Assembly: GCA_026418195.1 (NCBI GenBank)
Contig: JAOABU010000125.1
Span: 1 to 58,012 of the forward strand
Length of the DNA: 58,012 nt
Reading direction: 5' to 3'
Source of the DNA: Spirochaetota bacterium
GTDB taxonomy: Bacteria; Spirochaetota; Spirochaetia; DTKZ01
The notes beneath the pieces were generated by a model. It did not search any database. It had not been told where the DNA came from and was given only the letters and a program-made list of their open reading frames with translations. The position numbers were made by a program, and so were the translations under genes. Positions 1-58,012 of this stretch are shown piece after piece (the stretch's first letter is position 1; every line of letters begins with the position of its first letter).

Positions 1-1156
1 CATAGATCTGGGTTCCTCCTGAACCGGCGGGTGAATGAACCGTCAGTTTTGTGGCTCCTTTCCAGATGAACGCTTCAGAACCGATCCCTTCCGGATCTCC
101 ATAGAAACCTGCGACATACACGATGCCATCTTTTATAGTGAGGCTTACCACCAATCCTCCTTTCAAGGCTTGGGGGAATGGAACGGGGATGGGAGTTCCG
201 TTCTTCCAATAGGGAGGCGTCCACCCGTCTTCATTGGGGATTCCGAGTCCACCACCCATATACACATTCGAACCATCTGTAAAGGGAACTATAGCAAAAT
301 TGGAAGTGTTGGAAGTATATCCAGAAAGAGGAATGGAAGAACTGTTTTCGCTACTTGTATTATATCTCCAATAACACGGGATCCCGCTAGAACCATCAAT
401 ATAATGTCCAGCCAGGTAAAGGAACCCATTGGCAAAGGTAATACCATAGACACGTCCTTCGTTAATTCCATTGGGTAGGGCTAGGGGATGGGGGGTTTCA
501 TTCTTCCATAGGTAGGGGACTGAATATGTTTCTGAGTTCGCTACCCCCGCAATATATACAACCCCATTCAATATGCTTAAACCTCCGAACCCTACGGAAC
601 CCATGCTAAACGATTCCGGTAGATTGGGGAATGTAGGGGATGCATTGTTTTTCCAGTAACACAGCTTGCGTTGGGGGTTTTCGAGATCTGACAAATCTAC
701 CAACACACCTGCAGCATACACGTCCCCATTCTCAATAAAGAGGGTGGTTAAAGCGGGATCTCCGCCTACATGGTTTGTGGGCAAAGGAAGAAGGAAGGGC
801 TCAGTGGGTTCGGACCCTATGGGGAAAGTCCAGATGCAGGGATACTTTATCCCTTCGCTATCCATTACATCTCCAGCGATGTAAATAGTTCCTGATGCGA
901 TTTGTAAGGCATAGGTTCGTCCTTCTGTTTTTCCGGCTGGGATGGGGAGGAGCGTTGGGTTTCCGTTTACCCAGAGGATAGGTTTGTATAGTTCATTCTC
1001 AAAATAGGCTGATCCAGTTGCATAGATGCTGCGGGAAAAGGACCCTTCCGGAGAAGAAGGTTCGTCTACCGCTCTTACAGGGGAAACCTGTAATTGGCAG
1101 GATATCATGAAGATATTTGCTATAGCAGATATAGCAAATATAGAAGCTATTCTCAT
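1..1156 (-). CDS. Exported propeller-like lipoprotein, 3' end outside window
   Basis: The reading frame is open from an ATG at 1156-1154 to the left edge (about 385 codons), so the C-terminus is missing. A strong AAGGAGGTG ribosome site lies just upstream. Residues 1-20 form a hydrophobic signal ending in a lipobox-like ISC, so the protein is probably lipidated and exported. The rest is a tandem repeat of about 50 residues seen roughly seven times, each with a W-x-N-G-like strand (PYLWKNETP, PPYWKNGTP, CYWKNNASP), a proline-rich turn and a 'vYvAG' strand. This suggests a beta-propeller. The family is not recognised and ligand and function are unknown. Plus-strand frames opposite it are shadows. 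Confidence 0.8.
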   Translation of the reverse strand, partial: MRIASIFAISAIANIFMISCQLQVSPVRAVDEPSSPEGSFSRSIYATGSAYFENELYKPILWVNGNPTLLPIPAGKTEGRTYALQIASGTIYIAGDVMDSEGIKYPCIWTFPIGSEPTEPFLLPLPTNHVGGDPALTTLFIENGDVYAAGVLVDLSDLENPQRKLCYWKNNASPTFPNLPESFSMGSVGFGGLSILNGVVYIAGVANSETYSVPYLWKNETPHPLALPNGINEGRVYGITFANGFLYLAGHYIDGSSGIPCYWRYNTSSENSSSIPLSGYTSNTSNFAIVPFTDGSNVYMGGGLGIPNEDGWTPPYWKNGTPIPVPFPQALKGGLVVSLTIKDGIVYVAGFYGDPEGIGSEAFIWKGATKLTVHSPAGSGGTQIY

Positions 1157-1191
1157 TGTTTACACCTCCTTTCTTATTAAATCAGTAATAT

Positions 1192-1220
1192 AATGTACTA
1201 CATGCCTCGTGATAAATCAA
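1192..1220 (-). promoter_or_regulatory. Promoter of the propeller lipoprotein gene
   Basis: Read on the minus strand, TTGATT (1220-1215) and TACATT (1197-1192) are separated by 17 bases. The expected start of transcription leaves a leader of about 30 bases carrying a strong ribosome site before the ATG at 1156. Confidence 0.5.
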
Positions 1221-1259
1221 ACACACGGCTTCATAACGATCCCCCGAGTATATTTCCCC

Positions 1260-1288
1260 TTGAAGGTTTAACATCTTAATGGTATACT
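1260..1288 (+). promoter_or_regulatory. Promoter of the glutamate fermentation operon
   Basis: TTGAAG (1260-1265) and TATACT (1283-1288) are separated by 17 bases, close to sigma-70 consensus. The predicted start near 1295 falls inside the palindrome at 1291-1312, so a bound repressor would block initiation. Confidence 0.65.
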
Positions 1289-1290
1289 AT

Positions 1291-1312
1291 TTGGTATAGT
1301 CATCTATACCAA
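1291..1312. promoter_or_regulatory. Palindromic operator, probably for the GntR regulator
   Basis: A perfect inverted repeat, TTGGTATAG-N4-CTATACCAA, covers the predicted transcription start. A related half site (ATGGTATAC) overlaps the -10 box at 1279-1287. GntR regulators typically bind such short palindromes beside their own gene. Autoregulation is inferred from position. Confidence 0.6.
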
Positions 1313-1323
1313 TGGGGATACGT

Positions 1324-2307
1324 ATGATTCCGATACAGTTGGATCCTAAGAGTCATGTACCTCTGTTTCGTCAGATCGTAGAACAGATTTCTCGGTTTGT
1401 TCGGGAAGGGAAACTTCCGGAGGGGAGCCGTCTGCCTTCAGAACGTGAACTGAGCGAGGAGTTACACCTTGCCCGTGGCACTGTAAAAAAAGCGTACGAA
1501 GAACTTGCCCGGGAAGGGATTATCGAAGTTCGAAGGGGGCAGGGTACCTTTGTGGGAAGAATCTTAGAGCCTGTGGAGGCAGGGAGGAAAGAACGGGCCT
1601 TGCTTCAAATCGGTCGTCTGTTGGATGAACTGGAACACATGCGATTCTCTCCTCGAGAAATAGAAACCCTCATTCACATCAGTCTTCTGGAACGATTGGA
1701 AAAAAAGGAAACCTTTCATGTAGCGGCAGTGGACTGTAATACGGAGTCTTTAGACATGTTCCATAAACAAATCGCTTACATGAAGGGTATCGATTTGAAG
1801 AAGTTCCTCCTGAATGAAATTCTGGAGAATCCCTCTACAATCTACCGTTTGGAACCCTTCAGGCTCATCATCGTAACCTCTACCCATTACGGTGATCTGA
1901 TTCGAGCCTTTCCTTCCCTGGAGGAACGGATTGTCCAGGTGGCTGTATCCCCTAGCCCGGAGACGATCCTGGAAATTGGAAACATAGGACCGGAAGATAC
2001 AGTGGGGATCGTTTGTGAAAGTAAAACGTTTTCACAGATCATCCAGAATAAATTGAAGGAACTACGCATCATCCCCAAACGGATTGAGACTTTGCTGATT
2101 GGTGGGAAGATGGATGTGATGGAGTTTATTAAGGATAAGGACGTGATCATTATCCCGCCTGGCTACTCCTTTCAGGTCAGTAAAGAAAACAAGGCCTTGT
2201 TCCAACGATTCCACGAGGAAGGAGGAAGAACAATACAGTTCGAGTATCGGATCGAGCGAGGGTCACTGTTACACTTGGAAGAGCGGATCAAAGAGGTGTG
2301 GAAATGA
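1324..2307 (+). CDS. GntR-family transcriptional regulator of the methylaspartate operon
   Basis: Residues 1-75 are a typical GntR winged helix ([40 protein letters not shown]). Residues 90-327 form an alpha/beta effector domain that I cannot place in the common UTRA, FadR-C or aminotransferase classes. A frame extension offers ATG 1312, but ATG 1324 has GGGGA five bases upstream and gives the usual family start, so it is preferred. The gene overlaps glmS by four bases and leads the operon. A role in sensing glutamate or a pathway intermediate is inferred from context only. Confidence 0.85.
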
Positions 2308-2750
2308 GTAACAATGGCAACACCTCGAAAGGAAAGATCGTTCTGGGAGTCATTGGGTATGATTGCCATTCGGTGGGAAACAAGATTTTGGAAGTATTTT
2401 TTACCGAAAAAGGGTTCCAAGTGACCAATCTAGGGGTCATGGTAAGTCAGGATGAGTTTATCGATGCAGCCATCGAAACGGCTGCCGATGCAATCCTCGT
2501 CTCTTCTCTCTATGGGCATGGTCTGATTGATTGTCAAGGATTTCGGGATCGATGTGTGGAACGGGGGATGGAGGATATCATCCTCTACGTGGGAGGGAAT
2601 CTAGTGGTAGGGAAAACTCCTTTCTCGGAAGTGGAAGAAAAATTCAAACAGATGGGGTTTGACCGGGTGTTCCCGCCGGATGTGGACCTGGAGGAAGTGG
2701 CACGATTATTGGAGCAGGACATTCATGCACGAAGAACTGGTAAGCATTGA
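2304..2750 (+). CDS. glmS: Glutamate mutase sigma (B12-binding) subunit
   Basis: Small cobalamin-binding subunit of glutamate mutase, which converts L-glutamate to (2S,3S)-3-methylaspartate. The B12 motif D20-x-H22-x-x-G25 is intact, with His22 as the lower cobalt ligand, followed by the S-L and GG elements of the family (SSLYGHG, YVGGN). Length is 148 residues against about 137 in Clostridium, owing to a short N-terminal tail. ATG 2304 overlaps the regulator stop and has AGAGGTG upstream. A GTG at 2298 is possible but less likely. The pathway starts here and continues with glmE and mal. Confidence 0.95.
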
Positions 2751-4305
2751 TATTGGGTCTACCTACACGAAGGGAGCCTTGTTTATCCGCTCGGAAGAGG
2801 GACTCCATTGCGTTCGTAGATCTATAACTCCAACTACACAGGAAGATCTATCCAAGGGGTTTGGAAAGGTGTACACCCAGTTGACAGGTCTACCGTACGA
2901 AGGGGAGCACAGGAAAGATACAAGAAAAGCAAAGGAGACTCCCAGGATTCGGTTTTCCAGCTCTGCTAAAGGGGGATTACGGATTGCTGCGGTTGGTCTG
3001 GTTCCTGATCTGACACTACAAATTGCCCGTTTAGCTGCTTGGTCTGCAGGGGGAAAAGTCGTTGCAGATTCATCCTATAAGCTTCGAAGTGAACAATTAG
3101 CTTCCATCCTTAAAACTTCCCCGGACATTCTTCTTTTTACCGGGGGTACAGATGGGGGAAATGAAGAAACAGTCCTCTGGAATGCGAAGCAACTGGCAAG
3201 CTCTCCCTTCCAGGGAACGATTTTGTATGCAGGGAACGCAGCGATTCGAGGGGAAATTCTCAGGATTCTGGAGGGGAAACGAATAGTAGTAGCCCCAAAT
3301 GTGATGCCACGGGTAGGCGAAATTAGAATCGATGAAACCCGACAAGCTATCCAACGGATTTTTTTAGATACGATTGTAGAAGGAAAAGGGCTGAAACACG
3401 TGCAAGAGTTTTGTGGAACAGAACCTGTTCCAACACCTGCAGCAGTGTTCGATTTAGTAGAAGCGATTGGGATCCATCAGGAGGGATGGGACCGATTCTG
3501 CGTAATTGATCTTGGGGGTGCAACCACGGACGTGTATTCAGTGGGAGAGGCTTTCTGGGGAGAGGAGGGGGTGGTCCTAAAAGGAATACGAGAGCCTCGG
3601 GTAAAGCGTACTGTGGAAGGAGATCTTGGAATTCGGGTAAGCGCAACTACCCTCTGGGAAACAGTTCAGCCCTTTTTCCCTTTCCTAGTACGATGCATCT
3701 GGAACAATTCAATGACAAAAGGACTTCCGGGGTTAGATACATCTACGGGAACCGAATCAACTGTTTTCAAGGAAATACCTACCGAGGAGGAAATCCATCA
3801 GTATGTGGAAAAAGTGACCTTGGATACCTCTTATTTACCTGATTCAGAGAGGGAGAAAAAGATCGATCAGTTTCTAGTACTTTCTGCAGTGACGATTGCT
3901 ACCCTTCGACATGCAGGGGTCCTGGAAGAAACGTACACTCCTGCAGGGCGGATCTTCCTACAATCGGGGAAAGACTTACGACCTGTGAAAGCCATCATTG
4001 GAAGCGGAGGATACCTATCCTTGTTTGACTTAGGTGAACCGCTCAGGAACTTGTTTCACCAGGTTACCATGGGGGTGCAGGAGTCAAGGGAAAGGGACGA
4101 GGAGGGCTCTTTAGTACATCGGGGATTCAGCACCAGCCCCCGTATTCATTTGGTTCCGAAACATCCTGCATACTATCGGGATGCTTCGTATATTTTCCCG
4201 TTACTTGGAAACTATGCGAAAGAGTATCCGAAGGAAGTCTCCAGATTGGCGATCGAGACCTTGGTTCCGGAGTCTAGACTTGAGTTGAATCAGGAGGTGG
4301 GATGA
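2725..4305 (+). CDS. glmL: GlmL/MutL-family glutamate mutase accessory protein
   Basis: ASKHA-fold protein encoded between the two glutamate mutase subunits, as in other methylaspartate clusters. By analogy with diol dehydratase reactivases it is thought to act as a chaperone exchanging damaged cobalamin. Nucleotide-binding signatures are visible: [11 protein letters not shown] near residue 8, [13 protein letters not shown] in the middle and IIGSGGYLS near the C-terminus. The start at ATG 2725 ([11 protein letters not shown]) has GGAG upstream and lies within the end of glmS. The frame is open further upstream but that part is glmS shadow. At 526 residues it is somewhat longer than clostridial homologues as I recall them. 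Confidence 0.93.
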
Positions 4306-5783
4306 AGGGGTTAGAACGGATTCAGAAGGAAGCATTTCTACAGGAACGGGAAACGGTACTGACGAGTTGGCCTACAGGGAAGGATGTGGATCTGAAGGAA
4401 GCGATTGCCTACCAGAAACAGATCCCAGAATCTAAACGGTTTTCCCTTGCCATGGAAGAGGCAAAAAGAACGAAAACTCTTCTTACTCAACCGAGGGCCG
4501 GAGTGGCGTTGCCGGAAGAGCATATCCGGCTACTGAAATACTTAGAGGTAGAAGGGGAGGCAGATCTTCTACCCACTACGATCGATGCCTACACCCGGCA
4601 GAACCGTTACACTGAGGCTCAGGAAGGAATCGAAAAATCCCAGGCAGCAGGAAAATCCCTCCTGAACGGATTCCCTGCAGTAAACCATGGAGTGAAGGTC
4701 TGCCGGCAGGTTACCGAAGCAGTGGCAAGACCTGTTCAAGTTCGACACGGGACTCCTGATGCCCGGTTACTAGCGGAAATTACTCTAGCGGGAGGGTTCA
4801 CCAGCTTTGAAGGTGGTGGTATATCGTACAACATCCCCTATGCGAAGAAGGTCCCCCTAGAACAATCCATAAAATACTGGAAGTATGTGGATGCTTTGGT
4901 GGGGTACTACGAAGAAGAAGGGGTACGGATCAATCGGGAACCTTTCGGACCACTAACAGGAACCCTGGTCCCTCCCTGTATCAGCCATGCGGTAGGGATC
5001 CTGGAGGGTCTCTTTGCCCTGGCACAAGGGGTAAAATCCATCACCTTAGGGTATGGACAGGGAGGGAACCTTATCCAAGATGTGGCAGCGGTTCGAACCT
5101 TACGCCAACTGGCTGAGGAGTATTTCACCTCGGAAGGCTTTACCGATTACCATCTGACTATCGTGTTCCACCAATGGATGGGCGGCTTCCCTGAAGATGA
5201 AGCAAAGGCATTTGCTGTGATTGGTTGGGGCACTGTAGCAGCCGTGTTCTCTGGCGCAGAAAAGGTGATCGTGAAGTCCCCTCATGAGGCCTTTGGGATT
5301 CCTACGAAAGAGGCCAATGCAGAGGGTTTGCGGGCAACACGTCAGTTGATCCACATGCTAACTGACCAATCGATGCCGGAAAGTTCTGAGTTGACTCGGG
5401 AAAGCGACCTGATCCGTGAGGAAGTGAAAGCAATTCTCGATGGAGTATGGAAACTAGGAGAAGGGAATTGGGAGACGGGAACGATCCGGGCCTTTCAATC
5501 GGGAGTGCTGGATGTTCCTTTTGCACCATCCCTGTTCAATTTAGGAAAAATTCTTCCAGCCCGTGATAACGATGGTTTCATACGGATCCTACAACCAGGA
5601 AATGTCCCTTTGGGGAACAAGATTCTAGCTTACCATCGGGAACGCTTGGAAGAAAGGGCCAAGGTAGAGGGCAGACCGGTGAATTTCCAAATGGTGACGG
5701 ATGATATTTACGCCATCAGTAAAGGTCATCTAGTGGGAAGACCAAGGTCTAGCTCAAGTATAAAAATTGGGTCTCAGAGGTAG
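4302..5783 (+). CDS. glmE: Glutamate mutase epsilon (catalytic) subunit
   Basis: TIM-barrel catalytic subunit that pairs with GlmS to carry out the adenosylcobalamin radical rearrangement of glutamate. The arginine claw that grips the substrate carboxylates in the Clostridium enzyme (Arg66, Arg100, Arg149) appears at Arg65, Arg99 and Arg148 here, an offset of one residue. Motifs [16 protein letters not shown] and [12 protein letters not shown] are typical. Length is 493 residues, close to the family's usual 483-485. The start overlaps the glmL stop by four bases (ATGA). Confidence 0.96.
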
Positions 5784-5790
5784 GTTTACA

Positions 5791-7044
5791 ATGAAGATCA
5801 AACGAGTACTGTTCGCTCCAGGCACTTCTGCATTCTTTTTCGATGATCAACGAGCCATCAAAGCAGGAGCGGAACACGATGGGTTCGTTTACATGGGGAA
5901 GCCCGTGACTCCAGGGTTCTCTCGCATACGGGAAGCAGGTCAGAGTATCTCGATCCTTCTGATCCTGGAGGATGGATCGTTAGCAGTGGGAGACTGTGCT
6001 GCCGTGCAGTACTCGGGTGCAGGGGGAAGGGACCCCTTGTTCCTCGCTCCCCAGTACCTTCCCATCTTAGAACAAAAGGTGAAACCTTTCCTGGAAGGAA
6101 GAGAGGTGAGATCCTTCCGAACCTTGGTGGAAGAGTTGAAACCCTTTGAGCAAGGAGCTCAGAGGCTACATACGGCGATCCTGTATGGGTTGACCCAAGC
6201 GCTTTTAGATGCCTGCGCCCAATCTCAGCGCAAACTTATGTGTGAGGTGATCGCTGAAGAGTATGGTTTACCCCTGGTTCTGGAACGGATTCCTATCTTT
6301 GCCCAGACAGGGGATGAACGATACAACAATGTGGACAAAATGATCCTAAAAAAGGTGGATGTCCTGCCTCATGGGTTGATCAACAACATCCCGGACAAAC
6401 TTGGGTATCAAGGGGAAAAACTTCGTGAGTATATTCGGTGGATCGTAAATCGGATCGAAACACTCCGTCCTGGAGAAAAGTATTGTCCCACCCTCCACTT
6501 CGATGTGTATGGCACATTGGGACTTGCCTTTGACGGAAAACTGGATCGTGTCGCTTCCTACATCGCGAGTTTAGAGAGGGATGCCGCAGGCTTACCCCTA
6601 TATATAGAAGGTCCGGTGGATATGGAAGAAAAAGGAAGACAGATAGAAGCGCTCCAACGAATTAAGGAGCGACTTGCAGTCCTTGGTTCTCGGGTAAAGA
6701 TTGTGGCGGACGAATGGTGTAACACCTACGAAGATATCCGGGAATTCACCGATGCTCAGTGCTGTCACATGGTGCAAATAAAGACACCGGATCTTGGAGG
6801 TATAGAGAACATCGTGGAGAGTGTATTGTACTGCAAATCGCATGGAATGGAGGCATATCAGGGAGGAACCTGCAACGAAACGGATGTCTCTGCCCGGGTA
6901 TGTGTCCATATAGCCCTTGCTACCCAACCCCATCGGATGTTGGCAAAGCCGGGGATGGGATTCGATGAAGGGTTTACCATCGTTCGGAACGAAATGGAGA
7001 GAGCGCTGGCTGTTTTGCGGTATCGGAAGGAGGATCGAGAATGA
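5791..7044 (+). CDS. mal: Methylaspartate ammonia-lyase
   Basis: Enolase-superfamily enzyme that removes ammonia from 3-methylaspartate to give mesaconate, the second step of the pathway. Active-site residues fall at the same numbers as in the Clostridium tetanomorphum enzyme: His194, metal ligands Asp238, Glu273 and Asp307, and catalytic Lys331 in VQIKTPDLGG. The protein has 417 residues (413 in Clostridium). The start is ATG 5791, just after the glmE stop. The frame reaches back to 5767, but that part is glmE. Confidence 0.97.
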   Translation: MKIKRVLFAPGTSAFFFDDQRAIKAGAEHDGFVYMGKPVTPGFSRIREAGQSISILLILEDGSLAVGDCAAVQYSGAGGRDPLFLAPQYLPILEQKVKPFLEGREVRSFRTLVEELKPFEQGAQRLHTAILYGLTQALLDACAQSQRKLMCEVIAEEYGLPLVLERIPIFAQTGDERYNNVDKMILKKVDVLPHGLINNIPDKLGYQGEKLREYIRWIVNRIETLRPGEKYCPTLHFDVYGTLGLAFDGKLDRVASYIASLERDAAGLPLYIEGPVDMEEKGRQIEALQRIKERLAVLGSRVKIVADEWCNTYEDIREFTDAQCCHMVQIKTPDLGGIENIVESVLYCKSHGMEAYQGGTCNETDVSARVCVHIALATQPHRMLAKPGMGFDEGFTIVRNEMERALAVLRYRKEDRE

Positions 7045-8576
7045 AGGAAAAGAAGCATCAGAAGGAGAAGGATAAAAAAAACAAAAAAGCAATCCATCGT
7101 AAATCGACTTCTACTGTCCGGGAAACAGAGGAGAGGGAGGGGAGGAAGCAAAAGCTCCTAAATGCCGCTTTGGATCTAGAAAGGCGAGATCCGAAAGAAC
7201 TAGATCGGTTGTTTCCAGAGGGGTTCAAGGTGCTAAGTCCTACAGCTATTCTGGGATATGGATTCCCTCCAGAATCTTTCTTTCGTGGAATCGAGCGAAA
7301 TCCACAGCTGATCGCTGTAGATGGTGGGTCTACGGATCCGGGACCCTACTACCTAGGGGCTGGTAAATCCTTCACTAACCGAGCTTTTGTCAAACGAGAC
7401 CTCCGATTCATGTTGGTAGAAGGACTCAAACACCAGATACCCGTCGTGATAGGTACGGCCGGAGGATCAGGGGCATTGCCCCATCTGGAATGGTGTAAAG
7501 AAATTATCCTTGAGATCGCAAAGGAAGAGGGATTGTCCTTCCAACTGGGCATTATTCCAGCGGATATTCCCAAACCCGTTGTGTTGAAGGCCTTTGAGGA
7601 GGGTGCGCTACGACCCCTTCCGTTCGTTCCTCCCGTGAATCGGCGAGCCATTGAGGAGAGTCCTTATATCGTAGCCCAGTTCGGTGTAGAACCCATCATC
7701 GAAGCCCACCGAAAAGGGTGTGAAGTGATCCTCTGTGGTCGATGCTTTGATCCTGCTGTGTTCGCTGCCTTACCCATCATGTTAGGCTACGATCCGGGGC
7801 TGGCTCTCCACATGGGAAAGATCCTCGAGTGTGCTGCTATTGCCGCTACTCCAGGATCAGGAGCAGATTGTGTTCTGGGAATTCTCAAGGGGGATTGTTT
7901 TATCCTGGAAAGTCTGAATCCGGCTAGGGTCTTTACCAGCGCATCTACTGCTGCTCATACTCTCTATGAGAAATCCGATCCCTATCACCTGTATGGTCCG
8001 GGAGGGATGATTAATTTGGAGAAAACCACCTTTATCGAGTTGGGAGATGGACGGGTAGAGGTTCGGGGAAGTAGGTTTGAACCGATTCAGCCATATACGA
8101 TAAAGCTGGAAGGATCCCGGCCCATCGGTTTTCGTACTATCTGCCTTGCGGGTGTACGAGACCCGATTATGATCCAGGGAATCGATGGTATCCTGGAAGA
8201 AGTGAGAGCCCAGGTTTCATCTCTTATGGAAAAGGAAGGAATTAGGGGTGCCATATATTTTCACCTCTATGGAAAGAATGGGGTGATGGGAAGCCGGGAG
8301 CCTATCCAGAGCTTTGGTCATGAGTTGGGTGTCCTGATCGATGCAATAGGGGAAACTCAGAAGGATGCAGATACCCTCTGTAGTGTCACCCGTTCTACCC
8401 TTCTCCACTATGGGTACAAGGGAAGGATCGCTACAGCAGGAAACCTAGCCTTTCCCTTCTCGCCTTCGGATACCCCTATGGGAGAAGTGTATGAGTTCTC
8501 CGTTTACCACCTGATGGAGATTCCTAGCCAGCGGCTCTTTCCCTTAAAGGTAGAACAAGTAGGAGGAAAGGGATGA
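7041..8576 (+). CDS. AtuA-like (DUF1446-type) protein with lysine-rich N-terminus
   Basis: The body from about residue 55 resembles the acyclic terpene utilization AtuA / DUF1446 family, with glycine-rich motifs AVDGGSTDPGPYYLG and IGTAGGSGALPHLEW. Such genes occur beside methylaspartate genes in other fermenters, but their reaction is not established. Residues 1-50 are an unusual basic, charged extension, about half Lys/Arg/Glu. ATG 7041 has AAGGAGG seven bases upstream and overlaps the mal stop, so the extension is probably translated. An acyl-group or CoA-related role is only a guess. Confidence 0.75.
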   Translation: MKEKKHQKEKDKKNKKAIHRKSTSTVRETEEREGRKQKLLNAALDLERRDPKELDRLFPEGFKVLSPTAILGYGFPPESFFRGIERNPQLIAVDGGSTDPGPYYLGAGKSFTNRAFVKRDLRFMLVEGLKHQIPVVIGTAGGSGALPHLEWCKEIILEIAKEEGLSFQLGIIPADIPKPVVLKAFEEGALRPLPFVPPVNRRAIEESPYIVAQFGVEPIIEAHRKGCEVILCGRCFDPAVFAALPIMLGYDPGLALHMGKILECAAIAATPGSGADCVLGILKGDCFILESLNPARVFTSASTAAHTLYEKSDPYHLYGPGGMINLEKTTFIELGDGRVEVRGSRFEPIQPYTIKLEGSRPIGFRTICLAGVRDPIMIQGIDGILEEVRAQVSSLMEKEGIRGAIYFHLYGKNGVMGSREPIQSFGHELGVLIDAIGETQKDADTLCSVTRSTLLHYGYKGRIATAGNLAFPFSPSDTPMGEVYEFSVYHLMEIPSQRLFPLKVEQVGGKG

Positions 8577-8896
8577 AACGAAACATCCTCGACGTAGCCC
8601 GGGTGATCCGCTCTAAGAACTCAGGCCCTTATGAATTGACGTTGGATATTCTGTTTAAAGATCGGAAATGGTACGACCTCTTTAAAAACCGGAAGATTGT
8701 GAACGAAGAATTGATTTCCCAGCTCTATAAGGTGAAGCAGGATGAAATACTGGGGATCATCTGGTTCGAGCCTGTTTCTGCGGTCAAAATCACCATACGC
8801 CGACCCTGCCCTTCAGGCTCACCTGGGGATACAGACATTTACGGGGCCCAACAACATGCCCCCCTCTTAGGAATCGAGTTCGAATCAGAGGAATGA
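8573..8896 (+). CDS. DUF4387-type small protein, partner of the AtuA-like protein
   Basis: Protein of 107 residues that overlaps the AtuA-like gene by four bases. Small proteins of this kind (DUF4387) usually follow AtuA/DUF1446 genes and may be the second subunit or C-terminal domain of the same enzyme. Conserved-looking features are RSKNSGPYELTLD, a GIIWFEP segment, and a histidine in DIYGAQQHAPLL near the end. No signal peptide or membrane segment is seen. Function is unknown; partnership is inferred from coupling and family context. Confidence 0.7.
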   Translation: MKRNILDVARVIRSKNSGPYELTLDILFKDRKWYDLFKNRKIVNEELISQLYKVKQDEILGIIWFEPVSAVKITIRRPCPSGSPGDTDIYGAQQHAPLLGIEFESEE

Positions 8897-8906
8897 ACGA
8901 TGCCCT

Positions 8907-9863
8907 ATGGATAGAACACCACCACCGCCTTCAGGGCGTTTCGGCTACCACGAGACCCTCATCTATGCTACCTACTACGCCCCTCGGGGGAGGTTGCGCC
9001 TATACATGCTGGGGGGAGAGTTGGCGCGGAGGTACCTGTATCCCACGGATCTGTTGATCGGGATCATCGGTGCAGAGGGTTCGGGAAAGTCTACCCTGAT
9101 ACGAGGACTTTTCCCTGGATTGGAATTGACCAACGATGACGATGGGGTGAACCTTCGACCTACCCCCATTTACTCCTTTGAACCAGAGGATTATTTTGCT
9201 CCTCACACCTTCCACATTGATGTGAGATACGAACTTGCCTTCAAACAAAAGTATGAAATAGCCGAGGCGATCTCCAAGGTGGTATCCCATGGAAGAAGGG
9301 TGATTGTGGAACACTTCGATTTGATCTACGAAGCCTTAGGGTACAATGCTCAGATCATTTTCGGTATCGGGGAGGAAGTGATCGTCAGTAGGCCTTCTGT
9401 ATTCGGCCCTGTTCCAAACCGAATCAAGGACGTGGTGGACCGGACCATCAAGTATCGTTTGATGGCTCACTCTGCGGAGGATCTCACCAGTTATGTGCTC
9501 GCTAGGGATTACCACTATACTCCGCCAGTCCTCCATTCCGACGTGAAACATGGATTCGTGATCAGTTTCCCGGAAAAGCCCACGATACCAATTCAGGAGC
9601 TGGAAGAACGGGTGAAAGAACTCATTCAGCAGGATATTCCTATTTCCATTGCTGGGGAGGACCGTATTCGGTTTGGTACCGATGAAATCTACTGTACTGG
9701 AATAAGGACCCATGTAAAATCTACTGGACAGATTGAAAATTTTCGCCTTCTAAAGAACTACAAGTATGACCCTATACGCAGAGAGTACCTACTGGTAGGT
9801 ATTGTAGGAAGAAAAGAGATCGTGGGCTTCGAAGAAATCAACGAGCTTCTCGAAACGGATTGA
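8907..9863 (+). CDS. P-loop protein of methylaspartate clusters
   Basis: A Walker A motif, GAEGSGKST, lies near residue 52, followed by a nucleoside-kinase-like region with FTFHIDVRYE-type and IVEHFD motifs. The C-terminal part (about residues 170-230: MAHSAEDLTSY, YHYTPPVLHSDVKHGF) resembles the 'second additional domain' of alanyl-tRNA synthetase, and similar proteins lie in glutamate-fermentation clusters. An ATP-dependent role is inferred from the P-loop. No clear ribosome site precedes ATG 8907, so the start is uncertain. No substrate can be named. Confidence 0.65.
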   Translation: MDRTPPPPSGRFGYHETLIYATYYAPRGRLRLYMLGGELARRYLYPTDLLIGIIGAEGSGKSTLIRGLFPGLELTNDDDGVNLRPTPIYSFEPEDYFAPHTFHIDVRYELAFKQKYEIAEAISKVVSHGRRVIVEHFDLIYEALGYNAQIIFGIGEEVIVSRPSVFGPVPNRIKDVVDRTIKYRLMAHSAEDLTSYVLARDYHYTPPVLHSDVKHGFVISFPEKPTIPIQELEERVKELIQQDIPISIAGEDRIRFGTDEIYCTGIRTHVKSTGQIENFRLLKNYKYDPIRREYLLVGIVGRKEIVGFEEINELLETD

Positions 9864-9871
9864 TTTTTCGT

Positions 9872-9879
9872 GGTATACT
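9872..9879 (+). promoter_or_regulatory. Possible internal promoter before the mesaconase gene
   Basis: An extended -10 motif, TGGTATACT, lies about 28 bases upstream of ATG 9907, with no good -35 box. It also matches the half site of the operator at 1291-1312, so it might be bound by the same regulator. Confidence 0.3.
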
Positions 9880-9906
9880 CCTACAGATGTGGGAGGCGAA
9901 AATAGA

Positions 9907-11562
9907 ATGACTAAAATCCCAGGAGAGGACCCCTTTACCCATGCAAGGTACCGGAAAGTGGAGGGAGATTACGTTCGAACTCGAATCATCGATGGGTGTT
10001 CGTTCTTACAGATAGATCCACTGGGAATTCAGAAATTAGCAAAAGAGGCATTCCAGGATGTCTCCTTTTTCCTTCGTCCCTCGTTCTTGGAGAAACTCAA
10101 CAGGATCCTTTTAGATCCAGAAGCTTCAGCAAATGATCGGTATGTGGCCGAAACGCTTCTTCAGAACGCTGTAGTAGCAGCCGAAGGATTTCTTCCCTTG
10201 TGTCAGGATACGGGCACTGCCACAGTGATCGCGTGGAAAGGGGATCGTGTGTGGGTTCAACCCCTGGTGAATGGTGGAATAGGCTCTGTGGGCGAGTCAA
10301 ATCTTCCACAGAGCTCCCTGGATGAGGAAGCCCTTTGGAAGGGGATAGAGGAAGTGTATCGTACTCGATACCTTCGCTACTCTCAGATTGCCCCCATCAC
10401 TATGTTCGAAGAAGTGAACACAGGAACGAACCTCCCTCCTCAGATCGACATCTATGCATCGGAAGGAACCGAGTACCGGTTTCTCTTCATTGCCAAGGGA
10501 GCGGGAAGTGCGAACAAGACATCCTTTTTTCAGGAATCGCGAGCGTTGCTGGAACCCGAGAAACTCCGTTCCTTCCTTCGGGAAAAAGTTCGGGCGTTAG
10601 GTACGGCTGCTTGTCCGCCCTATCGGTTGGCTGTGGTAATTGGAGGCCTTTCTCCAGAGATGAATCTGAAAGTCCTGAAACTAGCCACTACCGGTCTGTT
10701 GGATAGGTTGCCCGAACAGGGAGATGGGAAAGAAATGATGTACCTGGATCGAGAATGGAGCGGTATCCTTCTCCAATTGGCGCAGGAATCCGGTTTAGGA
10801 GCTCAGTTTGGGGGGAAGTACCTGGCACTAGATGCTCGGGTAATTCGAATAGCCCGGCATGCGGGAGCTTGTCCGGTGAGTATCGGGGTTTCCTGCAGTG
10901 CGGATCGGAACATTCTAGGTCGAATTACTCAGGAGGGAATGTTCCTAGAGCAGCTGGAAAAGAATCCTTCTCGCTTTCTGAAGGACTTAGGTACCCAACG
11001 AGTCGATCGATCCATTGGTATAAAAATAGATCTGGATCGAAGTCTCGATGAGGTGCGTAAGGATCTTTCCAAACTCCCAGTTGGGAGCCTTGTCCTGCTT
11101 TCAGGCCCCCTCGTAGTGGCTCGGGACATCGCTCATGCACGATTCTTCAAACGCCTCCAGGAAGGGAAAGGACTACCCGATTACCTCTATCGGTATGGAG
11201 TTTACTATGCAGGTCCTGCAAAGACACCTCCGGGATATCCCATCGGTAGCTTTGGCCCTACTACGGCTCAACGGATGGACAGCTACCTAGAGGCTTTTAT
11301 GCGTGAAGGAGCTTCCCTTGTAACCTTGGCAAAGGGGAATCGGGCAAAAAGCACTGTGGAATTATGCCGAACATTTGGGGGGTTCTACCTTGGAACAATT
11401 GGAGGAGCTGCTGCGTTACTGGCTAAAGAACACATCGTCTCTTCTGAAGTGCTGGATTATCCAGATCTGGATATGGAAGCGGTACGATTGATTTGGGTGA
11501 AGGATTTTCCTGCTTTCATTCTGATCGACGACAAGGGGAACGATCTGTACGGCTTGATCTAG
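9907..11562 (+). CDS. Class I fumarase-type hydratase, probable mesaconase
   Basis: Iron-sulphur hydratase with alpha and beta parts in one chain of 551 residues. Three cluster cysteines can be proposed: Cys99 (LCQDTGT), Cys236 (AACPPYR) and Cys330 (VSCSADRN), with Cys322 nearby as an alternative. The beta part carries GPLVVARDIAHARF, YAGPAKTPPGYPIGSFGPTT and the MAKGNR-like LAKGNRA. Class I fumarases hydrate fumarate and often mesaconate. Placement after mal argues for mesaconate to (S)-citramalate. The ATG at 9907 follows GGGAGGCG; the upstream GTG at 9889 is not favoured. Without assay, ordinary fumarase activity cannot be excluded. Confidence 0.88.
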   Translation: MTKIPGEDPFTHARYRKVEGDYVRTRIIDGCSFLQIDPLGIQKLAKEAFQDVSFFLRPSFLEKLNRILLDPEASANDRYVAETLLQNAVVAAEGFLPLCQDTGTATVIAWKGDRVWVQPLVNGGIGSVGESNLPQSSLDEEALWKGIEEVYRTRYLRYSQIAPITMFEEVNTGTNLPPQIDIYASEGTEYRFLFIAKGAGSANKTSFFQESRALLEPEKLRSFLREKVRALGTAACPPYRLAVVIGGLSPEMNLKVLKLATTGLLDRLPEQGDGKEMMYLDREWSGILLQLAQESGLGAQFGGKYLALDARVIRIARHAGACPVSIGVSCSADRNILGRITQEGMFLEQLEKNPSRFLKDLGTQRVDRSIGIKIDLDRSLDEVRKDLSKLPVGSLVLLSGPLVVARDIAHARFFKRLQEGKGLPDYLYRYGVYYAGPAKTPPGYPIGSFGPTTAQRMDSYLEAFMREGASLVTLAKGNRAKSTVELCRTFGGFYLGTIGGAAALLAKEHIVSSEVLDYPDLDMEAVRLIWVKDFPAFILIDDKGNDLYGLI

Positions 11563-11571
11563 GAGGAAGGG

Positions 11572-12912
11572 ATGCTTCTTCGAGACTACTGCATTCCTGA
11601 AGGAGTGCATTTCATTGAAAGCCGAACCAAACAGGGAGCCTTCGAAGAACTATCTAAAAAATTTGCTGAGGTGTATGGGAACATCGATGCAGATGAGTTA
11701 TTGAAAAGAATCTTGGAACGGGAATCGGTTCTTTCCACTTGGATTGCTTCAGGAATCGCGATTCCCCATGCAATTGTACCGGGGTTCGGCCCTTCTAGAA
11801 TTCTTCTTGGTATCAGTAAGGAAGGGATTCCTTACGGAGCACCGGATGAACGGCCTGTTCATCTGTTGATCCTGATCGTTGGGGATGGAATTGAGCACTT
11901 GCAGGTGCTCCGGCAGGTAGCGATCCGGTTAGAGACCCCTCAGGTGTACGAACAGATCGTATTTGCCCATCATCCCATAGAAGCATACCGTGCCTTTGTA
12001 GGAAAGGGCGGAGCAGAACTTTCCCAGCAGGAAAAAGAACTCCCGATGGATCGGGAAGGAAGGTTTTTCCTGTCCCAAGCGTGTTGGGACCAGGGCTTGA
12101 TTCTCGCAGAACGGATAGAGGCTTCCCATATTTTCGTCCATGCCGATTGTCTTGAGGAATTGGACTTTTTCCCCAAGGACTTGCCGAGAAAAATCTGTTT
12201 TGTAGCGGTGAGTCGGGTGGAACGGATTCGGGAACAGTTCCCGGATCATCCGGTGGTACAAATTCCCTTCAAGGGGGTGACGCGGGCAAATCAGGTAGAA
12301 CTCTCCATCATCTTTGCCCTTTCCCGGGGATTGCTTCGGCAGGAAGAACGAGTGGTGAGCATTTTCGGCGTTCCCTTCTCCGGTATCCTGGATTCGGTGC
12401 GGGTAACGGATATTGGTCGAGAGTTCAAGGTGTTCTTTGCCTTTGGGAAGGATAAGGAAGGGCAGGATTTAGAGAACCAGGTACTGATGCGAGTGATAGA
12501 AATAGCGGGAGAATTAGCAGAGGAGGGCCGGGAAGGAAAACCTTCTGGGACGATCTTTGTCCTTGGGGATTATGAGCAGGTCCAACATCACTGTCAGCAG
12601 ATGATCATCAACCCCTTTGCAGGGTATCCGGAGTCAGACCGAAACATACTGGATCCCAGTTTGAAGGAAACTATAAAGGAACTTTCCAAACTAGACGGTG
12701 CTTTTGTGATCCGCGGGAATGGAGTGATCGTATCCGCGGGAACCTACCTTCGTAGCCGAGTACCTCCTGCGGAGTTACCCTCTGGGTTAGGAGCACGGCA
12801 CACTGCGGCTGCCGCCATCACGGTAGTGAGTCGGGCGGTAGCCGTAGTGCTTTCAGAATCTACTCGCCGCGTGAGTATCTTCAAAAGCGGCGAGCGGATT
12901 ATGGTTCTGTAA
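11572..12912 (+). CDS. PTS EIIA - PK_C-like - diadenylate cyclase fusion
   Basis: Three-part protein of 446 residues. Residues 1-150 are a fructose/nitrogen-type PTS EIIA domain with phospho-acceptor His66 in GIAIPHAIVP. Residues 165-290 resemble a pyruvate-kinase C-terminal-like domain as found before archaeal-type cyclases (GLILAERIEASHIFVH, TRANQVELSI, SGILDSVRV). Residues 300-446 are a DAC domain with D375-G-A and L-G-A-R409-H-T, the two motifs that bind ATP and metal to make c-di-AMP. The third motif residue is Thr instead of the usual Arg. The start has AGGAGGAAGGG and lies nine bases after the mesaconase gene, so the two are cotranscribed. Confidence 0.85.
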   Translation: MLLRDYCIPEGVHFIESRTKQGAFEELSKKFAEVYGNIDADELLKRILERESVLSTWIASGIAIPHAIVPGFGPSRILLGISKEGIPYGAPDERPVHLLILIVGDGIEHLQVLRQVAIRLETPQVYEQIVFAHHPIEAYRAFVGKGGAELSQQEKELPMDREGRFFLSQACWDQGLILAERIEASHIFVHADCLEELDFFPKDLPRKICFVAVSRVERIREQFPDHPVVQIPFKGVTRANQVELSIIFALSRGLLRQEERVVSIFGVPFSGILDSVRVTDIGREFKVFFAFGKDKEGQDLENQVLMRVIEIAGELAEEGREGKPSGTIFVLGDYEQVQHHCQQMIINPFAGYPESDRNILDPSLKETIKELSKLDGAFVIRGNGVIVSAGTYLRSRVPPAELPSGLGARHTAAAAITVVSRAVAVVLSESTRRVSIFKSGERIMVL

Positions 12913-14389
12913 CTTTTTTTAAACTCTCGGCAATCTTTTCTACTTGTCGTTTGGAAACGAGGAACTCCACTACCCCTTCCCTAGATAGAGCATAGAAATC
13001 CCGATTGAAGGGGAGGTACTGTACCCGTTGGATTTTCCCCGCTGGATCGTTCAGCTGGTACTCGAGGGTGACTTCCGCCTTTCCCGTTGCTTTTCCGCCC
13101 GGAGGAATCTCCGCTTCTATAAGGAGGCCAATACAGTTCTGGTACAAATCCTTGAACTTTTCTGCTTTTACTTCTTTCCCGTCGAATAGGAAGGTTTCTT
13201 TCGTTTCTTCCTTCTTAGTCTCTTTACCGTCCTTATCCTTTTCCGTAACAGTGACTTTTTCCCGTTTGATCTCTCCGATGTGTCGGGAACCTAAATAGTC
13301 GATGGAAAGTTTGTCTACCTTATCGATGTTGATGATAAACGCGAACTTATCAATCAAGTCAAAAGGTTTTACGGTAATATCGGAGCGAATGTCCTCAATA
13401 AGGAATACGGTGGGGGAGTCCTTCAATTTAGCAAACACTCGGTTCTTTTCCCATTCAGGTCCAGTTTTAGCCGCTTCTTTGCCTAGGAAGAGATGGAAAA
13501 CCACATCTTTCTGTATCTCTTTCTCTACTTCCTTTTCCCCTTCTTTTTCCTTTACCTTCTCCTTCACTTTAGCCTTCACATAGATTTCGTACTCAGGCTT
13601 ATCCAGTCCATAGGGGGTGAGGGATGTGGGTTTGTCGCTCACGAAATCCTTAATCCGAAGTTTACCCAACGCAGACACTAGCTTATTGAAGGCTTGGGAA
13701 TCAACCCCTCGGGGAAGCTTATAGGGAGAGGTAATGATATGGGTTGTGAATGAGGTTTCTTGTACCCCGGTCCTCGGTTTCGGCTCGATCGAAATACGAG
13801 TGTTTCCATAAACAAGGTTCAGGCGTTCCACCTCATCCGGATTGAAGGAGGGGAGTTTTCGATCTCGAAAATCAGTTAAGGACACATAGAGCCGTTCCCC
13901 AGGATAGGAAGGAAGGATGTACACCTTTGGCTCGCCAGCTTTCATCCCATAGTATCCCATCCCGGTGGGTGTTTTTTCTCCTCCCAAAAGTTCCACCTTG
14001 CTCCCGTCTTCCAAGGTCAGGATCACCCTTGCTTTGGGGTTGGAGAGTCCGAAGGGCCCCAGATCCTTGGGGTTTTCATCGGCTACCCGTTCATACCGCA
14101 TGTTACAGAGGGACCAAAGGATACTTTTTATCTCTTCCTGGTCCAGTTGTACCCCGAGAGCTTCGGCGGGGGAAGTCCACACTTCTCCCTTTCGCTCCAG
14201 AATGACCCCTTTTAAGGGGAGTTCTATACGGGTCACCTTTTTCGTATCGATTTCCGTCATATAAACGGATTTATACTGCTCCGCCTGTTTGTCGATCTGA
14301 TGTCTCTTGTAAGCTGTAGCCCCAAAGTATCCGCCGATAAGAATCACCAATGCAATGCCCGCGATCATGAGGTTCTTCTGCCTGGACAT
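12899..14389 (-). CDS. DUF4340-domain membrane-anchored protein
   Basis: An N-terminal membrane anchor (residues 8-24) is followed by a large extracytoplasmic region with repeated DUF4340-type modules (KVTRIELPLKG, YGLDKPEYEIYV, YFGAT). Around residue 255 is a run of K/E repeats (VKEKVKEKEGEKEVEKE), and a second K/E-rich stretch (VTVTEKDKDGKETKK) lies near residue 375. Such proteins often close operons for Gld-like ABC exporters, as here. ATG 14389 has GGGAGGTG upstream. The 3' end overlaps the converging EIIA-DAC gene by 14 bases with no terminator between them. Function is unknown. Confidence 0.8.
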   Translation of the reverse strand: MSRQKNLMIAGIALVILIGGYFGATAYKRHQIDKQAEQYKSVYMTEIDTKKVTRIELPLKGVILERKGEVWTSPAEALGVQLDQEEIKSILWSLCNMRYERVADENPKDLGPFGLSNPKARVILTLEDGSKVELLGGEKTPTGMGYYGMKAGEPKVYILPSYPGERLYVSLTDFRDRKLPSFNPDEVERLNLVYGNTRISIEPKPRTGVQETSFTTHIITSPYKLPRGVDSQAFNKLVSALGKLRIKDFVSDKPTSLTPYGLDKPEYEIYVKAKVKEKVKEKEGEKEVEKEIQKDVVFHLFLGKEAAKTGPEWEKNRVFAKLKDSPTVFLIEDIRSDITVKPFDLIDKFAFIINIDKVDKLSIDYLGSRHIGEIKREKVTVTEKDKDGKETKKEETKETFLFDGKEVKAEKFKDLYQNCIGLLIEAEIPPGGKATGKAEVTLEYQLNDPAGKIQRVQYLPFNRDFYALSREGVVEFLVSKRQVEKIAESLKKVTEP

Positions 14390-14407
14390 ACCCACCTCCC
14401 GCTTTAG

Positions 14408-15874
14408 TTACAGATGGCGTCGCTTGAGCCAGACAATGAGCCCTGATGCGAACAGGCTTATGGGGATGATAGCTGTGAAGAGCAAGCCGAAAATGATTAC
14501 CTGTAGGCCGGAAAGTCTCATGGGAAGGGTGATGAGGCTCTTGGAGCGCACAGAGATGGACTCAGGCCTATCCTGAAGCCAGGTAAGGGCGTTCATGAAG
14601 AGGTCAAAGTTCCCCTGGATCTGCCCGAAAAGTCCTAGCGGCTCCAAAAGGGTACCGCTACCAAGAACCACGATCCGGGTTTCCTTTCCCTCTTTCCCTT
14701 CTATCGGTTCCTTGATGGCGAATCCAAGGGTGATAGGCCCTTTCTTGTCCGTTGCAGACAAACTAGGAGAATTGTTGTTTAGGTCCACCCGTAGGAAAGA
14801 ATCCTTGGAAGAGGTTAAGAGGGGTTCCATTTCGATGGTACGGCGTTTTAGTTCAAGGGTTTTCACTCCCTGGGCAAACTGTAGTACTACCGGAACATTA
14901 TTCTCCTTCAAAGGCCGAACGATCTCGTGAAGGCTGAACTCGGGGATCACATGGAAGGGGTTGCCCGTGTTGTAGCTCTTGTTCATCTCCACCACTACAC
15001 CGAAGTCGAAATCCACTCCATAGCTAGCGAGGATTTCCTTCAAGTTTTTCGGATTACCACTCTGAAAGTCTGCCATCACGAGGAGCCGACCCCCTTTCTG
15101 CAGGTAGCTTAGGATACGGTCCCGCTCCGCAGGGGTTAGGTCCTGTTTAGGGTTGTTGATTACCAAAAGACCAGCGTCCTCGGGAACGTCCGACTGTAAG
15201 AGGGTTAGCTGCTTATAGGTAAAGTTCTCGCGTTCGATCACCGGTTTCATCTGTAGGTCAAAGAGGGCTTTTTCCTTGTGGCCGGTGAGATCGTATATTA
15301 CGGGCGTAGTACCGGATGTTACGTAGAGGAGGGTTCCTGTAACCCGTTTCTCTACGGAGAAGCCCGTGATTTCGGGGTTCTGGAAGTTCATCCAGTTGAT
15401 CTCGTACAGATCAACCTGAGGAATTACCTTAAATCCTTTTTCCCCTTCAATGATGAGGGACCCTTTCTCGATCCCCTTTTTGGTCTTATCGTATTTAGCG
15501 ATGAGACCGGGATTCTTATCCGGATCCACAACTTCCAGACGAATGTTTTTGTTCTTCGCTACGTACTTATCCAGTACTTCCTTCACCTGCCGGGACTCTT
15601 TCCCCGGTTCCCAAAGACCGTAGATAGTCACCGGAGACTTGATTCCTTCCAGGACTTTCAAGGTCTGTTCTGATAGAGAAAAGAGTTTGTTCCTTGTAAG
15701 GTCTATCTGGGGTGAGAACTGTTGAAGGATCAAGTTCAACAGCATCAATCCAATGACTAGGGAAAGGGTTAGAAGGGCTGCGTACCCTCCGTACCGAACC
15801 CGTTTGGTTTGCAGGGATTCTAGAAACAGAGTCTTTAGATTCATGTTTTTTACACTCAGGTTTTTAATCTTCAC
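14408..15874 (-). CDS. GldG-like ABC exporter auxiliary protein
   Basis: Has a membrane segment near residues 32-52 (LLTLSLVIGLMLLNLIL) and a second at the C-terminus (VIIFGLLFTAIIPISLFASGLIVWL). Between them is a large domain of the GldG/uncharacterised ABC-system type (FSLSEQTLKVLEGIKSPVTIYGLW, VINNPKQDLTPAERDRILSYLQKGGRLLVM). It starts at GTG 15874 with AAGGAGG upstream. It lies between the permease and the DUF4340 gene. In Bacteroidetes GldG works with GldA and GldF in gliding; here the substrate is unknown. Confidence 0.85.
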   Translation of the reverse strand: MKIKNLSVKNMNLKTLFLESLQTKRVRYGGYAALLTLSLVIGLMLLNLILQQFSPQIDLTRNKLFSLSEQTLKVLEGIKSPVTIYGLWEPGKESRQVKEVLDKYVAKNKNIRLEVVDPDKNPGLIAKYDKTKKGIEKGSLIIEGEKGFKVIPQVDLYEINWMNFQNPEITGFSVEKRVTGTLLYVTSGTTPVIYDLTGHKEKALFDLQMKPVIERENFTYKQLTLLQSDVPEDAGLLVINNPKQDLTPAERDRILSYLQKGGRLLVMADFQSGNPKNLKEILASYGVDFDFGVVVEMNKSYNTGNPFHVIPEFSLHEIVRPLKENNVPVVLQFAQGVKTLELKRRTIEMEPLLTSSKDSFLRVDLNNNSPSLSATDKKGPITLGFAIKEPIEGKEGKETRIVVLGSGTLLEPLGLFGQIQGNFDLFMNALTWLQDRPESISVRSKSLITLPMRLSGLQVIIFGLLFTAIIPISLFASGLIVWLKRRHL

Positions 15875-15885
15875 GGCCTACCTCC

Positions 15886-16749
15886 TTAAACCCAACGTTG
15901 CTTTTCGATCAGCCGGACCGTAAGGAAGAGAAAAAGACCGGTAAAGGATAGGTAGTACACAAGACTATCTACCTTCAGCAATCCCATGGAGAAGTTCTCG
16001 TACCGTTTGTTGAGGGAAAACCAGGAGAAGAACTTCCGCATGAATCCAATGAAAACACCCTTTTCGATAAAGTACGCTGCGGCAATGATGATAGCACCGA
16101 TCAGGAGCACAGCTACTGTAATATAGAGGTTCTTTGTATTGAGGTAGATGTACCCACAGAGGGATAACACTAGAAGCCCGGCAAAGATCACTCCTGCGAC
16201 CAGTTCAACGGGAAGGGAGTTACTGATGGGATCAATCAGCCAGATCAGGAGAAGGGAAAAGAAGGAAACCAGAGCGGAGGTCAGCTGGTTCTCTGTGCCC
16301 GCGGATACGAAAACTCCTACTGAAATGTAGGAGGCTCCCAGGAAGATGAATCCGATATAGGCTCCCAGGGTTTCCCAAAAGGAAAGGTCACCGAAAAATC
16401 CTACTACTAGGGCGTACATTACCGTAATGGCAAGGGTAATCAGGTACACGATAAAGGCAGCGAGGAATTTCCCCAGCACGATCTCCGGAATCGAAATGGG
16501 GCTGGTAAGAAGCAGCTGGTCGGTCCTCTGTCTCTTTTCTTCGGAGAAAAGCCTCATCGTGAGAAGGGGCACTGCGAATAGATAGATAAAGAGGATTCCC
16601 CCTAAAAAGCCGGTATACTGAGAACTGCGGGTGATCAGATTTCCGAAGGTAAAGAAAACTCCCGCTACCAGTAGGAAGAATCCCATGTAGATGTATCCAA
16701 TTGGAGTGAGAAAATAACTTTTCAGTTCGCGCTTGAGTATAGCCATCAT
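15886..16749 (-). CDS. ABC-2 type permease, GldF-like
   Basis: Integral membrane protein of 287 residues with about seven hydrophobic segments. The N-terminus (ILKRELKSYFLTPIGYIYMGFFLL) and the motif RLFSEEKRQRTDQLLLTSPISIPEIVLGKF are typical of ABC-2 permeases linked to GldA-type ATPases. It overlaps the ATPase gene by four bases, so the two are translationally coupled. It would form the membrane channel of the exporter. Confidence 0.9.
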   Translation of the reverse strand: MMAILKRELKSYFLTPIGYIYMGFFLLVAGVFFTFGNLITRSSQYTGFLGGILFIYLFAVPLLTMRLFSEEKRQRTDQLLLTSPISIPEIVLGKFLAAFIVYLITLAITVMYALVVGFFGDLSFWETLGAYIGFIFLGASYISVGVFVSAGTENQLTSALVSFFSLLLIWLIDPISNSLPVELVAGVIFAGLLVLSLCGYIYLNTKNLYITVAVLLIGAIIIAAAYFIEKGVFIGFMRKFFSWFSLNKRYENFSMGLLKVDSLVYYLSFTGLFLFLTVRLIEKQRWV

Positions 16750-17699
16750 ACCTTCGCTACCTCCTCTTCTTTCGTGGTCAGGTGCAGGAAGATTTCTTCC
16801 AGAGTCATATCGAGGGACCGCATCATGAGGATGGGAAGTCCTGCACTACCGAGAGCTTTGGAAATATCCCTACGAATGTCTTTATCCTTATCCGATTCCA
16901 CAATGAGTTCCACGGTGCCGGGTTCCTGAGATTCCTTAAAGGAGAGATTCTTGACAGTTGGGATTTTCCGGAGCACCTCTTCCACCTGTTGAACGCTACC
17001 ATCCACACGGAGTTGCAGTTGGCTTCCTCCCAGCAAGCGTTTGGCCAGGTTTTCTGGGGTGTCGTCTGCCACGATCTTGCCCTGATTGATGATAAGGACT
17101 CGTCTACAAACCGCGCTCACTTCGGGAAGGATGTGGGAGCTAAGGATCACGGTGTGGGTTTTCCCAAGATCCTTGATCAACGATCGGATTTCCAGGATCT
17201 GTTTGGGATCCAACCCTGCGGTAGGTTCATCCAGAATCAGGATGTCGGGCTTGCCGATCATGGCCTGGGCGAGCCCTACCCGCTGCTTGTACCCTTTGGA
17301 TAGGTTCTTCACGAGCCTGCCTGCCACGTCGGTGATTCCTACCGTGTGCATCACCTCATCGATCCGTTTCCCTAATTCTTGTTTGGGCACCTTTTTGATT
17401 TCTCCGGCGAATTGGAGGTATTCTCGAACAGTCATTTCCGGATACAGGGGTGGGTTTTCCGGAAGATACCCAATTCGTTTTTTCACCTCCAGCGGGTGTT
17501 CCAGGATGTTCATCCCGTCCACCGTGACGGTGCCTTCGGTAGAAGACAGGTAACCGGTGAGCATGTTCATCGTTGTGGTTTTTCCAGCCCCATTGGGACC
17601 AAGGAATCCAACGATTTCTCCCCGCTCGATTTTGAAGGTTGCGTGATCCACTGCGGTATGCGGGCCGTACCGTTTCACTAGATCTTTCGCTTCTATCAC
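16746..17699 (-). CDS. ABC transporter ATP-binding protein, GldA-like
   Basis: Cytoplasmic ATPase subunit. Walker A GPNGAGKTT (about residue 34), signature LSKGYKQRVGLAQAM, Walker B ILILDEPTAGLDP and the H-loop ILSSH are intact. The C-terminal 90 residues form the accessory domain usual for ABC-2 exporters. It starts with GTG 17699 after an AGGAGGTG site and is followed by the permease, GldG-like and DUF4340 genes. It energises export of an unidentified substrate. Confidence 0.92.
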   Translation of the reverse strand: MIEAKDLVKRYGPHTAVDHATFKIERGEIVGFLGPNGAGKTTTMNMLTGYLSSTEGTVTVDGMNILEHPLEVKKRIGYLPENPPLYPEMTVREYLQFAGEIKKVPKQELGKRIDEVMHTVGITDVAGRLVKNLSKGYKQRVGLAQAMIGKPDILILDEPTAGLDPKQILEIRSLIKDLGKTHTVILSSHILPEVSAVCRRVLIINQGKIVADDTPENLAKRLLGGSQLQLRVDGSVQQVEEVLRKIPTVKNLSFKESQEPGTVELIVESDKDKDIRRDISKALGSAGLPILMMRSLDMTLEEIFLHLTTKEEEVAKV

Positions 17700-17728
17700 A
17701 GGACACCTCCTGAGGGTAGAATTAAATG

Positions 17729-18175
17729 TCAGCTCAATAGGAGTGACAGAACATGTTCGGTAGTTCGAGAGTTCCGAAGCTTTTCTCTTTTCTCCGCGTT
17801 TTTTACCACTTGAACGATTTGCGCAAGAATATGTAGGTACTCTTTCTGGTTATCGTCCGGGCCACCGATGAGGAACACGATGTGAACGGGCTGTCCATCA
17901 ATGGATTCCCAATCGACCCCTTTTTCGACAATTCCGAGACAGATGAAGAATGAATCGATACTTTTTACCTTCGCATGGGGCACTGCAACCCCTAGTCCTA
18001 TTCCCGTGCTCACTATGAGTTCTCGGGCCGCTACTGCCTCGGCGAATCGTAACTTATCCTTCACTTTACCCGCAGCATGTGCAGCTTCGATCAAGAGTTC
18101 GAGTACACGGCCCCTATCGTGCGTATCCTGAATGAACAGGATACAATCTTTAGAAAGATACTTTGTAATGTCCAT
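17729..18175 (-). CDS. PTS EIIA, nitrogen/fructose type
   Basis: Single EIIA-2 domain of 148 residues with phospho-acceptor His in GVAVPHAKV near residue 67. No EIIB, EIIC, HPr or EI gene is nearby, so a regulatory, PtsN-like role is more likely than sugar uptake. It precedes the ABC exporter by 29 bases on the same strand and probably shares its transcript. No ribosome site is obvious before the ATG. It resembles the EIIA half of the DAC fusion at 11572 and the EIIA at 50449. Confidence 0.88.
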   Translation of the reverse strand: MDITKYLSKDCILFIQDTHDRGRVLELLIEAAHAAGKVKDKLRFAEAVAARELIVSTGIGLGVAVPHAKVKSIDSFFICLGIVEKGVDWESIDGQPVHIVFLIGGPDDNQKEYLHILAQIVQVVKNAEKREKLRNSRTTEHVLSLLLS

Positions 18176-18192
18176 GGGATCGTTTCGTTGTT

Positions 18193-18221
18193 AATGTACT
18201 AAACAACAGGCATCTCGTCAA
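18193..18221 (-). promoter_or_regulatory. Promoter of the EIIA-ABC exporter operon
   Basis: Read on the minus strand, TTGACG (18221-18216) and TACATT (18198-18193) are separated by 17 bases. The predicted leader before ATG 18175 is about 11 bases and lacks a ribosome site. Confidence 0.55.
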
Positions 18222-18251
18222 ATAGGAGAATCTATAAATATTTACTTTTTT

Positions 18252-18280
18252 TTGAAAACCGAAAGCTATTATGATACACT
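18252..18280 (+). promoter_or_regulatory. Promoter of the WD40-caspase gene
   Basis: TTGAAA (18252-18257) and TACACT (18275-18280) are separated by 17 bases. The start of transcription would be at or next to ATG 18288, giving a leaderless transcript. Confidence 0.5.
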
Positions 18281-18287
18281 TTCCTTT

Positions 18288-21200
18288 ATGTATACTACCT
18301 ATCATCGTTCTTTTTTTCAGATTCTGCTGACAGTTCTGATCTTGGGATCTCTTACAGTGGCCCATGGATTCTGCCAGGAATCACCCATCGCCTGGGATTC
18401 GATGGGAACCAATACGCCCTTCCAGATGTACCTGCAGACCCGGCATGAGAGTGTCTGTTCCCTTTCCATGAGTCGGGACGGCAAGTTCTTCATCACCATG
18501 AACGAGCATAGTTACAAGATCTGGAGGACCGACGATGGAGTACTGCTCCGCACTGTGGTTTGCGCTGCCACCCAGGGCGGGTTTTCTTCGGATGGGAATT
18601 ACGTAATTCTCTGGTCGGGGGGGTCTTTCTTTTACATGGGAGAACCCGGGTACTATACATCCCTGCAGGTTCGAAAGTCGAACGATGGTTCCCTTGTGCG
18701 GGAATTCAACCCAAAGATACCTGATGGGGGAAGAGCGGTCGTGTTCTGCCTGGATCCGAATGGTTCCCGAGTCGCATTGGGGTCCGAGAAAGGGGGAATC
18801 TTTCTGTACGATCCTGTGAAGGGCGTGCTTCTGCGGGAGTTTCGGAACGCGCATGAGGGGGGAATCGAAAGACTCCATTGGACAAAGGATGGGAAACTCA
18901 TGTCCGTCCATAAACAGATCCTCAAAGTCTGGGATGTTGCAGAAGGCAAGAACATCAAGAGTTACACGCTGAATGTCAGTTCTATCGAGGTTTTTATTTC
19001 GGATACCCTGGTTCTGGTGAAAAAGGATTCCGGTACCGTGGGACTGAACCTCGAGGACGGATCCATCCGGTATACGGTATCTTTAGGAGATTACAGCCGT
19101 TTGATAGTCAGTCCGGACGGAACCCTATCTGCCGCAAAGGTAGGCAATCGGATGATCGTAGTATTCGACGCGCAGACGGGAAAGATTAAGACCAAGCTCC
19201 GGGATTTCAGCTCTTCCACCTATGGGTTCGCCCATGCCTTTACCCCGGATGGGAAACGACTCCTGGCAGCTCATGATCCGATGCAGGATGGATCCACCCT
19301 GTCCCTGTGGGATGTTACGGAGGGAAAGAAGCTAGAATCCTTCAATCCCATACGTCTTGGATCGACTAAAGCCCTTGCGTTCCATGAGGGGGAAAAGCTC
19401 CTGGCAGTAGGGACCGATGAAGGGGTGGTGCTCTGGGACCTGAAAGAACTGCGACCCATCCATACATTCACGCCTCCCGGCACCTGGGTGATCGAAAAGA
19501 TTCGATTCTCTGAGGATGGAAAGAAGCTGTGGGTCCTCACTCCCTGGTCTTTAAGTATCTATGATCCCCGGAGTGGGAATCGACTGTTTTTGGATAAAGT
19601 TCCTCCCGCCACTCCGAATCAACCAACTTCGAGTCCCCTGTACAGCATGCTTCTGGCAGAGGACCATTCCGTAGTGGCGAAGAAGTACTACCGTGCGGAG
19701 GAAAACAAATGGATCATCGAGATCTATCAGTTACCCGGCATGACGCAGGTTCGGAAGCTGGAACTGGATTCCAGAGTCTTCAATGTAACGTCCGTAAGTT
19801 CGGCGGGAAAGTATCTGATTCTCGAGAACGAGAAATACCTTCAAAAAAAAGAACCCAAATACGCAGTCATGGAGAGCTCGAGCGGGAAATTCGCTTTTAT
19901 ACCGAATTATTACAGTATTTCAGCAGAACATAAACCCGTGTTCAATTCCAAAGGGAACCTGGTAAGCTACCCATATCGAGAACCTAATAAGTATACGAAT
20001 GAACTGGCTCTGTTCAACCTGGAACGTGAGACGGTAGAAAAGAGAATTCCTCTTACGAAAAGTATGTATCAGACATTTCAGGGTGGCTTTTTCTCCCCCG
20101 GGCCCTGGATTCTAGGGAATGATGGGGATAACCAGGATCAGGTGGTGTTGGTGGATAAGGGGAATCCTAATCGGACGAAGGCGATCCGGTATGGGGATCC
20201 TATGGTTCTCAAGGAAGCGCTGAGTAGCTCGGACGGGAAGAGGGTATTCGTGTGTGGGGAAGGGGTTACCCATATCCTGGAAGTGGAAACGGGGAAGCGG
20301 GTGAGTCTTGTGAGTTACGGATCCGAATGGGTGGTGTACACGGATGAGGGGTATTTTGACAGTTCGAGGAACGCGGGGGACATCATCAAGATGGTGAAGG
20401 GGATGACGGCGTGGAACATCGAGCAGTTTGCCTACCGGTACAACCGGCCGGACCTGATTTTGAATAGACTGGGAACGGGGGAACCGCGGGTGGTGAAGGA
20501 ACTGTACGCTCAGTTTCAGAGGAGGCTTAGGAAGGCGGGCTTAAGGGAGGATCAGCTGAAGGAGGAGTTTCATCTGCCGGAGGCCCGGATCCAACGGGTA
20601 GAGAGGAAGGGGGAGGATGTGGCTCTTACGGCGGAGCTTTTCGACAGTCGGTATGAGCTACGGCGGTACCAGGTGTACGTGAACGATGTGCCGTTACTGG
20701 GGGCAGTAGGGAAGGAGGTAACGGGGAGAGGGGTGGTGGTGTCGGAGAGGGTGAAGTTGGCGCCGGGGAGGAACAAGATCGAGGTGTCGGTGGTGAACGC
20801 TCAGGGGGTGGAGTCCTACCGGGCGGTGCGGTACGAGAGTTTGGAGGAGGAGCGGGCTGGGGACCTCTACTTTCTGGGGTTTGGGGTATCCCGGTACAGG
20901 GATGGGAGGTTGAACCTGCAGTATGCGGACAAGGACGTGAAGGACTTGGAGGGGATGTTTCGCCGGATGGAAGGGAAGGAGTACGAGAAGGTGAAGGCGC
21001 ACGTGTGGGTGAACGAAGGGGTGACGAAGCAGGCGCTGGAGGAGGCGAAGAAGATTCTTTTAGGGGGGAAGGTGGAGGATACGGTGGTGCTGTTCATTGC
21101 GGGGCATGGGATGCACGACACGGACAGGGATCTCACGTACTACTATCTGAGTCATGGGGCGGAGGTGAACAATCTGAAGGGGACCTGTATTGATTTTGCC

Positions 21201-21710
21201 GCTTTTGAGGAGTTGCTGCAGGGGATTCCGCAGCGGAAGAAGCTGTTTCTGATGGACACCTGCGAATCGGGGGACTTGGAGCCGGAGATGGTGGCGTCAT
21301 TGAGTGCGCAGGCGATTCCGGGTTCTTCAGCACGGGCGGTACGGGGGCTGACGGTGACGGGGACGCAGGAGGGTCGGCAGTCGCAGGTGCAGGCGTCCAT
21401 GTTCCGGGATCGATATCTGTACAACGATCTGAACCGACGTAGCGGAGCGATCGTGTTTTCCTCTTCCAAAGGGGGGGAGGTGTCGTACGAAGGGGGTCCG
21501 GTGAAGAACGGGTTTTTCACGGCGAAGATTCTGGAATGCGTGAAGGATTCGGAAGCGGATCAGGATGGGGATGAGGTGATCAGTTCGGACGAACTGCGGA
21601 AGTATGTGAGCCGGAAGGTGGCGGAGCTGAGCGAAGGGAAACAGAATCCGACGGTGGACCGGGACAACCTGTACCAGAAGGTGCAGTTGTCCCTACTACC
21701 TGAGAAATAG
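18288..21710 (+). CDS. Exported WD40-repeat caspase-like (C14) protein
   Basis: A signal peptide at residues 10-30 (ILLTVLILGSLTVAHG) is followed by about ten WD40-like blades (residues 50-680; for example VLLRTVV, GKKLESFNP, VVLWDLKEL). A beta-sandwich-like linker follows, then a caspase domain (about 855-1135) with catalytic His940 in IAGHGMH and Cys992 in MDTCESG. A C-terminal DRDNLYQKV tail ends the protein. From about base 20180 the coding strand turns strikingly G-rich with GTG/GGG/AAG codons, unlike the first half. A TTG at 18252 could extend it by 12 residues, but that overlaps the promoter. The protein probably acts outside the cytoplasm; its target is unknown. Confidence 0.88.
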   Translation: MYTTYHRSFFQILLTVLILGSLTVAHGFCQESPIAWDSMGTNTPFQMYLQTRHESVCSLSMSRDGKFFITMNEHSYKIWRTDDGVLLRTVVCAATQGGFSSDGNYVILWSGGSFFYMGEPGYYTSLQVRKSNDGSLVREFNPKIPDGGRAVVFCLDPNGSRVALGSEKGGIFLYDPVKGVLLREFRNAHEGGIERLHWTKDGKLMSVHKQILKVWDVAEGKNIKSYTLNVSSIEVFISDTLVLVKKDSGTVGLNLEDGSIRYTVSLGDYSRLIVSPDGTLSAAKVGNRMIVVFDAQTGKIKTKLRDFSSSTYGFAHAFTPDGKRLLAAHDPMQDGSTLSLWDVTEGKKLESFNPIRLGSTKALAFHEGEKLLAVGTDEGVVLWDLKELRPIHTFTPPGTWVIEKIRFSEDGKKLWVLTPWSLSIYDPRSGNRLFLDKVPPATPNQPTSSPLYSMLLAEDHSVVAKKYYRAEENKWIIEIYQLPGMTQVRKLELDSRVFNVTSVSSAGKYLILENEKYLQKKEPKYAVMESSSGKFAFIPNYYSISAEHKPVFNSKGNLVSYPYREPNKYTNELALFNLERETVEKRIPLTKSMYQTFQGGFFSPGPWILGNDGDNQDQVVLVDKGNPNRTKAIRYGDPMVLKEALSSSDGKRVFVCGEGVTHILEVETGKRVSLVSYGSEWVVYTDEGYFDSSRNAGDIIKMVKGMTAWNIEQFAYRYNRPDLILNRLGTGEPRVVKELYAQFQRRLRKAGLREDQLKEEFHLPEARIQRVERKGEDVALTAELFDSRYELRRYQVYVNDVPLLGAVGKEVTGRGVVVSERVKLAPGRNKIEVSVVNAQGVESYRAVRYESLEEERAGDLYFLGFGVSRYRDGRLNLQYADKDVKDLEGMFRRMEGKEYEKVKAHVWVNEGVTKQALEEAKKILLGGKVEDTVVLFIAGHGMHDTDRDLTYYYLSHGAEVNNLKGTCIDFAAFEELLQGIPQRKKLFLMDTCESGDLEPEMVASLSAQAIPGSSARAVRGLTVTGTQEGRQSQVQASMFRDRYLYNDLNRRSGAIVFSSSKGGEVSYEGGPVKNGFFTAKILECVKDSEADQDGDEVISSDELRKYVSRKVAELSEGKQNPTVDRDNLYQKVQLSLLPEK

Positions 21711-21761
21711 ATGATCCCTCGAAGAGGGACGAACAATTACCAATTACAAGGAGAAGGTACT

Positions 21762-22277
21762 ATGCAGGATGTGCGGAAGTTGAGGAAAGGGATGTTGATG
21801 TGTCTGGGATTGATTCTGTGGGTGGGAATGGCCCTGTACGGACAGACGCGGGGAAAGATCGATGTCGAGGGATATTTCAAGGACGTCAAGATCGATTCCG
21901 GGGTTAAGCTGGACAGCTGGACTCGAACCCGGATCGCCTATTTCCTGTACGATCTGGAGAAGAAGGATGTGGTGCGATTGATCCAGTATGCACAGCAGGG
22001 AGGTCTCTATGAAATGCTTGGGATAAAGACCGATCCCTTTGCCGCCGTTGGTAGTATCGATCCAGACCTTGCCGAAGACATGTTTCTGCGCTTCTGCTTC
22101 CTCGATGAGATAAAGAGTCTTTCCGAGATCACAGAGGTGAAGCTCTTGTCCGTTTTTGGAGACAAGGAAGGGGTCTCCGCGATCGGAGTGCAACTGACCC
22201 TGAAGAATAGGAAGAAGAGAAACTTCAGTCTTCATTACAACAGGGAAACTCATCTGTTCTATCAGTCATGGGGATAG
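21762..22277 (+). CDS. Small secreted protein of unknown function
   Basis: Protein of 171 residues with a signal peptide (GMLMCLGLILWVGMALYGQ) and a mature part rich in charged residues (VEGYFKDVKIDSGVKLDSW, FLYDLEKKDVVRLIQ). ATG 21762 follows AAGGAGAAGG. It lies about 50 bases after the caspase gene on the same strand and may share its transcript. No family is recognised. Codon use returns to the window's normal pattern, unlike the G-rich end of the caspase gene. Confidence 0.75.
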   Translation: MQDVRKLRKGMLMCLGLILWVGMALYGQTRGKIDVEGYFKDVKIDSGVKLDSWTRTRIAYFLYDLEKKDVVRLIQYAQQGGLYEMLGIKTDPFAAVGSIDPDLAEDMFLRFCFLDEIKSLSEITEVKLLSVFGDKEGVSAIGVQLTLKNRKKRNFSLHYNRETHLFYQSWG

Positions 22278-22324
22278 GAACAAGTGATTGAAGGAACGTG
22301 CGGTTTAGTGTACAACCTTCACTT

Positions 22325-23356
22325 ATGAAAGCTCTCGTTCACACAGCGCCAAATACGTTTGAACTGAAAGACGTGCCCAAACCTGTACCGAATCCAAATG
22401 AGGTGCTTGTGCGGGTAAAGGCCGTAGGCATTTGCGGTAGCGATGTGCACGGTATGACAGGTCACACAGGTCGGCGGATTCCCCCCATCATCATGGGGCA
22501 TGAGGCTTCCGGTGTGGTGGAAGCATGCGGCTCTATCGTTACCCGATGGAAGGTAGGGGATCGGGTTACCTTCGATTCCACCATCTACTGCAACGCTTGC
22601 GAATACTGCTTGCAGGGAAGGATTAACCTCTGCAACAACCGGATGGTGATGGGGGTTTCCTGCGCCGAATACCGTCGGGATGGTGCAATGGCCGAGTACG
22701 TGGTGGTGCCAGAGCACATTGTGTACAAATTACCGGAAGCCGTGTCCTTCCATCAGGGAGCTATGATCGAGCCACTCTCCATCTCCCTCCATGCGGTGAA
22801 TCGGGCACACCTGCGAATCGGGGATTCCGTGGTGGTAATGGGGTGTGGGATTATTGGGCTCATGGCGATCCAGTGTGCTCGACTCAATGGTGCGGGCACC
22901 ATCCTAGCTATTGACTTGAACGAAGCACGCCTAGAGATGGCCAAAAAAGTGGGGGCGGACCTAACCGTCAATCCCGCCAAGGGAAGCGCTTTGCAACAGA
23001 TCCTCGCTCACACTAATGGCAAAGGGGCGGATGCGGTTTTCGAGGCTGTGGGATTGGAAAAGACCCCGAACGAAGCTCTTTCCTATGTTCGGAAGGGAGG
23101 CAAGCTCGTGTTGATCGGAAACCTCGCTCCTACGGTACCCATCGGGCTACAGTCCATCGTGACCCGGGAAATCGACGTGTACGGTTCTGCCGCTTCCTCG
23201 GGGGAATACCAGACCTGCGTGGACCTCATTGGTTCGGGTAGGATCCAGGTGGATCCCTACATTAGCCAGGTGGCACCTTTAGAGGATGGGCAAGTGTGGT
23301 TCAATCGGCTTCTCTCAGGGAAAGAGCCTCTCTACAAGGTGATTTTAGAGCCCTAG
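22325..23356 (+). CDS. Zinc-dependent alcohol/polyol dehydrogenase
   Basis: Medium-chain dehydrogenase of 343 residues. The catalytic zinc site (CGSDVHG, GHEASG), the four structural-zinc cysteines (CNACEYCLQGRINLC) and a Rossmann motif (VMGCGIIGLMAIQ) followed by an acidic residue (AIDLNEAR), which favours NAD(H), are all present. It resembles sorbitol or galactitol-1-phosphate dehydrogenases; the substrate cannot be set. ATG 22325 gives the family start but lacks a ribosome site. GTG 22298 after AAGGA is an alternative. Confidence 0.88.
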   Translation: MKALVHTAPNTFELKDVPKPVPNPNEVLVRVKAVGICGSDVHGMTGHTGRRIPPIIMGHEASGVVEACGSIVTRWKVGDRVTFDSTIYCNACEYCLQGRINLCNNRMVMGVSCAEYRRDGAMAEYVVVPEHIVYKLPEAVSFHQGAMIEPLSISLHAVNRAHLRIGDSVVVMGCGIIGLMAIQCARLNGAGTILAIDLNEARLEMAKKVGADLTVNPAKGSALQQILAHTNGKGADAVFEAVGLEKTPNEALSYVRKGGKLVLIGNLAPTVPIGLQSIVTREIDVYGSAASSGEYQTCVDLIGSGRIQVDPYISQVAPLEDGQVWFNRLLSGKEPLYKVILEP

Positions 23357-23481
23357 AGTATACTGTGGGGAAAACTTAGAAACACCGAGATTCCATCCCT
23401 GCCTCTGTAAGGAAGAGTGCTCTATCTTAGATAGTTCCAATCACAGGCGAGCGGTGTTACCATCGAGGGCACTGGAACTTC
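23357..23481. other. Convergent intergenic gap, nothing assigned
   Basis: This 125-base gap lies between the dehydrogenase and nth genes. I see no clear intrinsic terminator or gene. A weak inverted pair (GTTCCA near 23435 and TGGAAC near 23473) is present. Confidence 0.3.
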
Positions 23482-24147
23482 CTACCTCTGGCGTGTTACC
23501 CCTACTTTAGGGCATTCCGGATCAAGGGGACAGGTGGAGCATCGAGGAGATTGGGGGGTGCATACGTGCTGTCCATATGCAACGAGCACTTCGTTGATGG
23601 GGATCCAGTACGGTTCAGGCAACACTTTCATGAGGGCATACTCCGTCTGTTCTGGTGTTCGGGTGGATACCCAGCCAAGACGGTTAGAGATCCTATGCAC
23701 GTGGGTATCCACGCAGATGGCAGGGATTCCGTACCCCAAGTTTAGGACGAGGTTTGCAGTTTTCCGCCCTACCCCCGGAAGACTCAGAAGTAAGTCCCGG
23801 TTGGCGGGAACTGACCCTTCAAACCGGTCGATCAGCTGTCGAGCGATCTCCTTCAGATTTTTCGCCTTCACTCTATAGAAGCCTACAGGGTAGATCAATG
23901 ACTGGATTTCTTCCTCGGGCAGATCAAGAAGGTCTTTCGGGGTGGGTGCTCGCTTTAAAAGTCGTTGGGAGGCTTCAAGGGTTACCTTGTCTTTGGTTCG
24001 TAAGGATAGGATCGTAGAAACTAGTATCCGAAAGGGATCCTGGGAAAACTCTCTCGCCACGATGGATACCGAGGGTAGGGTTGCACCTTCCAGACGGCCT
24101 CGCAGTAAGTGGAGGATCCGTTCCCAATCCCGAGGAGGAATGTCCAC
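23482..24147 (-). CDS. nth: Endonuclease III
   Basis: Base-excision repair glycosylase/AP lyase acting on oxidised pyrimidines. The helix-hairpin-helix LPGVGRKTANLVLN carries the catalytic lysine, the catalytic aspartate is in VDTHVHR, and the [4Fe-4S] loop C-x6-C-x2-C-x5-C is intact at the C-terminus. The length of 221 residues is normal. It starts at GTG 24147, a few bases after ispDF, as the last gene of the carD operon. Confidence 0.95.
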   Translation of the reverse strand: MDIPPRDWERILHLLRGRLEGATLPSVSIVAREFSQDPFRILVSTILSLRTKDKVTLEASQRLLKRAPTPKDLLDLPEEEIQSLIYPVGFYRVKAKNLKEIARQLIDRFEGSVPANRDLLLSLPGVGRKTANLVLNLGYGIPAICVDTHVHRISNRLGWVSTRTPEQTEYALMKVLPEPYWIPINEVLVAYGQHVCTPQSPRCSTCPLDPECPKVGVTRQR

Positions 24148-24153
24148 GATCTT

Positions 24154-25380
24154 CTATTCCTTCTGTTGGTCTGTGAAAGAATGATTCAGTGATGGAACTC
24201 CAACAGATTCCAGCAGAGCTACTGCATAGGCTTCGATGGCTTCCTGTTTTCCCACCGCGTCCTGTTTTTCCTTGGTCTTGCCTTTGACCGAGATTTGAGA
24301 GGGGGAAATTTGTAGATCCGTTGCTAAAGTCTGACAAATCTTTTCACGATAGGGAAGGAGTTTGGGGGTCTCCAACACCACCGTACAATCGAGGTTTATC
24401 ACCTTCCATCCAGCGCTCTGGATGAGGGATACTGCCTTCTGGAGTAGGATTCGGCTCGAAATATCTTTGTAAGCGGGATCTGAAGGTGGAAAATGGGACC
24501 CAATATCTCCGCAGCTAATGGCACCCAATAGTGCATCGATGATGGCATGGATCAACACATCCCCATCCGAGTGTCCCTCTTCGCCTTTTGGGGAAGGAAT
24601 AGCCACCCCTCCCACCCAAAGGGTTCGTTGTTCGACTAACCGATGGAGGTCGTATCCAAAACCAATCCGGTTGATCCGTTGTTTGCCACCTCCGGCTTGA
24701 TTTGCCATGTGGATGTCCTCCCAATACGTGATCTTCCGATTCGCTCTGTCGCCTTCAACCGTATGCACGTTTCCAATGTATCGATGGTAAATCTCTGTGT
24801 CGTCTAAGTATTCCTTGCCGTCGGTAGCTGCTAATAGGTGAGCTTCATAGATTTCAGGAAATCGAAACCCTTGGGGGGTTTGAATTCCTACGAAAGCCGA
24901 TCGATCCACATGCTCGGCTATGGTGCCATCCGGATGTAAGCGTTTGAGAGAGTCTACCAGGGGAACCACGGGAGCGCAGGCTCCATACTTCTGAGTTCCT
25001 TCGAACACCCGGAGAATGGTTTGGGGGTTCACCCAGGGCCGGGCTCCATCGTGGATTAGAACCGTAGAAGGTTCATAAGGGGATAACGCTTGGAGGCCAT
25101 TTCGTACGGAGCCCTGTCGGTTGCTTGCCCCTTCCACGAATAGGGTGTGTTGATGATGCCCAGGGTCCTGTAACCACAAAGCAAGGACCTGTCGGGCCTT
25201 ACTTACCCCTCCGGGAGGAATCGTGATGACAAACCAGTCGAAAAGACCTGTGGATTCGAACGTTCGGAGACATTGTTCCAATACGGAGGTATTACCGAGA
25301 AAGAGGTACTCTTTTTTTACGGAATTACCCATTCGGGTGCTGGACCCTGCTGCGGTGATCAGCACTGCATGCCGTTCCAC
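24154..25380 (-). CDS. ispDF: Bifunctional IspD/IspF isoprenoid enzyme
   Basis: Fusion of 2-C-methylerythritol 4-phosphate cytidylyltransferase (residues 1-230) and 2-C-methylerythritol 2,4-cyclodiphosphate synthase (residues 250-400) of the non-mevalonate pathway. IspD signatures are ITAAGSSTRMG, IHDGARP and TPQGF. IspF signatures are GFGYDLHRL, GHSDGDVLIHAI and DIGSHFPPSD. GTG 25380 (MERHAVLITAAG) lies 16 bases after the carD stop. A longer frame reaches 25458 but runs through the carD end and is rejected. IspDF fusions are well known in several bacterial groups. Confidence 0.95.
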   Translation of the reverse strand: MERHAVLITAAGSSTRMGNSVKKEYLFLGNTSVLEQCLRTFESTGLFDWFVITIPPGGVSKARQVLALWLQDPGHHQHTLFVEGASNRQGSVRNGLQALSPYEPSTVLIHDGARPWVNPQTILRVFEGTQKYGACAPVVPLVDSLKRLHPDGTIAEHVDRSAFVGIQTPQGFRFPEIYEAHLLAATDGKEYLDDTEIYHRYIGNVHTVEGDRANRKITYWEDIHMANQAGGGKQRINRIGFGYDLHRLVEQRTLWVGGVAIPSPKGEEGHSDGDVLIHAIIDALLGAISCGDIGSHFPPSDPAYKDISSRILLQKAVSLIQSAGWKVINLDCTVVLETPKLLPYREKICQTLATDLQISPSQISVKGKTKEKQDAVGKQEAIEAYAVALLESVGVPSLNHSFTDQQKE

Positions 25381-25396
25381 CTTGCACCTGCTTCCC

Positions 25397-26041
25397 TTAG
25401 TACTCGAAAGATTCTTCCTCTTCTTCCTCTTCTTCCTCCTCCAGATCGAAGGTTTCATCCAGGTCCGGCTCGTCTTCGTCTCCGAGAGAAGAGGTATGGC
25501 TAGATTTTACTTTTTCCGGTGCTTCTGCTTCCAGTTTGGAAAAGATCATGTGTTCGATCTCTTCCTTACGCAAGCCTAGAGAGTAAGAAATTTCGTCCAC
25601 CAGGAGCTTCAACGCACTATCGAACAATTTCCGCTCCAGGATGGGGAGTTCCTTGATCTTGGAACGATGGTACAGCGTCCGAACTACCTGAGCAATGTCA
25701 ATTACGCTACCCTGCTTGAGGAGATCCAAATTCATCTGGTACCGGAGTTTCCAATCTGTAGGAACCGGTTCGTACTCCTCTGAAATGAAGTTCAGAGCTT
25801 TTTCAGCTTCTTCTTTGCTTACGATCGCTCGTATACCCAAGGATTCTGCTTTCTCTACGGGAACCATTACTGTCATGTCAGAGACTTCTAGGTATATGAC
25901 GTAGTAGAGGAGTTTTTTATCCTTGAAGGGTCTTTCCTCTATAGAAACGATTTTTCCTACTCCTTGCAAAGGATATACAACTTGTTGGTTTAGTTTGAAG
26001 GGTGTATGATACGATACAGAAGTATTCGAGTGATGACTCAT
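25397..26041 (-). CDS. CarD-family transcription regulator with acidic tail
   Basis: RNA-polymerase-binding regulator. The N-terminal CarD/TRCF-interaction domain (about residues 10-75: NQQVVYPLQGVGKIVSIEE, VPVEKAESLGIRAI) is followed by the helical DNA-binding part (WKLRYQMNLDLLKQGSVIDIAQVVRTLYHRS). An acidic tail of about 35 residues ends in a run of glutamates, which is unusual. ATG 26041 has no ribosome site, and the promoter -10 box ends eight bases upstream, so the mRNA is probably leaderless. It heads an operon with ispDF and nth. Confidence 0.93.
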   Translation of the reverse strand: MSHHSNTSVSYHTPFKLNQQVVYPLQGVGKIVSIEERPFKDKKLLYYVIYLEVSDMTVMVPVEKAESLGIRAIVSKEEAEKALNFISEEYEPVPTDWKLRYQMNLDLLKQGSVIDIAQVVRTLYHRSKIKELPILERKLFDSALKLLVDEISYSLGLRKEEIEHMIFSKLEAEAPEKVKSSHTSSLGDEDEPDLDETFDLEEEEEEEEEESFEY

Positions 26042-26049
26042 AGAGTACA

Positions 26050-26078
26050 AGTATACAAAAAAATAGTTCTCGAGTCAA
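26050..26078 (-). promoter_or_regulatory. Strong promoter of carD-ispDF-nth
   Basis: Read on the minus strand, TTGACT (26078-26073) and TATACT (26055-26050) have a 17-base spacer, near consensus. Transcription is predicted to start within about three bases of ATG 26041. Confidence 0.75.
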
Positions 26079-26130
26079 AGGGGTTAAATCTCTAAAGAAT
26101 CTCTAATTATTGGATACAGGCGGTGTCAGT

Positions 26131-26874
26131 GTGGATAGAATCAACCTGAAGAGATTCCTTCTCTTTTTTATTAGTTTACTAGGCCTTTTCGTTTCCCTGT
26201 ACCTGGTTTTCCGGTATCGATCAGAATTAAGCCTTCTGTACTCATCTCCCTATGCCCTCAGAATCTACATTCGGGAATGGGGCATCTACGGGCCATTGCT
26301 GTTTATTGGATTACAGATCCTGCAGGTGATCGTGTTCATTATCCCCGGCGAGATCACCCAACTAACAGGTGGTTACCTCTTCGGATTCTGGTTTGGATTG
26401 TTCTATTCCCTTGTTGGCATCACCCTTGGAGCAATGTTCAATTTTTTTGTGGCCAAGGTGTTGGGCAAACCAGTGGTTTTAAAAATCTTTGGCCGGGAGA
26501 AGGTGGAAAAGTTTGTTGACCTGATGGAATCGAGTCAGGCGAAAGGGGTTCTATTATTTCTCTTCATTCTTCCTGGATTCCCCAAGGATCTACTCTGTTA
26601 CGTGGTAGGGCTCACTCGATACCGATTTCTCTATTTTCTTCTTGTTTCTACCCTAGGACGATTACCGGGTTTAGTGATCAGTAGTTACTTAGGCGATGCG
26701 GCTGCTCTTTATGCATGGAAGGAGGCAAGTATTGCTCTGGTCATAGGGGTTGTTCTGTTTGCGTTAGGATTGTGGGGTAGAAAGAAGTTTCTTTCCCGGC
26801 ATTCGAGACTCAAAACCCCTGCGACAGAAGGGGAAGGATCTCATTCCTCTGGATCACCCCCGGAAGAGGTTTGA
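26131..26874 (+). CDS. TVP38/TMEM64 (VTT-domain) membrane protein
   Basis: Integral membrane protein of 247 residues with about five to six hydrophobic segments and the VTT/DedA-like signature (FIIPGEITQLTGGYLFGFWFG, LGAMFNFFVAKVLGKP, LFILPGFPKDLLCYVVGLT). Related proteins move or scramble lipids, though the substrate is not defined. GTG 26131 is the likely start (MDRINLKRF); TTG 26110 is an alternative. The last 65 bases overlap the end of the converging binding-protein gene. Confidence 0.85.
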   Translation: MDRINLKRFLLFFISLLGLFVSLYLVFRYRSELSLLYSSPYALRIYIREWGIYGPLLFIGLQILQVIVFIIPGEITQLTGGYLFGFWFGLFYSLVGITLGAMFNFFVAKVLGKPVVLKIFGREKVEKFVDLMESSQAKGVLLFLFILPGFPKDLLCYVVGLTRYRFLYFLLVSTLGRLPGLVISSYLGDAAALYAWKEASIALVIGVVLFALGLWGRKKFLSRHSRLKTPATEGEGSHSSGSPPEEV

Positions 26875-28414
26875 AGGGGGTGAACTTGAGGTACTTGAAC
26901 GGGTGGATATCCAACGGATTTGGATACCAACCTTCTATGAATTGGAGATCGATCAAGTTGATGGCCGGTGAATGCCCGATAGGAAGGACTACAGCTCCTT
27001 TAAGTAGGATCGATTCCGCAGCACTTAGGGTTTTGTACCGTTCCTGTCCTGTCTGCTGGAAACTTTTTTCAATTAATGCATCGAACTCCTCATCGGAGTA
27101 TCCCGCATCATTCAGATTGCTGTGAGTAGTCCACATCTGAAGGAAGGTAAGAGGATCGGCAAAGTCTCCGATCCAGCTTACCGTGCCTAAGGTAAAGCCC
27201 CCTTCTTTGAGAAGGGTGAGATACTCAGGATAGGGATACGTTTTAATCTCAGAATCGAGATTAAGAGCTTCTTTCCACGCAGCGGCAAACAACGCAGCAA
27301 CCGTTCGATTTTCCGCGCCTTCAGGAATCTTAAAAATCACCTGAGGGAGCCCCTTCCCCTCGGGAAACCCTGCCTCCTTCAAGAGTGTAAAGGCTTCTTC
27401 GCGGTTATAGGTTTCCAGCGTTTCGGGTTTCGGATACCGTGGCAAGGGAGGAACAAGGGTCTTTGCAGGTATGAACTGAAGATCTTTCGTTCGGACTTTT
27501 TCCCAGGGGATTAGTAAAGCTAGAGCTCTCCGTACGCGAGCATCCCTCCAAGGCCCTTCGCGGGTAGAGAAGAAAAAGTAGTAGGTGGCAAACATGGGGT
27601 TCACGATGATGGTATCCTTGTACAACACGTGATCTAGGGACATTCCTCCTGAGACCCAGTGGATCTCATAATCGTTGAACCTCCTAGTGACAGAAAGAGG
27701 ATCCTGAACAAAGAGGAACCGAATCGTTTCGATGGGTACCTTTGCTGCGTCCCAGTAACGAGGATTCTTTTTCAGAATCCAGGTATCGGGTTTTTGTTCC
27801 ACTAGGACGTAGGGGCCATTCCCCGGAATGGAGGAAAGACGGTTCCAGTCCTTCTGGTCCAGAAGGGAGGGATGGATGGGCACGAAGCTGTGGTGGCACA
27901 GGATTTTCAGGAAATGGGTGGATGGATGATCCAACACAACCTGCAATCGCTTCTCTGAAAGAACTCGAATCTGCACAGAGTTCGGGTCGGAATTCTTACC
28001 TGTCCGGTAGTCCTTGGCTCCCGCGATAATGTCGTACAAGAAGGAGTATTCTGCCTTTGTATCGGGATGAAGAAATTTTAACCAAGAATTGCGAAAATCC
28101 ATCGCAGTTACAGGATCACCATTGGAGAAGCGTGCCTCTTCTCGAATTCGGAACGTGTATGTTTTCCCGTCGGAGGACACTTCCCAGCTACTTGCCGAAC
28201 CAGGAACAGGATCCAGGGTAGCAGGATCATAGGAAACAAGACCTTCATATAGGGCAGTATACACTTGGGCTTCTGTGGCAGAAAAAGCATTGAGGGGATT
28301 TAAGCTAATCTGCCCAGGGAGAAAGGCTACCACTAATTCTTGAGGGGGTGAAAGGGGATGGACGTTAGGTAAGGAGCAAGTCCATAAGTAAAGCAAAAGT
28401 AGAGATCGTTTCAT
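26810..28414 (-). CDS. Family 5 (OppA-type) solute-binding lipoprotein
   Basis: Extracellular binding protein of 534 residues for peptides or similar solutes. A signal with possible lipobox LWTC lies at residues 9-13. The family 5 hallmark YEGLVSYDPATLDPVPGSASSWEVSSDG is partly visible as YEGLVSYDP and SWEVSSDGKTYTFRIRE. RYWDAAKVPIETIRF and NDAGYSDEEFDALI are also typical. No permease or ATPase gene adjoins it. Instead it overlaps a response-regulator gene by four bases (ATGA), suggesting a link to signalling or use of distant transporter parts. Confidence 0.9.
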   Translation of the reverse strand: MKRSLLLLYLWTCSLPNVHPLSPPQELVVAFLPGQISLNPLNAFSATEAQVYTALYEGLVSYDPATLDPVPGSASSWEVSSDGKTYTFRIREEARFSNGDPVTAMDFRNSWLKFLHPDTKAEYSFLYDIIAGAKDYRTGKNSDPNSVQIRVLSEKRLQVVLDHPSTHFLKILCHHSFVPIHPSLLDQKDWNRLSSIPGNGPYVLVEQKPDTWILKKNPRYWDAAKVPIETIRFLFVQDPLSVTRRFNDYEIHWVSGGMSLDHVLYKDTIIVNPMFATYYFFFSTREGPWRDARVRRALALLIPWEKVRTKDLQFIPAKTLVPPLPRYPKPETLETYNREEAFTLLKEAGFPEGKGLPQVIFKIPEGAENRTVAALFAAAWKEALNLDSEIKTYPYPEYLTLLKEGGFTLGTVSWIGDFADPLTFLQMWTTHSNLNDAGYSDEEFDALIEKSFQQTGQERYKTLSAAESILLKGAVVLPIGHSPAINLIDLQFIEGWYPNPLDIHPFKYLKFTPFKPLPGVIQRNEILPLLSQGF

Positions 28415-28767
28415 GCTAGGTACCCGATGATGATATCGAGATGGGCCTTCCCATGCAAGGGTTTGACGAACACTTCTTGAAATCCAGCGTTTTTCAAGCG
28501 AGGAACAGCCTCCGGGTCACTCGTCATGGCTAGTAGAGGGATGCTAGGATCTATTTTACGGATTTCTTTAGCTACTTCGCTTCCATTCAAGCCTGGCATA
28601 TATTCGTCTAGTAGCACTAGTTTATAGGACCCCCTCCGAAAGTATTCCAGTGCATCAACCCCTGTTGCTACAGCATCGAAGAGAATGTGCAACCGGTTCA
28701 ATTGAAATTCCAATAGTTTTCGGGATGTAAACTCATCCTCTGCCAGGAGTATTTGCTTTTTATCCAT
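28411..28767 (-). CDS. Single-domain response regulator
   Basis: CheY-like receiver of 118 residues without output domain. The acidic pair is in LLAEDE, the phospho-acceptor Asp in LLDEYMPGLNG (near residue 54), the conserved Thr/Ser in AMTSD and Lys in VFVKPLHGK. It overlaps the HPt gene upstream by eight bases and the binding-protein gene downstream by four, so the three are translationally coupled. The HPt protein is the likely phosphate partner. Confidence 0.9.
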   Translation of the reverse strand: MDKKQILLAEDEFTSRKLLEFQLNRLHILFDAVATGVDALEYFRRGSYKLVLLDEYMPGLNGSEVAKEIRKIDPSIPLLAMTSDPEAVPRLKNAGFQEVFVKPLHGKAHLDIIIGYLA

Positions 28768-29545
28768 AGTAATCTCTAAATACAGATTCCAGCAGACGTT
28801 CTTCGTCCTTGAGGTATTTCAGGGCTTTCTGGAGCCCTTCTGTACTGCCCGCTTTGGCCTGCTGTTCTATCCATCTGGCTACCTCGGCGAGCCGAAAAGC
28901 CCCTACATTCAGTCCACCTCCCTTTATACTGTGGGCAATCCGATGGATTTTTACAAGATCTTCTCCAAGGGTAATCTGATGTTCCAATTCCACCAGAAGG
29001 TCTTTGCAGCGCAACAGGAACTCTTCGAACAATTGATGGGAAAACTCTTCGTCGGGGCACGCTTGTTGAAGTACAGCAGGATTGAATATAAGCTGGTCGT
29101 CCTTGGACATGTACCCTATGGAGTTCTTCGGGAATTCGCGAAAGGGAGCCTCGAGAGGTGCCCGTAATATATCGTTAGATGACGGTTCAATGGGTAGAGT
29201 CAAGAAGTACCCTTGCTGTTCTAGTGTTAGAGTCCCCCCAAGGCATTGAAGAGAAACACGAGTTCTGGTAATGACGGATTCTTGCTCCGGTGGCAGACTT
29301 GTCGGTAGAGTGGCATGGAGGGTTCCTTCCCGATAGTCCCAATGGAGAGTGCAGGATCTTCCCTGTAAAGCGGATTCCAACTGGATGAAAAAGACTGTGA
29401 GGACTTTTCTAATTCGGTCCGGATCATGAATCGTACAATTTCGGGCAGGATCCGTGTATGTATGCTCTGCGGTGGGTTGGATCCCCACAATGGAAAGATC
29501 TTGGAGAATCTTTCCTATTAGTTCTGGAAGTTGGATCATAATCAT
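28760..29545 (-). CDS. HPt phosphotransfer protein with degenerate kinase-like N-terminus
   Basis: The C-terminal part (about residues 165-255) is a histidine phosphotransfer domain with acceptor His in IHRIAHSIKGGGLNVGA. Residues 35-130 have the order of a HATPase_c fold (DPDRIRKVLTVFFIQLESAL, LQCLGGTLTLEQQGYFLTLPIE) but lack the N, G1 and G2 boxes, so they probably do not bind ATP. ATG 29545 is preferred (leaderless); ATG 29539 is possible. The protein likely relays phosphate to the response regulator next to it. Confidence 0.8.
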   Translation of the reverse strand: MIMIQLPELIGKILQDLSIVGIQPTAEHTYTDPARNCTIHDPDRIRKVLTVFFIQLESALQGRSCTLHWDYREGTLHATLPTSLPPEQESVITRTRVSLQCLGGTLTLEQQGYFLTLPIEPSSNDILRAPLEAPFREFPKNSIGYMSKDDQLIFNPAVLQQACPDEEFSHQLFEEFLLRCKDLLVELEHQITLGEDLVKIHRIAHSIKGGGLNVGAFRLAEVARWIEQQAKAGSTEGLQKALKYLKDEERLLESVFRDYYG

Positions 29546-29552
29546 ACTATAT

Positions 29553-29558
29553 AGTATA
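29553..29558 (-). promoter_or_regulatory. -10 box of the HPt-RR-SBP operon
   Basis: TATACT on the minus strand ends seven bases before ATG 29545, which lacks a ribosome site. No good -35 hexamer is seen, so confidence is limited. Confidence 0.4.
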
Positions 29559-29607
29559 ATCATCAGCACTTAACTTTCCTCTAGTATTTTGTTATATTCC
29601 CGCTTCG

Positions 29608-29859
29608 ATGACAGAATGGGAAGAACGTAAGTATAAAGAAGTGTTCGATACCGTATATGCCACTACTCGGTATCGGATCATGAAGGATCCTAATTTTACG
29701 ATCAAAGACCTCGAACGCGTGTTGGCTACCCTCTACGTGAACGATGGGAATGACCAGGGCGGTCGGGGTGTAGTAGGTGATATTGTCAGTTCGGCTACCA
29801 TAGCAGCACACCAACAAGTATTGCTAGAATGGAAACGGCAGTTGAAGGAAAAGACATGA
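29608..29859 (+). CDS. Small conserved-looking protein, unknown
   Basis: Protein of 83 residues without signal or membrane segment. It has a charged helical N-terminus (MTEWEERKYKEVFDTVYATTRYRI) and a glycine-rich middle (NDGNDQGGRGVVGDIV). A TATATT box lies nine bases before the ATG and there is no ribosome site. It overlaps the transglycosylase gene by four bases (ATGA), which supports its being translated. No family is recognised. Confidence 0.6.
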   Translation: MTEWEERKYKEVFDTVYATTRYRIMKDPNFTIKDLERVLATLYVNDGNDQGGRGVVGDIVSSATIAAHQQVLLEWKRQLKEKT

Positions 29860-30545
29860 AAACCATGAAAACCCACGTACTGGCATTGACGTTGGGGGTG
29901 CTCTTTGGATGCACCCAGGTACCGTACACAAACGAACAAGAACGTCCCCATTTGATCTCCCTTGAACGGAATCGAGTCCTGGAGCTGATCGAGTTGCCGG
30001 ATCCTAGCCTATCCCTCTATAGGAACGAAGGGACCCGGAATCTAGTGGAGAAGTTCTTTATTCGGGCGGCTGGGTCAGAACGGGTAGCCAAGGCGATCTT
30101 GCGATACTCGGACGAGATGGATCTTTCCCTATTTCTAACTTTTTCTGTAGCCTACGTGGAAAGTAACTATAATCCCCGAGCCGTGAATCGTAACTCCGGT
30201 TCCATCGATCGGGGGCTGTTTCAACTCAATTCTCGGTCCTTTCCTAACTTGAAGGAGAATGATTTCTTTAACATCGAACTCAACACGAAGTACGGGTTGG
30301 AGCATCTACGCCAGTGTTTGGAAATCGGAGGAAACGATATCATCGCTCTAGCCATGTACAATGCCGGTAACACCCAGGTGATGGCTCGGGGTGCTCCTAT
30401 TTCTACCCTAGAACATATCAGTAAGTATGTAGAGTACCGAAAGAAACTGGAAAGTTCCTTCCGCGAATTCTTCCGATCCGTATACCGGGAAAGTAAAGTA
30501 GCTTCCCTAGGGGAAAGAATCCCTGTTGGGAAAAGTACCCCCTAA
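29856..30545 (+). CDS. Lytic transglycosylase (SLT) lipoprotein
   Basis: Signal peptide with lipobox LFGC at residues 16-19, then an SLT-type domain. The catalytic glutamate is in YVESNYNPRAVN, followed by GLFQLN and the family's AMYNAGNTQVM motif. It would cleave peptidoglycan glycan strands from a lipid-anchored position. ATG 29856 overlaps the previous stop and has AAGGAAAA upstream. A frame extension from 29829 lies inside the previous gene. Length is 229 residues. Confidence 0.88.
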   Translation: MKTMKTHVLALTLGVLFGCTQVPYTNEQERPHLISLERNRVLELIELPDPSLSLYRNEGTRNLVEKFFIRAAGSERVAKAILRYSDEMDLSLFLTFSVAYVESNYNPRAVNRNSGSIDRGLFQLNSRSFPNLKENDFFNIELNTKYGLEHLRQCLEIGGNDIIALAMYNAGNTQVMARGAPISTLEHISKYVEYRKKLESSFREFFRSVYRESKVASLGERIPVGKSTP

Positions 30546-30596
30546 GCCCCTTTTCAACCGCAGAAAGCACTGATTCAAATTCATGAACTGGTATTC

Positions 30597-30625
30597 TTGA
30601 CAGGGAACCTGCCCCTGTCTAAGGT
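30597..30625 (+). promoter_or_regulatory. Promoter of the DAHP synthase-prephenate dehydratase gene
   Basis: A perfect -35 TTGACA (30597-30602), a 17-base spacer and a weak -10 TAAGGT (30620-30625) end six bases before ATG 30632. The same bases contain AAGGTG, which could instead serve as a ribosome site. Confidence 0.5.
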
Positions 30626-30631
30626 GTACCC

Positions 30632-32590
30632 ATGGTTGTTGTATTAGAAAAGCATATTACCCCTGAGCAAAAGCGAGATCTTCGTGCCTACCTGGAGAGC
30701 AAAGGGTACCAGGTCCGGGAGATCGTGGGTCAGGAGGAAACGATCTTTGGGGCAGTGGGAATCCCGAGGGTGGATCCGAGGGAGGTGGAGCTTTTACCCG
30801 GAGTTCAACGAGTCATTCCCATCAGCAAACCTTATAAATTGGCGTCTCGGGAACTGAAGAAGGAGGATACCATTGTCCCGGTGGGGCCGATAAAGGTCGG
30901 GGGCAAACGTATCGTGGTGATTGCGGGGCCCTGTGCGGTGGAAAGTAGGGAACAGATCCTGGAAACAGCTCGAATCGTGCGGGCTTCAGGAGCCGTTGCT
31001 CTGCGGGGAGGAGCGTTCAAACCTCGGACATCTCCTTATTCCTTCCAGGGCTTAGGGGAGGAAGGGCTGAAGTATCTGAAGGAGGCGGGGGAAACTTTTG
31101 GAATGCCTATTGTCACAGAGGTGGTGGCTACCGAGAACGTGGAGTTGATGCAAGAATACGTGGACCTCTTTCAGATAGGGGCCCGAAACATGCAGAACTT
31201 CGAACTCTTGAAACGAGTAGGCCGCACAGGGAAACCGGTTGTTCTTAAGCGGGGGTTGTCCGCTACGATAGAGGAATGGCTCATGGCAGCAGAGTACCTG
31301 TTGGCTCATGGCACAGACAACGTGATCCTCTGTGAGCGGGGAATCCGTACCTTTGAAACCTATACGAGGAACACCCTAGATATCTCTGCGATCCCGGTTA
31401 TTAAGAAACTCAGCCATCTTCCCATCTTGGTAGACCCGAGCCATGCGACGGGAATTCGAGAAAAAGTACCCCCTGTGGCTTTGGCAGCCATTGCAGCAGG
31501 AGCGGATGGTCTTCTCATCGAGGTACACCCAGATCCCTCGAAAGCTCTCTCCGATGGAGCGCAAACGTTATATCCCGAACAATTCGAGAAACTCATGCGG
31601 GATATCGAGGTATTGGCACCGGTAGTAGGGAAAGAAGTAGCCAAACTGCCCTCCTTGGAGCAGGGACGGCAACGAGGAAGGGAAGCGGAAAAATCTTCAA
31701 TCTTAAACTCTGGTTTTAGGCTTCACTCGATTGCAGTGGACAGACCAGTGCCTCATGGACAGGTTCCTAGAATCGCGTTCCAGGGAGAACGGGGCGCCTA
31801 CAGTGAAATGGCTACCCTCAGTTACTTCCATTTCGAGGTGGAGACCTACCCACAGAGGAGCTTCCAAGCGGTATTCGATGCTGTTCTCGAAGGAAAGGTA
31901 GAGTATGGAATCGTTCCCCTAGAAAACTCGTTGGCTGGTTCGATCCACGAGAATTACGATTTGTTCCTTCGATACCCGGATATCAAGATCGTGGGTGAAA
32001 CGCAATTACGGATCATACACAGCTTGATCGGTTTGCCCGACGCTACTGTGGAGGGCATCCGGAAGGTGTTTTCCCATCCTCAGGGATTGGCGCAATGTGC
32101 TAGATTTCTCGATGAACATCCCTACATGGAAAAGGTTCCTTTCTACGATACCGCTGGATCTGTAGCCTATGTAGCAAAAGAGGGGAAGAAAGAGTACGCT
32201 GCCATTGCCCATGAAGGGGCGGCCCGAATCTATGGAATGAAGGTTCTAAAGAGTGGAATCGAAACAAATCCTTTGAATTATACTCGCTTCGCCATTCTAG
32301 CCCGAGCGGAACTAGAAGTAGGTGAACATCCAAACAAAGCCTCTATCGTGTTTTCAACCCCTGATAAGCCGGGTTCGTTGTTCAAATGTATGAAAGTACT
32401 GGCAGACCGGAACCTCAACATGAAAAAGTTGGAGTCTAGGCCTATTGCTGGAAAACCCTGGCAGTACATGTTCTACGTGGATCTCGAACTCCCTGAAGAC
32501 TTGGATATCTTCAAAGAAGCGGTGGCAGAAATAAGCACTTTATCGGAGGAAGAAGTTCGGATATTGGGGATGTATCGGGCGAGTATTTAA
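30632..32590 (+). CDS. DAHP synthase - prephenate dehydratase fusion
   Basis: Residues 1-70 are the ferredoxin-like regulatory domain of type I-beta DAHP synthases. Residues 75-345 are the catalytic barrel (GPCAVES, GGAFKPRTSPYSFQG, GARNMQNFELL, DPSHATG), making the first shikimate-pathway intermediate. After a linker (345-385), residues 385-570 are prephenate dehydratase (FQGERGAYSE, PLENSLAGSI, DTAGSVAYV, NYTRFAIL), and 575-652 an ACT domain with the Phe-binding ESRP motif. One protein thus holds the first step and a late phenylalanine step, possibly under common Phe feedback. This pairing is unusual; DAHP synthase is more often fused to chorismate mutase. Confidence 0.93.
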   Translation: MVVVLEKHITPEQKRDLRAYLESKGYQVREIVGQEETIFGAVGIPRVDPREVELLPGVQRVIPISKPYKLASRELKKEDTIVPVGPIKVGGKRIVVIAGPCAVESREQILETARIVRASGAVALRGGAFKPRTSPYSFQGLGEEGLKYLKEAGETFGMPIVTEVVATENVELMQEYVDLFQIGARNMQNFELLKRVGRTGKPVVLKRGLSATIEEWLMAAEYLLAHGTDNVILCERGIRTFETYTRNTLDISAIPVIKKLSHLPILVDPSHATGIREKVPPVALAAIAAGADGLLIEVHPDPSKALSDGAQTLYPEQFEKLMRDIEVLAPVVGKEVAKLPSLEQGRQRGREAEKSSILNSGFRLHSIAVDRPVPHGQVPRIAFQGERGAYSEMATLSYFHFEVETYPQRSFQAVFDAVLEGKVEYGIVPLENSLAGSIHENYDLFLRYPDIKIVGETQLRIIHSLIGLPDATVEGIRKVFSHPQGLAQCARFLDEHPYMEKVPFYDTAGSVAYVAKEGKKEYAAIAHEGAARIYGMKVLKSGIETNPLNYTRFAILARAELEVGEHPNKASIVFSTPDKPGSLFKCMKVLADRNLNMKKLESRPIAGKPWQYMFYVDLELPEDLDIFKEAVAEISTLSEEEVRILGMYRASI

Positions 32591-34008
32591 AGGCTAGAAA
32601 CATCTACGCCCAATTTTCGTAGTTGTTCCATTTCCTCTTTCTTGGCTACGTAATCATGACGTTTTTGATTCGCTTTCATAATACAATTCTGAATGGCGGT
32701 AAGTTCGATCTTGATACCTCGAATGGAAGCGCGGTTTTCCCTCGGAATTTCACTTCGGAAAAAGGTTTCCAATCCAGAGAGCCTTCGGTATACCATCTGC
32801 ATTTCTTCAATATGTTTGTGGAGGAAGGTGAAAAGCTGTTCCTCCCCTGCTTGTTCCAGTCGCTTGTACCCAGCCCCTGCACGAGCGAGAATGCCACTAT
32901 AGATTCGGGCTCGCTTCCTTATATCTTCCAGAAGCGAATGAAACCGAATAGGCTCTCTCTTCGTGGTGGAGGTTGTCAGATCGAAGAACTCTACCTCATA
33001 CACCAGGGCTTCTTCCTCTTTTTGAACCATCCGTTGGATCCAAATTTTGATTCGCTCTATAAGGGATCGCTTGCGGGATTCAAGAATGAGGCTGTTGTCT
33101 AAAAGTTTCTGGGACGCTTCCTCCAGAGGACGGGAGGCAGCGGCTATCGCTCGAATCCCTTCCAGAAGGATTTCTTTAAAATTGGTCTCCTGAGTCTTCG
33201 GACGCTGAAGGGTTTGCTCGATTTTGAACTTCTCTAGTGCAGCTTTTCTCGATTCTGGGCCATTGGGGCCATAGTCTTCTTCCAGGATTTCTACAATGAG
33301 TTCAGGATAGAAGGGTTTTCCTGGAAATGTATGAGGAAACTGTTTCTTCAAGGTTCTAAGGATCTCATCCTTTGCCTGCAGAGCTCGACTTCGATCGATG
33401 GAAAGGTTAGCCAATAGGGAGATCCGAACCTCAAACTTGTACATCTCTTTATGGTATTCAGAAAGCTTCTTGAGGGTAGTCATACAGTTGCGAAAGGCCT
33501 TTTGAATCTGATCGATGGCGTCCTTCAGGATCCCTGCGGAAAGAGGATCGTCCCCCTTCGTGATCTTTCCTACGAACTCTGCCAGGACCTTGGTGTTTAT
33601 TCGTGCCGATACTTCACTGAATTGGTCCCAAGCGATGTAGCGGGTAAGACCTAACAGGAGTTTGATGCGGCCAAGATCAAGGAAATCTGTCCTGAATTGG
33701 TAAAAGTTCAGGAGGAAGTCTAATTGGGATTCATACATGGATAGGCGAATACTCATCTGTTCCGTTTTTTCCGAATCGAGGAAATTGTCGTCCGGAGGGG
33801 TGGATATTTCAGAGATTTTGAGGTCCTTCTTGTAAGGATCTTCATGGATCAGCCCTTTTTTCAACAGGACTTTGTAGAGAGAGGTAAAGGAGGTATGAAG
33901 GATCCTGTACTGTTCTTTCAGGCGAGGCAATTCGACGGTATCCAGATGCTCCCGATACTGTTCCAGAGCGTTCTGTAATTGGGAAACAAAACTCACTCCC
34001 TCTTCCAT
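32587..34008 (-). CDS. Long helical protein of unknown function
   Basis: Cytoplasmic protein of 473 residues, almost entirely charged and helical, with probable coiled coils near the ends (QLQNALEQYREHLDTVELPRLKEQY; NCIMKANQKRHDYVAKKEEMEQLRKLG). No signal peptide, membrane segment or catalytic motif is visible. The stop overlaps the converging fusion gene by four bases. The ATG lies eight bases after a -10 box. I do not recognise a named family. Confidence 0.7.
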   Translation of the reverse strand: MEEGVSFVSQLQNALEQYREHLDTVELPRLKEQYRILHTSFTSLYKVLLKKGLIHEDPYKKDLKISEISTPPDDNFLDSEKTEQMSIRLSMYESQLDFLLNFYQFRTDFLDLGRIKLLLGLTRYIAWDQFSEVSARINTKVLAEFVGKITKGDDPLSAGILKDAIDQIQKAFRNCMTTLKKLSEYHKEMYKFEVRISLLANLSIDRSRALQAKDEILRTLKKQFPHTFPGKPFYPELIVEILEEDYGPNGPESRKAALEKFKIEQTLQRPKTQETNFKEILLEGIRAIAAASRPLEEASQKLLDNSLILESRKRSLIERIKIWIQRMVQKEEEALVYEVEFFDLTTSTTKREPIRFHSLLEDIRKRARIYSGILARAGAGYKRLEQAGEEQLFTFLHKHIEEMQMVYRRLSGLETFFRSEIPRENRASIRGIKIELTAIQNCIMKANQKRHDYVAKKEEMEQLRKLGVDVSSL

Positions 34009-34016
34009 GTAGTTCC

Positions 34017-34045
34017 ATTATGGGATAAAATCTCAAAAAGGGCAA
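34017..34045 (-). promoter_or_regulatory. Promoter of the long helical protein gene
   Basis: On the minus strand, TTGCCC (34045-34040), a 17-base spacer and CATAAT (34022-34017) end eight bases before ATG 34008, again nearly leaderless. Confidence 0.5.
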
Positions 34046-34066
34046 TCGGCAGGGATTTTTATAAGT

Positions 34067-34600
34067 ATGGGACGGATCTGCTCGTTTCCTCCTCATAAAT
34101 TAGTGGTTTGCACTCTTCTTTCCCAGGAGGATCTTCTTTCTCCGGTTCGGAATGTATTGGAGAACAAGTTTGGCCCCATCGACTATCAAAGTTCTCTGAT
34201 CCCCTTCGATTTCACCAACTACTATGAGAAAGAGATGGGGAAGGATCTAAATCGCTGTTTTTTCAGCCTTCAAACCTTGGTAGATCCGAGCACTCTAGCA
34301 CAGATAAAAATCGAAACCAATAGGATAGAAGAGTCCTTTGGAGTGGATGGGAATAGACGGGTGAATCTCGATCCTGGATTGCTGGCTCTTTCTAGATTTG
34401 TGTTAGCGACCACGAAAGAAAGTGGGCATCGGATCCCTTTACGGGATGGAATATGGGGAGAACTCACCCTCCTATACATGAAAAAGGATTTTCAACCCTT
34501 GCCGTGGACGTACCCTGATTATGCAACCAGAGCGTATCGGGATATCCTGCTCACAATTCGAGCCCTTTATAGAGAACAATTGAAGCATCTCGACCGATGA
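34067..34600 (+). CDS. DUF4416-family protein
   Basis: Cytoplasmic protein of 177 residues with features I associate with DUF4416 (PHKLVVCTLLS, FTNYYEKEMGKDL, GRRVNLDPGLLALSRFVLATTK, YPDYATRAYRDILL). The DPGxL and YPDY segments are the likely functional core; no activity is known. The gene is divergent from the helical protein gene. No clear ribosome site precedes the ATG. Confidence 0.75.
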   Translation: MGRICSFPPHKLVVCTLLSQEDLLSPVRNVLENKFGPIDYQSSLIPFDFTNYYEKEMGKDLNRCFFSLQTLVDPSTLAQIKIETNRIEESFGVDGNRRVNLDPGLLALSRFVLATTKESGHRIPLRDGIWGELTLLYMKKDFQPLPWTYPDYATRAYRDILLTIRALYREQLKHLDR

Positions 34601-34619
34601 AGCTGTGTTCTTAGGATAG

Positions 34620-35495
34620 ATGAATGGTGGGCGATCCTTCCTTATTCCGGTTTCCCTCGGGATAGTTTTAGGCCTGGCAAGCCTCCAAGGTTGTCAATTT
34701 TTAGTGGGGCAGGAAGAAACGGTTTCTTGCCTCTTGCCACAGTTTCCGCGCTCCTGGTTAGGTCGGGGGTTGGCGGATGGATTTGAAATTGTATATACGC
34801 AGAATGGAAAAGAGGTGAGACATTCGGTTTCCTCTGGAAGCGGAACTATAGAGCTTTCCCTTTCCTTAGGGCAACGAACTCCTTTAGTAGTATACCCATA
34901 CATGAATGGCAGGTCTGGCAAAGTCTCCTTATATCCTGCCGGGGGGTTGTATCCAGACTTTTTTCGTTCCAGTATTCTCCTTATCCAGTGGGAGGATGGG
35001 TTTGCTGCAGAAACCTTGTTGGTTGCTGCACGAGGAGGTTTTCCCCTAGATTCATTCAATTGTGCTCGTTTTTTCGAGGAAGCCCGTAAAAGGGGAGGCT
35101 TGAATCCTTGGGAATTGAATCAAAAGCAAGTGTTGGAAACTTTGGCTTCCGGTTCTTTCCGGGCGGATCGAATCGTACTTAAAAAGAAGTTCTCGATTGC
35201 TCTCACTCTTTCGACGGGTGATTGGTTTAGTAAAAACCTCCTGGAACCATCCTTCACGGTAGGAGAGGAGGGAATAGCATTTATCCAGGGGCTGCCTTGG
35301 GGAATCCATCACTACTGGAGTCTAGACCGTTCTCTCACATTACACCTCTCGGAGAATGGAAGAGTGGAGGCCACCGAATATCGTTGGCAGCTAGGGGAGA
35401 AAAGGGTTGCACATGATTTCCTTCAAGAAGCGAGGATAGATATCTCCTCATGCGTTACAGAATCTTTTATGTATAGAGAATCCTCGCTTCGGTAA
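34620..35495 (+). CDS. Putative lipoprotein, unknown
   Basis: Protein of 291 residues with an N-terminal signal and lipobox LQGC at residues 22-25. The mature part looks beta-rich (FEIVYTQNGKEVRH, GTIELSLSLGQRTPLVVYPY) with a helical middle. ATG 34620 lies just after TTAGGA, a short ribosome site. It follows the DUF4416 gene by 19 bases and is probably cotranscribed. The last 29 bases overlap the converging M24 gene. No family is recognised. Confidence 0.7.
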   Translation: MNGGRSFLIPVSLGIVLGLASLQGCQFLVGQEETVSCLLPQFPRSWLGRGLADGFEIVYTQNGKEVRHSVSSGSGTIELSLSLGQRTPLVVYPYMNGRSGKVSLYPAGGLYPDFFRSSILLIQWEDGFAAETLLVAARGGFPLDSFNCARFFEEARKRGGLNPWELNQKQVLETLASGSFRADRIVLKKKFSIALTLSTGDWFSKNLLEPSFTVGEEGIAFIQGLPWGIHHYWSLDRSLTLHLSENGRVEATEYRWQLGEKRVAHDFLQEARIDISSCVTESFMYRESSLR

Positions 35496-36627
35496 GAACT
35501 CGATGACCTGTTTCGGTGATCAGTAGATCATTTTCCAACCGCACACCCCCTGTCCCTTCTTCGTACAATCCAGGTTCGATGGTCACTACCATTCCAGGAG
35601 ATAGAACGGCTCCTCCATTTTTCTTCACCCGAAAGAAAGGGCGCTCATGTACCTCTAGACCAATCCCATGCCCTAAAGAATGGGGCATGGTGAGGGAATG
35701 TCGGGAAAAGAAATCCTGAACTGCTTCGGCAATTTCCCAACTAGCCATCCCCGGCTTACAGAGGGAAAGGGCTTTCTGGTATCCTTCCTCGACTAGATCG
35801 ATCAGAAAGCGCCTTCGTGCGGTAAGCGTTCCGGATGCCAGGGTAAACGTGACATCCGATGTATACCCCTCATAGAAGATTCCAAAATCGACGATGGATA
35901 GGCCAGGGGTTTCGGGATCTTTGAATAAGCCGGATCCAAATGTTGGATACGCATGAATGGCGAAGCTTCGAGTTGGCCCAGCGACGATCGTCTGAAAACT
36001 GGTACCCTCGGCTCCTCGTTTTCGGGCCTCTATCTCAATAAAAAGGGCTACTTCGGTTTCGGAGATAGCACGTTCCTCTGAAAGAAGCACCTCCAGGGAA
36101 TGTAAAATCTCGTTGGTGATGTTAGTTGCTTTTTCCAAGAGGGTTAGTTCTTCCTCGCTTTTGATTTGCCTACACTCTTCGAGATACGAGTGTATGCCTT
36201 CCCTCCGGCAAAGAATTTTCCCATTGGGAAACTCTCTTTTTAAGTTCTGTTCTAGTTCCACCACCGCTACATAGGGTTCCTGCCCTACAAGTTCTATGCT
36301 GAAGGACTCTGAGGGGTTGAAACCCCAGTGTTTCAGTACTCCCAGGACAGCCTGAGGAAGTAAGCGATCGAACTGGTTATACGGAAGGATTTCGTCAACC
36401 CGAGCATACAAGTTCGCGAGATGGACATCCCAGGGAACTAAGAGGGAATGACCATCGGATCGGAGGAACAGCAGGGCATCCTGTGGATGCCCTGAAAGAT
36501 AGCGCAGAGAAGAATCCCGTAGATGCTCGGCATCTTCCAGAAGCAGGATGGAAACTCCTTGCTCCTGCATTTCTCTGGCGACCCGTTGTCGCCGGATCGC
36601 ATAAGGGGTTGGGTAATCTAAGTCCAT
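35467..36627 (-). CDS. M24 family aminopeptidase (Xaa-Pro type)
   Basis: Dimetal peptidase of 386 residues with an N-terminal creatinase-like domain (1-150) and a C-terminal pita-bread domain. Metal ligands are visible in order: Asp in VDFGIFYEGY, Asp in TSDVTFT, His in HSLGHGIGLEVHE, Glu in VTIEPGLY and Glu in VRLENDLLI. It probably removes N-terminal residues before proline. ATG 36627 lies four bases after the leuS stop, without a ribosome site, so reinitiation is likely. A TTG at 36651 would extend it into leuS. Confidence 0.9.
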   Translation of the reverse strand: MDLDYPTPYAIRRQRVAREMQEQGVSILLLEDAEHLRDSSLRYLSGHPQDALLFLRSDGHSLLVPWDVHLANLYARVDEILPYNQFDRLLPQAVLGVLKHWGFNPSESFSIELVGQEPYVAVVELEQNLKREFPNGKILCRREGIHSYLEECRQIKSEEELTLLEKATNITNEILHSLEVLLSEERAISETEVALFIEIEARKRGAEGTSFQTIVAGPTRSFAIHAYPTFGSGLFKDPETPGLSIVDFGIFYEGYTSDVTFTLASGTLTARRRFLIDLVEEGYQKALSLCKPGMASWEIAEAVQDFFSRHSLTMPHSLGHGIGLEVHERPFFRVKKNGGAVLSPGMVVTIEPGLYEEGTGGVRLENDLLITETGHRVLTEARILYT

Positions 36628-36631
36628 AGGT

Positions 36632-39046
36632 TTAAAGCACGATGTTGACAAGTTTATCCGGAACCGTGATGATCTTTCTCGGGGTCTTCCCGTTCACGAG
36701 ATCCTGGATCCTCTGTTGATTCAAGGCAAGGGTTTTCAATTCTTCTTCAGAAAGGCCTGCATTCGCCTGGACCTTTGCCCGTACTTTCCCATTTACCTGA
36801 ATTACAATCGTTACTTCTTCGTCCTTCGCTAATTCTTCGTCCCAGCTAGGGAAAGGCACCTGCGAGATGGATGGAGGGTTTCCCAGCTTTTCCCACAGTT
36901 CCTCTGCCAGATGAGGGGCGTAAGGAGCGAGGAGGAGTACAAAGGGCTCCCAAGCCTTACGGGGAAGAGTTTCCAACTTGAACAGTTCGTTCACGAAAAT
37001 CATCATTTGCGAAATGGCGGTATTGAACTCTAGTTTCTCTGTATCGAGAGCTACCTTCCGGATCGTTTTATGTAGGAGTCGCTCCAGTTCCCGAGGGAGT
37101 GTTTCGTCTGTTAAAGTCCGTTCCGACAGGCGCCAGATCCGGTCAAGGAACCGATGTACCCCAATCAGTCCGTTGGTTGACCAAGGTTTGGTTACTTGGA
37201 GGGGACCCATGAACATCTCGTATACCCGCATTGAATCCGCCCCATACTCCCGAACGATATCGTCGGGGTTAATCACGTTTCCGAGGGATTTGGACATCTT
37301 TTGCCCATCCTCACCCAGAATCATTCCCTGGTTCACCAATCGCATGAAGGGTTCAGGAGTATTCACGACTCCAATGTCATACAGGACTTTATGCCAAAAC
37401 CGAGCGTACAAGAGGTGCAGTACTGCATGCTCAGCACCCCCTACATATAGGTCAACAGGCATCCAGTATTCGATCTTTTCCTTAGCAGCCAGTTCTTTCG
37501 TATTGTGAGGATCCAGGTACCGTAAGTAGTACCAGCAGGAACCCGCCCATTGGGGCATTGTGTTGGTTTCCCTCTTTGCCTTGCCTCCGCACTTGGGACA
37601 GGAAGTATGAACCCAATTGGTAATTGCAGCTAAAGGAGATTCCCCAGTTCCCGTAGGCGCGTAGCTTTCCACTTCAGGAAGGAGAAGGGGAAGTTGGTCG
37701 TAAGGCAAGGGAACGATCCCGCAAGTAGGGCAGTGGACAAGGGGTATGGGTTCCCCCCAGTACCGCTGTCTAGAAAAGACCCAATCGCGAAGCTTGTAGT
37801 TCACCGCCCGTTTCCCTAAGCCCCGTTCTTCCAGCCATTGAACGATCTGCTTTTTGAACTCAGCCGTAGGTAAGCCATTGAACGGGCCCGAGTTGACAGC
37901 GATGCCATCTTCCGTTTCTGCGTGATCCATAGGGTACAACGAGCCATCCTTTGACACCACTTGCACAATCGGAAGGTTGTACTTCTTGGCAAAGTCCCAG
38001 TCTCGTTCGTCGTGGGCAGGGACAGCCATAATAGCCCCTGTACCATAGGAAATCAGAATGTAATCCGAAATCCAAACAGGGATTCGTTCATTATTTACAG
38101 GATTTATCGCATACGCCCCGGTAAATACACCGGTTTTCTCCTTGGCTAGATCGGTTCTCTCCAAGTCTGACTTTCGACGAGCATTCTCTTTGTATTCTTC
38201 TACAGCTGTTTTCTGTTCAGGGGTAGTGATTCGGTCTACCAAGGGATGCTCAGGTGCCAGCACCATGTAGGTTGCACCAAAGAGGGTGTCTGGCCGAGTG
38301 GTGTACACTTCGATGGTGCCTTGTCCATTTTCTAGAGGGAAATGCACGTTGGCTCCCTCACTACGACCGATCCAGTTCCGTTGCATCAATTTGATGGATT
38401 CGGGCCAATCTAGGAGATCCAGATCTTTCAATAAACGCTCCGCATACTTGGTGATTCGGAGCATCCACTGGCGGATATCCTTCCGTACCACAGGGGTTCC
38501 ACATCGATCGCACCCGCCATCCTTCACTTCCTCGTTTGCAAGACCGGTCTTGCAGGATGGGCACCAGTTAATAGGAACTTCCGCTTCGTAGGCAAGCCCT
38601 TGTTCGAATAGTTTCAGGAAAATCCATTGAGTCCATTTATAGTACTCTGGTTGATGAGTGGAAATCTCTCGGTCCCAATCGTATGAAAATCCCAATGCTT
38701 TGATCTGTTGTCGGAATCGGGCAATATTCTTTTCTGTGGTTGTTTTAGGATGGGTTCCAGTTTTAATTGCATAGTTTTCTGCGGGGAGTCCGAAGGAGTC
38801 GAAGCCCATGGGATGTAAAACATGGTACCCTTTCATTCTAAGGAATCGACAATAGATATCAGTGGCTGTGTATCCTTCAGGGTGCCCTACGTGAAGGCCT
38901 GCAGCGGAGGGATAGGGAAACATGTCTAGTACATACCTACGTTTCTCTTTAGGAATGCTGGGATCTTCCACCGTCCGGAAAGTCTTGTGGGTTTCCCAAA
39001 AAGTTTGCCATTTGCGCTCTATTTCAGTAAAGGGGTATTTGCTCAT
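36632..39046 (-). CDS. leuS: Leucyl-tRNA synthetase
   Basis: Class I synthetase of 804 residues that charges tRNA-Leu. The HIGH-type motif is [12 protein letters not shown] near residue 45 and KMSKSLGN lies near residue 580. The editing domain ([21 protein letters not shown]) and zinc-binding cysteine pairs (CPSCKTG, CDRCG; CPTCG, CPKCG) are present. The C-terminal domain ends with the usual [11 protein letters not shown] segment. ATG 39046 follows a -10 box by eight bases with no ribosome site. Confidence 0.97.
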
Positions 39047-39054
39047 AGGAAGGT

Positions 39055-39083
39055 ATGATATCCAAAAGGGTTTGTAATAGCAA
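39055..39083 (-). promoter_or_regulatory. Promoter of leuS and the M24 gene
   Basis: On the minus strand, TTGCTA (39083-39078), 17 bases and TATCAT (39060-39055) are followed by eight bases and ATG 39046. The leader would be zero to two bases. Confidence 0.6.
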
Positions 39084-39249
39084 GCTTAGTACTCTGAAGC
39101 TTGTTGGGAATTGAAGCAAAGGAGAAAAGTGTTCTGCCTTTAGGGGTAAAGGGTGATGGATGCCTTCTATCTTTCTTTCCGTGAAGAGGTGGTCGATGGA
39201 ACCGAAGGGGGGCAGGGGAGGGATGTGGGGGTTAGAGCAACTGAGGTAG

Positions 39250-39456
39250 GAAGGGAGGTTTACGCACCGGTGGGTGAGGAGTCGCCGCGCCCGCACCCGG
39301 TCCAATCCGCTGTTTGCGGTGAACTACTTGGATCGGGAGGTTCGAAAGGATGCGGCGAACCACGTACGAGAAACTACCCGAGGGTCTCGCAACGTGAAGG
39401 ATCTGATGAACCGGTTAGCCCTCAATCAGGTGGTACACAACTACCGTCCATCCTAG
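39250..39456 (+). pseudogene. Probable transposase C-terminal remnant
   Basis: An open stretch of 68 codons after an in-frame TAG at 39247. Its text (RFTHRWVRSRRARTRSNPL, FAVNYLDREVRKDAANHVRE, and VKDLMNRLALNQVVHNYRPS at the end) looks like the tail of a transposase, with the R-T-x-x-N-P-L and HVRET features I recall from such proteins. No start codon with a ribosome site, no catalytic domain and no terminal repeats are seen. This sets it as a decayed fragment; the family assignment is from memory and unproven. Confidence 0.4.
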
Positions 39457-39591
39457 CGCCTGCGACCCGAAAAGAGGGATACACGTTACCATGGGGGGTG
39501 GCGGGATTAGCCCGGGAGGTGTGCCTCCCTCGGTTCATCCTGGACTAACCCCTTCCCTTTCACCCACAAGCTTTAGGGTACGAATAAAAAA

Positions 39592-39625
39592 GCCCTTCAG
39601 GAAAGGAGGTAGAAACCTGAAGGGC
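39592..39625 (+). repeat. SD-loop hairpin A
   Basis: GCCCTTCAGG (39592-39601) pairs perfectly with CCTGAAGGGC (39616-39625); the loop at 39602-39615 holds AAAGGAGGT. Confidence 0.7.
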
Positions 39626-39661
39626 AACGTACAAGAATGCGATGATTCACATCATCTGAAG

Positions 39662-39694
39662 GCTTCCAGGAAAGGAGGTGAAAACCTGGAAAGC
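39662..39694 (+). repeat. SD-loop hairpin C
   Basis: GCTTCCAGG (39662-39670) pairs with CCTGGAA(A)GC (39685-39694), one bulged A. The loop at 39671-39684 holds AAAGGAGGTGA and has the same length as in hairpin A. Confidence 0.7.
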
Positions 39695-39760
39695 GCTATT
39701 TCCAACTTGAAGTGAATACCTTTTCTATAAGTAAGAACAACGTTTTCTCTCCCTAGTTAC

Positions 39761-39780
39761 AGGGAAATCATCCCTTTTTT
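39761..39780 (+). terminator. Short intrinsic terminator
   Basis: AGGGA-AATCA-TCCCT followed by further T residues. The stem is only five base pairs, so it is weak, but it lies where a transcript of the hairpin element would end. Confidence 0.4.
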
Positions 39781-39854
39781 ACAGATTTCTGAAAATATTG
39801 TCAAGTATTTGATTAAAAATACTAAATCGGTCTAAGAATAAAAAACGAATCCTC

Positions 39855-39883
39855 TTGTTGACTCAGAACCTGTTCTCTATAAT
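39855..39883 (+). promoter_or_regulatory. Promoter of the M29 aminopeptidase gene
   Basis: TTGTTG (39855-39860), 17 bases and a perfect TATAAT (39878-39883) lie six bases before ATG 39890, which has no ribosome site. The transcript should begin at the A of the start codon. Confidence 0.65.
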
Positions 39884-39889
39884 CGGACC

Positions 39890-41038
39890 ATGAGTATGAA
39901 GAAAAATACCAATCAAACGTTTGGGGAGTTTCTATTTCGAAACCAAGGATTAGAGCATGCAGCACGCGTAGCAGTGGTCGAATCCTTAAAGGTTCGGGAA
40001 GGTGAGCGAGTTTTGATCATTACGAATCCCATGCATGAGGTGGCTAGCATAGCCTTTGCTGTGCACGATGCGGTACGGGAAGCAGGAGCTGTTCCTGTGC
40101 TGTTATTTCAACCGGTGAAGACGCAGTTTGATTTTTGTGAAGAAGAAGTTTCTGCTGCCATCGCTACAGAGCCCAATGTGGTGATTTCCCTCAGTGCAGA
40201 AAAAATGGGAAAGGATAAGCGAGCCATCAAAGAACCCTACAGGATCAATGGAAAATCGTACGACAGCACCCTTCACTATTTACTCCATGGAGTACATAGG
40301 ATCCGAAGTTTTTGGAGCCCTGGAATCACAGTAGAATCTTTTATTCGGACCGTTCCGGTAGACTACCAACGAATGAAGCAGGATTGTGAAAATCTGAAGA
40401 ACCTGCTGGATCAATCAGAGTGTCTGGAAATAGAAAATCCGAAGGGAACGAAGGTTAAGATCGATACGTACGGAAGGAAATCGTTTACAGATGATGGAGA
40501 CTTCTCCCGACCCGGAACAGGAGGTAACCTTCCAGCAGGAGAAACCTTCCTTTCACCTGTAGTAGGGTCAGCAGAAGGAACGATCGTGTTCGATGGTAGC
40601 ATGGCATTAGCAGGTGGGGTGATCCAGATCGAGACACCCATTCGAGTTACCTTTGAAAAAGGGTTCGTGGTCTCCATTGAGGGAGGAGAAGAGGCTAAAG
40701 CTTTGGAACAAACCTTACACGAAGCATCTACAAGAGCTCTAAGATACGAAGAGGAGGGCAAACTAAAACTGGGTGAAGGGGAACGGTACGCGAGGAATGC
40801 TCGCCATCTCGGAGAACTTGGAATTGGAGTGAATCGCCAGGCTCGAATAATAGGGAACATGCTAGAAGATGAGAAGGTATATGGGACATGTCACTTCGCT
40901 ATTGGATCCAACTACGATGAGGATGCGCCATCCCTGATCCATCTAGATGGCCTGGTCAGTAAGCCGAGTATCTATGCAAAGACTACAAAGGGAACCTGGG
41001 AACCTGTGATGAAAGAGGGACGATTCCCTTGGGAGTAG
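39890..41038 (+). CDS. M29-like aminopeptidase
   Basis: Protein of 382 residues of the thermophilic aminopeptidase (M29/AmpS) type. Likely metal ligands are Glu in NLPAGETFLSP, Glu in LGELGIGVN, His in GTCHFAIG and His/Asp in SLIHLDGLV. It would remove N-terminal residues from peptides in the cytoplasm. It stands alone between the 843-base gap and a strong terminator. The start is fixed by the promoter six bases upstream; a second ATG lies two codons later. Confidence 0.87.
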   Translation: MSMKKNTNQTFGEFLFRNQGLEHAARVAVVESLKVREGERVLIITNPMHEVASIAFAVHDAVREAGAVPVLLFQPVKTQFDFCEEEVSAAIATEPNVVISLSAEKMGKDKRAIKEPYRINGKSYDSTLHYLLHGVHRIRSFWSPGITVESFIRTVPVDYQRMKQDCENLKNLLDQSECLEIENPKGTKVKIDTYGRKSFTDDGDFSRPGTGGNLPAGETFLSPVVGSAEGTIVFDGSMALAGGVIQIETPIRVTFEKGFVVSIEGGEEAKALEQTLHEASTRALRYEEEGKLKLGEGERYARNARHLGELGIGVNRQARIIGNMLEDEKVYGTCHFAIGSNYDEDAPSLIHLDGLVSKPSIYAKTTKGTWEPVMKEGRFPWE

Positions 41039-41084
41039 AACGGTCAGTACCCAGATTGCAGATTGATACGTTCGTGCACAATAA

Positions 41085-41117
41085 AAAAGCTCCGCTTTTT
41101 ACATAGGCGGAGCTTTT
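41085..41117. terminator. Bidirectional intrinsic terminator
   Basis: AAAAGCTCCGC (41085-41095) and GCGGAGCTTTT (41107-41117) form an 11-bp stem with an 11-nt loop, with A and T tracts on the two sides. It can end the M29 gene (plus) and the thioredoxin gene (minus). Confidence 0.85.
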
Positions 41118-41133
41118 CCAATGAAACGAATCG

Positions 41134-41490
41134 CTAAGCCACCTTTAGTACGTCTTTCACAACGTTTTTTAAAATTTCTTTTGGAAGAGCGCCCTGTGCC
41201 ATTCGCGGTTCCCCATCTACTGGAGCGAAGATAAGAGTAGGAATGCTGACGATCCCAAAGGCTTGAGCTAACTCCGGTTCTGCATCCGTGTCTACTTTAT
41301 AGACCCTCAGCTTCCCTTCGTACTCCTTTGCTAACTCTTCTAAAACAGGAGCTACCATTTTGCAGGGACCACACCAATCGGCATAGAAGTCGATGATGCT
41401 TGGAAGATCGCCCTGATACTTCCATTCCTTGTTGTTTTCGTAATCAAACACTTTTTGTAAGAATGTTTCTTTTGTTAAATGTTCTACCAT
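41134..41490 (-). CDS. trxA: Thioredoxin
   Basis: Disulphide reductase of 118 residues with the active site WCGPC near residue 40 and the cis-proline in VSIPTLIFA. ATG 41490 (MVEHLTKETF) has AAGGA at a proper distance. The ATG at 41499 sits directly against that site and is less likely. It probably belongs to its own transcript, with an A+T-rich region upstream (41500-41525). It ends at the bidirectional terminator. Confidence 0.93.
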   Translation of the reverse strand: MVEHLTKETFLQKVFDYENNKEWKYQGDLPSIIDFYADWCGPCKMVAPVLEELAKEYEGKLRVYKVDTDAEPELAQAFGIVSIPTLIFAPVDGEPRMAQGALPKEILKNVVKDVLKVA

Positions 41491-41525
41491 TTCATCCATC
41501 CTTTATATATATTTTCATATATAAT

Positions 41526-42242
41526 TTAATATTTATATTCTGGTTGGTCAAGAGTTCCCTCGACCACGATTTCAGTAAATCCCGATGGTTGAAAAAGAGA
41601 CGTGAGGAAACGGTAGATTTGAGCACGAGCCGAAGCTAGGATCGATGGATCCAGAGGGCGTTCCCGGAGTTTCCGTTCCACTAGGCCAGCTACAAGTTTC
41701 CAATGAGCAGGGGAAAGGGGTACATCTGGGTACGGATAGGTACTGGGGGTTGGATCCTCGATAGCTAGTTCTACGATTTTAGGAGGAGGAAGGATCGCAA
41801 GGATGGATGTATCTGACCGGGGGAGAATTTTAATAGTTCCCAGGTCGAATCCTACCAAAATCTGAGCGGTGACCACCACGAACTCGCGTCTTCTCCCTGT
41901 GAACTTGAGTCCGACTCTTTCTGCTAGTTCTCGGGCCTCTAAGTAGTCTCGTTCTCGGGGGCTCAGGAGGGTGTTCACAGAACCTTTTCCCCTCCGCAGG
42001 GTTGTAAGGATTACGTCAAAGTTCAGTTCTGGATCTAAATAATCGTAGGGGAATACCACTTTCTGGATGTATCGGACAGTCTGCAAGCTTTTCAATGCTT
42101 GTACCCGTTCCCAAATCGCTTGAGATGCCAGAGTGCGCTTGGTAGATGTAAACAAGGGGAATAGACTCTGGTCTACCACAAGCAAGACCATCCAAATACC
42201 GATAGCGGCAGACAGAACAAATAAGGTAGTTCTGATTTTCAT
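41526..42242 (-). CDS. DUF4230-type membrane-anchored protein (copy 1)
   Basis: Protein of 238 residues with an N-terminal membrane anchor (FVLSAAIGIWMVLLVV), then a segment like DUF4230 (LQTVRYIQKVVFPY, VTAQILVGFDLGTIKI, ILPPPKIVELAIED). It overlaps the next gene upstream by four bases, and the two share the same order of motifs, so they look like diverged duplicates. Function is unknown. Confidence 0.7.
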   Translation of the reverse strand: MKIRTTLFVLSAAIGIWMVLLVVDQSLFPLFTSTKRTLASQAIWERVQALKSLQTVRYIQKVVFPYDYLDPELNFDVILTTLRRGKGSVNTLLSPRERDYLEARELAERVGLKFTGRRREFVVVTAQILVGFDLGTIKILPRSDTSILAILPPPKIVELAIEDPTPSTYPYPDVPLSPAHWKLVAGLVERKLRERPLDPSILASARAQIYRFLTSLFQPSGFTEIVVEGTLDQPEYKY

Positions 42243-42793
42243 GATCTACCCACTTCCCCTGCTTCGAAACCAGCAGTCTCCAGAATACCTTTGATCAGGA
42301 TCCGAGTCTGTTGTTCCGCTTCCGTCAGGATACCCCGTTTAAGAGCATCCTGTAGGATCCGTTGTTTGGCTGATTCCAGTTCCTTTGAATAATCCATTCG
42401 ATGGATTCGGCTACCCTGTTCCACAACGAAGTATTGCTGGATTGTGGTTTCATCCACATCTAGAAGGAGGATCTTGGCAGGTGGGAGGGTGACGTGAATT
42501 TTTCGGGGATTTCGGATGTCCCTCTTCACCGTGAAAGGTTGTTGAAGATCTACCCCTGCCTGTACCCGAATCTCTACGGAGAACAGTACCTCCTTATTGG
42601 AGGTGGGGAGGAAAAGAAAACTTTTCTGTTCCCCTACATACACGATCTCTTTATACCGATACTCCACTGAGGGGAGCTCTAGAATTGCACGGATGCGAGT
42701 GGAAAGTTCTTCCTCGAGAAGGGAAGGAAATCGTTGGCAACCCACAGTTAGAAGAATGAATAGGGTTGTCAAAGCGAGGAACAAGGTTCTCAT
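42239..42793 (-). CDS. DUF4230-type lipoprotein (copy 2)
   Basis: Protein of 184 residues with signal and lipobox TVGC at residues 16-19. The mature part repeats the pattern of the following gene: VEYRYKEIVYVG, FSVEIRVQAGVDLQQP, VTLPPAKILLLDVDE, and a helical end with ILIKGILETAGF. One copy is lipid-anchored and the other membrane-anchored, coupled by a four-base overlap, which suggests that they act together. Function is unknown. Confidence 0.7.
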   Translation of the reverse strand: MRTLFLALTTLFILLTVGCQRFPSLLEEELSTRIRAILELPSVEYRYKEIVYVGEQKSFLFLPTSNKEVLFSVEIRVQAGVDLQQPFTVKRDIRNPRKIHVTLPPAKILLLDVDETTIQQYFVVEQGSRIHRMDYSKELESAKQRILQDALKRGILTEAEQQTRILIKGILETAGFEAGEVGRS

Positions 42794-42807
42794 TGAGGCG
42801 TACCGTA

Positions 42808-42842
42808 TTTACAAGTATAGAAAGACAGGGTAGAGTTTGCAA
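42808..42842. promoter_or_regulatory. Overlapping divergent promoters
   Basis: Minus strand: TTGCAA (42842-42837), 17 bases, TATACT (42819-42814) for the DUF4230 pair. Plus strand: TTTACA (42808-42813), 17 bases, TAGAGT (42831-42836) for the gene at 42848. The two overlap almost completely, so their use is probably mutually exclusive. Confidence 0.5.
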
Positions 42843-42847
42843 ATCGT

Positions 42848-43780
42848 ATGAAACATCGGCAGTGGTTTTTTCTTCTTTGGGCAGTTCTTTGTATATTGGA
42901 TGGCTTCCTCTTTCCTCTTATTGCTGAGGAGCCTGCCTCTCTATCTGGGAAGAATCTACAGAATCCTCAAGTGCAATCTGCTCCCCTCTTCCCATTGGCC
43001 ATGCGGGACTTCCTTTCGCAGAACCATATAGTAGCATTCTATGGGCATCCTAACTCGAAGAAGATGGGCATCCTAGGGGAGTTCGACACCCTTCCCGCCA
43101 TGGTGGAAGAATTGAAGCGGTACACGCGGGAGTACGACGAGGTGAACGGAGACCGGGGAGTGATTCCTGCATTTCATATCATCTTTGCTACGGTCCTTCC
43201 AGAAGGTGAACTGGCGTATCTCAACCGTGCCCGACTGCAACAATACCTTTCCTATGCGGAGGAACAGGGGATCCTCGTCTTTCTGGATCATCAGATAGGG
43301 AAGTATCCTGTTACCGAAGCGATGAAGAGCCTTCTCCCCTATTTAAAGTATCCTCACGTTCACTTGGCTGTGGATCCTGAATGGGCTACGGATAAACCGG
43401 GAAAGGAAATTGGATCCGTCCGGGCAGAGGATCTGAATACGATACAGCAGATGATGCAGCAGTACCTAGAACAGGAGAAGATTACCGGAGAGAAGCTCCT
43501 GGTAGTGCATCAGTTCAACTGGAAGATGATTTCCCGATTGAAAGAGGTGCGGAGCGATTTCCCGCAAGTGGTGGTGATCCACAATGCGGATGGGTTCGGT
43601 ACCCCAGAGGAGAAGCAGAAAACCTGGGCTTATCTCCGGGAAGCTCGAAACCTGCCTATAAAAGGGTTGAAACTGTTTCTTCCCAAACCATGGCGGAAGG
43701 GCGGATTTGATGTACCCCTCTATTCGCCGAAAGAAGTCCTGTCCTTCGATCCAGAACCAAAACTGATTATGTACCAGTAG
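42848..43780 (+). CDS. Exported TIM-barrel-like protein, unknown
   Basis: Protein of 310 residues with a signal peptide (FFLLWAVLCILDGFLFPLIAEE). The mature part looks like a barrel fold related to glycosidase-like domains: IVAFYGHPNSKKMGILGE, IPAFHIIFATV, ILVFLDHQIG, VHLAVDPEWA, LLVVHQFNW, VVVIHNADGFG. Acidic residues sit at strand ends (LDHQ, VDPEW) but no catalytic pair can be assigned. A promoter ends 11 bases before the ATG and there is no ribosome site. Confidence 0.7.
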   Translation: MKHRQWFFLLWAVLCILDGFLFPLIAEEPASLSGKNLQNPQVQSAPLFPLAMRDFLSQNHIVAFYGHPNSKKMGILGEFDTLPAMVEELKRYTREYDEVNGDRGVIPAFHIIFATVLPEGELAYLNRARLQQYLSYAEEQGILVFLDHQIGKYPVTEAMKSLLPYLKYPHVHLAVDPEWATDKPGKEIGSVRAEDLNTIQQMMQQYLEQEKITGEKLLVVHQFNWKMISRLKEVRSDFPQVVVIHNADGFGTPEEKQKTWAYLREARNLPIKGLKLFLPKPWRKGGFDVPLYSPKEVLSFDPEPKLIMYQ

Positions 43781-43878
43781 AGCGGTTGTCTTTGCCTAAA
43801 ACGGACATTTTTTATATCTTTTTAGGTATACAGTGACAATCTACTGATTCAAGAATCCGACAAATAGGAGAACTGTCC

Positions 43879-45747
43879 ATGGCGAAACATTCCTTTCAAA
43901 CGGAAGTGAACCAGTTGCTTCATTTGATCATCCACTCCCTCTATTCCCATAAGGAAATCTTCCTGCGGGAACTGATATCCAATGCCTCGGATGCTCTGGA
44001 TAAACTGAAATACCTTACCCTGGTAGACGAGAGCTACAAAGGACTCCCCTTTAATCCTCGAATCGACATTCGTATGGACGAAAAGGATCACAAATGGCTC
44101 TCCGTTTCTGATACAGGTATTGGGATGAACGATCAGGACTTGGTGGAAAACTTAGGGACCATTGCTCGTTCTGGTACAAGGATCTTCCTGAACCAGATGA
44201 CAGGGGATGCGAAGAAGGATTCCAACCTTATCGGGCAGTTTGGGGTAGGGTTCTATAGTTCCTTCATGGTAGCAGATCGGGTAGAGGTGGTAACCCGAAA
44301 GGCAGGTGAGGCAAAAGCTTGGCGATGGGAAAGCGATGGAAAGGGAGAGTATGAGATCCAGGAGGCGGAACGGGATTCCTTCGGTACTACCGTTACCCTA
44401 TTCCTCAACGATGAAGGAAAAGAGTTCGCTTCTCGTTGGAGAATCGAAGAAATTATCCGTAAGTATTCCAACCACGTGCCTTTCCCAATTTTCCTCCACT
44501 ACGAGAAGACAGAGTACGACGATAAGGGGAAAGAGAAGGGGAAGAAACAGGTAGAGGAACAGATCAATAGTGCCTCTGCCCTATGGAAACGGCCCAAGTC
44601 AGAATTGAAGGAGGAGGATTACTACGAATTCTATAAGACCCTTTCCCATGATACAGAGGATCCCCTCCTGTACATTCATACTCGGGCGGAGGGGACTTTG
44701 GAGTATACTACCCTGTTCTATGTCCCCAAGAAGGCACCATTCGATCTGTACCAAGTGGATTATCGTCCAGGGGTGAAACTATACGTGAAGAGAGTCTTCA
44801 TCACCGATGACGATAAGGAACTGATGCCAACCTACCTTCGGTTTCTACGGGGGGTCATCGATTCGGAGGACCTGCCCCTTAACGTAAGTCGGGAAATTCT
44901 CCAGCAGAACCGAATCATGGTAAACATCCGCAATGCCTCGGTGAAAAAAGTCTTGGGTGAGTTCCAACGGTTAGCTCTTGAGGATAAAGAGAAGTATAGT
45001 CACTTTATCTCCCAATACAATCGGCCTTTGAAGGAAGGGTTGTATACCGATTACGGGAACCGAGATATCCTACTTGAGCTAGTGCGGTTCAAATCCACCA
45101 AGGTGGAAGGGTACACGAGTCTTGAAGAGTACGTGCACCGGATGCTACCGGATCAGAAAGCGATCTATTATATTACGGGCGATAATGAAATTACCTTACG
45201 GAACTCGCCTCTTCTGGAAGCCTACAAGAAGAAGGATATCGAAGTCCTTATTATGGATGATGAGATCGACGAGATCGTGATTCCTGCCATCGGGAAATAC
45301 AAGGACTACGAATTGAAGCCGGTGAACCGCAGTGATGCGGGAGAAGACTTAAAATCCGAAGAGGATGTCAAGGCGAAGGAAGAGGTAAAGCCTGCAGTCG
45401 AAAAGATCAAACGAGCCCTGGGTGATAGGGTGAAGGATGTGCGAGTCTCGGTGCGTCTATCCGACTCTCCTTCCTGTATCGTCACGGACGAAAACGATCC
45501 GAGTTACAAGGTGGCGGCTTTGCTGAAAGCAATGGGACACAAAGATCTACCAGAAGTGAAACCAATCCTCGAGGTGAATCCCAACCACGAAATCGTACAA
45601 CGGTTGAGCCGAATCGAAGATCCACTCCTAATCGACGATATCAGTGTCCTGCTCCTGGATCAGGCCTTGTTAGTGGAAGGGGTCCCTGTGAAGGATCCTG
45701 CGGACTTCGTGAAGCGGTTGAACCGAATCCTCAGTAAAGCGGTGTAA
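43879..45747 (+). CDS. htpG: Chaperone HtpG (Hsp90)
   Basis: Hsp90-family ATPase of 622 residues. The N-terminal GHKL signatures are ELISNASDALDKL, VSDTGIGM and IGQFGVGFYSSFMV. The middle-domain arginine motif is in NVSREILQQNR, and the C-terminal dimerisation region ends at SKAV. AGGAGA precedes the ATG. A leader of about 45 bases is likely. No CIRCE element is seen, so heat control by HrcA at this site is not supported. Confidence 0.97.
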   Translation: MAKHSFQTEVNQLLHLIIHSLYSHKEIFLRELISNASDALDKLKYLTLVDESYKGLPFNPRIDIRMDEKDHKWLSVSDTGIGMNDQDLVENLGTIARSGTRIFLNQMTGDAKKDSNLIGQFGVGFYSSFMVADRVEVVTRKAGEAKAWRWESDGKGEYEIQEAERDSFGTTVTLFLNDEGKEFASRWRIEEIIRKYSNHVPFPIFLHYEKTEYDDKGKEKGKKQVEEQINSASALWKRPKSELKEEDYYEFYKTLSHDTEDPLLYIHTRAEGTLEYTTLFYVPKKAPFDLYQVDYRPGVKLYVKRVFITDDDKELMPTYLRFLRGVIDSEDLPLNVSREILQQNRIMVNIRNASVKKVLGEFQRLALEDKEKYSHFISQYNRPLKEGLYTDYGNRDILLELVRFKSTKVEGYTSLEEYVHRMLPDQKAIYYITGDNEITLRNSPLLEAYKKKDIEVLIMDDEIDEIVIPAIGKYKDYELKPVNRSDAGEDLKSEEDVKAKEEVKPAVEKIKRALGDRVKDVRVSVRLSDSPSCIVTDENDPSYKVAALLKAMGHKDLPEVKPILEVNPNHEIVQRLSRIEDPLLIDDISVLLLDQALLVEGVPVKDPADFVKRLNRILSKAV

Positions 45748-45761
45748 CCATAGGAGACTGT

Positions 45762-46193
45762 ATGATTACTGCGCTGGAGCATACCGCATTGAGCGTGTCC
45801 AATCTGGAACGTTCGTTGGCCTTCTACCGGGATATTCTCGGATTCACTGTGGAGAGGATCCTCGAACCTTCCCCTGAGCGGGATCTAGGGAGGATCAACG
45901 GGATGCCAGGAAGCTCTGCTCGGATCGCCCATCTTCGTTTAGGGCCTTGCATGCTCGAACTTTTCGAGTACTTGGATCCCCGTGGGCGACCCCTGTCCAG
46001 AGAGCGTACCCAAGCGGATATCGGGTTCATTCACATGGGACTCACCTCTACGGATGTCCGCTCGGATTACAAACGACTGAAAGAACAAGGGGTAGAGTTC
46101 TATGGAGAACCTGTTGAGTTTCGGCCCGGGGTGTGGGTGGTGTATTTCCGAGGACCCGATGGGGAAACAGCCGAATTGCGACAGGCAAACTGA
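45762..46193 (+). CDS. VOC (glyoxalase-like) protein
   Basis: Protein of 143 residues with the paired beta-alpha-beta units of the vicinal oxygen chelate superfamily. Likely metal ligands are His7 in LEHTALSV, Glu in MLELFEYL, His in GFIHMGL and Glu in GETAELRQ. It could be a glyoxalase I, methylmalonyl-CoA epimerase or related enzyme; the sequence alone does not decide. It follows htpG by 14 bases with AGGAGA upstream. Confidence 0.82.
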   Translation: MITALEHTALSVSNLERSLAFYRDILGFTVERILEPSPERDLGRINGMPGSSARIAHLRLGPCMLELFEYLDPRGRPLSRERTQADIGFIHMGLTSTDVRSDYKRLKEQGVEFYGEPVEFRPGVWVVYFRGPDGETAELRQAN

Positions 46194-46238
46194 TCCTTCA
46201 ATGAACCTTTGATTGAAACCCTTTAGGTGTGGATCAGT
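46189..46238. repeat. Inverted repeat spanning two convergent stop codons
   Basis: ACTGATCC (46189-46196) plus TTCAAT (46197-46202) pair with ATTGAA (46212-46217) and GGATCAGT (46231-46238), with a 13-base bulge on one side. It covers the stop codons of both the VOC and SDR genes. No T tract follows, so it is not a classic terminator. Confidence 0.45.
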
Positions 46239-46983
46239 GAAACACTCGACCAGAGTCTATTACCAGGGTCTGGCCTGTGATGCTATCCGTTTTTAACAAC
46301 AAGGTCACCGCATCGGCCACATCATCTTTATCGGCTGCTCGCTTCAAGGCGGAACTCTTATTCACCTGTTCAATATAATCTGGCGCAAGGTTTTCCGTCA
46401 TCTTTGTCCCCTCCATCATACCAGGAGCCACATTGTTAACCAAAATCTCTGGTGCGAGAGCTACGGCTAAACATTTCGTGAGATGGATTAAGGCTGCCTT
46501 AGAGACAGCATAGGCAATGGAACTCCCGGTGGGAGATAATCCCGCGATGGAAGTGACCAGCACAATTCTTCCTGAACCCTGTTGTTTCATGAGAGGTGCA
46601 ACTTTACGAACCGTAAGGTAAGGGGACGTCAGATTGTAGTTCAGGATGTAGTTCCAGGTTTGAGTGTCCAAGGCCATAAGGTTTTGAAAGGGAATCCAGA
46701 TGTTGTAGGCTGCATCCAGTACCAGGCAATCGATCCGTCCAAAGGTTTTGAAAGTTTCTTCTACCATGGTTTCGATGCCCTTTTCCTGCGTGATGTCGGC
46801 ACGAATGATCCTAGCTTCATGCCCAGCATCATGGAGGATAGTAAGGTTCTTCTTTGCTTTCTCTTCGGAACTGTAGTACACCATAGAGAGTTTCATCCCC
46901 TCTTTAGCGAGGGCTGAACAGATCCTCCATCCCAGCCCTCCTGTAGAACCCGTTATCAGGGCAACCTTATTCTTTAACTCCAT
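46234..46983 (-). CDS. Short-chain dehydrogenase/reductase
   Basis: Classical SDR of 249 residues. The cofactor motif TGSTGGLG is at residues 11-18, NAG is replaced by DAAYN, and the catalytic Ser-Tyr-Lys are in TSIAGLSPTGSSIAYAVSK. The motif resembles 3-ketoacyl-ACP reductases (FabG) and glucose dehydrogenases, but the substrate is open. AAAGGAGAT precedes the ATG. The change at the NAG motif makes a FabG role less certain. Confidence 0.87.
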   Translation of the reverse strand: MELKNKVALITGSTGGLGWRICSALAKEGMKLSMVYYSSEEKAKKNLTILHDAGHEARIIRADITQEKGIETMVEETFKTFGRIDCLVLDAAYNIWIPFQNLMALDTQTWNYILNYNLTSPYLTVRKVAPLMKQQGSGRIVLVTSIAGLSPTGSSIAYAVSKAALIHLTKCLAVALAPEILVNNVAPGMMEGTKMTENLAPDYIEQVNKSSALKRAADKDDVADAVTLLLKTDSITGQTLVIDSGRVFH

Positions 46984-47017
46984 AGTATCTCCTTTCCATA
47001 GTGAGCGTTATTCTTCG

Positions 47018-47674
47018 TCAGTGAAACCTTAAGATGGGCCACCCCTTTCGTTTGGCGACGAAGTAAAGTCGGGGGTCCGGATTTACAGCCATGGGATGGG
47101 CTACCTCTTCTAATAGAGGAAGGTCAGTGATACTGTCCGAATAGAAGGAACATTCTTCTGCTGTGCCTCCATTCTGTTCCAGGAACTCGAGGACAAATCG
47201 CTTCTTCTCATCTCCGAACGCAGGGAATCCAATCAGGTTTCCTGTGCTTCTATGGTTTAGGAACTCAAGGCTGCTAGAAATGTATTCTGGCACTCCTAGA
47301 TACTGGGCTAGGGGTCGAACCAGCATATCCAGGGAAGAGGTTGCCAGGATTACCCGAGTACCTCGAGCCTGGAGGGATTGTATTAGTTGAGCAGCTTCTG
47401 GATATATATCCTTTTTGATCCATTGATCAAAGGTTTTTGCGGCAAGTTCTTCCAGTTCTTCCCGTGTTTTACCCCGAAGAAAGGGGAAGGATCGATCCAG
47501 TTTTCGAATAGGCATGAAGCCAAGCCGATAGCAAGTGTAGTAAAAGGGCATCGTCAGAAGGGCAGAAATCGGGAACACTCCCTTCTGGACACCCAGGAAG
47601 ACAAACCTCCGACCTGTAGAATGTCTGGTAAGGGTATGGTCAACATCGAAGAACGCGAACCGACTGGTATCCAT
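47018..47674 (-). CDS. HAD hydrolase, SerB/PSP-like (IB)
   Basis: Phosphatase of 218 residues. Motif I FDVDHT near residue 9, motif II Thr/Ser in LATSS, motif III Lys in DEKKRFV and motif IV DSITDLPLL are present. An inserted helical cap with hydrophobic stretches (FPISALLTMPFYYTCYRLGF) suggests membrane association, as in HAD-IB proteins acting on lipids. The natural substrate is unknown. Confidence 0.85.
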   Translation of the reverse strand: MDTSRFAFFDVDHTLTRHSTGRRFVFLGVQKGVFPISALLTMPFYYTCYRLGFMPIRKLDRSFPFLRGKTREELEELAAKTFDQWIKKDIYPEAAQLIQSLQARGTRVILATSSLDMLVRPLAQYLGVPEYISSSLEFLNHRSTGNLIGFPAFGDEKKRFVLEFLEQNGGTAEECSFYSDSITDLPLLEEVAHPMAVNPDPRLYFVAKRKGWPILRFH

Positions 47675-47768
47675 ATAATTAAGTTGGATACGAAACCATA
47701 CCCGGTTTTTTCCAGGAGGTAAAGGGGTGTAACGAAATGTAAGGGAGTCTTGGATGGGAATCGGTTGG

Positions 47769-49055
47769 CTAGAAGGGAGACTCAGGTACCGAGATTCTTT
47801 CCAGTAACTCGAAGAAGGTAGGGAAGGTGACAGAGGCTGCCTCTGCAGTTTCGATGGTAACAGGACCCTCTGCAGCTAGTGCTGCGATGGCAAGAGACAT
47901 CACAACCCGGTGATCCCCATGCCCATTCACCCGGCCTCCTTGGAGAGGAAGCCCATGGATCTCTAAGCCGTCTGGGAGCTCTTTCACCCGAGCCCCGAGT
48001 TTGGAAAGTTCTTGTGCCATTACGGCTATCCGGTCCGTTTCTTTCAGCCGCGCTTGGGGAACGTTCACAATTCGGGTAGTCCCTTCTGCATAACAAGCGG
48101 TAGCTGCCAGGGCTGGAAGGGCATCGGGCATGGCGTTTAGGTCGATCTCTATGCCTTTCAATGGATGGCCCGTCAGGGTGATCCGATCTATTTCTATCCG
48201 GGCGCTACATCCCATCTGTTCCAGGATATGGACCACCTCCTTATCACCCTGGCTGTCCCCCATGTCCAAACCAAGGAGGGTAAGGGTAGAACGGGTGATG
48301 GCAGCAGCACAGAAGAAGAAGGTAGCAGAGCTGAAGTCCCCAGGAATCTGCTTTTGGAATCTATGGAACCGTTGCCGGCCCGGAATCCGGAACCACTCCA
48401 ATCCGTTTCGTTCAAGTTGGATTCCCTGTTCTTCCAGCCAACGAAGGGTCATTTCAACATAAGGACGTTCATAGAGGAGAGGGACTTCGATTTCAGTTTC
48501 GCCTTCGATCAGAGGGGCAGTGATCAAGAGACTAGAGAGGTACTGACTGGTTGGGCATTCGATTCGGGTCTTTCCTCCGCGCAAGGGACCTTGAATGGTA
48601 AATGGTGCGAACCCTTCCTTACCTTGGTAGGTAACCCTAGCGCCAAGATCTTCCAGAGCGCGCAGGAGATTCCTCGCTGGGCGGGATTGGATCTGAGCAT
48701 CGCCGGTGAATTGGATGGGAGCATACCCTAGTGCCGCAAGACCACACGCTAGATACAGGGTGGTCCCCGAGTTTCCCACATCGATTGGTTGGCTTGGATA
48801 GAGGATATTTCCCCCTGTTCCTCGAACTTTTAACGTTCGAGTACCTGAAAGAACATCTGTTTCCTCCTCGATGTATGCACCCAAGTGCTGACACGCTGCT
48901 ATGCAGGAGCGGGCGTCTTCGGAGTCCAGGGGATTGATGAGAAGGCTTTCCCCCTCTGCCATGGAAGCAATCAGGAGGCCTCGAATCGTATGGGATTTCG
49001 AGGCAGGTATTAGAACTTCTCCTTGTACCCGCGCAGGGAACACTGTTCGTTCCAT
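47769..49055 (-). CDS. aroA: 3-phosphoshikimate 1-carboxyvinyltransferase (EPSP synthase)
   Basis: Shikimate-pathway enzyme of 428 residues joining shikimate-3-phosphate to PEP. Signatures are PASKSHTIRGL, GNSGTTLYLACG (the usual GNAGTA region), SRPARNLLRALEDLGA, SQYLSSLL, DFSSATFF, LKETDRI and HGDHRVVM. Together with the DAHP synthase fusion at 30632 it supports aromatic amino acid synthesis. ATG 49055 follows a promoter by ten bases and has no ribosome site. Confidence 0.96.
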   Translation of the reverse strand: MERTVFPARVQGEVLIPASKSHTIRGLLIASMAEGESLLINPLDSEDARSCIAACQHLGAYIEEETDVLSGTRTLKVRGTGGNILYPSQPIDVGNSGTTLYLACGLAALGYAPIQFTGDAQIQSRPARNLLRALEDLGARVTYQGKEGFAPFTIQGPLRGGKTRIECPTSQYLSSLLITAPLIEGETEIEVPLLYERPYVEMTLRWLEEQGIQLERNGLEWFRIPGRQRFHRFQKQIPGDFSSATFFFCAAAITRSTLTLLGLDMGDSQGDKEVVHILEQMGCSARIEIDRITLTGHPLKGIEIDLNAMPDALPALAATACYAEGTTRIVNVPQARLKETDRIAVMAQELSKLGARVKELPDGLEIHGLPLQGGRVNGHGDHRVVMSLAIAALAAEGPVTIETAEAASVTFPTFFELLERISVPESPF

Positions 49056-49065
49056 TGTTGTTCCG

Positions 49066-49095
49066 AGTGTACGGTAGGCCCGATTGCTTTGTCAA
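49066..49095 (-). promoter_or_regulatory. Promoter of aroA
   Basis: On the minus strand, a perfect TTGACA (49095-49090), 18 bases and TACACT (49071-49066) lie ten bases before ATG 49055. Confidence 0.65.
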
Positions 49096-49150
49096 CGGAA
49101 TCCGATTATCCTACAGGAGCAGTATCCAACAGGGATTGGGGAGGAGATCC

Positions 49151-50401
49151 ATGGAACTATCTGATTTCGGAAAGAAGTTTACAGAAAGAAGTGGGATTCT
49201 TGATTTAATGGACGATCTGAGTCTTGCGCTTCAGGGGTCGGAGAAGAAGTACATGTTAGGGGGAGGGAACCCTGCCCATATCCCTGAAGTAGAACGGGTA
49301 TTTCGGAACCGGATGGAGGAGATTCTCAAGACACCTCGAGCCCTCGAATCCATGTTGGGGAATTACGATAGTGCCACTGCCAACGCATCCTTTGCCGAAG
49401 CACTAGCTACCTTTTTGAAGAATCGGTTCAGCTGGCCCATTAGCTCAGAAAACATCGCGGTCACGAACGGTAGCCAGACGGCTTTCTTCCTTCTTTTCAA
49501 TCTATTTGGCGGATGGGCAGGGGCAAAGATACGTAAGATCGTTTTTCCTCTATGCCCTGAGTACATTGGATACGCGGACCAGGGTATCCATCCGAATCAA
49601 TTCGTGTCCTTTCCGTCTCGAATCGAAGAATTGGAAGGAGGATTCTTTAAGTACCGGGTCGATTTCGATCAGCTGGAGATTCCCGAAGATGCGGGAGCCC
49701 TCTGTGTATCTCGCCCTACGAATCCCACAGGTAATGTTCTAACCGATGAGGAGGTTCGAGAGTTGGCGAGGCTATCAGCCGAACGGAACATCCCCCTGTT
49801 CTTAGACAATGCGTACGGGTTACCCTTTCCGAAGATTATTTTCGAGAATGTCCAACCTTACTGGGACGAGAATGTCGTTCTCAGCATGAGTCTATCCAAG
49901 TTGGGGCTGCCAGGAGTACGTACAGGGATTCTCATCGCAAGAAAAGAGATCGTGAAAGCCATTTCTGCGGCCAATGCCATTGCCAATTTAGCGAATGGTG
50001 GTGTTGGTCAAATCCTGGTAACTCCCCTGATTCAGAACGGAGAAATCCTGCGAGTAAGCGAAGAGTACATTTATCCGTTCTACAAGCGTCGATCCATCCA
50101 GACAATCCATTGGATCCGAGAAGCCTTTCCTAAACATCTGGAGTACCGGATTCACAAGAGCGAAGGGGCTATTTTCCTCTGGATTTGGTTTAAGAATCTT
50201 CGAATTACTACGAAGGAGCTGTACGAGAAACTGAAACAGCGGCACGTGATCGTGGTACCGGGGGAGTATTTTTTCTTCGGTTTGTCGCAACCTTGGAACC
50301 ATAGCACACAATGCATTCGATTGAACTATTCAGGCCCGGAAGAGGATGTGAAACGAGGAATCGAGATCATTGCGGAGGTAGCAGGAGCGCATACCCTGTA
50401 A
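49151..50401 (+). CDS. avtA: Valine-pyruvate aminotransferase
   Basis: PLP-dependent aminotransferase of 416 residues, very similar over its whole length to E. coli AvtA (417 residues): FGKKFTERSGI, MLGGGNPAHIPE, NIAVTNGSQTAFFLLFNLF, FPLCPEYIGYADQG, CVSRPTNPTGNV and the PLP lysine in SMSLSKLGLPG. It exchanges amino groups between valine and pyruvate/alanine. ATG 49151 has AGGAGAT upstream. The frame is open from 49055 but that part overlaps the aroA promoter. Confidence 0.95.
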   Translation: MELSDFGKKFTERSGILDLMDDLSLALQGSEKKYMLGGGNPAHIPEVERVFRNRMEEILKTPRALESMLGNYDSATANASFAEALATFLKNRFSWPISSENIAVTNGSQTAFFLLFNLFGGWAGAKIRKIVFPLCPEYIGYADQGIHPNQFVSFPSRIEELEGGFFKYRVDFDQLEIPEDAGALCVSRPTNPTGNVLTDEEVRELARLSAERNIPLFLDNAYGLPFPKIIFENVQPYWDENVVLSMSLSKLGLPGVRTGILIARKEIVKAISAANAIANLANGGVGQILVTPLIQNGEILRVSEEYIYPFYKRRSIQTIHWIREAFPKHLEYRIHKSEGAIFLWIWFKNLRITTKELYEKLKQRHVIVVPGEYFFFGLSQPWNHSTQCIRLNYSGPEEDVKRGIEIIAEVAGAHTL

Positions 50402-50448
50402 CGCTGTAGGGTTCGAGCTTGATAGATTCTTAACTCGTGTATGCGTTT

Positions 50449-50901
50449 TTAGGGTCGTTCGGCCAGGATTTGAAGGATCGTTTTAGCGTCCTTCGCTTCC
50501 AGCAAGCGGTTCCGTTTTGACTCGCTCCGAAGGAGGGTGCTGATCTCAGACAAGAATTGAATGTGTGGTCCCGTACGATGGCTGGGAGAAACGGTCATGA
50601 TGAAGATCCTGCAGGGCTTTCCATCAAGAGAATTAAAATCTACGGGATGTTTGGATATTCCCACACAGGCAACGAGTTCTTCTACCGCATCAGTTTTCCC
50701 GTGAGGGATGGCAATCCCGTTCTCCATACCTGTGGACATTTTGTGTTCTCGTGCCAGGATGGCATCTAAAGCCGCTTTGCGATCCTTTACCTTTCCCGTG
50801 CGACAGATGATATCCAGGAGTTCTTCGATGATTTCCTGTTTATTCGTTCCTTTTAGATCAGGAGTAACAGTATCCAAGGTGAGGTATTTTAACAATGACA
50901 T
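50449..50901 (-). CDS. PTS EIIA, nitrogen/fructose type
   Basis: Single EIIA-2 domain of 150 residues with acceptor His in GIAIPHGKTD near residue 64. No other PTS gene adjoins it. The start is chosen at ATG 50901 (MSLLKYLTLD) because the -10 box ends six bases upstream, so transcription should begin exactly there. ATG 50907 lies before that point, and a longer frame back to 51042 is not credible. It is a regulatory EIIA like that at 17729. Confidence 0.88.
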   Translation of the reverse strand: MSLLKYLTLDTVTPDLKGTNKQEIIEELLDIICRTGKVKDRKAALDAILAREHKMSTGMENGIAIPHGKTDAVEELVACVGISKHPVDFNSLDGKPCRIFIMTVSPSHRTGPHIQFLSEISTLLRSESKRNRLLEAKDAKTILQILAERP

Positions 50902-50907
50902 GTCCAT

Positions 50908-50936
50908 ACAGTACGAATCCTCTATTTCACTGTCAA
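50908..50936 (-). promoter_or_regulatory. Promoter of the EIIA gene at 50901
   Basis: On the minus strand, perfect TTGACA (50936-50931), 17 bases and TACTGT (50913-50908) lie six bases before ATG 50901. This spacing predicts a leaderless mRNA. Confidence 0.65.
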
Positions 50937-50999
50937 GGGATACCCTTATTCTCTTATGATTCGACCATTTTCGCAATAGTTTTTTCTTGTAGAATCGGA

Positions 51000-51005
51000 T
51001 ATTCT
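51000..51005 (+). promoter_or_regulatory. -10 box of the 129-residue protein gene
   Basis: TATTCT ends seven bases before ATG 51013, which has no ribosome site. No convincing -35 box is present. Confidence 0.35.
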
Positions 51006-51012
51006 CTTTCCT

Positions 51013-51402
51013 ATGGATAGTGCAGAACGATTCTATAGACACTTGGATAAACTACAACAGGCCAACCCTCCAGTCAGTTTTCGTACCGCTGTTCGCGAAG
51101 TACAGAAAGCCTTTGAGGAGGCTATGGGCAATGTACCAGAAACATTGATTGAGGCCATTTTTTTGCATTTTCTGGATTCCTTCAATCATTCGGAACTGCC
51201 AGAGGAAAAATTCGTTACGTATTCGTACCGGCTAGGACCCTACATCGATGTGTTCTGGAAGAGGTATGATGAAAAGGAAGATCCCATTCCAACGGAAGAA
51301 TGGAAGTTCCTCAAAGAAGCCGTATCCGAAGCAGCTGGAGAAATGGATTTGAAACTCCTCACCTACATTATGCAACTGATCATGGATAAAGGGCTGATCT
51401 AA
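51013..51402 (+). CDS. Small helical protein, unknown
   Basis: Soluble protein of 129 residues, helical and acidic (HLDKLQQANPPVSFRTAVREVQKAFEEA, WKFLKEAVSEAAGEMDLKLLTYIMQLIMDKG). No signal, membrane segment or catalytic motif. It is divergent from the EIIA gene. A TAA ends it 23 bases before the promoter of the TRAP operon. No family is recognised. Confidence 0.65.
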   Translation: MDSAERFYRHLDKLQQANPPVSFRTAVREVQKAFEEAMGNVPETLIEAIFLHFLDSFNHSELPEEKFVTYSYRLGPYIDVFWKRYDEKEDPIPTEEWKFLKEAVSEAAGEMDLKLLTYIMQLIMDKGLI

Positions 51403-51425
51403 GGATATTCGGTTTGTAATTTTGA

Positions 51426-51453
51426 TTGACAATACGGTAAAGTGACGTATAAT
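51426..51453 (+). promoter_or_regulatory. Strong promoter of the TRAP-TAXI operon
   Basis: Perfect TTGACA (51426-51431), 16 bases and perfect TATAAT (51448-51453). The leader before ATG 51519 is about 59 bases and ends with AGGAGGGAAGG, unlike the leaderless genes around it. Confidence 0.85.
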
Positions 51454-51518
51454 TGTTATACAATCTAACGTTCGGACAACCTTTTCAGTTTCAAGATCCT
51501 GTAAAGAGGAGGGAAGGA

Positions 51519-52484
51519 ATGAAAAAAATCGTCGTAGTACTGTTATGGATCGGTCTGTCTGCGGTACTGTATGCAAGTGGACAAAAGGAAGGTACACCGC
51601 AAGCTCCCAAGGTGCAGCGCTTTTCCTTTTCAGCCAGCAATCCAGGAGGAACCTGGTATACGATGGCAGGCGGGCTTGTTCAACTATTGAACGATAAGAT
51701 GCCTCCGGAGATTCGGTTCGATATCGTGGCTAGCGGAGGATCGGTAGAGAACACTCGGCGCTTGGCGCTAGGGGAAGCGGATATTACCCTAACCTACTCA
51801 TCCCACCTGTGGGAGGCTAAGAATGGAAAGGGGATTCTGGAAGGTCGCCCGAGTGACAATCCCCGGATCCTCTGTGAGCTGTATCGCAGTTCTCATTATT
51901 TCGTCACGTTGAAGGAGAAAAATATCCGTACAATGAAAGATCTAGAGGGAAAGAGGGTCGTGCTCGGGTCGCCTGGGTCTGGATCCAGCGACAATAGCAG
52001 ACGGTCCCTTGCCGCTCTGGGGATCAAGGTGGTAGAAAGCGAATTGGCCTTTGCCGATGCAGCTAGGGCCTTACAGGATGGCAAGGTAGACGCGTTAGGG
52101 ATGAGCGGACATCCTGCTAGCGGGATCGTGGAACTTGCCGCTTCGAAGGAAATCTACGTGATTCCCTTCTCAGACGAGGATTTGAACAAAATCGTTCAGG
52201 TGACCCCATTCTTCGAGAAGGGTGTAATGCCAGCGAACGTGTACAAGGGGCAGGACAAGCCCGTTCCTTGTTTCTACTTTAGCGTGTACCTGGCAGCAGC
52301 CAAGACAATGCCGGATACGGTAGCGGAAAAAATTCTGCAGATCATGTTCAGCCCGGAAGGGAAAGAGTACCTCGCGAAGGTACATCCCCAATTCAAAGAC
52401 ATTCGGGACAATCCCGAAGGGGTGAAACAGATTGGGGTCGCTTACCATCCTGGTGCGGAGAAGTACTGGAAATCGAAAAAATAA
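51519..52484 (+). CDS. TAXI-family TRAP transporter solute-binding protein
   Basis: Exported binding protein of 321 residues. The signal peptide (VVVLLWIGLSAVLYA) ends in SGQKEG, a form common in spirochaete binding proteins. Family motifs are SASNPGGTWYTMAGGLVQLLN, SGGSVENTRRLALGEADI and GSPGSGSSDNSRRSLAALG. TAXI systems often carry glutamate or related dicarboxylic or amino acids, but the ligand is not shown here. It is cotranscribed with the permease, separated by a hairpin. Confidence 0.92.
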   Translation: MKKIVVVLLWIGLSAVLYASGQKEGTPQAPKVQRFSFSASNPGGTWYTMAGGLVQLLNDKMPPEIRFDIVASGGSVENTRRLALGEADITLTYSSHLWEAKNGKGILEGRPSDNPRILCELYRSSHYFVTLKEKNIRTMKDLEGKRVVLGSPGSGSSDNSRRSLAALGIKVVESELAFADAARALQDGKVDALGMSGHPASGIVELAASKEIYVIPFSDEDLNKIVQVTPFFEKGVMPANVYKGQDKPVPCFYFSVYLAAAKTMPDTVAEKILQIMFSPEGKEYLAKVHPQFKDIRDNPEGVKQIGVAYHPGAEKYWKSKK

Positions 52485-52498
52485 ATAGGAGCAGGATT

Positions 52499-52528
52499 GG
52501 GAATCGGGGCCTACAAGCTCCGATTCCC
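52499..52528 (+). terminator. Attenuator hairpin between TRAP genes
   Basis: GGGAATCGGGGC (52499-52510) and GCTCCGATTCCC (52517-52528) form a 12-bp stem with one G-U pair and a six-base loop. Only TTTATAAAA follows, so termination would be partial. It probably raises the level of the binding protein over the permease. Confidence 0.6.
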
Positions 52529-52572
52529 TTTATAAAACGGATCATCCGAAACAGTTCGATCGGGAGCCTACC

Positions 52573-54444
52573 ATGCAACTCAGAGAAAGCACCATTATAA
52601 AAACTTCCGTCACGTTCTTCTCTGCCGTATTTGCTCTGATTTACTTCTATACATCGGGCTTTGGCATTTTTTCCTCTGAATCCCACCGGGGATTGTATTT
52701 ACTGTTCACTTACATCCTATGCCTGCTGCTGTATCCTGCGTCCAAGAAACATCCAGAGAACCGCTTTCTCTATCTGTTCGATGCCATTCTGTTGATCCTT
52801 TCGGTAGCCTCGATCAGTTACTGGATGGTGGAGTATCCCATTTACGCAGCGAAGCGAGTAGGACTCCCGAATCGCTGGGATATGATCTTTGGTGTTTCGA
52901 TGATTCTTGTTTCCCTTGAAATCACTCGAAGGGCCATGGGGAACACCCTCTTTATCTTGGGAGCGGTGATGATGTTTCAAACTGCCTTAGGCCCCTACCT
53001 GCCTGGAATCTTCACCCATAAGGGGATCAGCATCTACAGAATCATCGAATTCAACTACTACATTGATGGAATTTTCGGCACCATCGTATCCACCTACGCT
53101 ACGTACGTGATGCCTTTCCTGATTTTTGGAGCCTTCCTCCAGAGATCGGGAGGAGGGGATTTCTTCATTGATCTCGCACGCGGATTGGCTGGTCACGTTC
53201 CAGGTGGACCTGCGTTGATTGCCGTGATCGGGAGCGCCATCTTTGGAAGTATTTCTGGCAGTCCGGTGGCGAACGTGGTAGCTACCGGCACATTTACTAT
53301 TCCGATGATGAAACGGGTAGGATATAGCCCGGAGTTCGCCGGTGCGGTGGAAGCAGCGGCGTCTACGGGGGGGAGTTTCCTACCCCCCATTATGGGAGCC
53401 GCAGCGTTCCTTCTAGCGACACTGACCGAAACCCCTTATAGCCAAATCGCTCTCATGGCGCTCTTGCCCGCCCTTCTCTACTATCTATCCATTGGGTTCA
53501 TGGTGTATTTCCGGGCCCGTAGGCGGGATCTCCGAGGCTTAGATCGAAGCGAACTGCCGAACATTAAGGACGTGCTCCGGCAAGGCTGGTACTTTGCCTT
53601 CACCATCCTGGTAGTGGCGGTGCTGATCATCAGAGGGTATTCCCCTCCGGTAGTTGCCTTCGGCGGAACGGTGTTCGTGATCCTTGCAGGGATGGTGCGA
53701 AAGGAGAATCGGTTCACCCTGAAGCGATTCATCGAGACTCTGGATTCGGCAGGAAGAAGTTCCCTTGTGATCGGATCTTCCGCGGGTACATTGGGGTTGA
53801 TCATGGGGGGAATGACCCTATCCGGTCTGGGGTTGAAGTTCTCTTCCCTCCTTCTATCCTTCTCTGGTCACAACCTTTTCTTAATGATCCTGATGGTGAT
53901 CCTCATCGCAACGATCATCGGGATGGGGCTTACTATTACCGCCTCCTACATTATCCTGGCGATCCTTGCAGCTCCTTCGCTGATCCAGATGGGGGTTCCA
54001 GCTGTGCAAGCTCATCTACTCTGTTTCTGGCTCTCCATGACTTCAAACCTCACCCCACCTGTTTGCGTGGCAGCTTTTGCCGCATCCAGCATAGCAGGGG
54101 GAAACCCAATGCGCACCGGACTCCATGCGTTCGTATTGGGGATTTTCATGTACCTCATGCCCTTCGCGTTTGTGTATGTGCCACAGATCCTAATCGTTGG
54201 GCACGGGGTGGGAGCGATCGCAGAGATTGTGTTGAGTTATTCCTTTGCAACCGTCGCTCTTGCGGCAGCGGTACAGGGATGGCTTCTTCGCCCACTTTCA
54301 ATCTTAGAACGGGGGATCTGTCTGATTGCCTGCATTCTACTGGCAACTCCAGAGGTCTTAACGGATGGGATCGGATTCTTACTGCTAGCGGCAGTGTTTG
54401 TGTGGAATTACCATAAACAGAAAACTAGTGCGCCTGGAAGGTAG
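52573..54444 (+). CDS. TRAP transporter fused permease (DctQM type)
   Basis: Membrane protein of 623 residues with about 16 hydrophobic segments. The small-subunit part (1-160) is followed by the large DctM-like part with GSAIFGSISGSPVANVVATGTFTIP, GGSFLPPIMGAAAF and STSNLTPP-like MTSNLTPPVCVAAFAA. Fused permeases of this type pair with TAXI binding proteins, as here. Uptake is driven by an ion gradient. A GGGAG site precedes ATG 52573. Confidence 0.94.
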   Translation: MQLRESTIIKTSVTFFSAVFALIYFYTSGFGIFSSESHRGLYLLFTYILCLLLYPASKKHPENRFLYLFDAILLILSVASISYWMVEYPIYAAKRVGLPNRWDMIFGVSMILVSLEITRRAMGNTLFILGAVMMFQTALGPYLPGIFTHKGISIYRIIEFNYYIDGIFGTIVSTYATYVMPFLIFGAFLQRSGGGDFFIDLARGLAGHVPGGPALIAVIGSAIFGSISGSPVANVVATGTFTIPMMKRVGYSPEFAGAVEAAASTGGSFLPPIMGAAAFLLATLTETPYSQIALMALLPALLYYLSIGFMVYFRARRRDLRGLDRSELPNIKDVLRQGWYFAFTILVVAVLIIRGYSPPVVAFGGTVFVILAGMVRKENRFTLKRFIETLDSAGRSSLVIGSSAGTLGLIMGGMTLSGLGLKFSSLLLSFSGHNLFLMILMVILIATIIGMGLTITASYIILAILAAPSLIQMGVPAVQAHLLCFWLSMTSNLTPPVCVAAFAASSIAGGNPMRTGLHAFVLGIFMYLMPFAFVYVPQILIVGHGVGAIAEIVLSYSFATVALAAAVQGWLLRPLSILERGICLIACILLATPEVLTDGIGFLLLAAVFVWNYHKQKTSAPGR

Positions 54445-54479
54445 GCGTACATCATTCCTATCACTAGGGAGAAAGTTCC

Positions 54480-54818
54480 ATGAAGTTAATCGACGTGAAG
54501 GCTTTATCCGCAAAAAAAGTGGAGAATCGGCAGGGATTGTTTCAGAAGGACATCGTAGGAGCGCTCGAAGGAGCGAAGCAGTTTACCTTTCACCTCTCCA
54601 TCATGGAAAAGGGAGGGCATGGACAACTCCATACCCATCCCCATTCGGAACACTTACTGGTGGTGAGACAAGGTGAGCTGATGGTGCGGAACTCGAAAGA
54701 ATCTCACCGAGTCCCTGTAGATTCAGCCATCCTGATCTATCCAGGAGAAGAGCACGAAATCATCAATTCGTACGATGGTACCTCAGAATATTGGGTGATC
54801 TACAGCCCACCCCGATAG
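54480..54818 (+). CDS. Cupin-domain protein
   Basis: Single small cupin of 112 residues. Metal ligands fit the first cupin motif, His in LHTHPHSEHLLVV and Glu/His nearby, and the second motif in YPGEEHEIINSY. AGGGAGA precedes the ATG, 35 bases after the permease gene, so it is likely cotranscribed. It may be an isomerase, a dioxygenase or a binding protein for the substrate of the transporter; no choice can be made. Confidence 0.85.
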   Translation: MKLIDVKALSAKKVENRQGLFQKDIVGALEGAKQFTFHLSIMEKGGHGQLHTHPHSEHLLVVRQGELMVRNSKESHRVPVDSAILIYPGEEHEIINSYDGTSEYWVIYSPPR

Positions 54819-54835
54819 ACTTTTAAGGAAGCCCC

Positions 54836-55810
54836 TCAGTTCACCACGTTCTGAGGTTTACCCTCGAGAAAGGCTTTTAGGTTTTCAGCAGCAGTGTGCA
54901 TCAGACGTTTTCGAGCCTCGAGGGTCGCCCATGCGATGTGAGGGGTGATAATACAGTTCTTTGCCTTCAGGAGAGGATTGTCCGCTTTTGGGGGTTCGGT
55001 GAAACCCACTACATCAAGAGCAGCGCCTGCAATCACGCCCTTATTGAGCGCATCGGCGAGATCCTCGTCCACCACTAAACCGCCTCGGGCCACGTTGATG
55101 AGGAAAGCGGTCTTTTTCATCAGTTTCAGGGAGTTCTTGTTGATCATGCCGGTATTCTCAGGGAAGAGGGGGCAGTGGAGGGTTACCACGTCGGAGCGCT
55201 TCAACAGTTCTTCCACCTCGACCCACTCGAAGGGATAGGAGGGAGGGTTCTGTTTATAGGTATCGTAGGCTAGAATTTTCATTCCGAAGGCTCGACCGAT
55301 TTCGCCCACTCGTCGACCTATTCTGCCGAATCCGATAATTCCCAGAGTCCTATCGTACAGTTCGATCAAGGGGTAGTCCCAGAAGCAGAAGTCCGGCTGA
55401 TTGGACCACTTTCCTTCCTTCACCACTCTGTCATGATGTCCTACATGGTGGCAGAGTTCCAGAAGGAGCGCGAAGGTGAATTGAGCCACGTTCACCGTGC
55501 CATATTCAGGAATGTTTGTGACCGGGATCCCTTTTTGCCGGGCGTACTTGAAGTCCACCACATTGTATCCCGTAGCAATCACTCCGATGTACTTTAAGCG
55601 AGGCAGTTGATCGATGGTTTCTTTGGTGATGGGAGTTTTGTTGGTAATGAGGACGTCCGCATCCTTGCTTCGCGGAACAATATCCGCTGGATTGATGGTG
55701 CGATCATACACGGTGAGATTCCCCAGGGCTTCGAACTCTGTCCAGGGGTTATCACCTGGGTTTAGGGTATACCCATCCAGCACGACGATGTTGATGTCTT
55801 TCTTCGCCAT
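54836..55810 (-). CDS. D-2-hydroxyacid dehydrogenase
   Basis: NAD-dependent dehydrogenase of 324 residues, resembling glycerate dehydrogenase/hydroxypyruvate reductase. The cofactor motif GFGRIGRR is near residue 150. The catalytic Arg is in NVARGG, the Glu lies in the FTEPP region and the His in TPHIAW. ATG 55810 has AAGGAG upstream; a GTG two codons earlier is less likely. It converges with the cupin gene, 17 bases apart. Confidence 0.92.
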   Translation of the reverse strand: MAKKDINIVVLDGYTLNPGDNPWTEFEALGNLTVYDRTINPADIVPRSKDADVLITNKTPITKETIDQLPRLKYIGVIATGYNVVDFKYARQKGIPVTNIPEYGTVNVAQFTFALLLELCHHVGHHDRVVKEGKWSNQPDFCFWDYPLIELYDRTLGIIGFGRIGRRVGEIGRAFGMKILAYDTYKQNPPSYPFEWVEVEELLKRSDVVTLHCPLFPENTGMINKNSLKLMKKTAFLINVARGGLVVDEDLADALNKGVIAGAALDVVGFTEPPKADNPLLKAKNCIITPHIAWATLEARKRLMHTAAENLKAFLEGKPQNVVN

Positions 55811-55859
55811 GGCCACTCCTTAACTTGTGTAGGTTGGTTTGTATTCAGAATACGACAGA

Positions 55860-55888
55860 TATATAACCGATTTCCAGGGATCTGTCCA
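55860..55888 (-). promoter_or_regulatory. Promoter of the 2-hydroxyacid dehydrogenase gene
   Basis: On the minus strand, TGGACA (55888-55883), 17 bases and TATATA (55865-55860). The leader before ATG 55810 is about 42 bases with a good ribosome site. Confidence 0.5.
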
Positions 55889-55956
55889 GAGCAAGTGGAT
55901 GCGCACTCCCAAGATAACGCTGACATGCCCTTAGAAGGTGGCCGATTTCAGGCTGT

Positions 55957-55971
55957 GCGCTCGTGGAGCGC
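55957..55971. repeat. Small perfect hairpin in the decayed zone
   Basis: GCGCTC-GTG-GAGCGC at 55957-55971, followed at 55977-55987 by the palindrome ATGGT-C-ACCAT. There is no T tract directly after. Between 55889 and 55990 I see no gene. Confidence 0.4.
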
Positions 55972-55990
55972 CTAGTATGGTCACCATATT

Positions 55991-56242
55991 TTAATTAGTA
56001 GTTCCATTAGAATCTGTACGAAAGACTAGGGTTCCATCTTTTTTAAAAAATACAGTCTGCTCCCTCCCTACAGAGACAGCCGCTCCATCCGTAGCGATCC
56101 GAATCAGCTCGTACCGTCTGTGGTAGTTCCATCCCCTATCTGCCCAAAATTACTCTAAAAACGGCGTTTCGGTTGCGACCCATTCACAACTTACTAGTCC
56201 AAGGGTACCTAGAATGAGCACTAGAAGTGGGATTATCTTTAT
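55991..56242 (-). pseudogene. Decayed small lipoprotein gene
   Basis: Read on the minus strand from 56242, the frame gives a typical lipoprotein signal (KIIPLLVLILGTLGLVSC) followed by EWVATETPFLE and then TAA at 56152-56150. The same frame continues sensibly (WNYHRRYELIRIATDGAAVS, VFFKKDGTLVFRTDSNGTTN) to a final TAA at 55993-55991. The first codon is ATA where ATG is expected, and no ribosome site is seen. A lost start and an internal stop make it a pseudogene of about 83 codons. Confidence 0.6.
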
Positions 56243-56466
56243 TGATTTGAAGCTGTCTGAGCGCTGAGTTTTCGAATATTCTGATCAAGGATCTTTAGAT
56301 CGTTCTTTAATGGTTCTGAATTTGGCCTTGTTAAGAAAAAATAAGTCCCCACAGAAAGGTGTAGGCCTGAATCTAACACGATGCCTCCCATTAAAGTCGT
56401 GTTATCCATCGCTCCTTTTCTGTATTTTTGGGCTTGCTCTGGGGTATTGGCACTGATGGCTACCAT
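56239..56466 (-). CDS. Small hypothetical, possibly a broken gene
   Basis: Frame of 75 codons from ATG 56466 (VAISANTPEQAQKYRKGAMD and GGIVLDSGLHLSVGTYFFLT). The same frame is open upstream of the ATG to about 56540 and reads smoothly (KDKEKFLSRDIRKREK), so the ATG may be internal and the true start lost. No strong ribosome site is seen. It abuts the decayed lipoprotein gene. No family is recognised. Confidence 0.35.
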   Translation of the reverse strand: MVAISANTPEQAQKYRKGAMDNTTLMGGIVLDSGLHLSVGTYFFLTRPNSEPLKNDLKILDQNIRKLSAQTASNQ

Positions 56467-56641
56467 TTTTTCTCTTTTGCGGATGTCCCTCGAAAGAAAC
56501 TTTTCTTTGTCCTTTTTTATTTTGATCCTGCAACGCTTATTTTAGACCTCTCAAATAATCTACGGTACTTCTGGTTTCTCCTGTGTCCCGTCTCCACTAA
56601 GGTGAAGGAAGAGTAGGTCAGTTACTCTCCTTTATGATTCA

Positions 56642-56679
56642 GATCGATCACAGTATTGTAATACTATGAGTTGATCGAT
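56642..56679. promoter_or_regulatory. Probable operator of the vapBC remnant
   Basis: A perfect palindrome AGTATT-GT-AATACT (56652-56665) is flanked by two GATCGAT copies (56642-56648, 56673-56679). It lies just before the antitoxin frame, where toxin-antitoxin complexes usually bind. Confidence 0.45.
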
Positions 56680-56689
56680 AAAGCAAGGA

Positions 56690-56874
56690 TTGGATACGGT
56701 GACCCTGTCTCCAAAGTATCAGGTGGTCATACCAAAAGGCATTAGGGAGACCTTACGTTTGCGTCCGGGGCAGAAGGTAGAATAGAAATGATCCCCGAAC
56801 CGGATCTCTCTACCATGCAAGGATTCCTGAAAGGTATTCGCATGGATATCCAGCGTGAAGAAGATCGGGTATGA
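56690..56874 (+). pseudogene. VapB-like (AbrB-fold) antitoxin, frameshifted
   Basis: From TTG 56690 or GTG 56699 (AAGGA upstream) the frame gives VTLSPKYQVVIPKGIRETLR, then LRLRPGQKVE, a standard AbrB/SpoVT-fold DNA-binding domain, and stops at TAG 56783. Moving one base, from 56782, the text resumes as IEMIPEPDLSTMQGFLKGI, then ending in QREEDRV with TGA at 56872-56874 overlapping the toxin ATG. A single-base change has therefore separated the DNA-binding part from the toxin-binding tail. Confidence 0.7.
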
Positions 56875-57242
56875 ATATCGTGGACTCTTCGGGGTGGTTA
56901 GAATATTTTGCCGATGGGAGGAACGCGGAACACTACGCGCCTGTCCTTCGAGATACAGGTTCTTTAGTTGTGCCGGTTATTACGATTTATTAGGTGTTCA
57001 AGGTTGTGCTCAGGGAAGCGGGAAAAAATAAAGCGTTTCAGGTCGTTGCTGCTATGCAGAAGGGAAAAGTAGTCAAACTAACTGCAAATATCGCGATACA
57101 CGCCGCTCAGTTGAGCCTTGAGAAAAGCCTTCCTATGGCAGATAGTATTATTCTGGCTACCGCGGAAACGTACCGGTGCGTTATCTGGACCCAAGATACG
57201 CATTTTCAGAACATGGAAGGAGTGAAGTACTTCCCTAAATGA
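56871..57242 (+). pseudogene. VapC PIN-domain toxin with internal stop
   Basis: Frame from ATG 56871 begins NIVDSSGWLEYFADG, with the first PIN aspartate at residue 5. It is broken by TAG at 56991-56993 (codon 41), then continues in the same frame as VFKVVLREAGKNKAF, MADSIILATAETY and WTQDTHF to TGA 57240-57242. The stop sits where PIN domains carry their conserved active-site glutamate (TIY-stop-VFK). With the frameshifted antitoxin, the module appears dead. Confidence 0.75.
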
Positions 57243-57306
57243 GAGTTTTACTAAACACAAGAGGAACCCACGCTGGCTGTAGCCCTGTGCGTGAGTAGAA
57301 GCTTCC

Positions 57307-57759
57307 CTACAGCGCTTGCAGAATTTCCTCTGCGTGCCCTTCAGGCTTCACCTTGGGGAACACATGAGTGACGCGGTCCTGCTCGTCCAGGATAAAGGTG
57401 GAACGGATGATTCCGAAAAACGATTTTCCGTACATCTTTTTTTCGCCGACGGCGCCGAACTCTTTGATCACCTTCATATCTGGGTCTGACAGGAGTATGA
57501 AGGGAAGCTGGTACTTGTCCCGGAACTTGGCGTGCTTTTCCACAGGGTCCGCGCTTATACCGATCACTATCGCGCCCCTTTTTGCAATCTGCGCATACAC
57601 GTCTCGGAACCCACAGGCTTCCTTGGTGCACCCGGGCGTGTCGTCTTTGGGGTAGAAGTAGATTACCTTTTTCTTTCCCGCGAAATGAGACAGTTTTACT
57701 TCTTTTCCGTCTGCGTCCTGTAACGAGAAATCTTTTACCTGCTCACCTACCTGTTTCAT
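57307..57759 (-). CDS. bcp: Peroxiredoxin, BCP type
   Basis: Thiol peroxidase of 150 residues. The peroxidatic cysteine is in [16 protein letters not shown], with a second cysteine four to five residues later as in BCP proteins. [16 protein letters not shown]-like and [14 protein letters not shown] follow. It reduces peroxides with thioredoxin. ATG 57759 ([11 protein letters not shown]) has AAGGAGATGG upstream. A longer frame to 57843 lacks support. Confidence 0.95.
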
Positions 57760-57858
57760 GTATCCATCTCCTTGGGGAAAAGGTAGTGATTTTTTAGCTA
57801 GTGGGCAAACGGAACGAAGTTCCCGTTTCGCCGTGAAGAGCATCTCCCTCCCATCCTC

Positions 57859-57984
57859 CTAGTCCTTTGCCATGCCTACCACATAGGACACTTGTTTCGT
57901 CAACCACAGGGGGATGCTTATCGTGCCCCCGGTCCCGCTATACAGAAATGCCGTTCCATAATGCGGCGTTGCTTCCCATCTGCC
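57859..57984 (-). pseudogene. C-terminal fragment of an unknown protein at the right edge
   Basis: A 41-codon open stretch on the minus strand ends at TAG 57861-57859 and is closed upstream by TAG at 57987-57985. It has protein-like text (TPHYGTAFLYSGTGGTISIP, LWLTKQVSYVVGMAKD) but no start codon near its beginning. It may be the end of a gene broken by a frameshift, whose upstream part lies beyond the window. No family is recognised. Confidence 0.3.
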
Positions 57985-58012
57985 CTATGACACTTGACAT
58001 ACCGTACTAGCA

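Follow-up and report, generated by a model that had tools for sequence, protein, structure and literature searches.

Gene content of the locus

The window analyzed here, the whole stretch of 58,012 nucleotides from a Spirochaetota bacterium, carries at positions 11572-12912 (+) a gene with an ATG start which encodes a 446 aa fusion of EIIA, DacZ_P and diadenylate cyclase (DAC) domains, as identified from the open reading frame, Pfam matches and homologues. Directly upstream lies a class I fumarate hydratase/mesaconase-like gene (9889-11562, +; Pfam and NCBIfam), preceded by genes of the glutamate (methylaspartate) pathway (2298-9863, +) which adjoin the fusion in the genus of the window only. 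Assigned gene by gene with Pfam and NCBIfam, the upstream operon reads GlmS, GlmL, GlmE, methylaspartate ammonia-lyase (MAL), an AtuA-like protein, a DUF4387 protein, a P-loop protein and the class I hydratase, so that the glutamate operon noted in the initial annotation was correctly recognized. The described nine-base spacing between the mesaconase-like gene and the fusion was likewise borne out by the reading frames, the former ending at 11562 and the latter, co-directional, starting at 11572. A strong ribosome-binding site of the fusion gene, TAGGAGGAAGGG, overlaps the hydratase-gene stop. Sites returned by a promoter and terminator scan were no more frequent than in shuffled sequence. The P-loop protein of the operon (8907-9863, +) has a tail resembling the alanyl-tRNA-synthetase additional domain and was matched by none of the NCBIfam models.

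Downstream, genes for an ABC transporter, among them those for GldG-like and DUF4340-like proteins (named by eye), form a cassette at 12899-17699 (-). It is convergent with the DAC gene, overlaps it by 14 bases and is kept adjoining in most of family f1. A stand-alone EIIA of the PtsN/FruA-like kind with a GVAVPHA motif is encoded at 17729-18175 (-), 5 kb from the fusion; it is 29% identical to the EIIA domain of the fusion and is kept near the fusion in the genus. It is followed at 18252-21710 (+) by a gene for an 1152-aa protein with a signal-like N-terminus, in which a WD-repeat-like region precedes a caspase-like domain (GHGMHDTDRD, DTCESGD), again recognized by eye.

Domain architecture and relationship to DacZ

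The N-terminal domain (11617-11991, +; aa 16-140) was matched by PTS_EIIA_2 (PF00359) with 70.9 bits and E=1.5e-19, far above the Pfam cut-off, and the C-terminal domain (12517-12894, +; aa 316-441) by DAC (PF02457) with 69.9 bits against a cut-off of 27 (E=1.8e-19). An AlphaFold2 model of the fusion had a mean pLDDT of 85; a Foldseek search placed its N-terminal part on the IIA-Ntr fold (1a6j; TM to target 0.87, E=1e-10) and its C-terminal part on DisA/CdaA. The middle domain (12043-12447, +; about aa 158-292) is of the PK_C-like or DacZ_P type. While the DacZ_P match in the window protein itself was sub-threshold (E=0.035), DacZ_P was matched in 16 of 29 aligned family members and PK_C itself in 4 of the 29. 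As Pfam, the family DacZ_P/PK_C matches and the predicted structure agree, the three-domain architecture proposed earlier (EIIA, PK_C-like, DAC) is right, and the residues singled out with it, His66, D375-G-A and R409-H410, were all confirmed in the sequence.

With respect to class assignment, residues 202-444 were 33-35% identical to haloarchaeal DacZ (Haladaptatus) by tblastn (35% over 247 positions, E=2e-34), and NCBIfam model NF041371 for haloarchaeal DacZ matched the fusion with E=4e-37 and 128 bits, below its equivalog cut-off of 430 bits. By these scores the fusion is a relative of haloarchaeal DacZ and not an equivalog, and the description that fits it best is that of a DacZ/CdaZ-type diadenylate cyclase bearing an extra EIIA domain.

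Active site of the DAC domain and a second cyclase

Residue conservation was taken from an alignment of 107 rows representing many phyla. D375, G376, R409 and H410 were invariant in 107/107 rows, and A377 of the D375-G-A catalytic motif (12694-12702, +) was replaced once, by Ser (A in 106/107). The GREG, NPF.G and TxKE motifs were invariant or nearly so, and SxST nearly so. The third residue of R409-H410-T411 (12796-12804, +) was variable across the family and mostly Ala (A 67, T 20, R 7, V 5 of the 107 rows), and was His in two haloarchaeal proteins of Haladaptatus annotated as DacZ. The Thr found here in place of the last Arg of the RHR motif had been regarded as a reason to doubt activity; because residue 411 is variable in the family and is His in the two haloarchaeal proteins, it carries no weight against activity and that doubt is unfounded for this family. 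DacZ of H. volcanii makes c-di-AMP (PMC6741144), and the fusion protein very probably does so too.

The same genome also encodes a canonical CdaA (locus L001) with an RHR motif and an adjoining CdaR-like gene, and CdaA was found in all near-complete Spirochaetia genomes which carry the fusion. On this co-occurrence, the fusion is therefore classed as an accessory soluble DAC, a second cyclase beside CdaA. With respect to targets, the genome encodes a protein that bears two TrkA_C domains and is a possible c-di-AMP target; a search of the genome for c-di-AMP riboswitches found none.

Phosphotransferase genes and conservation of His66

The genome encodes Enzyme I (EI), an HPr with NRAGIHARPAAL (His15) and AKSIMG (Ser46), an HprK with GESGVGKS beside HPr, and several further EIIA-like proteins. 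The HPr and HprK genes lie side by side at 1480-3039 of locus L150, together with a ribosome hibernation factor-like gene. No EIIC of PF02378, the EIIC family searched, was found in the genome, and for this reason its PTS looks like a regulatory relay reporting PEP/pyruvate and energy state rather than a sugar uptake system.

His66, the predicted phospho-acceptor in a GIAIPH motif (codon 11767-11769, +), was conserved in 96/107 aligned rows and retained in all but ten of the EIIA-bearing homologues examined. The active-site residues R50 and H66 were kept in almost all rows, E51 and P65 were also strongly retained, and the second EIIA His (position 109) varied. An apparent loss of His66 at locus L039 was an artefact of a wrong start, the full reading frame carrying IAMPHAQ.

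EI was present in all 35 Spirochaetia genomes with the fusion, which is uninformative because EI is almost universal there. Among the genomes behind 64 further loci EI was not detected in three (L119, L133 and L137), and both of these which bear an EIIA had lost the phospho-His while the DAC motifs remained largely intact. In Wallbacteria (L119, fusion at 611-1924) the GIAIPH His loop was deleted and the genome also lacked HPr; in Puniceicoccales (L133, fusion at 7875-9233) His66 was replaced by Tyr and the genome kept HPr. The association of EI loss with His66 loss gave a one-sided Fisher p of about 0.01 over all sampled genomes including Spirochaetia (p=0.085 in a first set that was enriched for His-less proteins and 0.025 with a second set added), a correlation resting on two draft genomes of uncertain completeness and on a test that ignores phylogeny.

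Gln replaced His66 in seven members of a supported, mostly Fibrobacterota clade (L103, L104, L112, L115, L116, L120 and L134) despite the presence of EI, and at one further locus of the Fibrobacterota clade, L125, the residue was neither His nor Gln, again with EI present. At several of the Gln66 loci the fusion was flanked by an acyltransferase-like gene on its upstream side and by a glucose-6-phosphate isomerase-like gene immediately downstream. Because this clade has EI, phosphorylation cannot be required of every member of the family. The co-existence in one Chitinispirillum genome of a Gln66 copy (L104) and a His66 copy (L082) suggests that some paralogues have been freed from phosphorylation.

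Distribution of the fusion and the glutamate operon

The fusion was found in 35 of 98 Spirochaetia genomes, spread over many families. A scan of a species-level genome collection also located it in Fibrobacterota, Verrucomicrobiota, Kiritimatiellota, Planctomycetota, Hydrogenedentota, Wallbacteria and a genome titled Deltaproteobacteria. The DacZ_P-DAC part was found without EIIA in Thermodesulfobacteriota and one planctomycete, and in Thermosulfurimonas (L137) the corresponding DAC occurred without any EIIA. No gene beside the fusion loci was conserved across phyla. A search for another conserved neighbour yielded lineage-local genes only: Fibrobacterota have the isomerase-like and acyltransferase-like genes, Opitutales a NuoA-like gene and family f18 a HAD-like gene (all named by eye).

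The initial annotation had further proposed that c-di-AMP output is coupled by design to glutamate consumption, which would make the fusion a dedicated part of the glutamate operon, tuning potassium/glutamate osmotic balance while glutamate is being consumed. The arrangement itself gives some ground for this proposal: the genes are co-directional with a nine-base gap, and the order GlmS-GlmL-GlmE-MAL-AtuA-DUF4387-P-loop-Fum-DAC was kept in two genomes of the genus (G001, G002) and partly seen in a third (G003). Moreover, the methylaspartate pathway ends in pyruvate, which would be expected to shift PTS phosphorylation. However, the full order was kept in this genus only. In sister genera the DAC gene follows the Fum gene, with a gap of 4 bases at L053 and 386 bases at L054, but no glutamate mutase adjoined it; no GlmE was found in the genome of L054, and in another sister-genus genome (G004) GlmE lay on other contigs than the Fum-DAC pair. 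Across the 98 Spirochaetia, GlmE occurred in 6/35 genomes with the fusion and 6/63 others (p=0.34, not significant), or in 1/26 against 6/63 outside the family of the window (p=0.67), and no glutamate genes were found near the remaining fusion loci outside the genus. As a general rule, the glutamate-operon design was ruled out by these scattered phyla, unrelated neighbors and GlmE counts, and for the window protein itself we consider it improbable.

The glutamate operon adjoins the fusion in this genus alone and does not define the role of the protein; because EIIA-DAC fusions recur in many phyla, the adjoining glutamate genes are a local arrangement and not a design. The two may still be co-expressed in the genus of the window. 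Of the earlier interpretation, the architecture, the conserved phosphorylatable His and the occurrence of EI, HPr and HprK genes alongside it were upheld, while the coupling to glutamate was not, the survey of neighborhoods having found the fusion scattered through many phyla with glutamate genes adjacent in one genus.

Proposed role of the fusion protein

The reading we favor, and hold to be reasonably probable, is that of an accessory DacZ/CdaZ-type cyclase with a fused IIA-Ntr-like EIIA, in which phosphorylation of His66 by the PTS would raise or lower c-di-AMP output. Enzyme I would charge HPr from PEP, and HPr~P would most likely phosphorylate His66 of the EIIA domain. The phosphorylation state, together with a further ligand of the PK_C-like domain, would alter the pairing of DAC domains and so set the amount of c-di-AMP made. 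The domains, His66, the DAC residues, EI/HPr/HprK, CdaA and the TrkA_C protein are read directly from sequence; from these we infer the enzyme activity, the phosphorylation of His66, its effect and the direction of that effect.

Two other readings of the protein itself have to be weighed against phosphorylation-tuned synthesis. Unphosphorylated IIA-Ntr acts through protein contact, and the EIIA domain could similarly be a structural or protein-interaction module, unphosphorylated in most members, with the PK_C-like domain as the real sensor. The Fibrobacterota clade, whose members carry Gln66, keep the DAC site intact and come from genomes with EI, would fit such a module, as would the EIIA-less relatives that share the middle and DAC domains; the strong retention of R50, E51, P65 and H66 outside the Gln66 clade, and the loss of the His in both EIIA-bearing genomes without EI, argue against it, and we regard it as unlikely, if less so than the dedicated glutamate role. 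Signalling could also run in reverse, with a catalytically dead DAC domain sensing c-di-AMP or ATP and acting on the EIIA, and CdaA as the sole source of the messenger. A separate CdaA is indeed present in this and every near-complete fusion-bearing Spirochaetia genome, and the Pfam DAC score of the fusion is half that of CdaA. Against this stand the invariant DGA and RH residues, the near-invariance of GREG, NPF.G and SxST across phyla and the activity of the homologous H. volcanii enzyme (PMC6741144), and a dead DAC domain appears very improbable.

Extended to the family, phosphorylation-tuned synthesis would make these proteins a widespread one-protein switch in which a phospho-His in cis lets a PTS phosphorelay govern the synthesis of c-di-AMP directly, such that PEP/pyruvate sets a potassium/osmotic messenger, with the His lost where EI was lost and mostly replaced by Gln in one Fibrobacterota clade. 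For this broader claim we judge the chances to be about even. EIIA is an input domain of known chemistry, and the signals acting on DACs through their N-terminal domains are largely open. If phosphorylation changes output, it would provide a direct link from carbon and energy state (PEP/pyruvate) to c-di-AMP, and the natural His-to-Gln and His-loop-deletion variants are ready-made controls for the PTS input.

Comparison with known systems

Galperin 2023 (J Bacteriol 205:e0002323) reportedly sets out a family scheme of DACs. Pfam already holds DacZ_P, DacZ_T and DacZ_A models, which it labels 'probable sensor domains', and PMC12974146 cites a survey from 2023 that covers DAC architectures. Following Corrigan and Gruendling 2013, PMC6741144 lists the bacterial classes DacC (Alkalispirochaeta, Desulfacinum, Syntrophobacter) and DacD (Opitutae, Lacunisphaera); their likeness to the present proteins is by taxa only, these overlapping with the range of the EIIA-DAC fusion family and its EIIA-less relatives. 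Given the Pfam models, the survey and these classes in overlapping taxa, the EIIA-DacZ_P-DAC architecture has probably been catalogued already. A literature search, outside which fell Galperin 2023, Corrigan 2013 and He 2020, found no paper that connects EIIA with DACs, nor any experimental or comparative study of PTS control over this architecture.

Among characterized cyclases, DacZ/CdaZ (DacY) of archaea and some bacteria resembles the fusion in having an N-terminal domain of PK_C fold followed by a C-terminal DAC (PMC6741144; NF041371). The fusion differs in its extra N-terminal PTS EIIA and in sharing its genome with CdaA, whereas DacZ/CdaZ is the sole DAC. CdaA, the membrane DAC found with CdaR and GlmM, shares the DAC catalytic motif but is set apart by transmembrane helices, by an RHR motif and by its partner CdaR, and is a separate gene in the same genome. 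With PTS EIIA-Ntr (PtsN) and EIIA-Mtl/Fru (PF00359), the EIIA of the fusion has in common the fold, the RE...STxxxxGIAIPH active-site pattern and, in most family members, the second His at position 109; unlike these proteins, it is joined to a cyclase and has no attached EIIB or EIIC.
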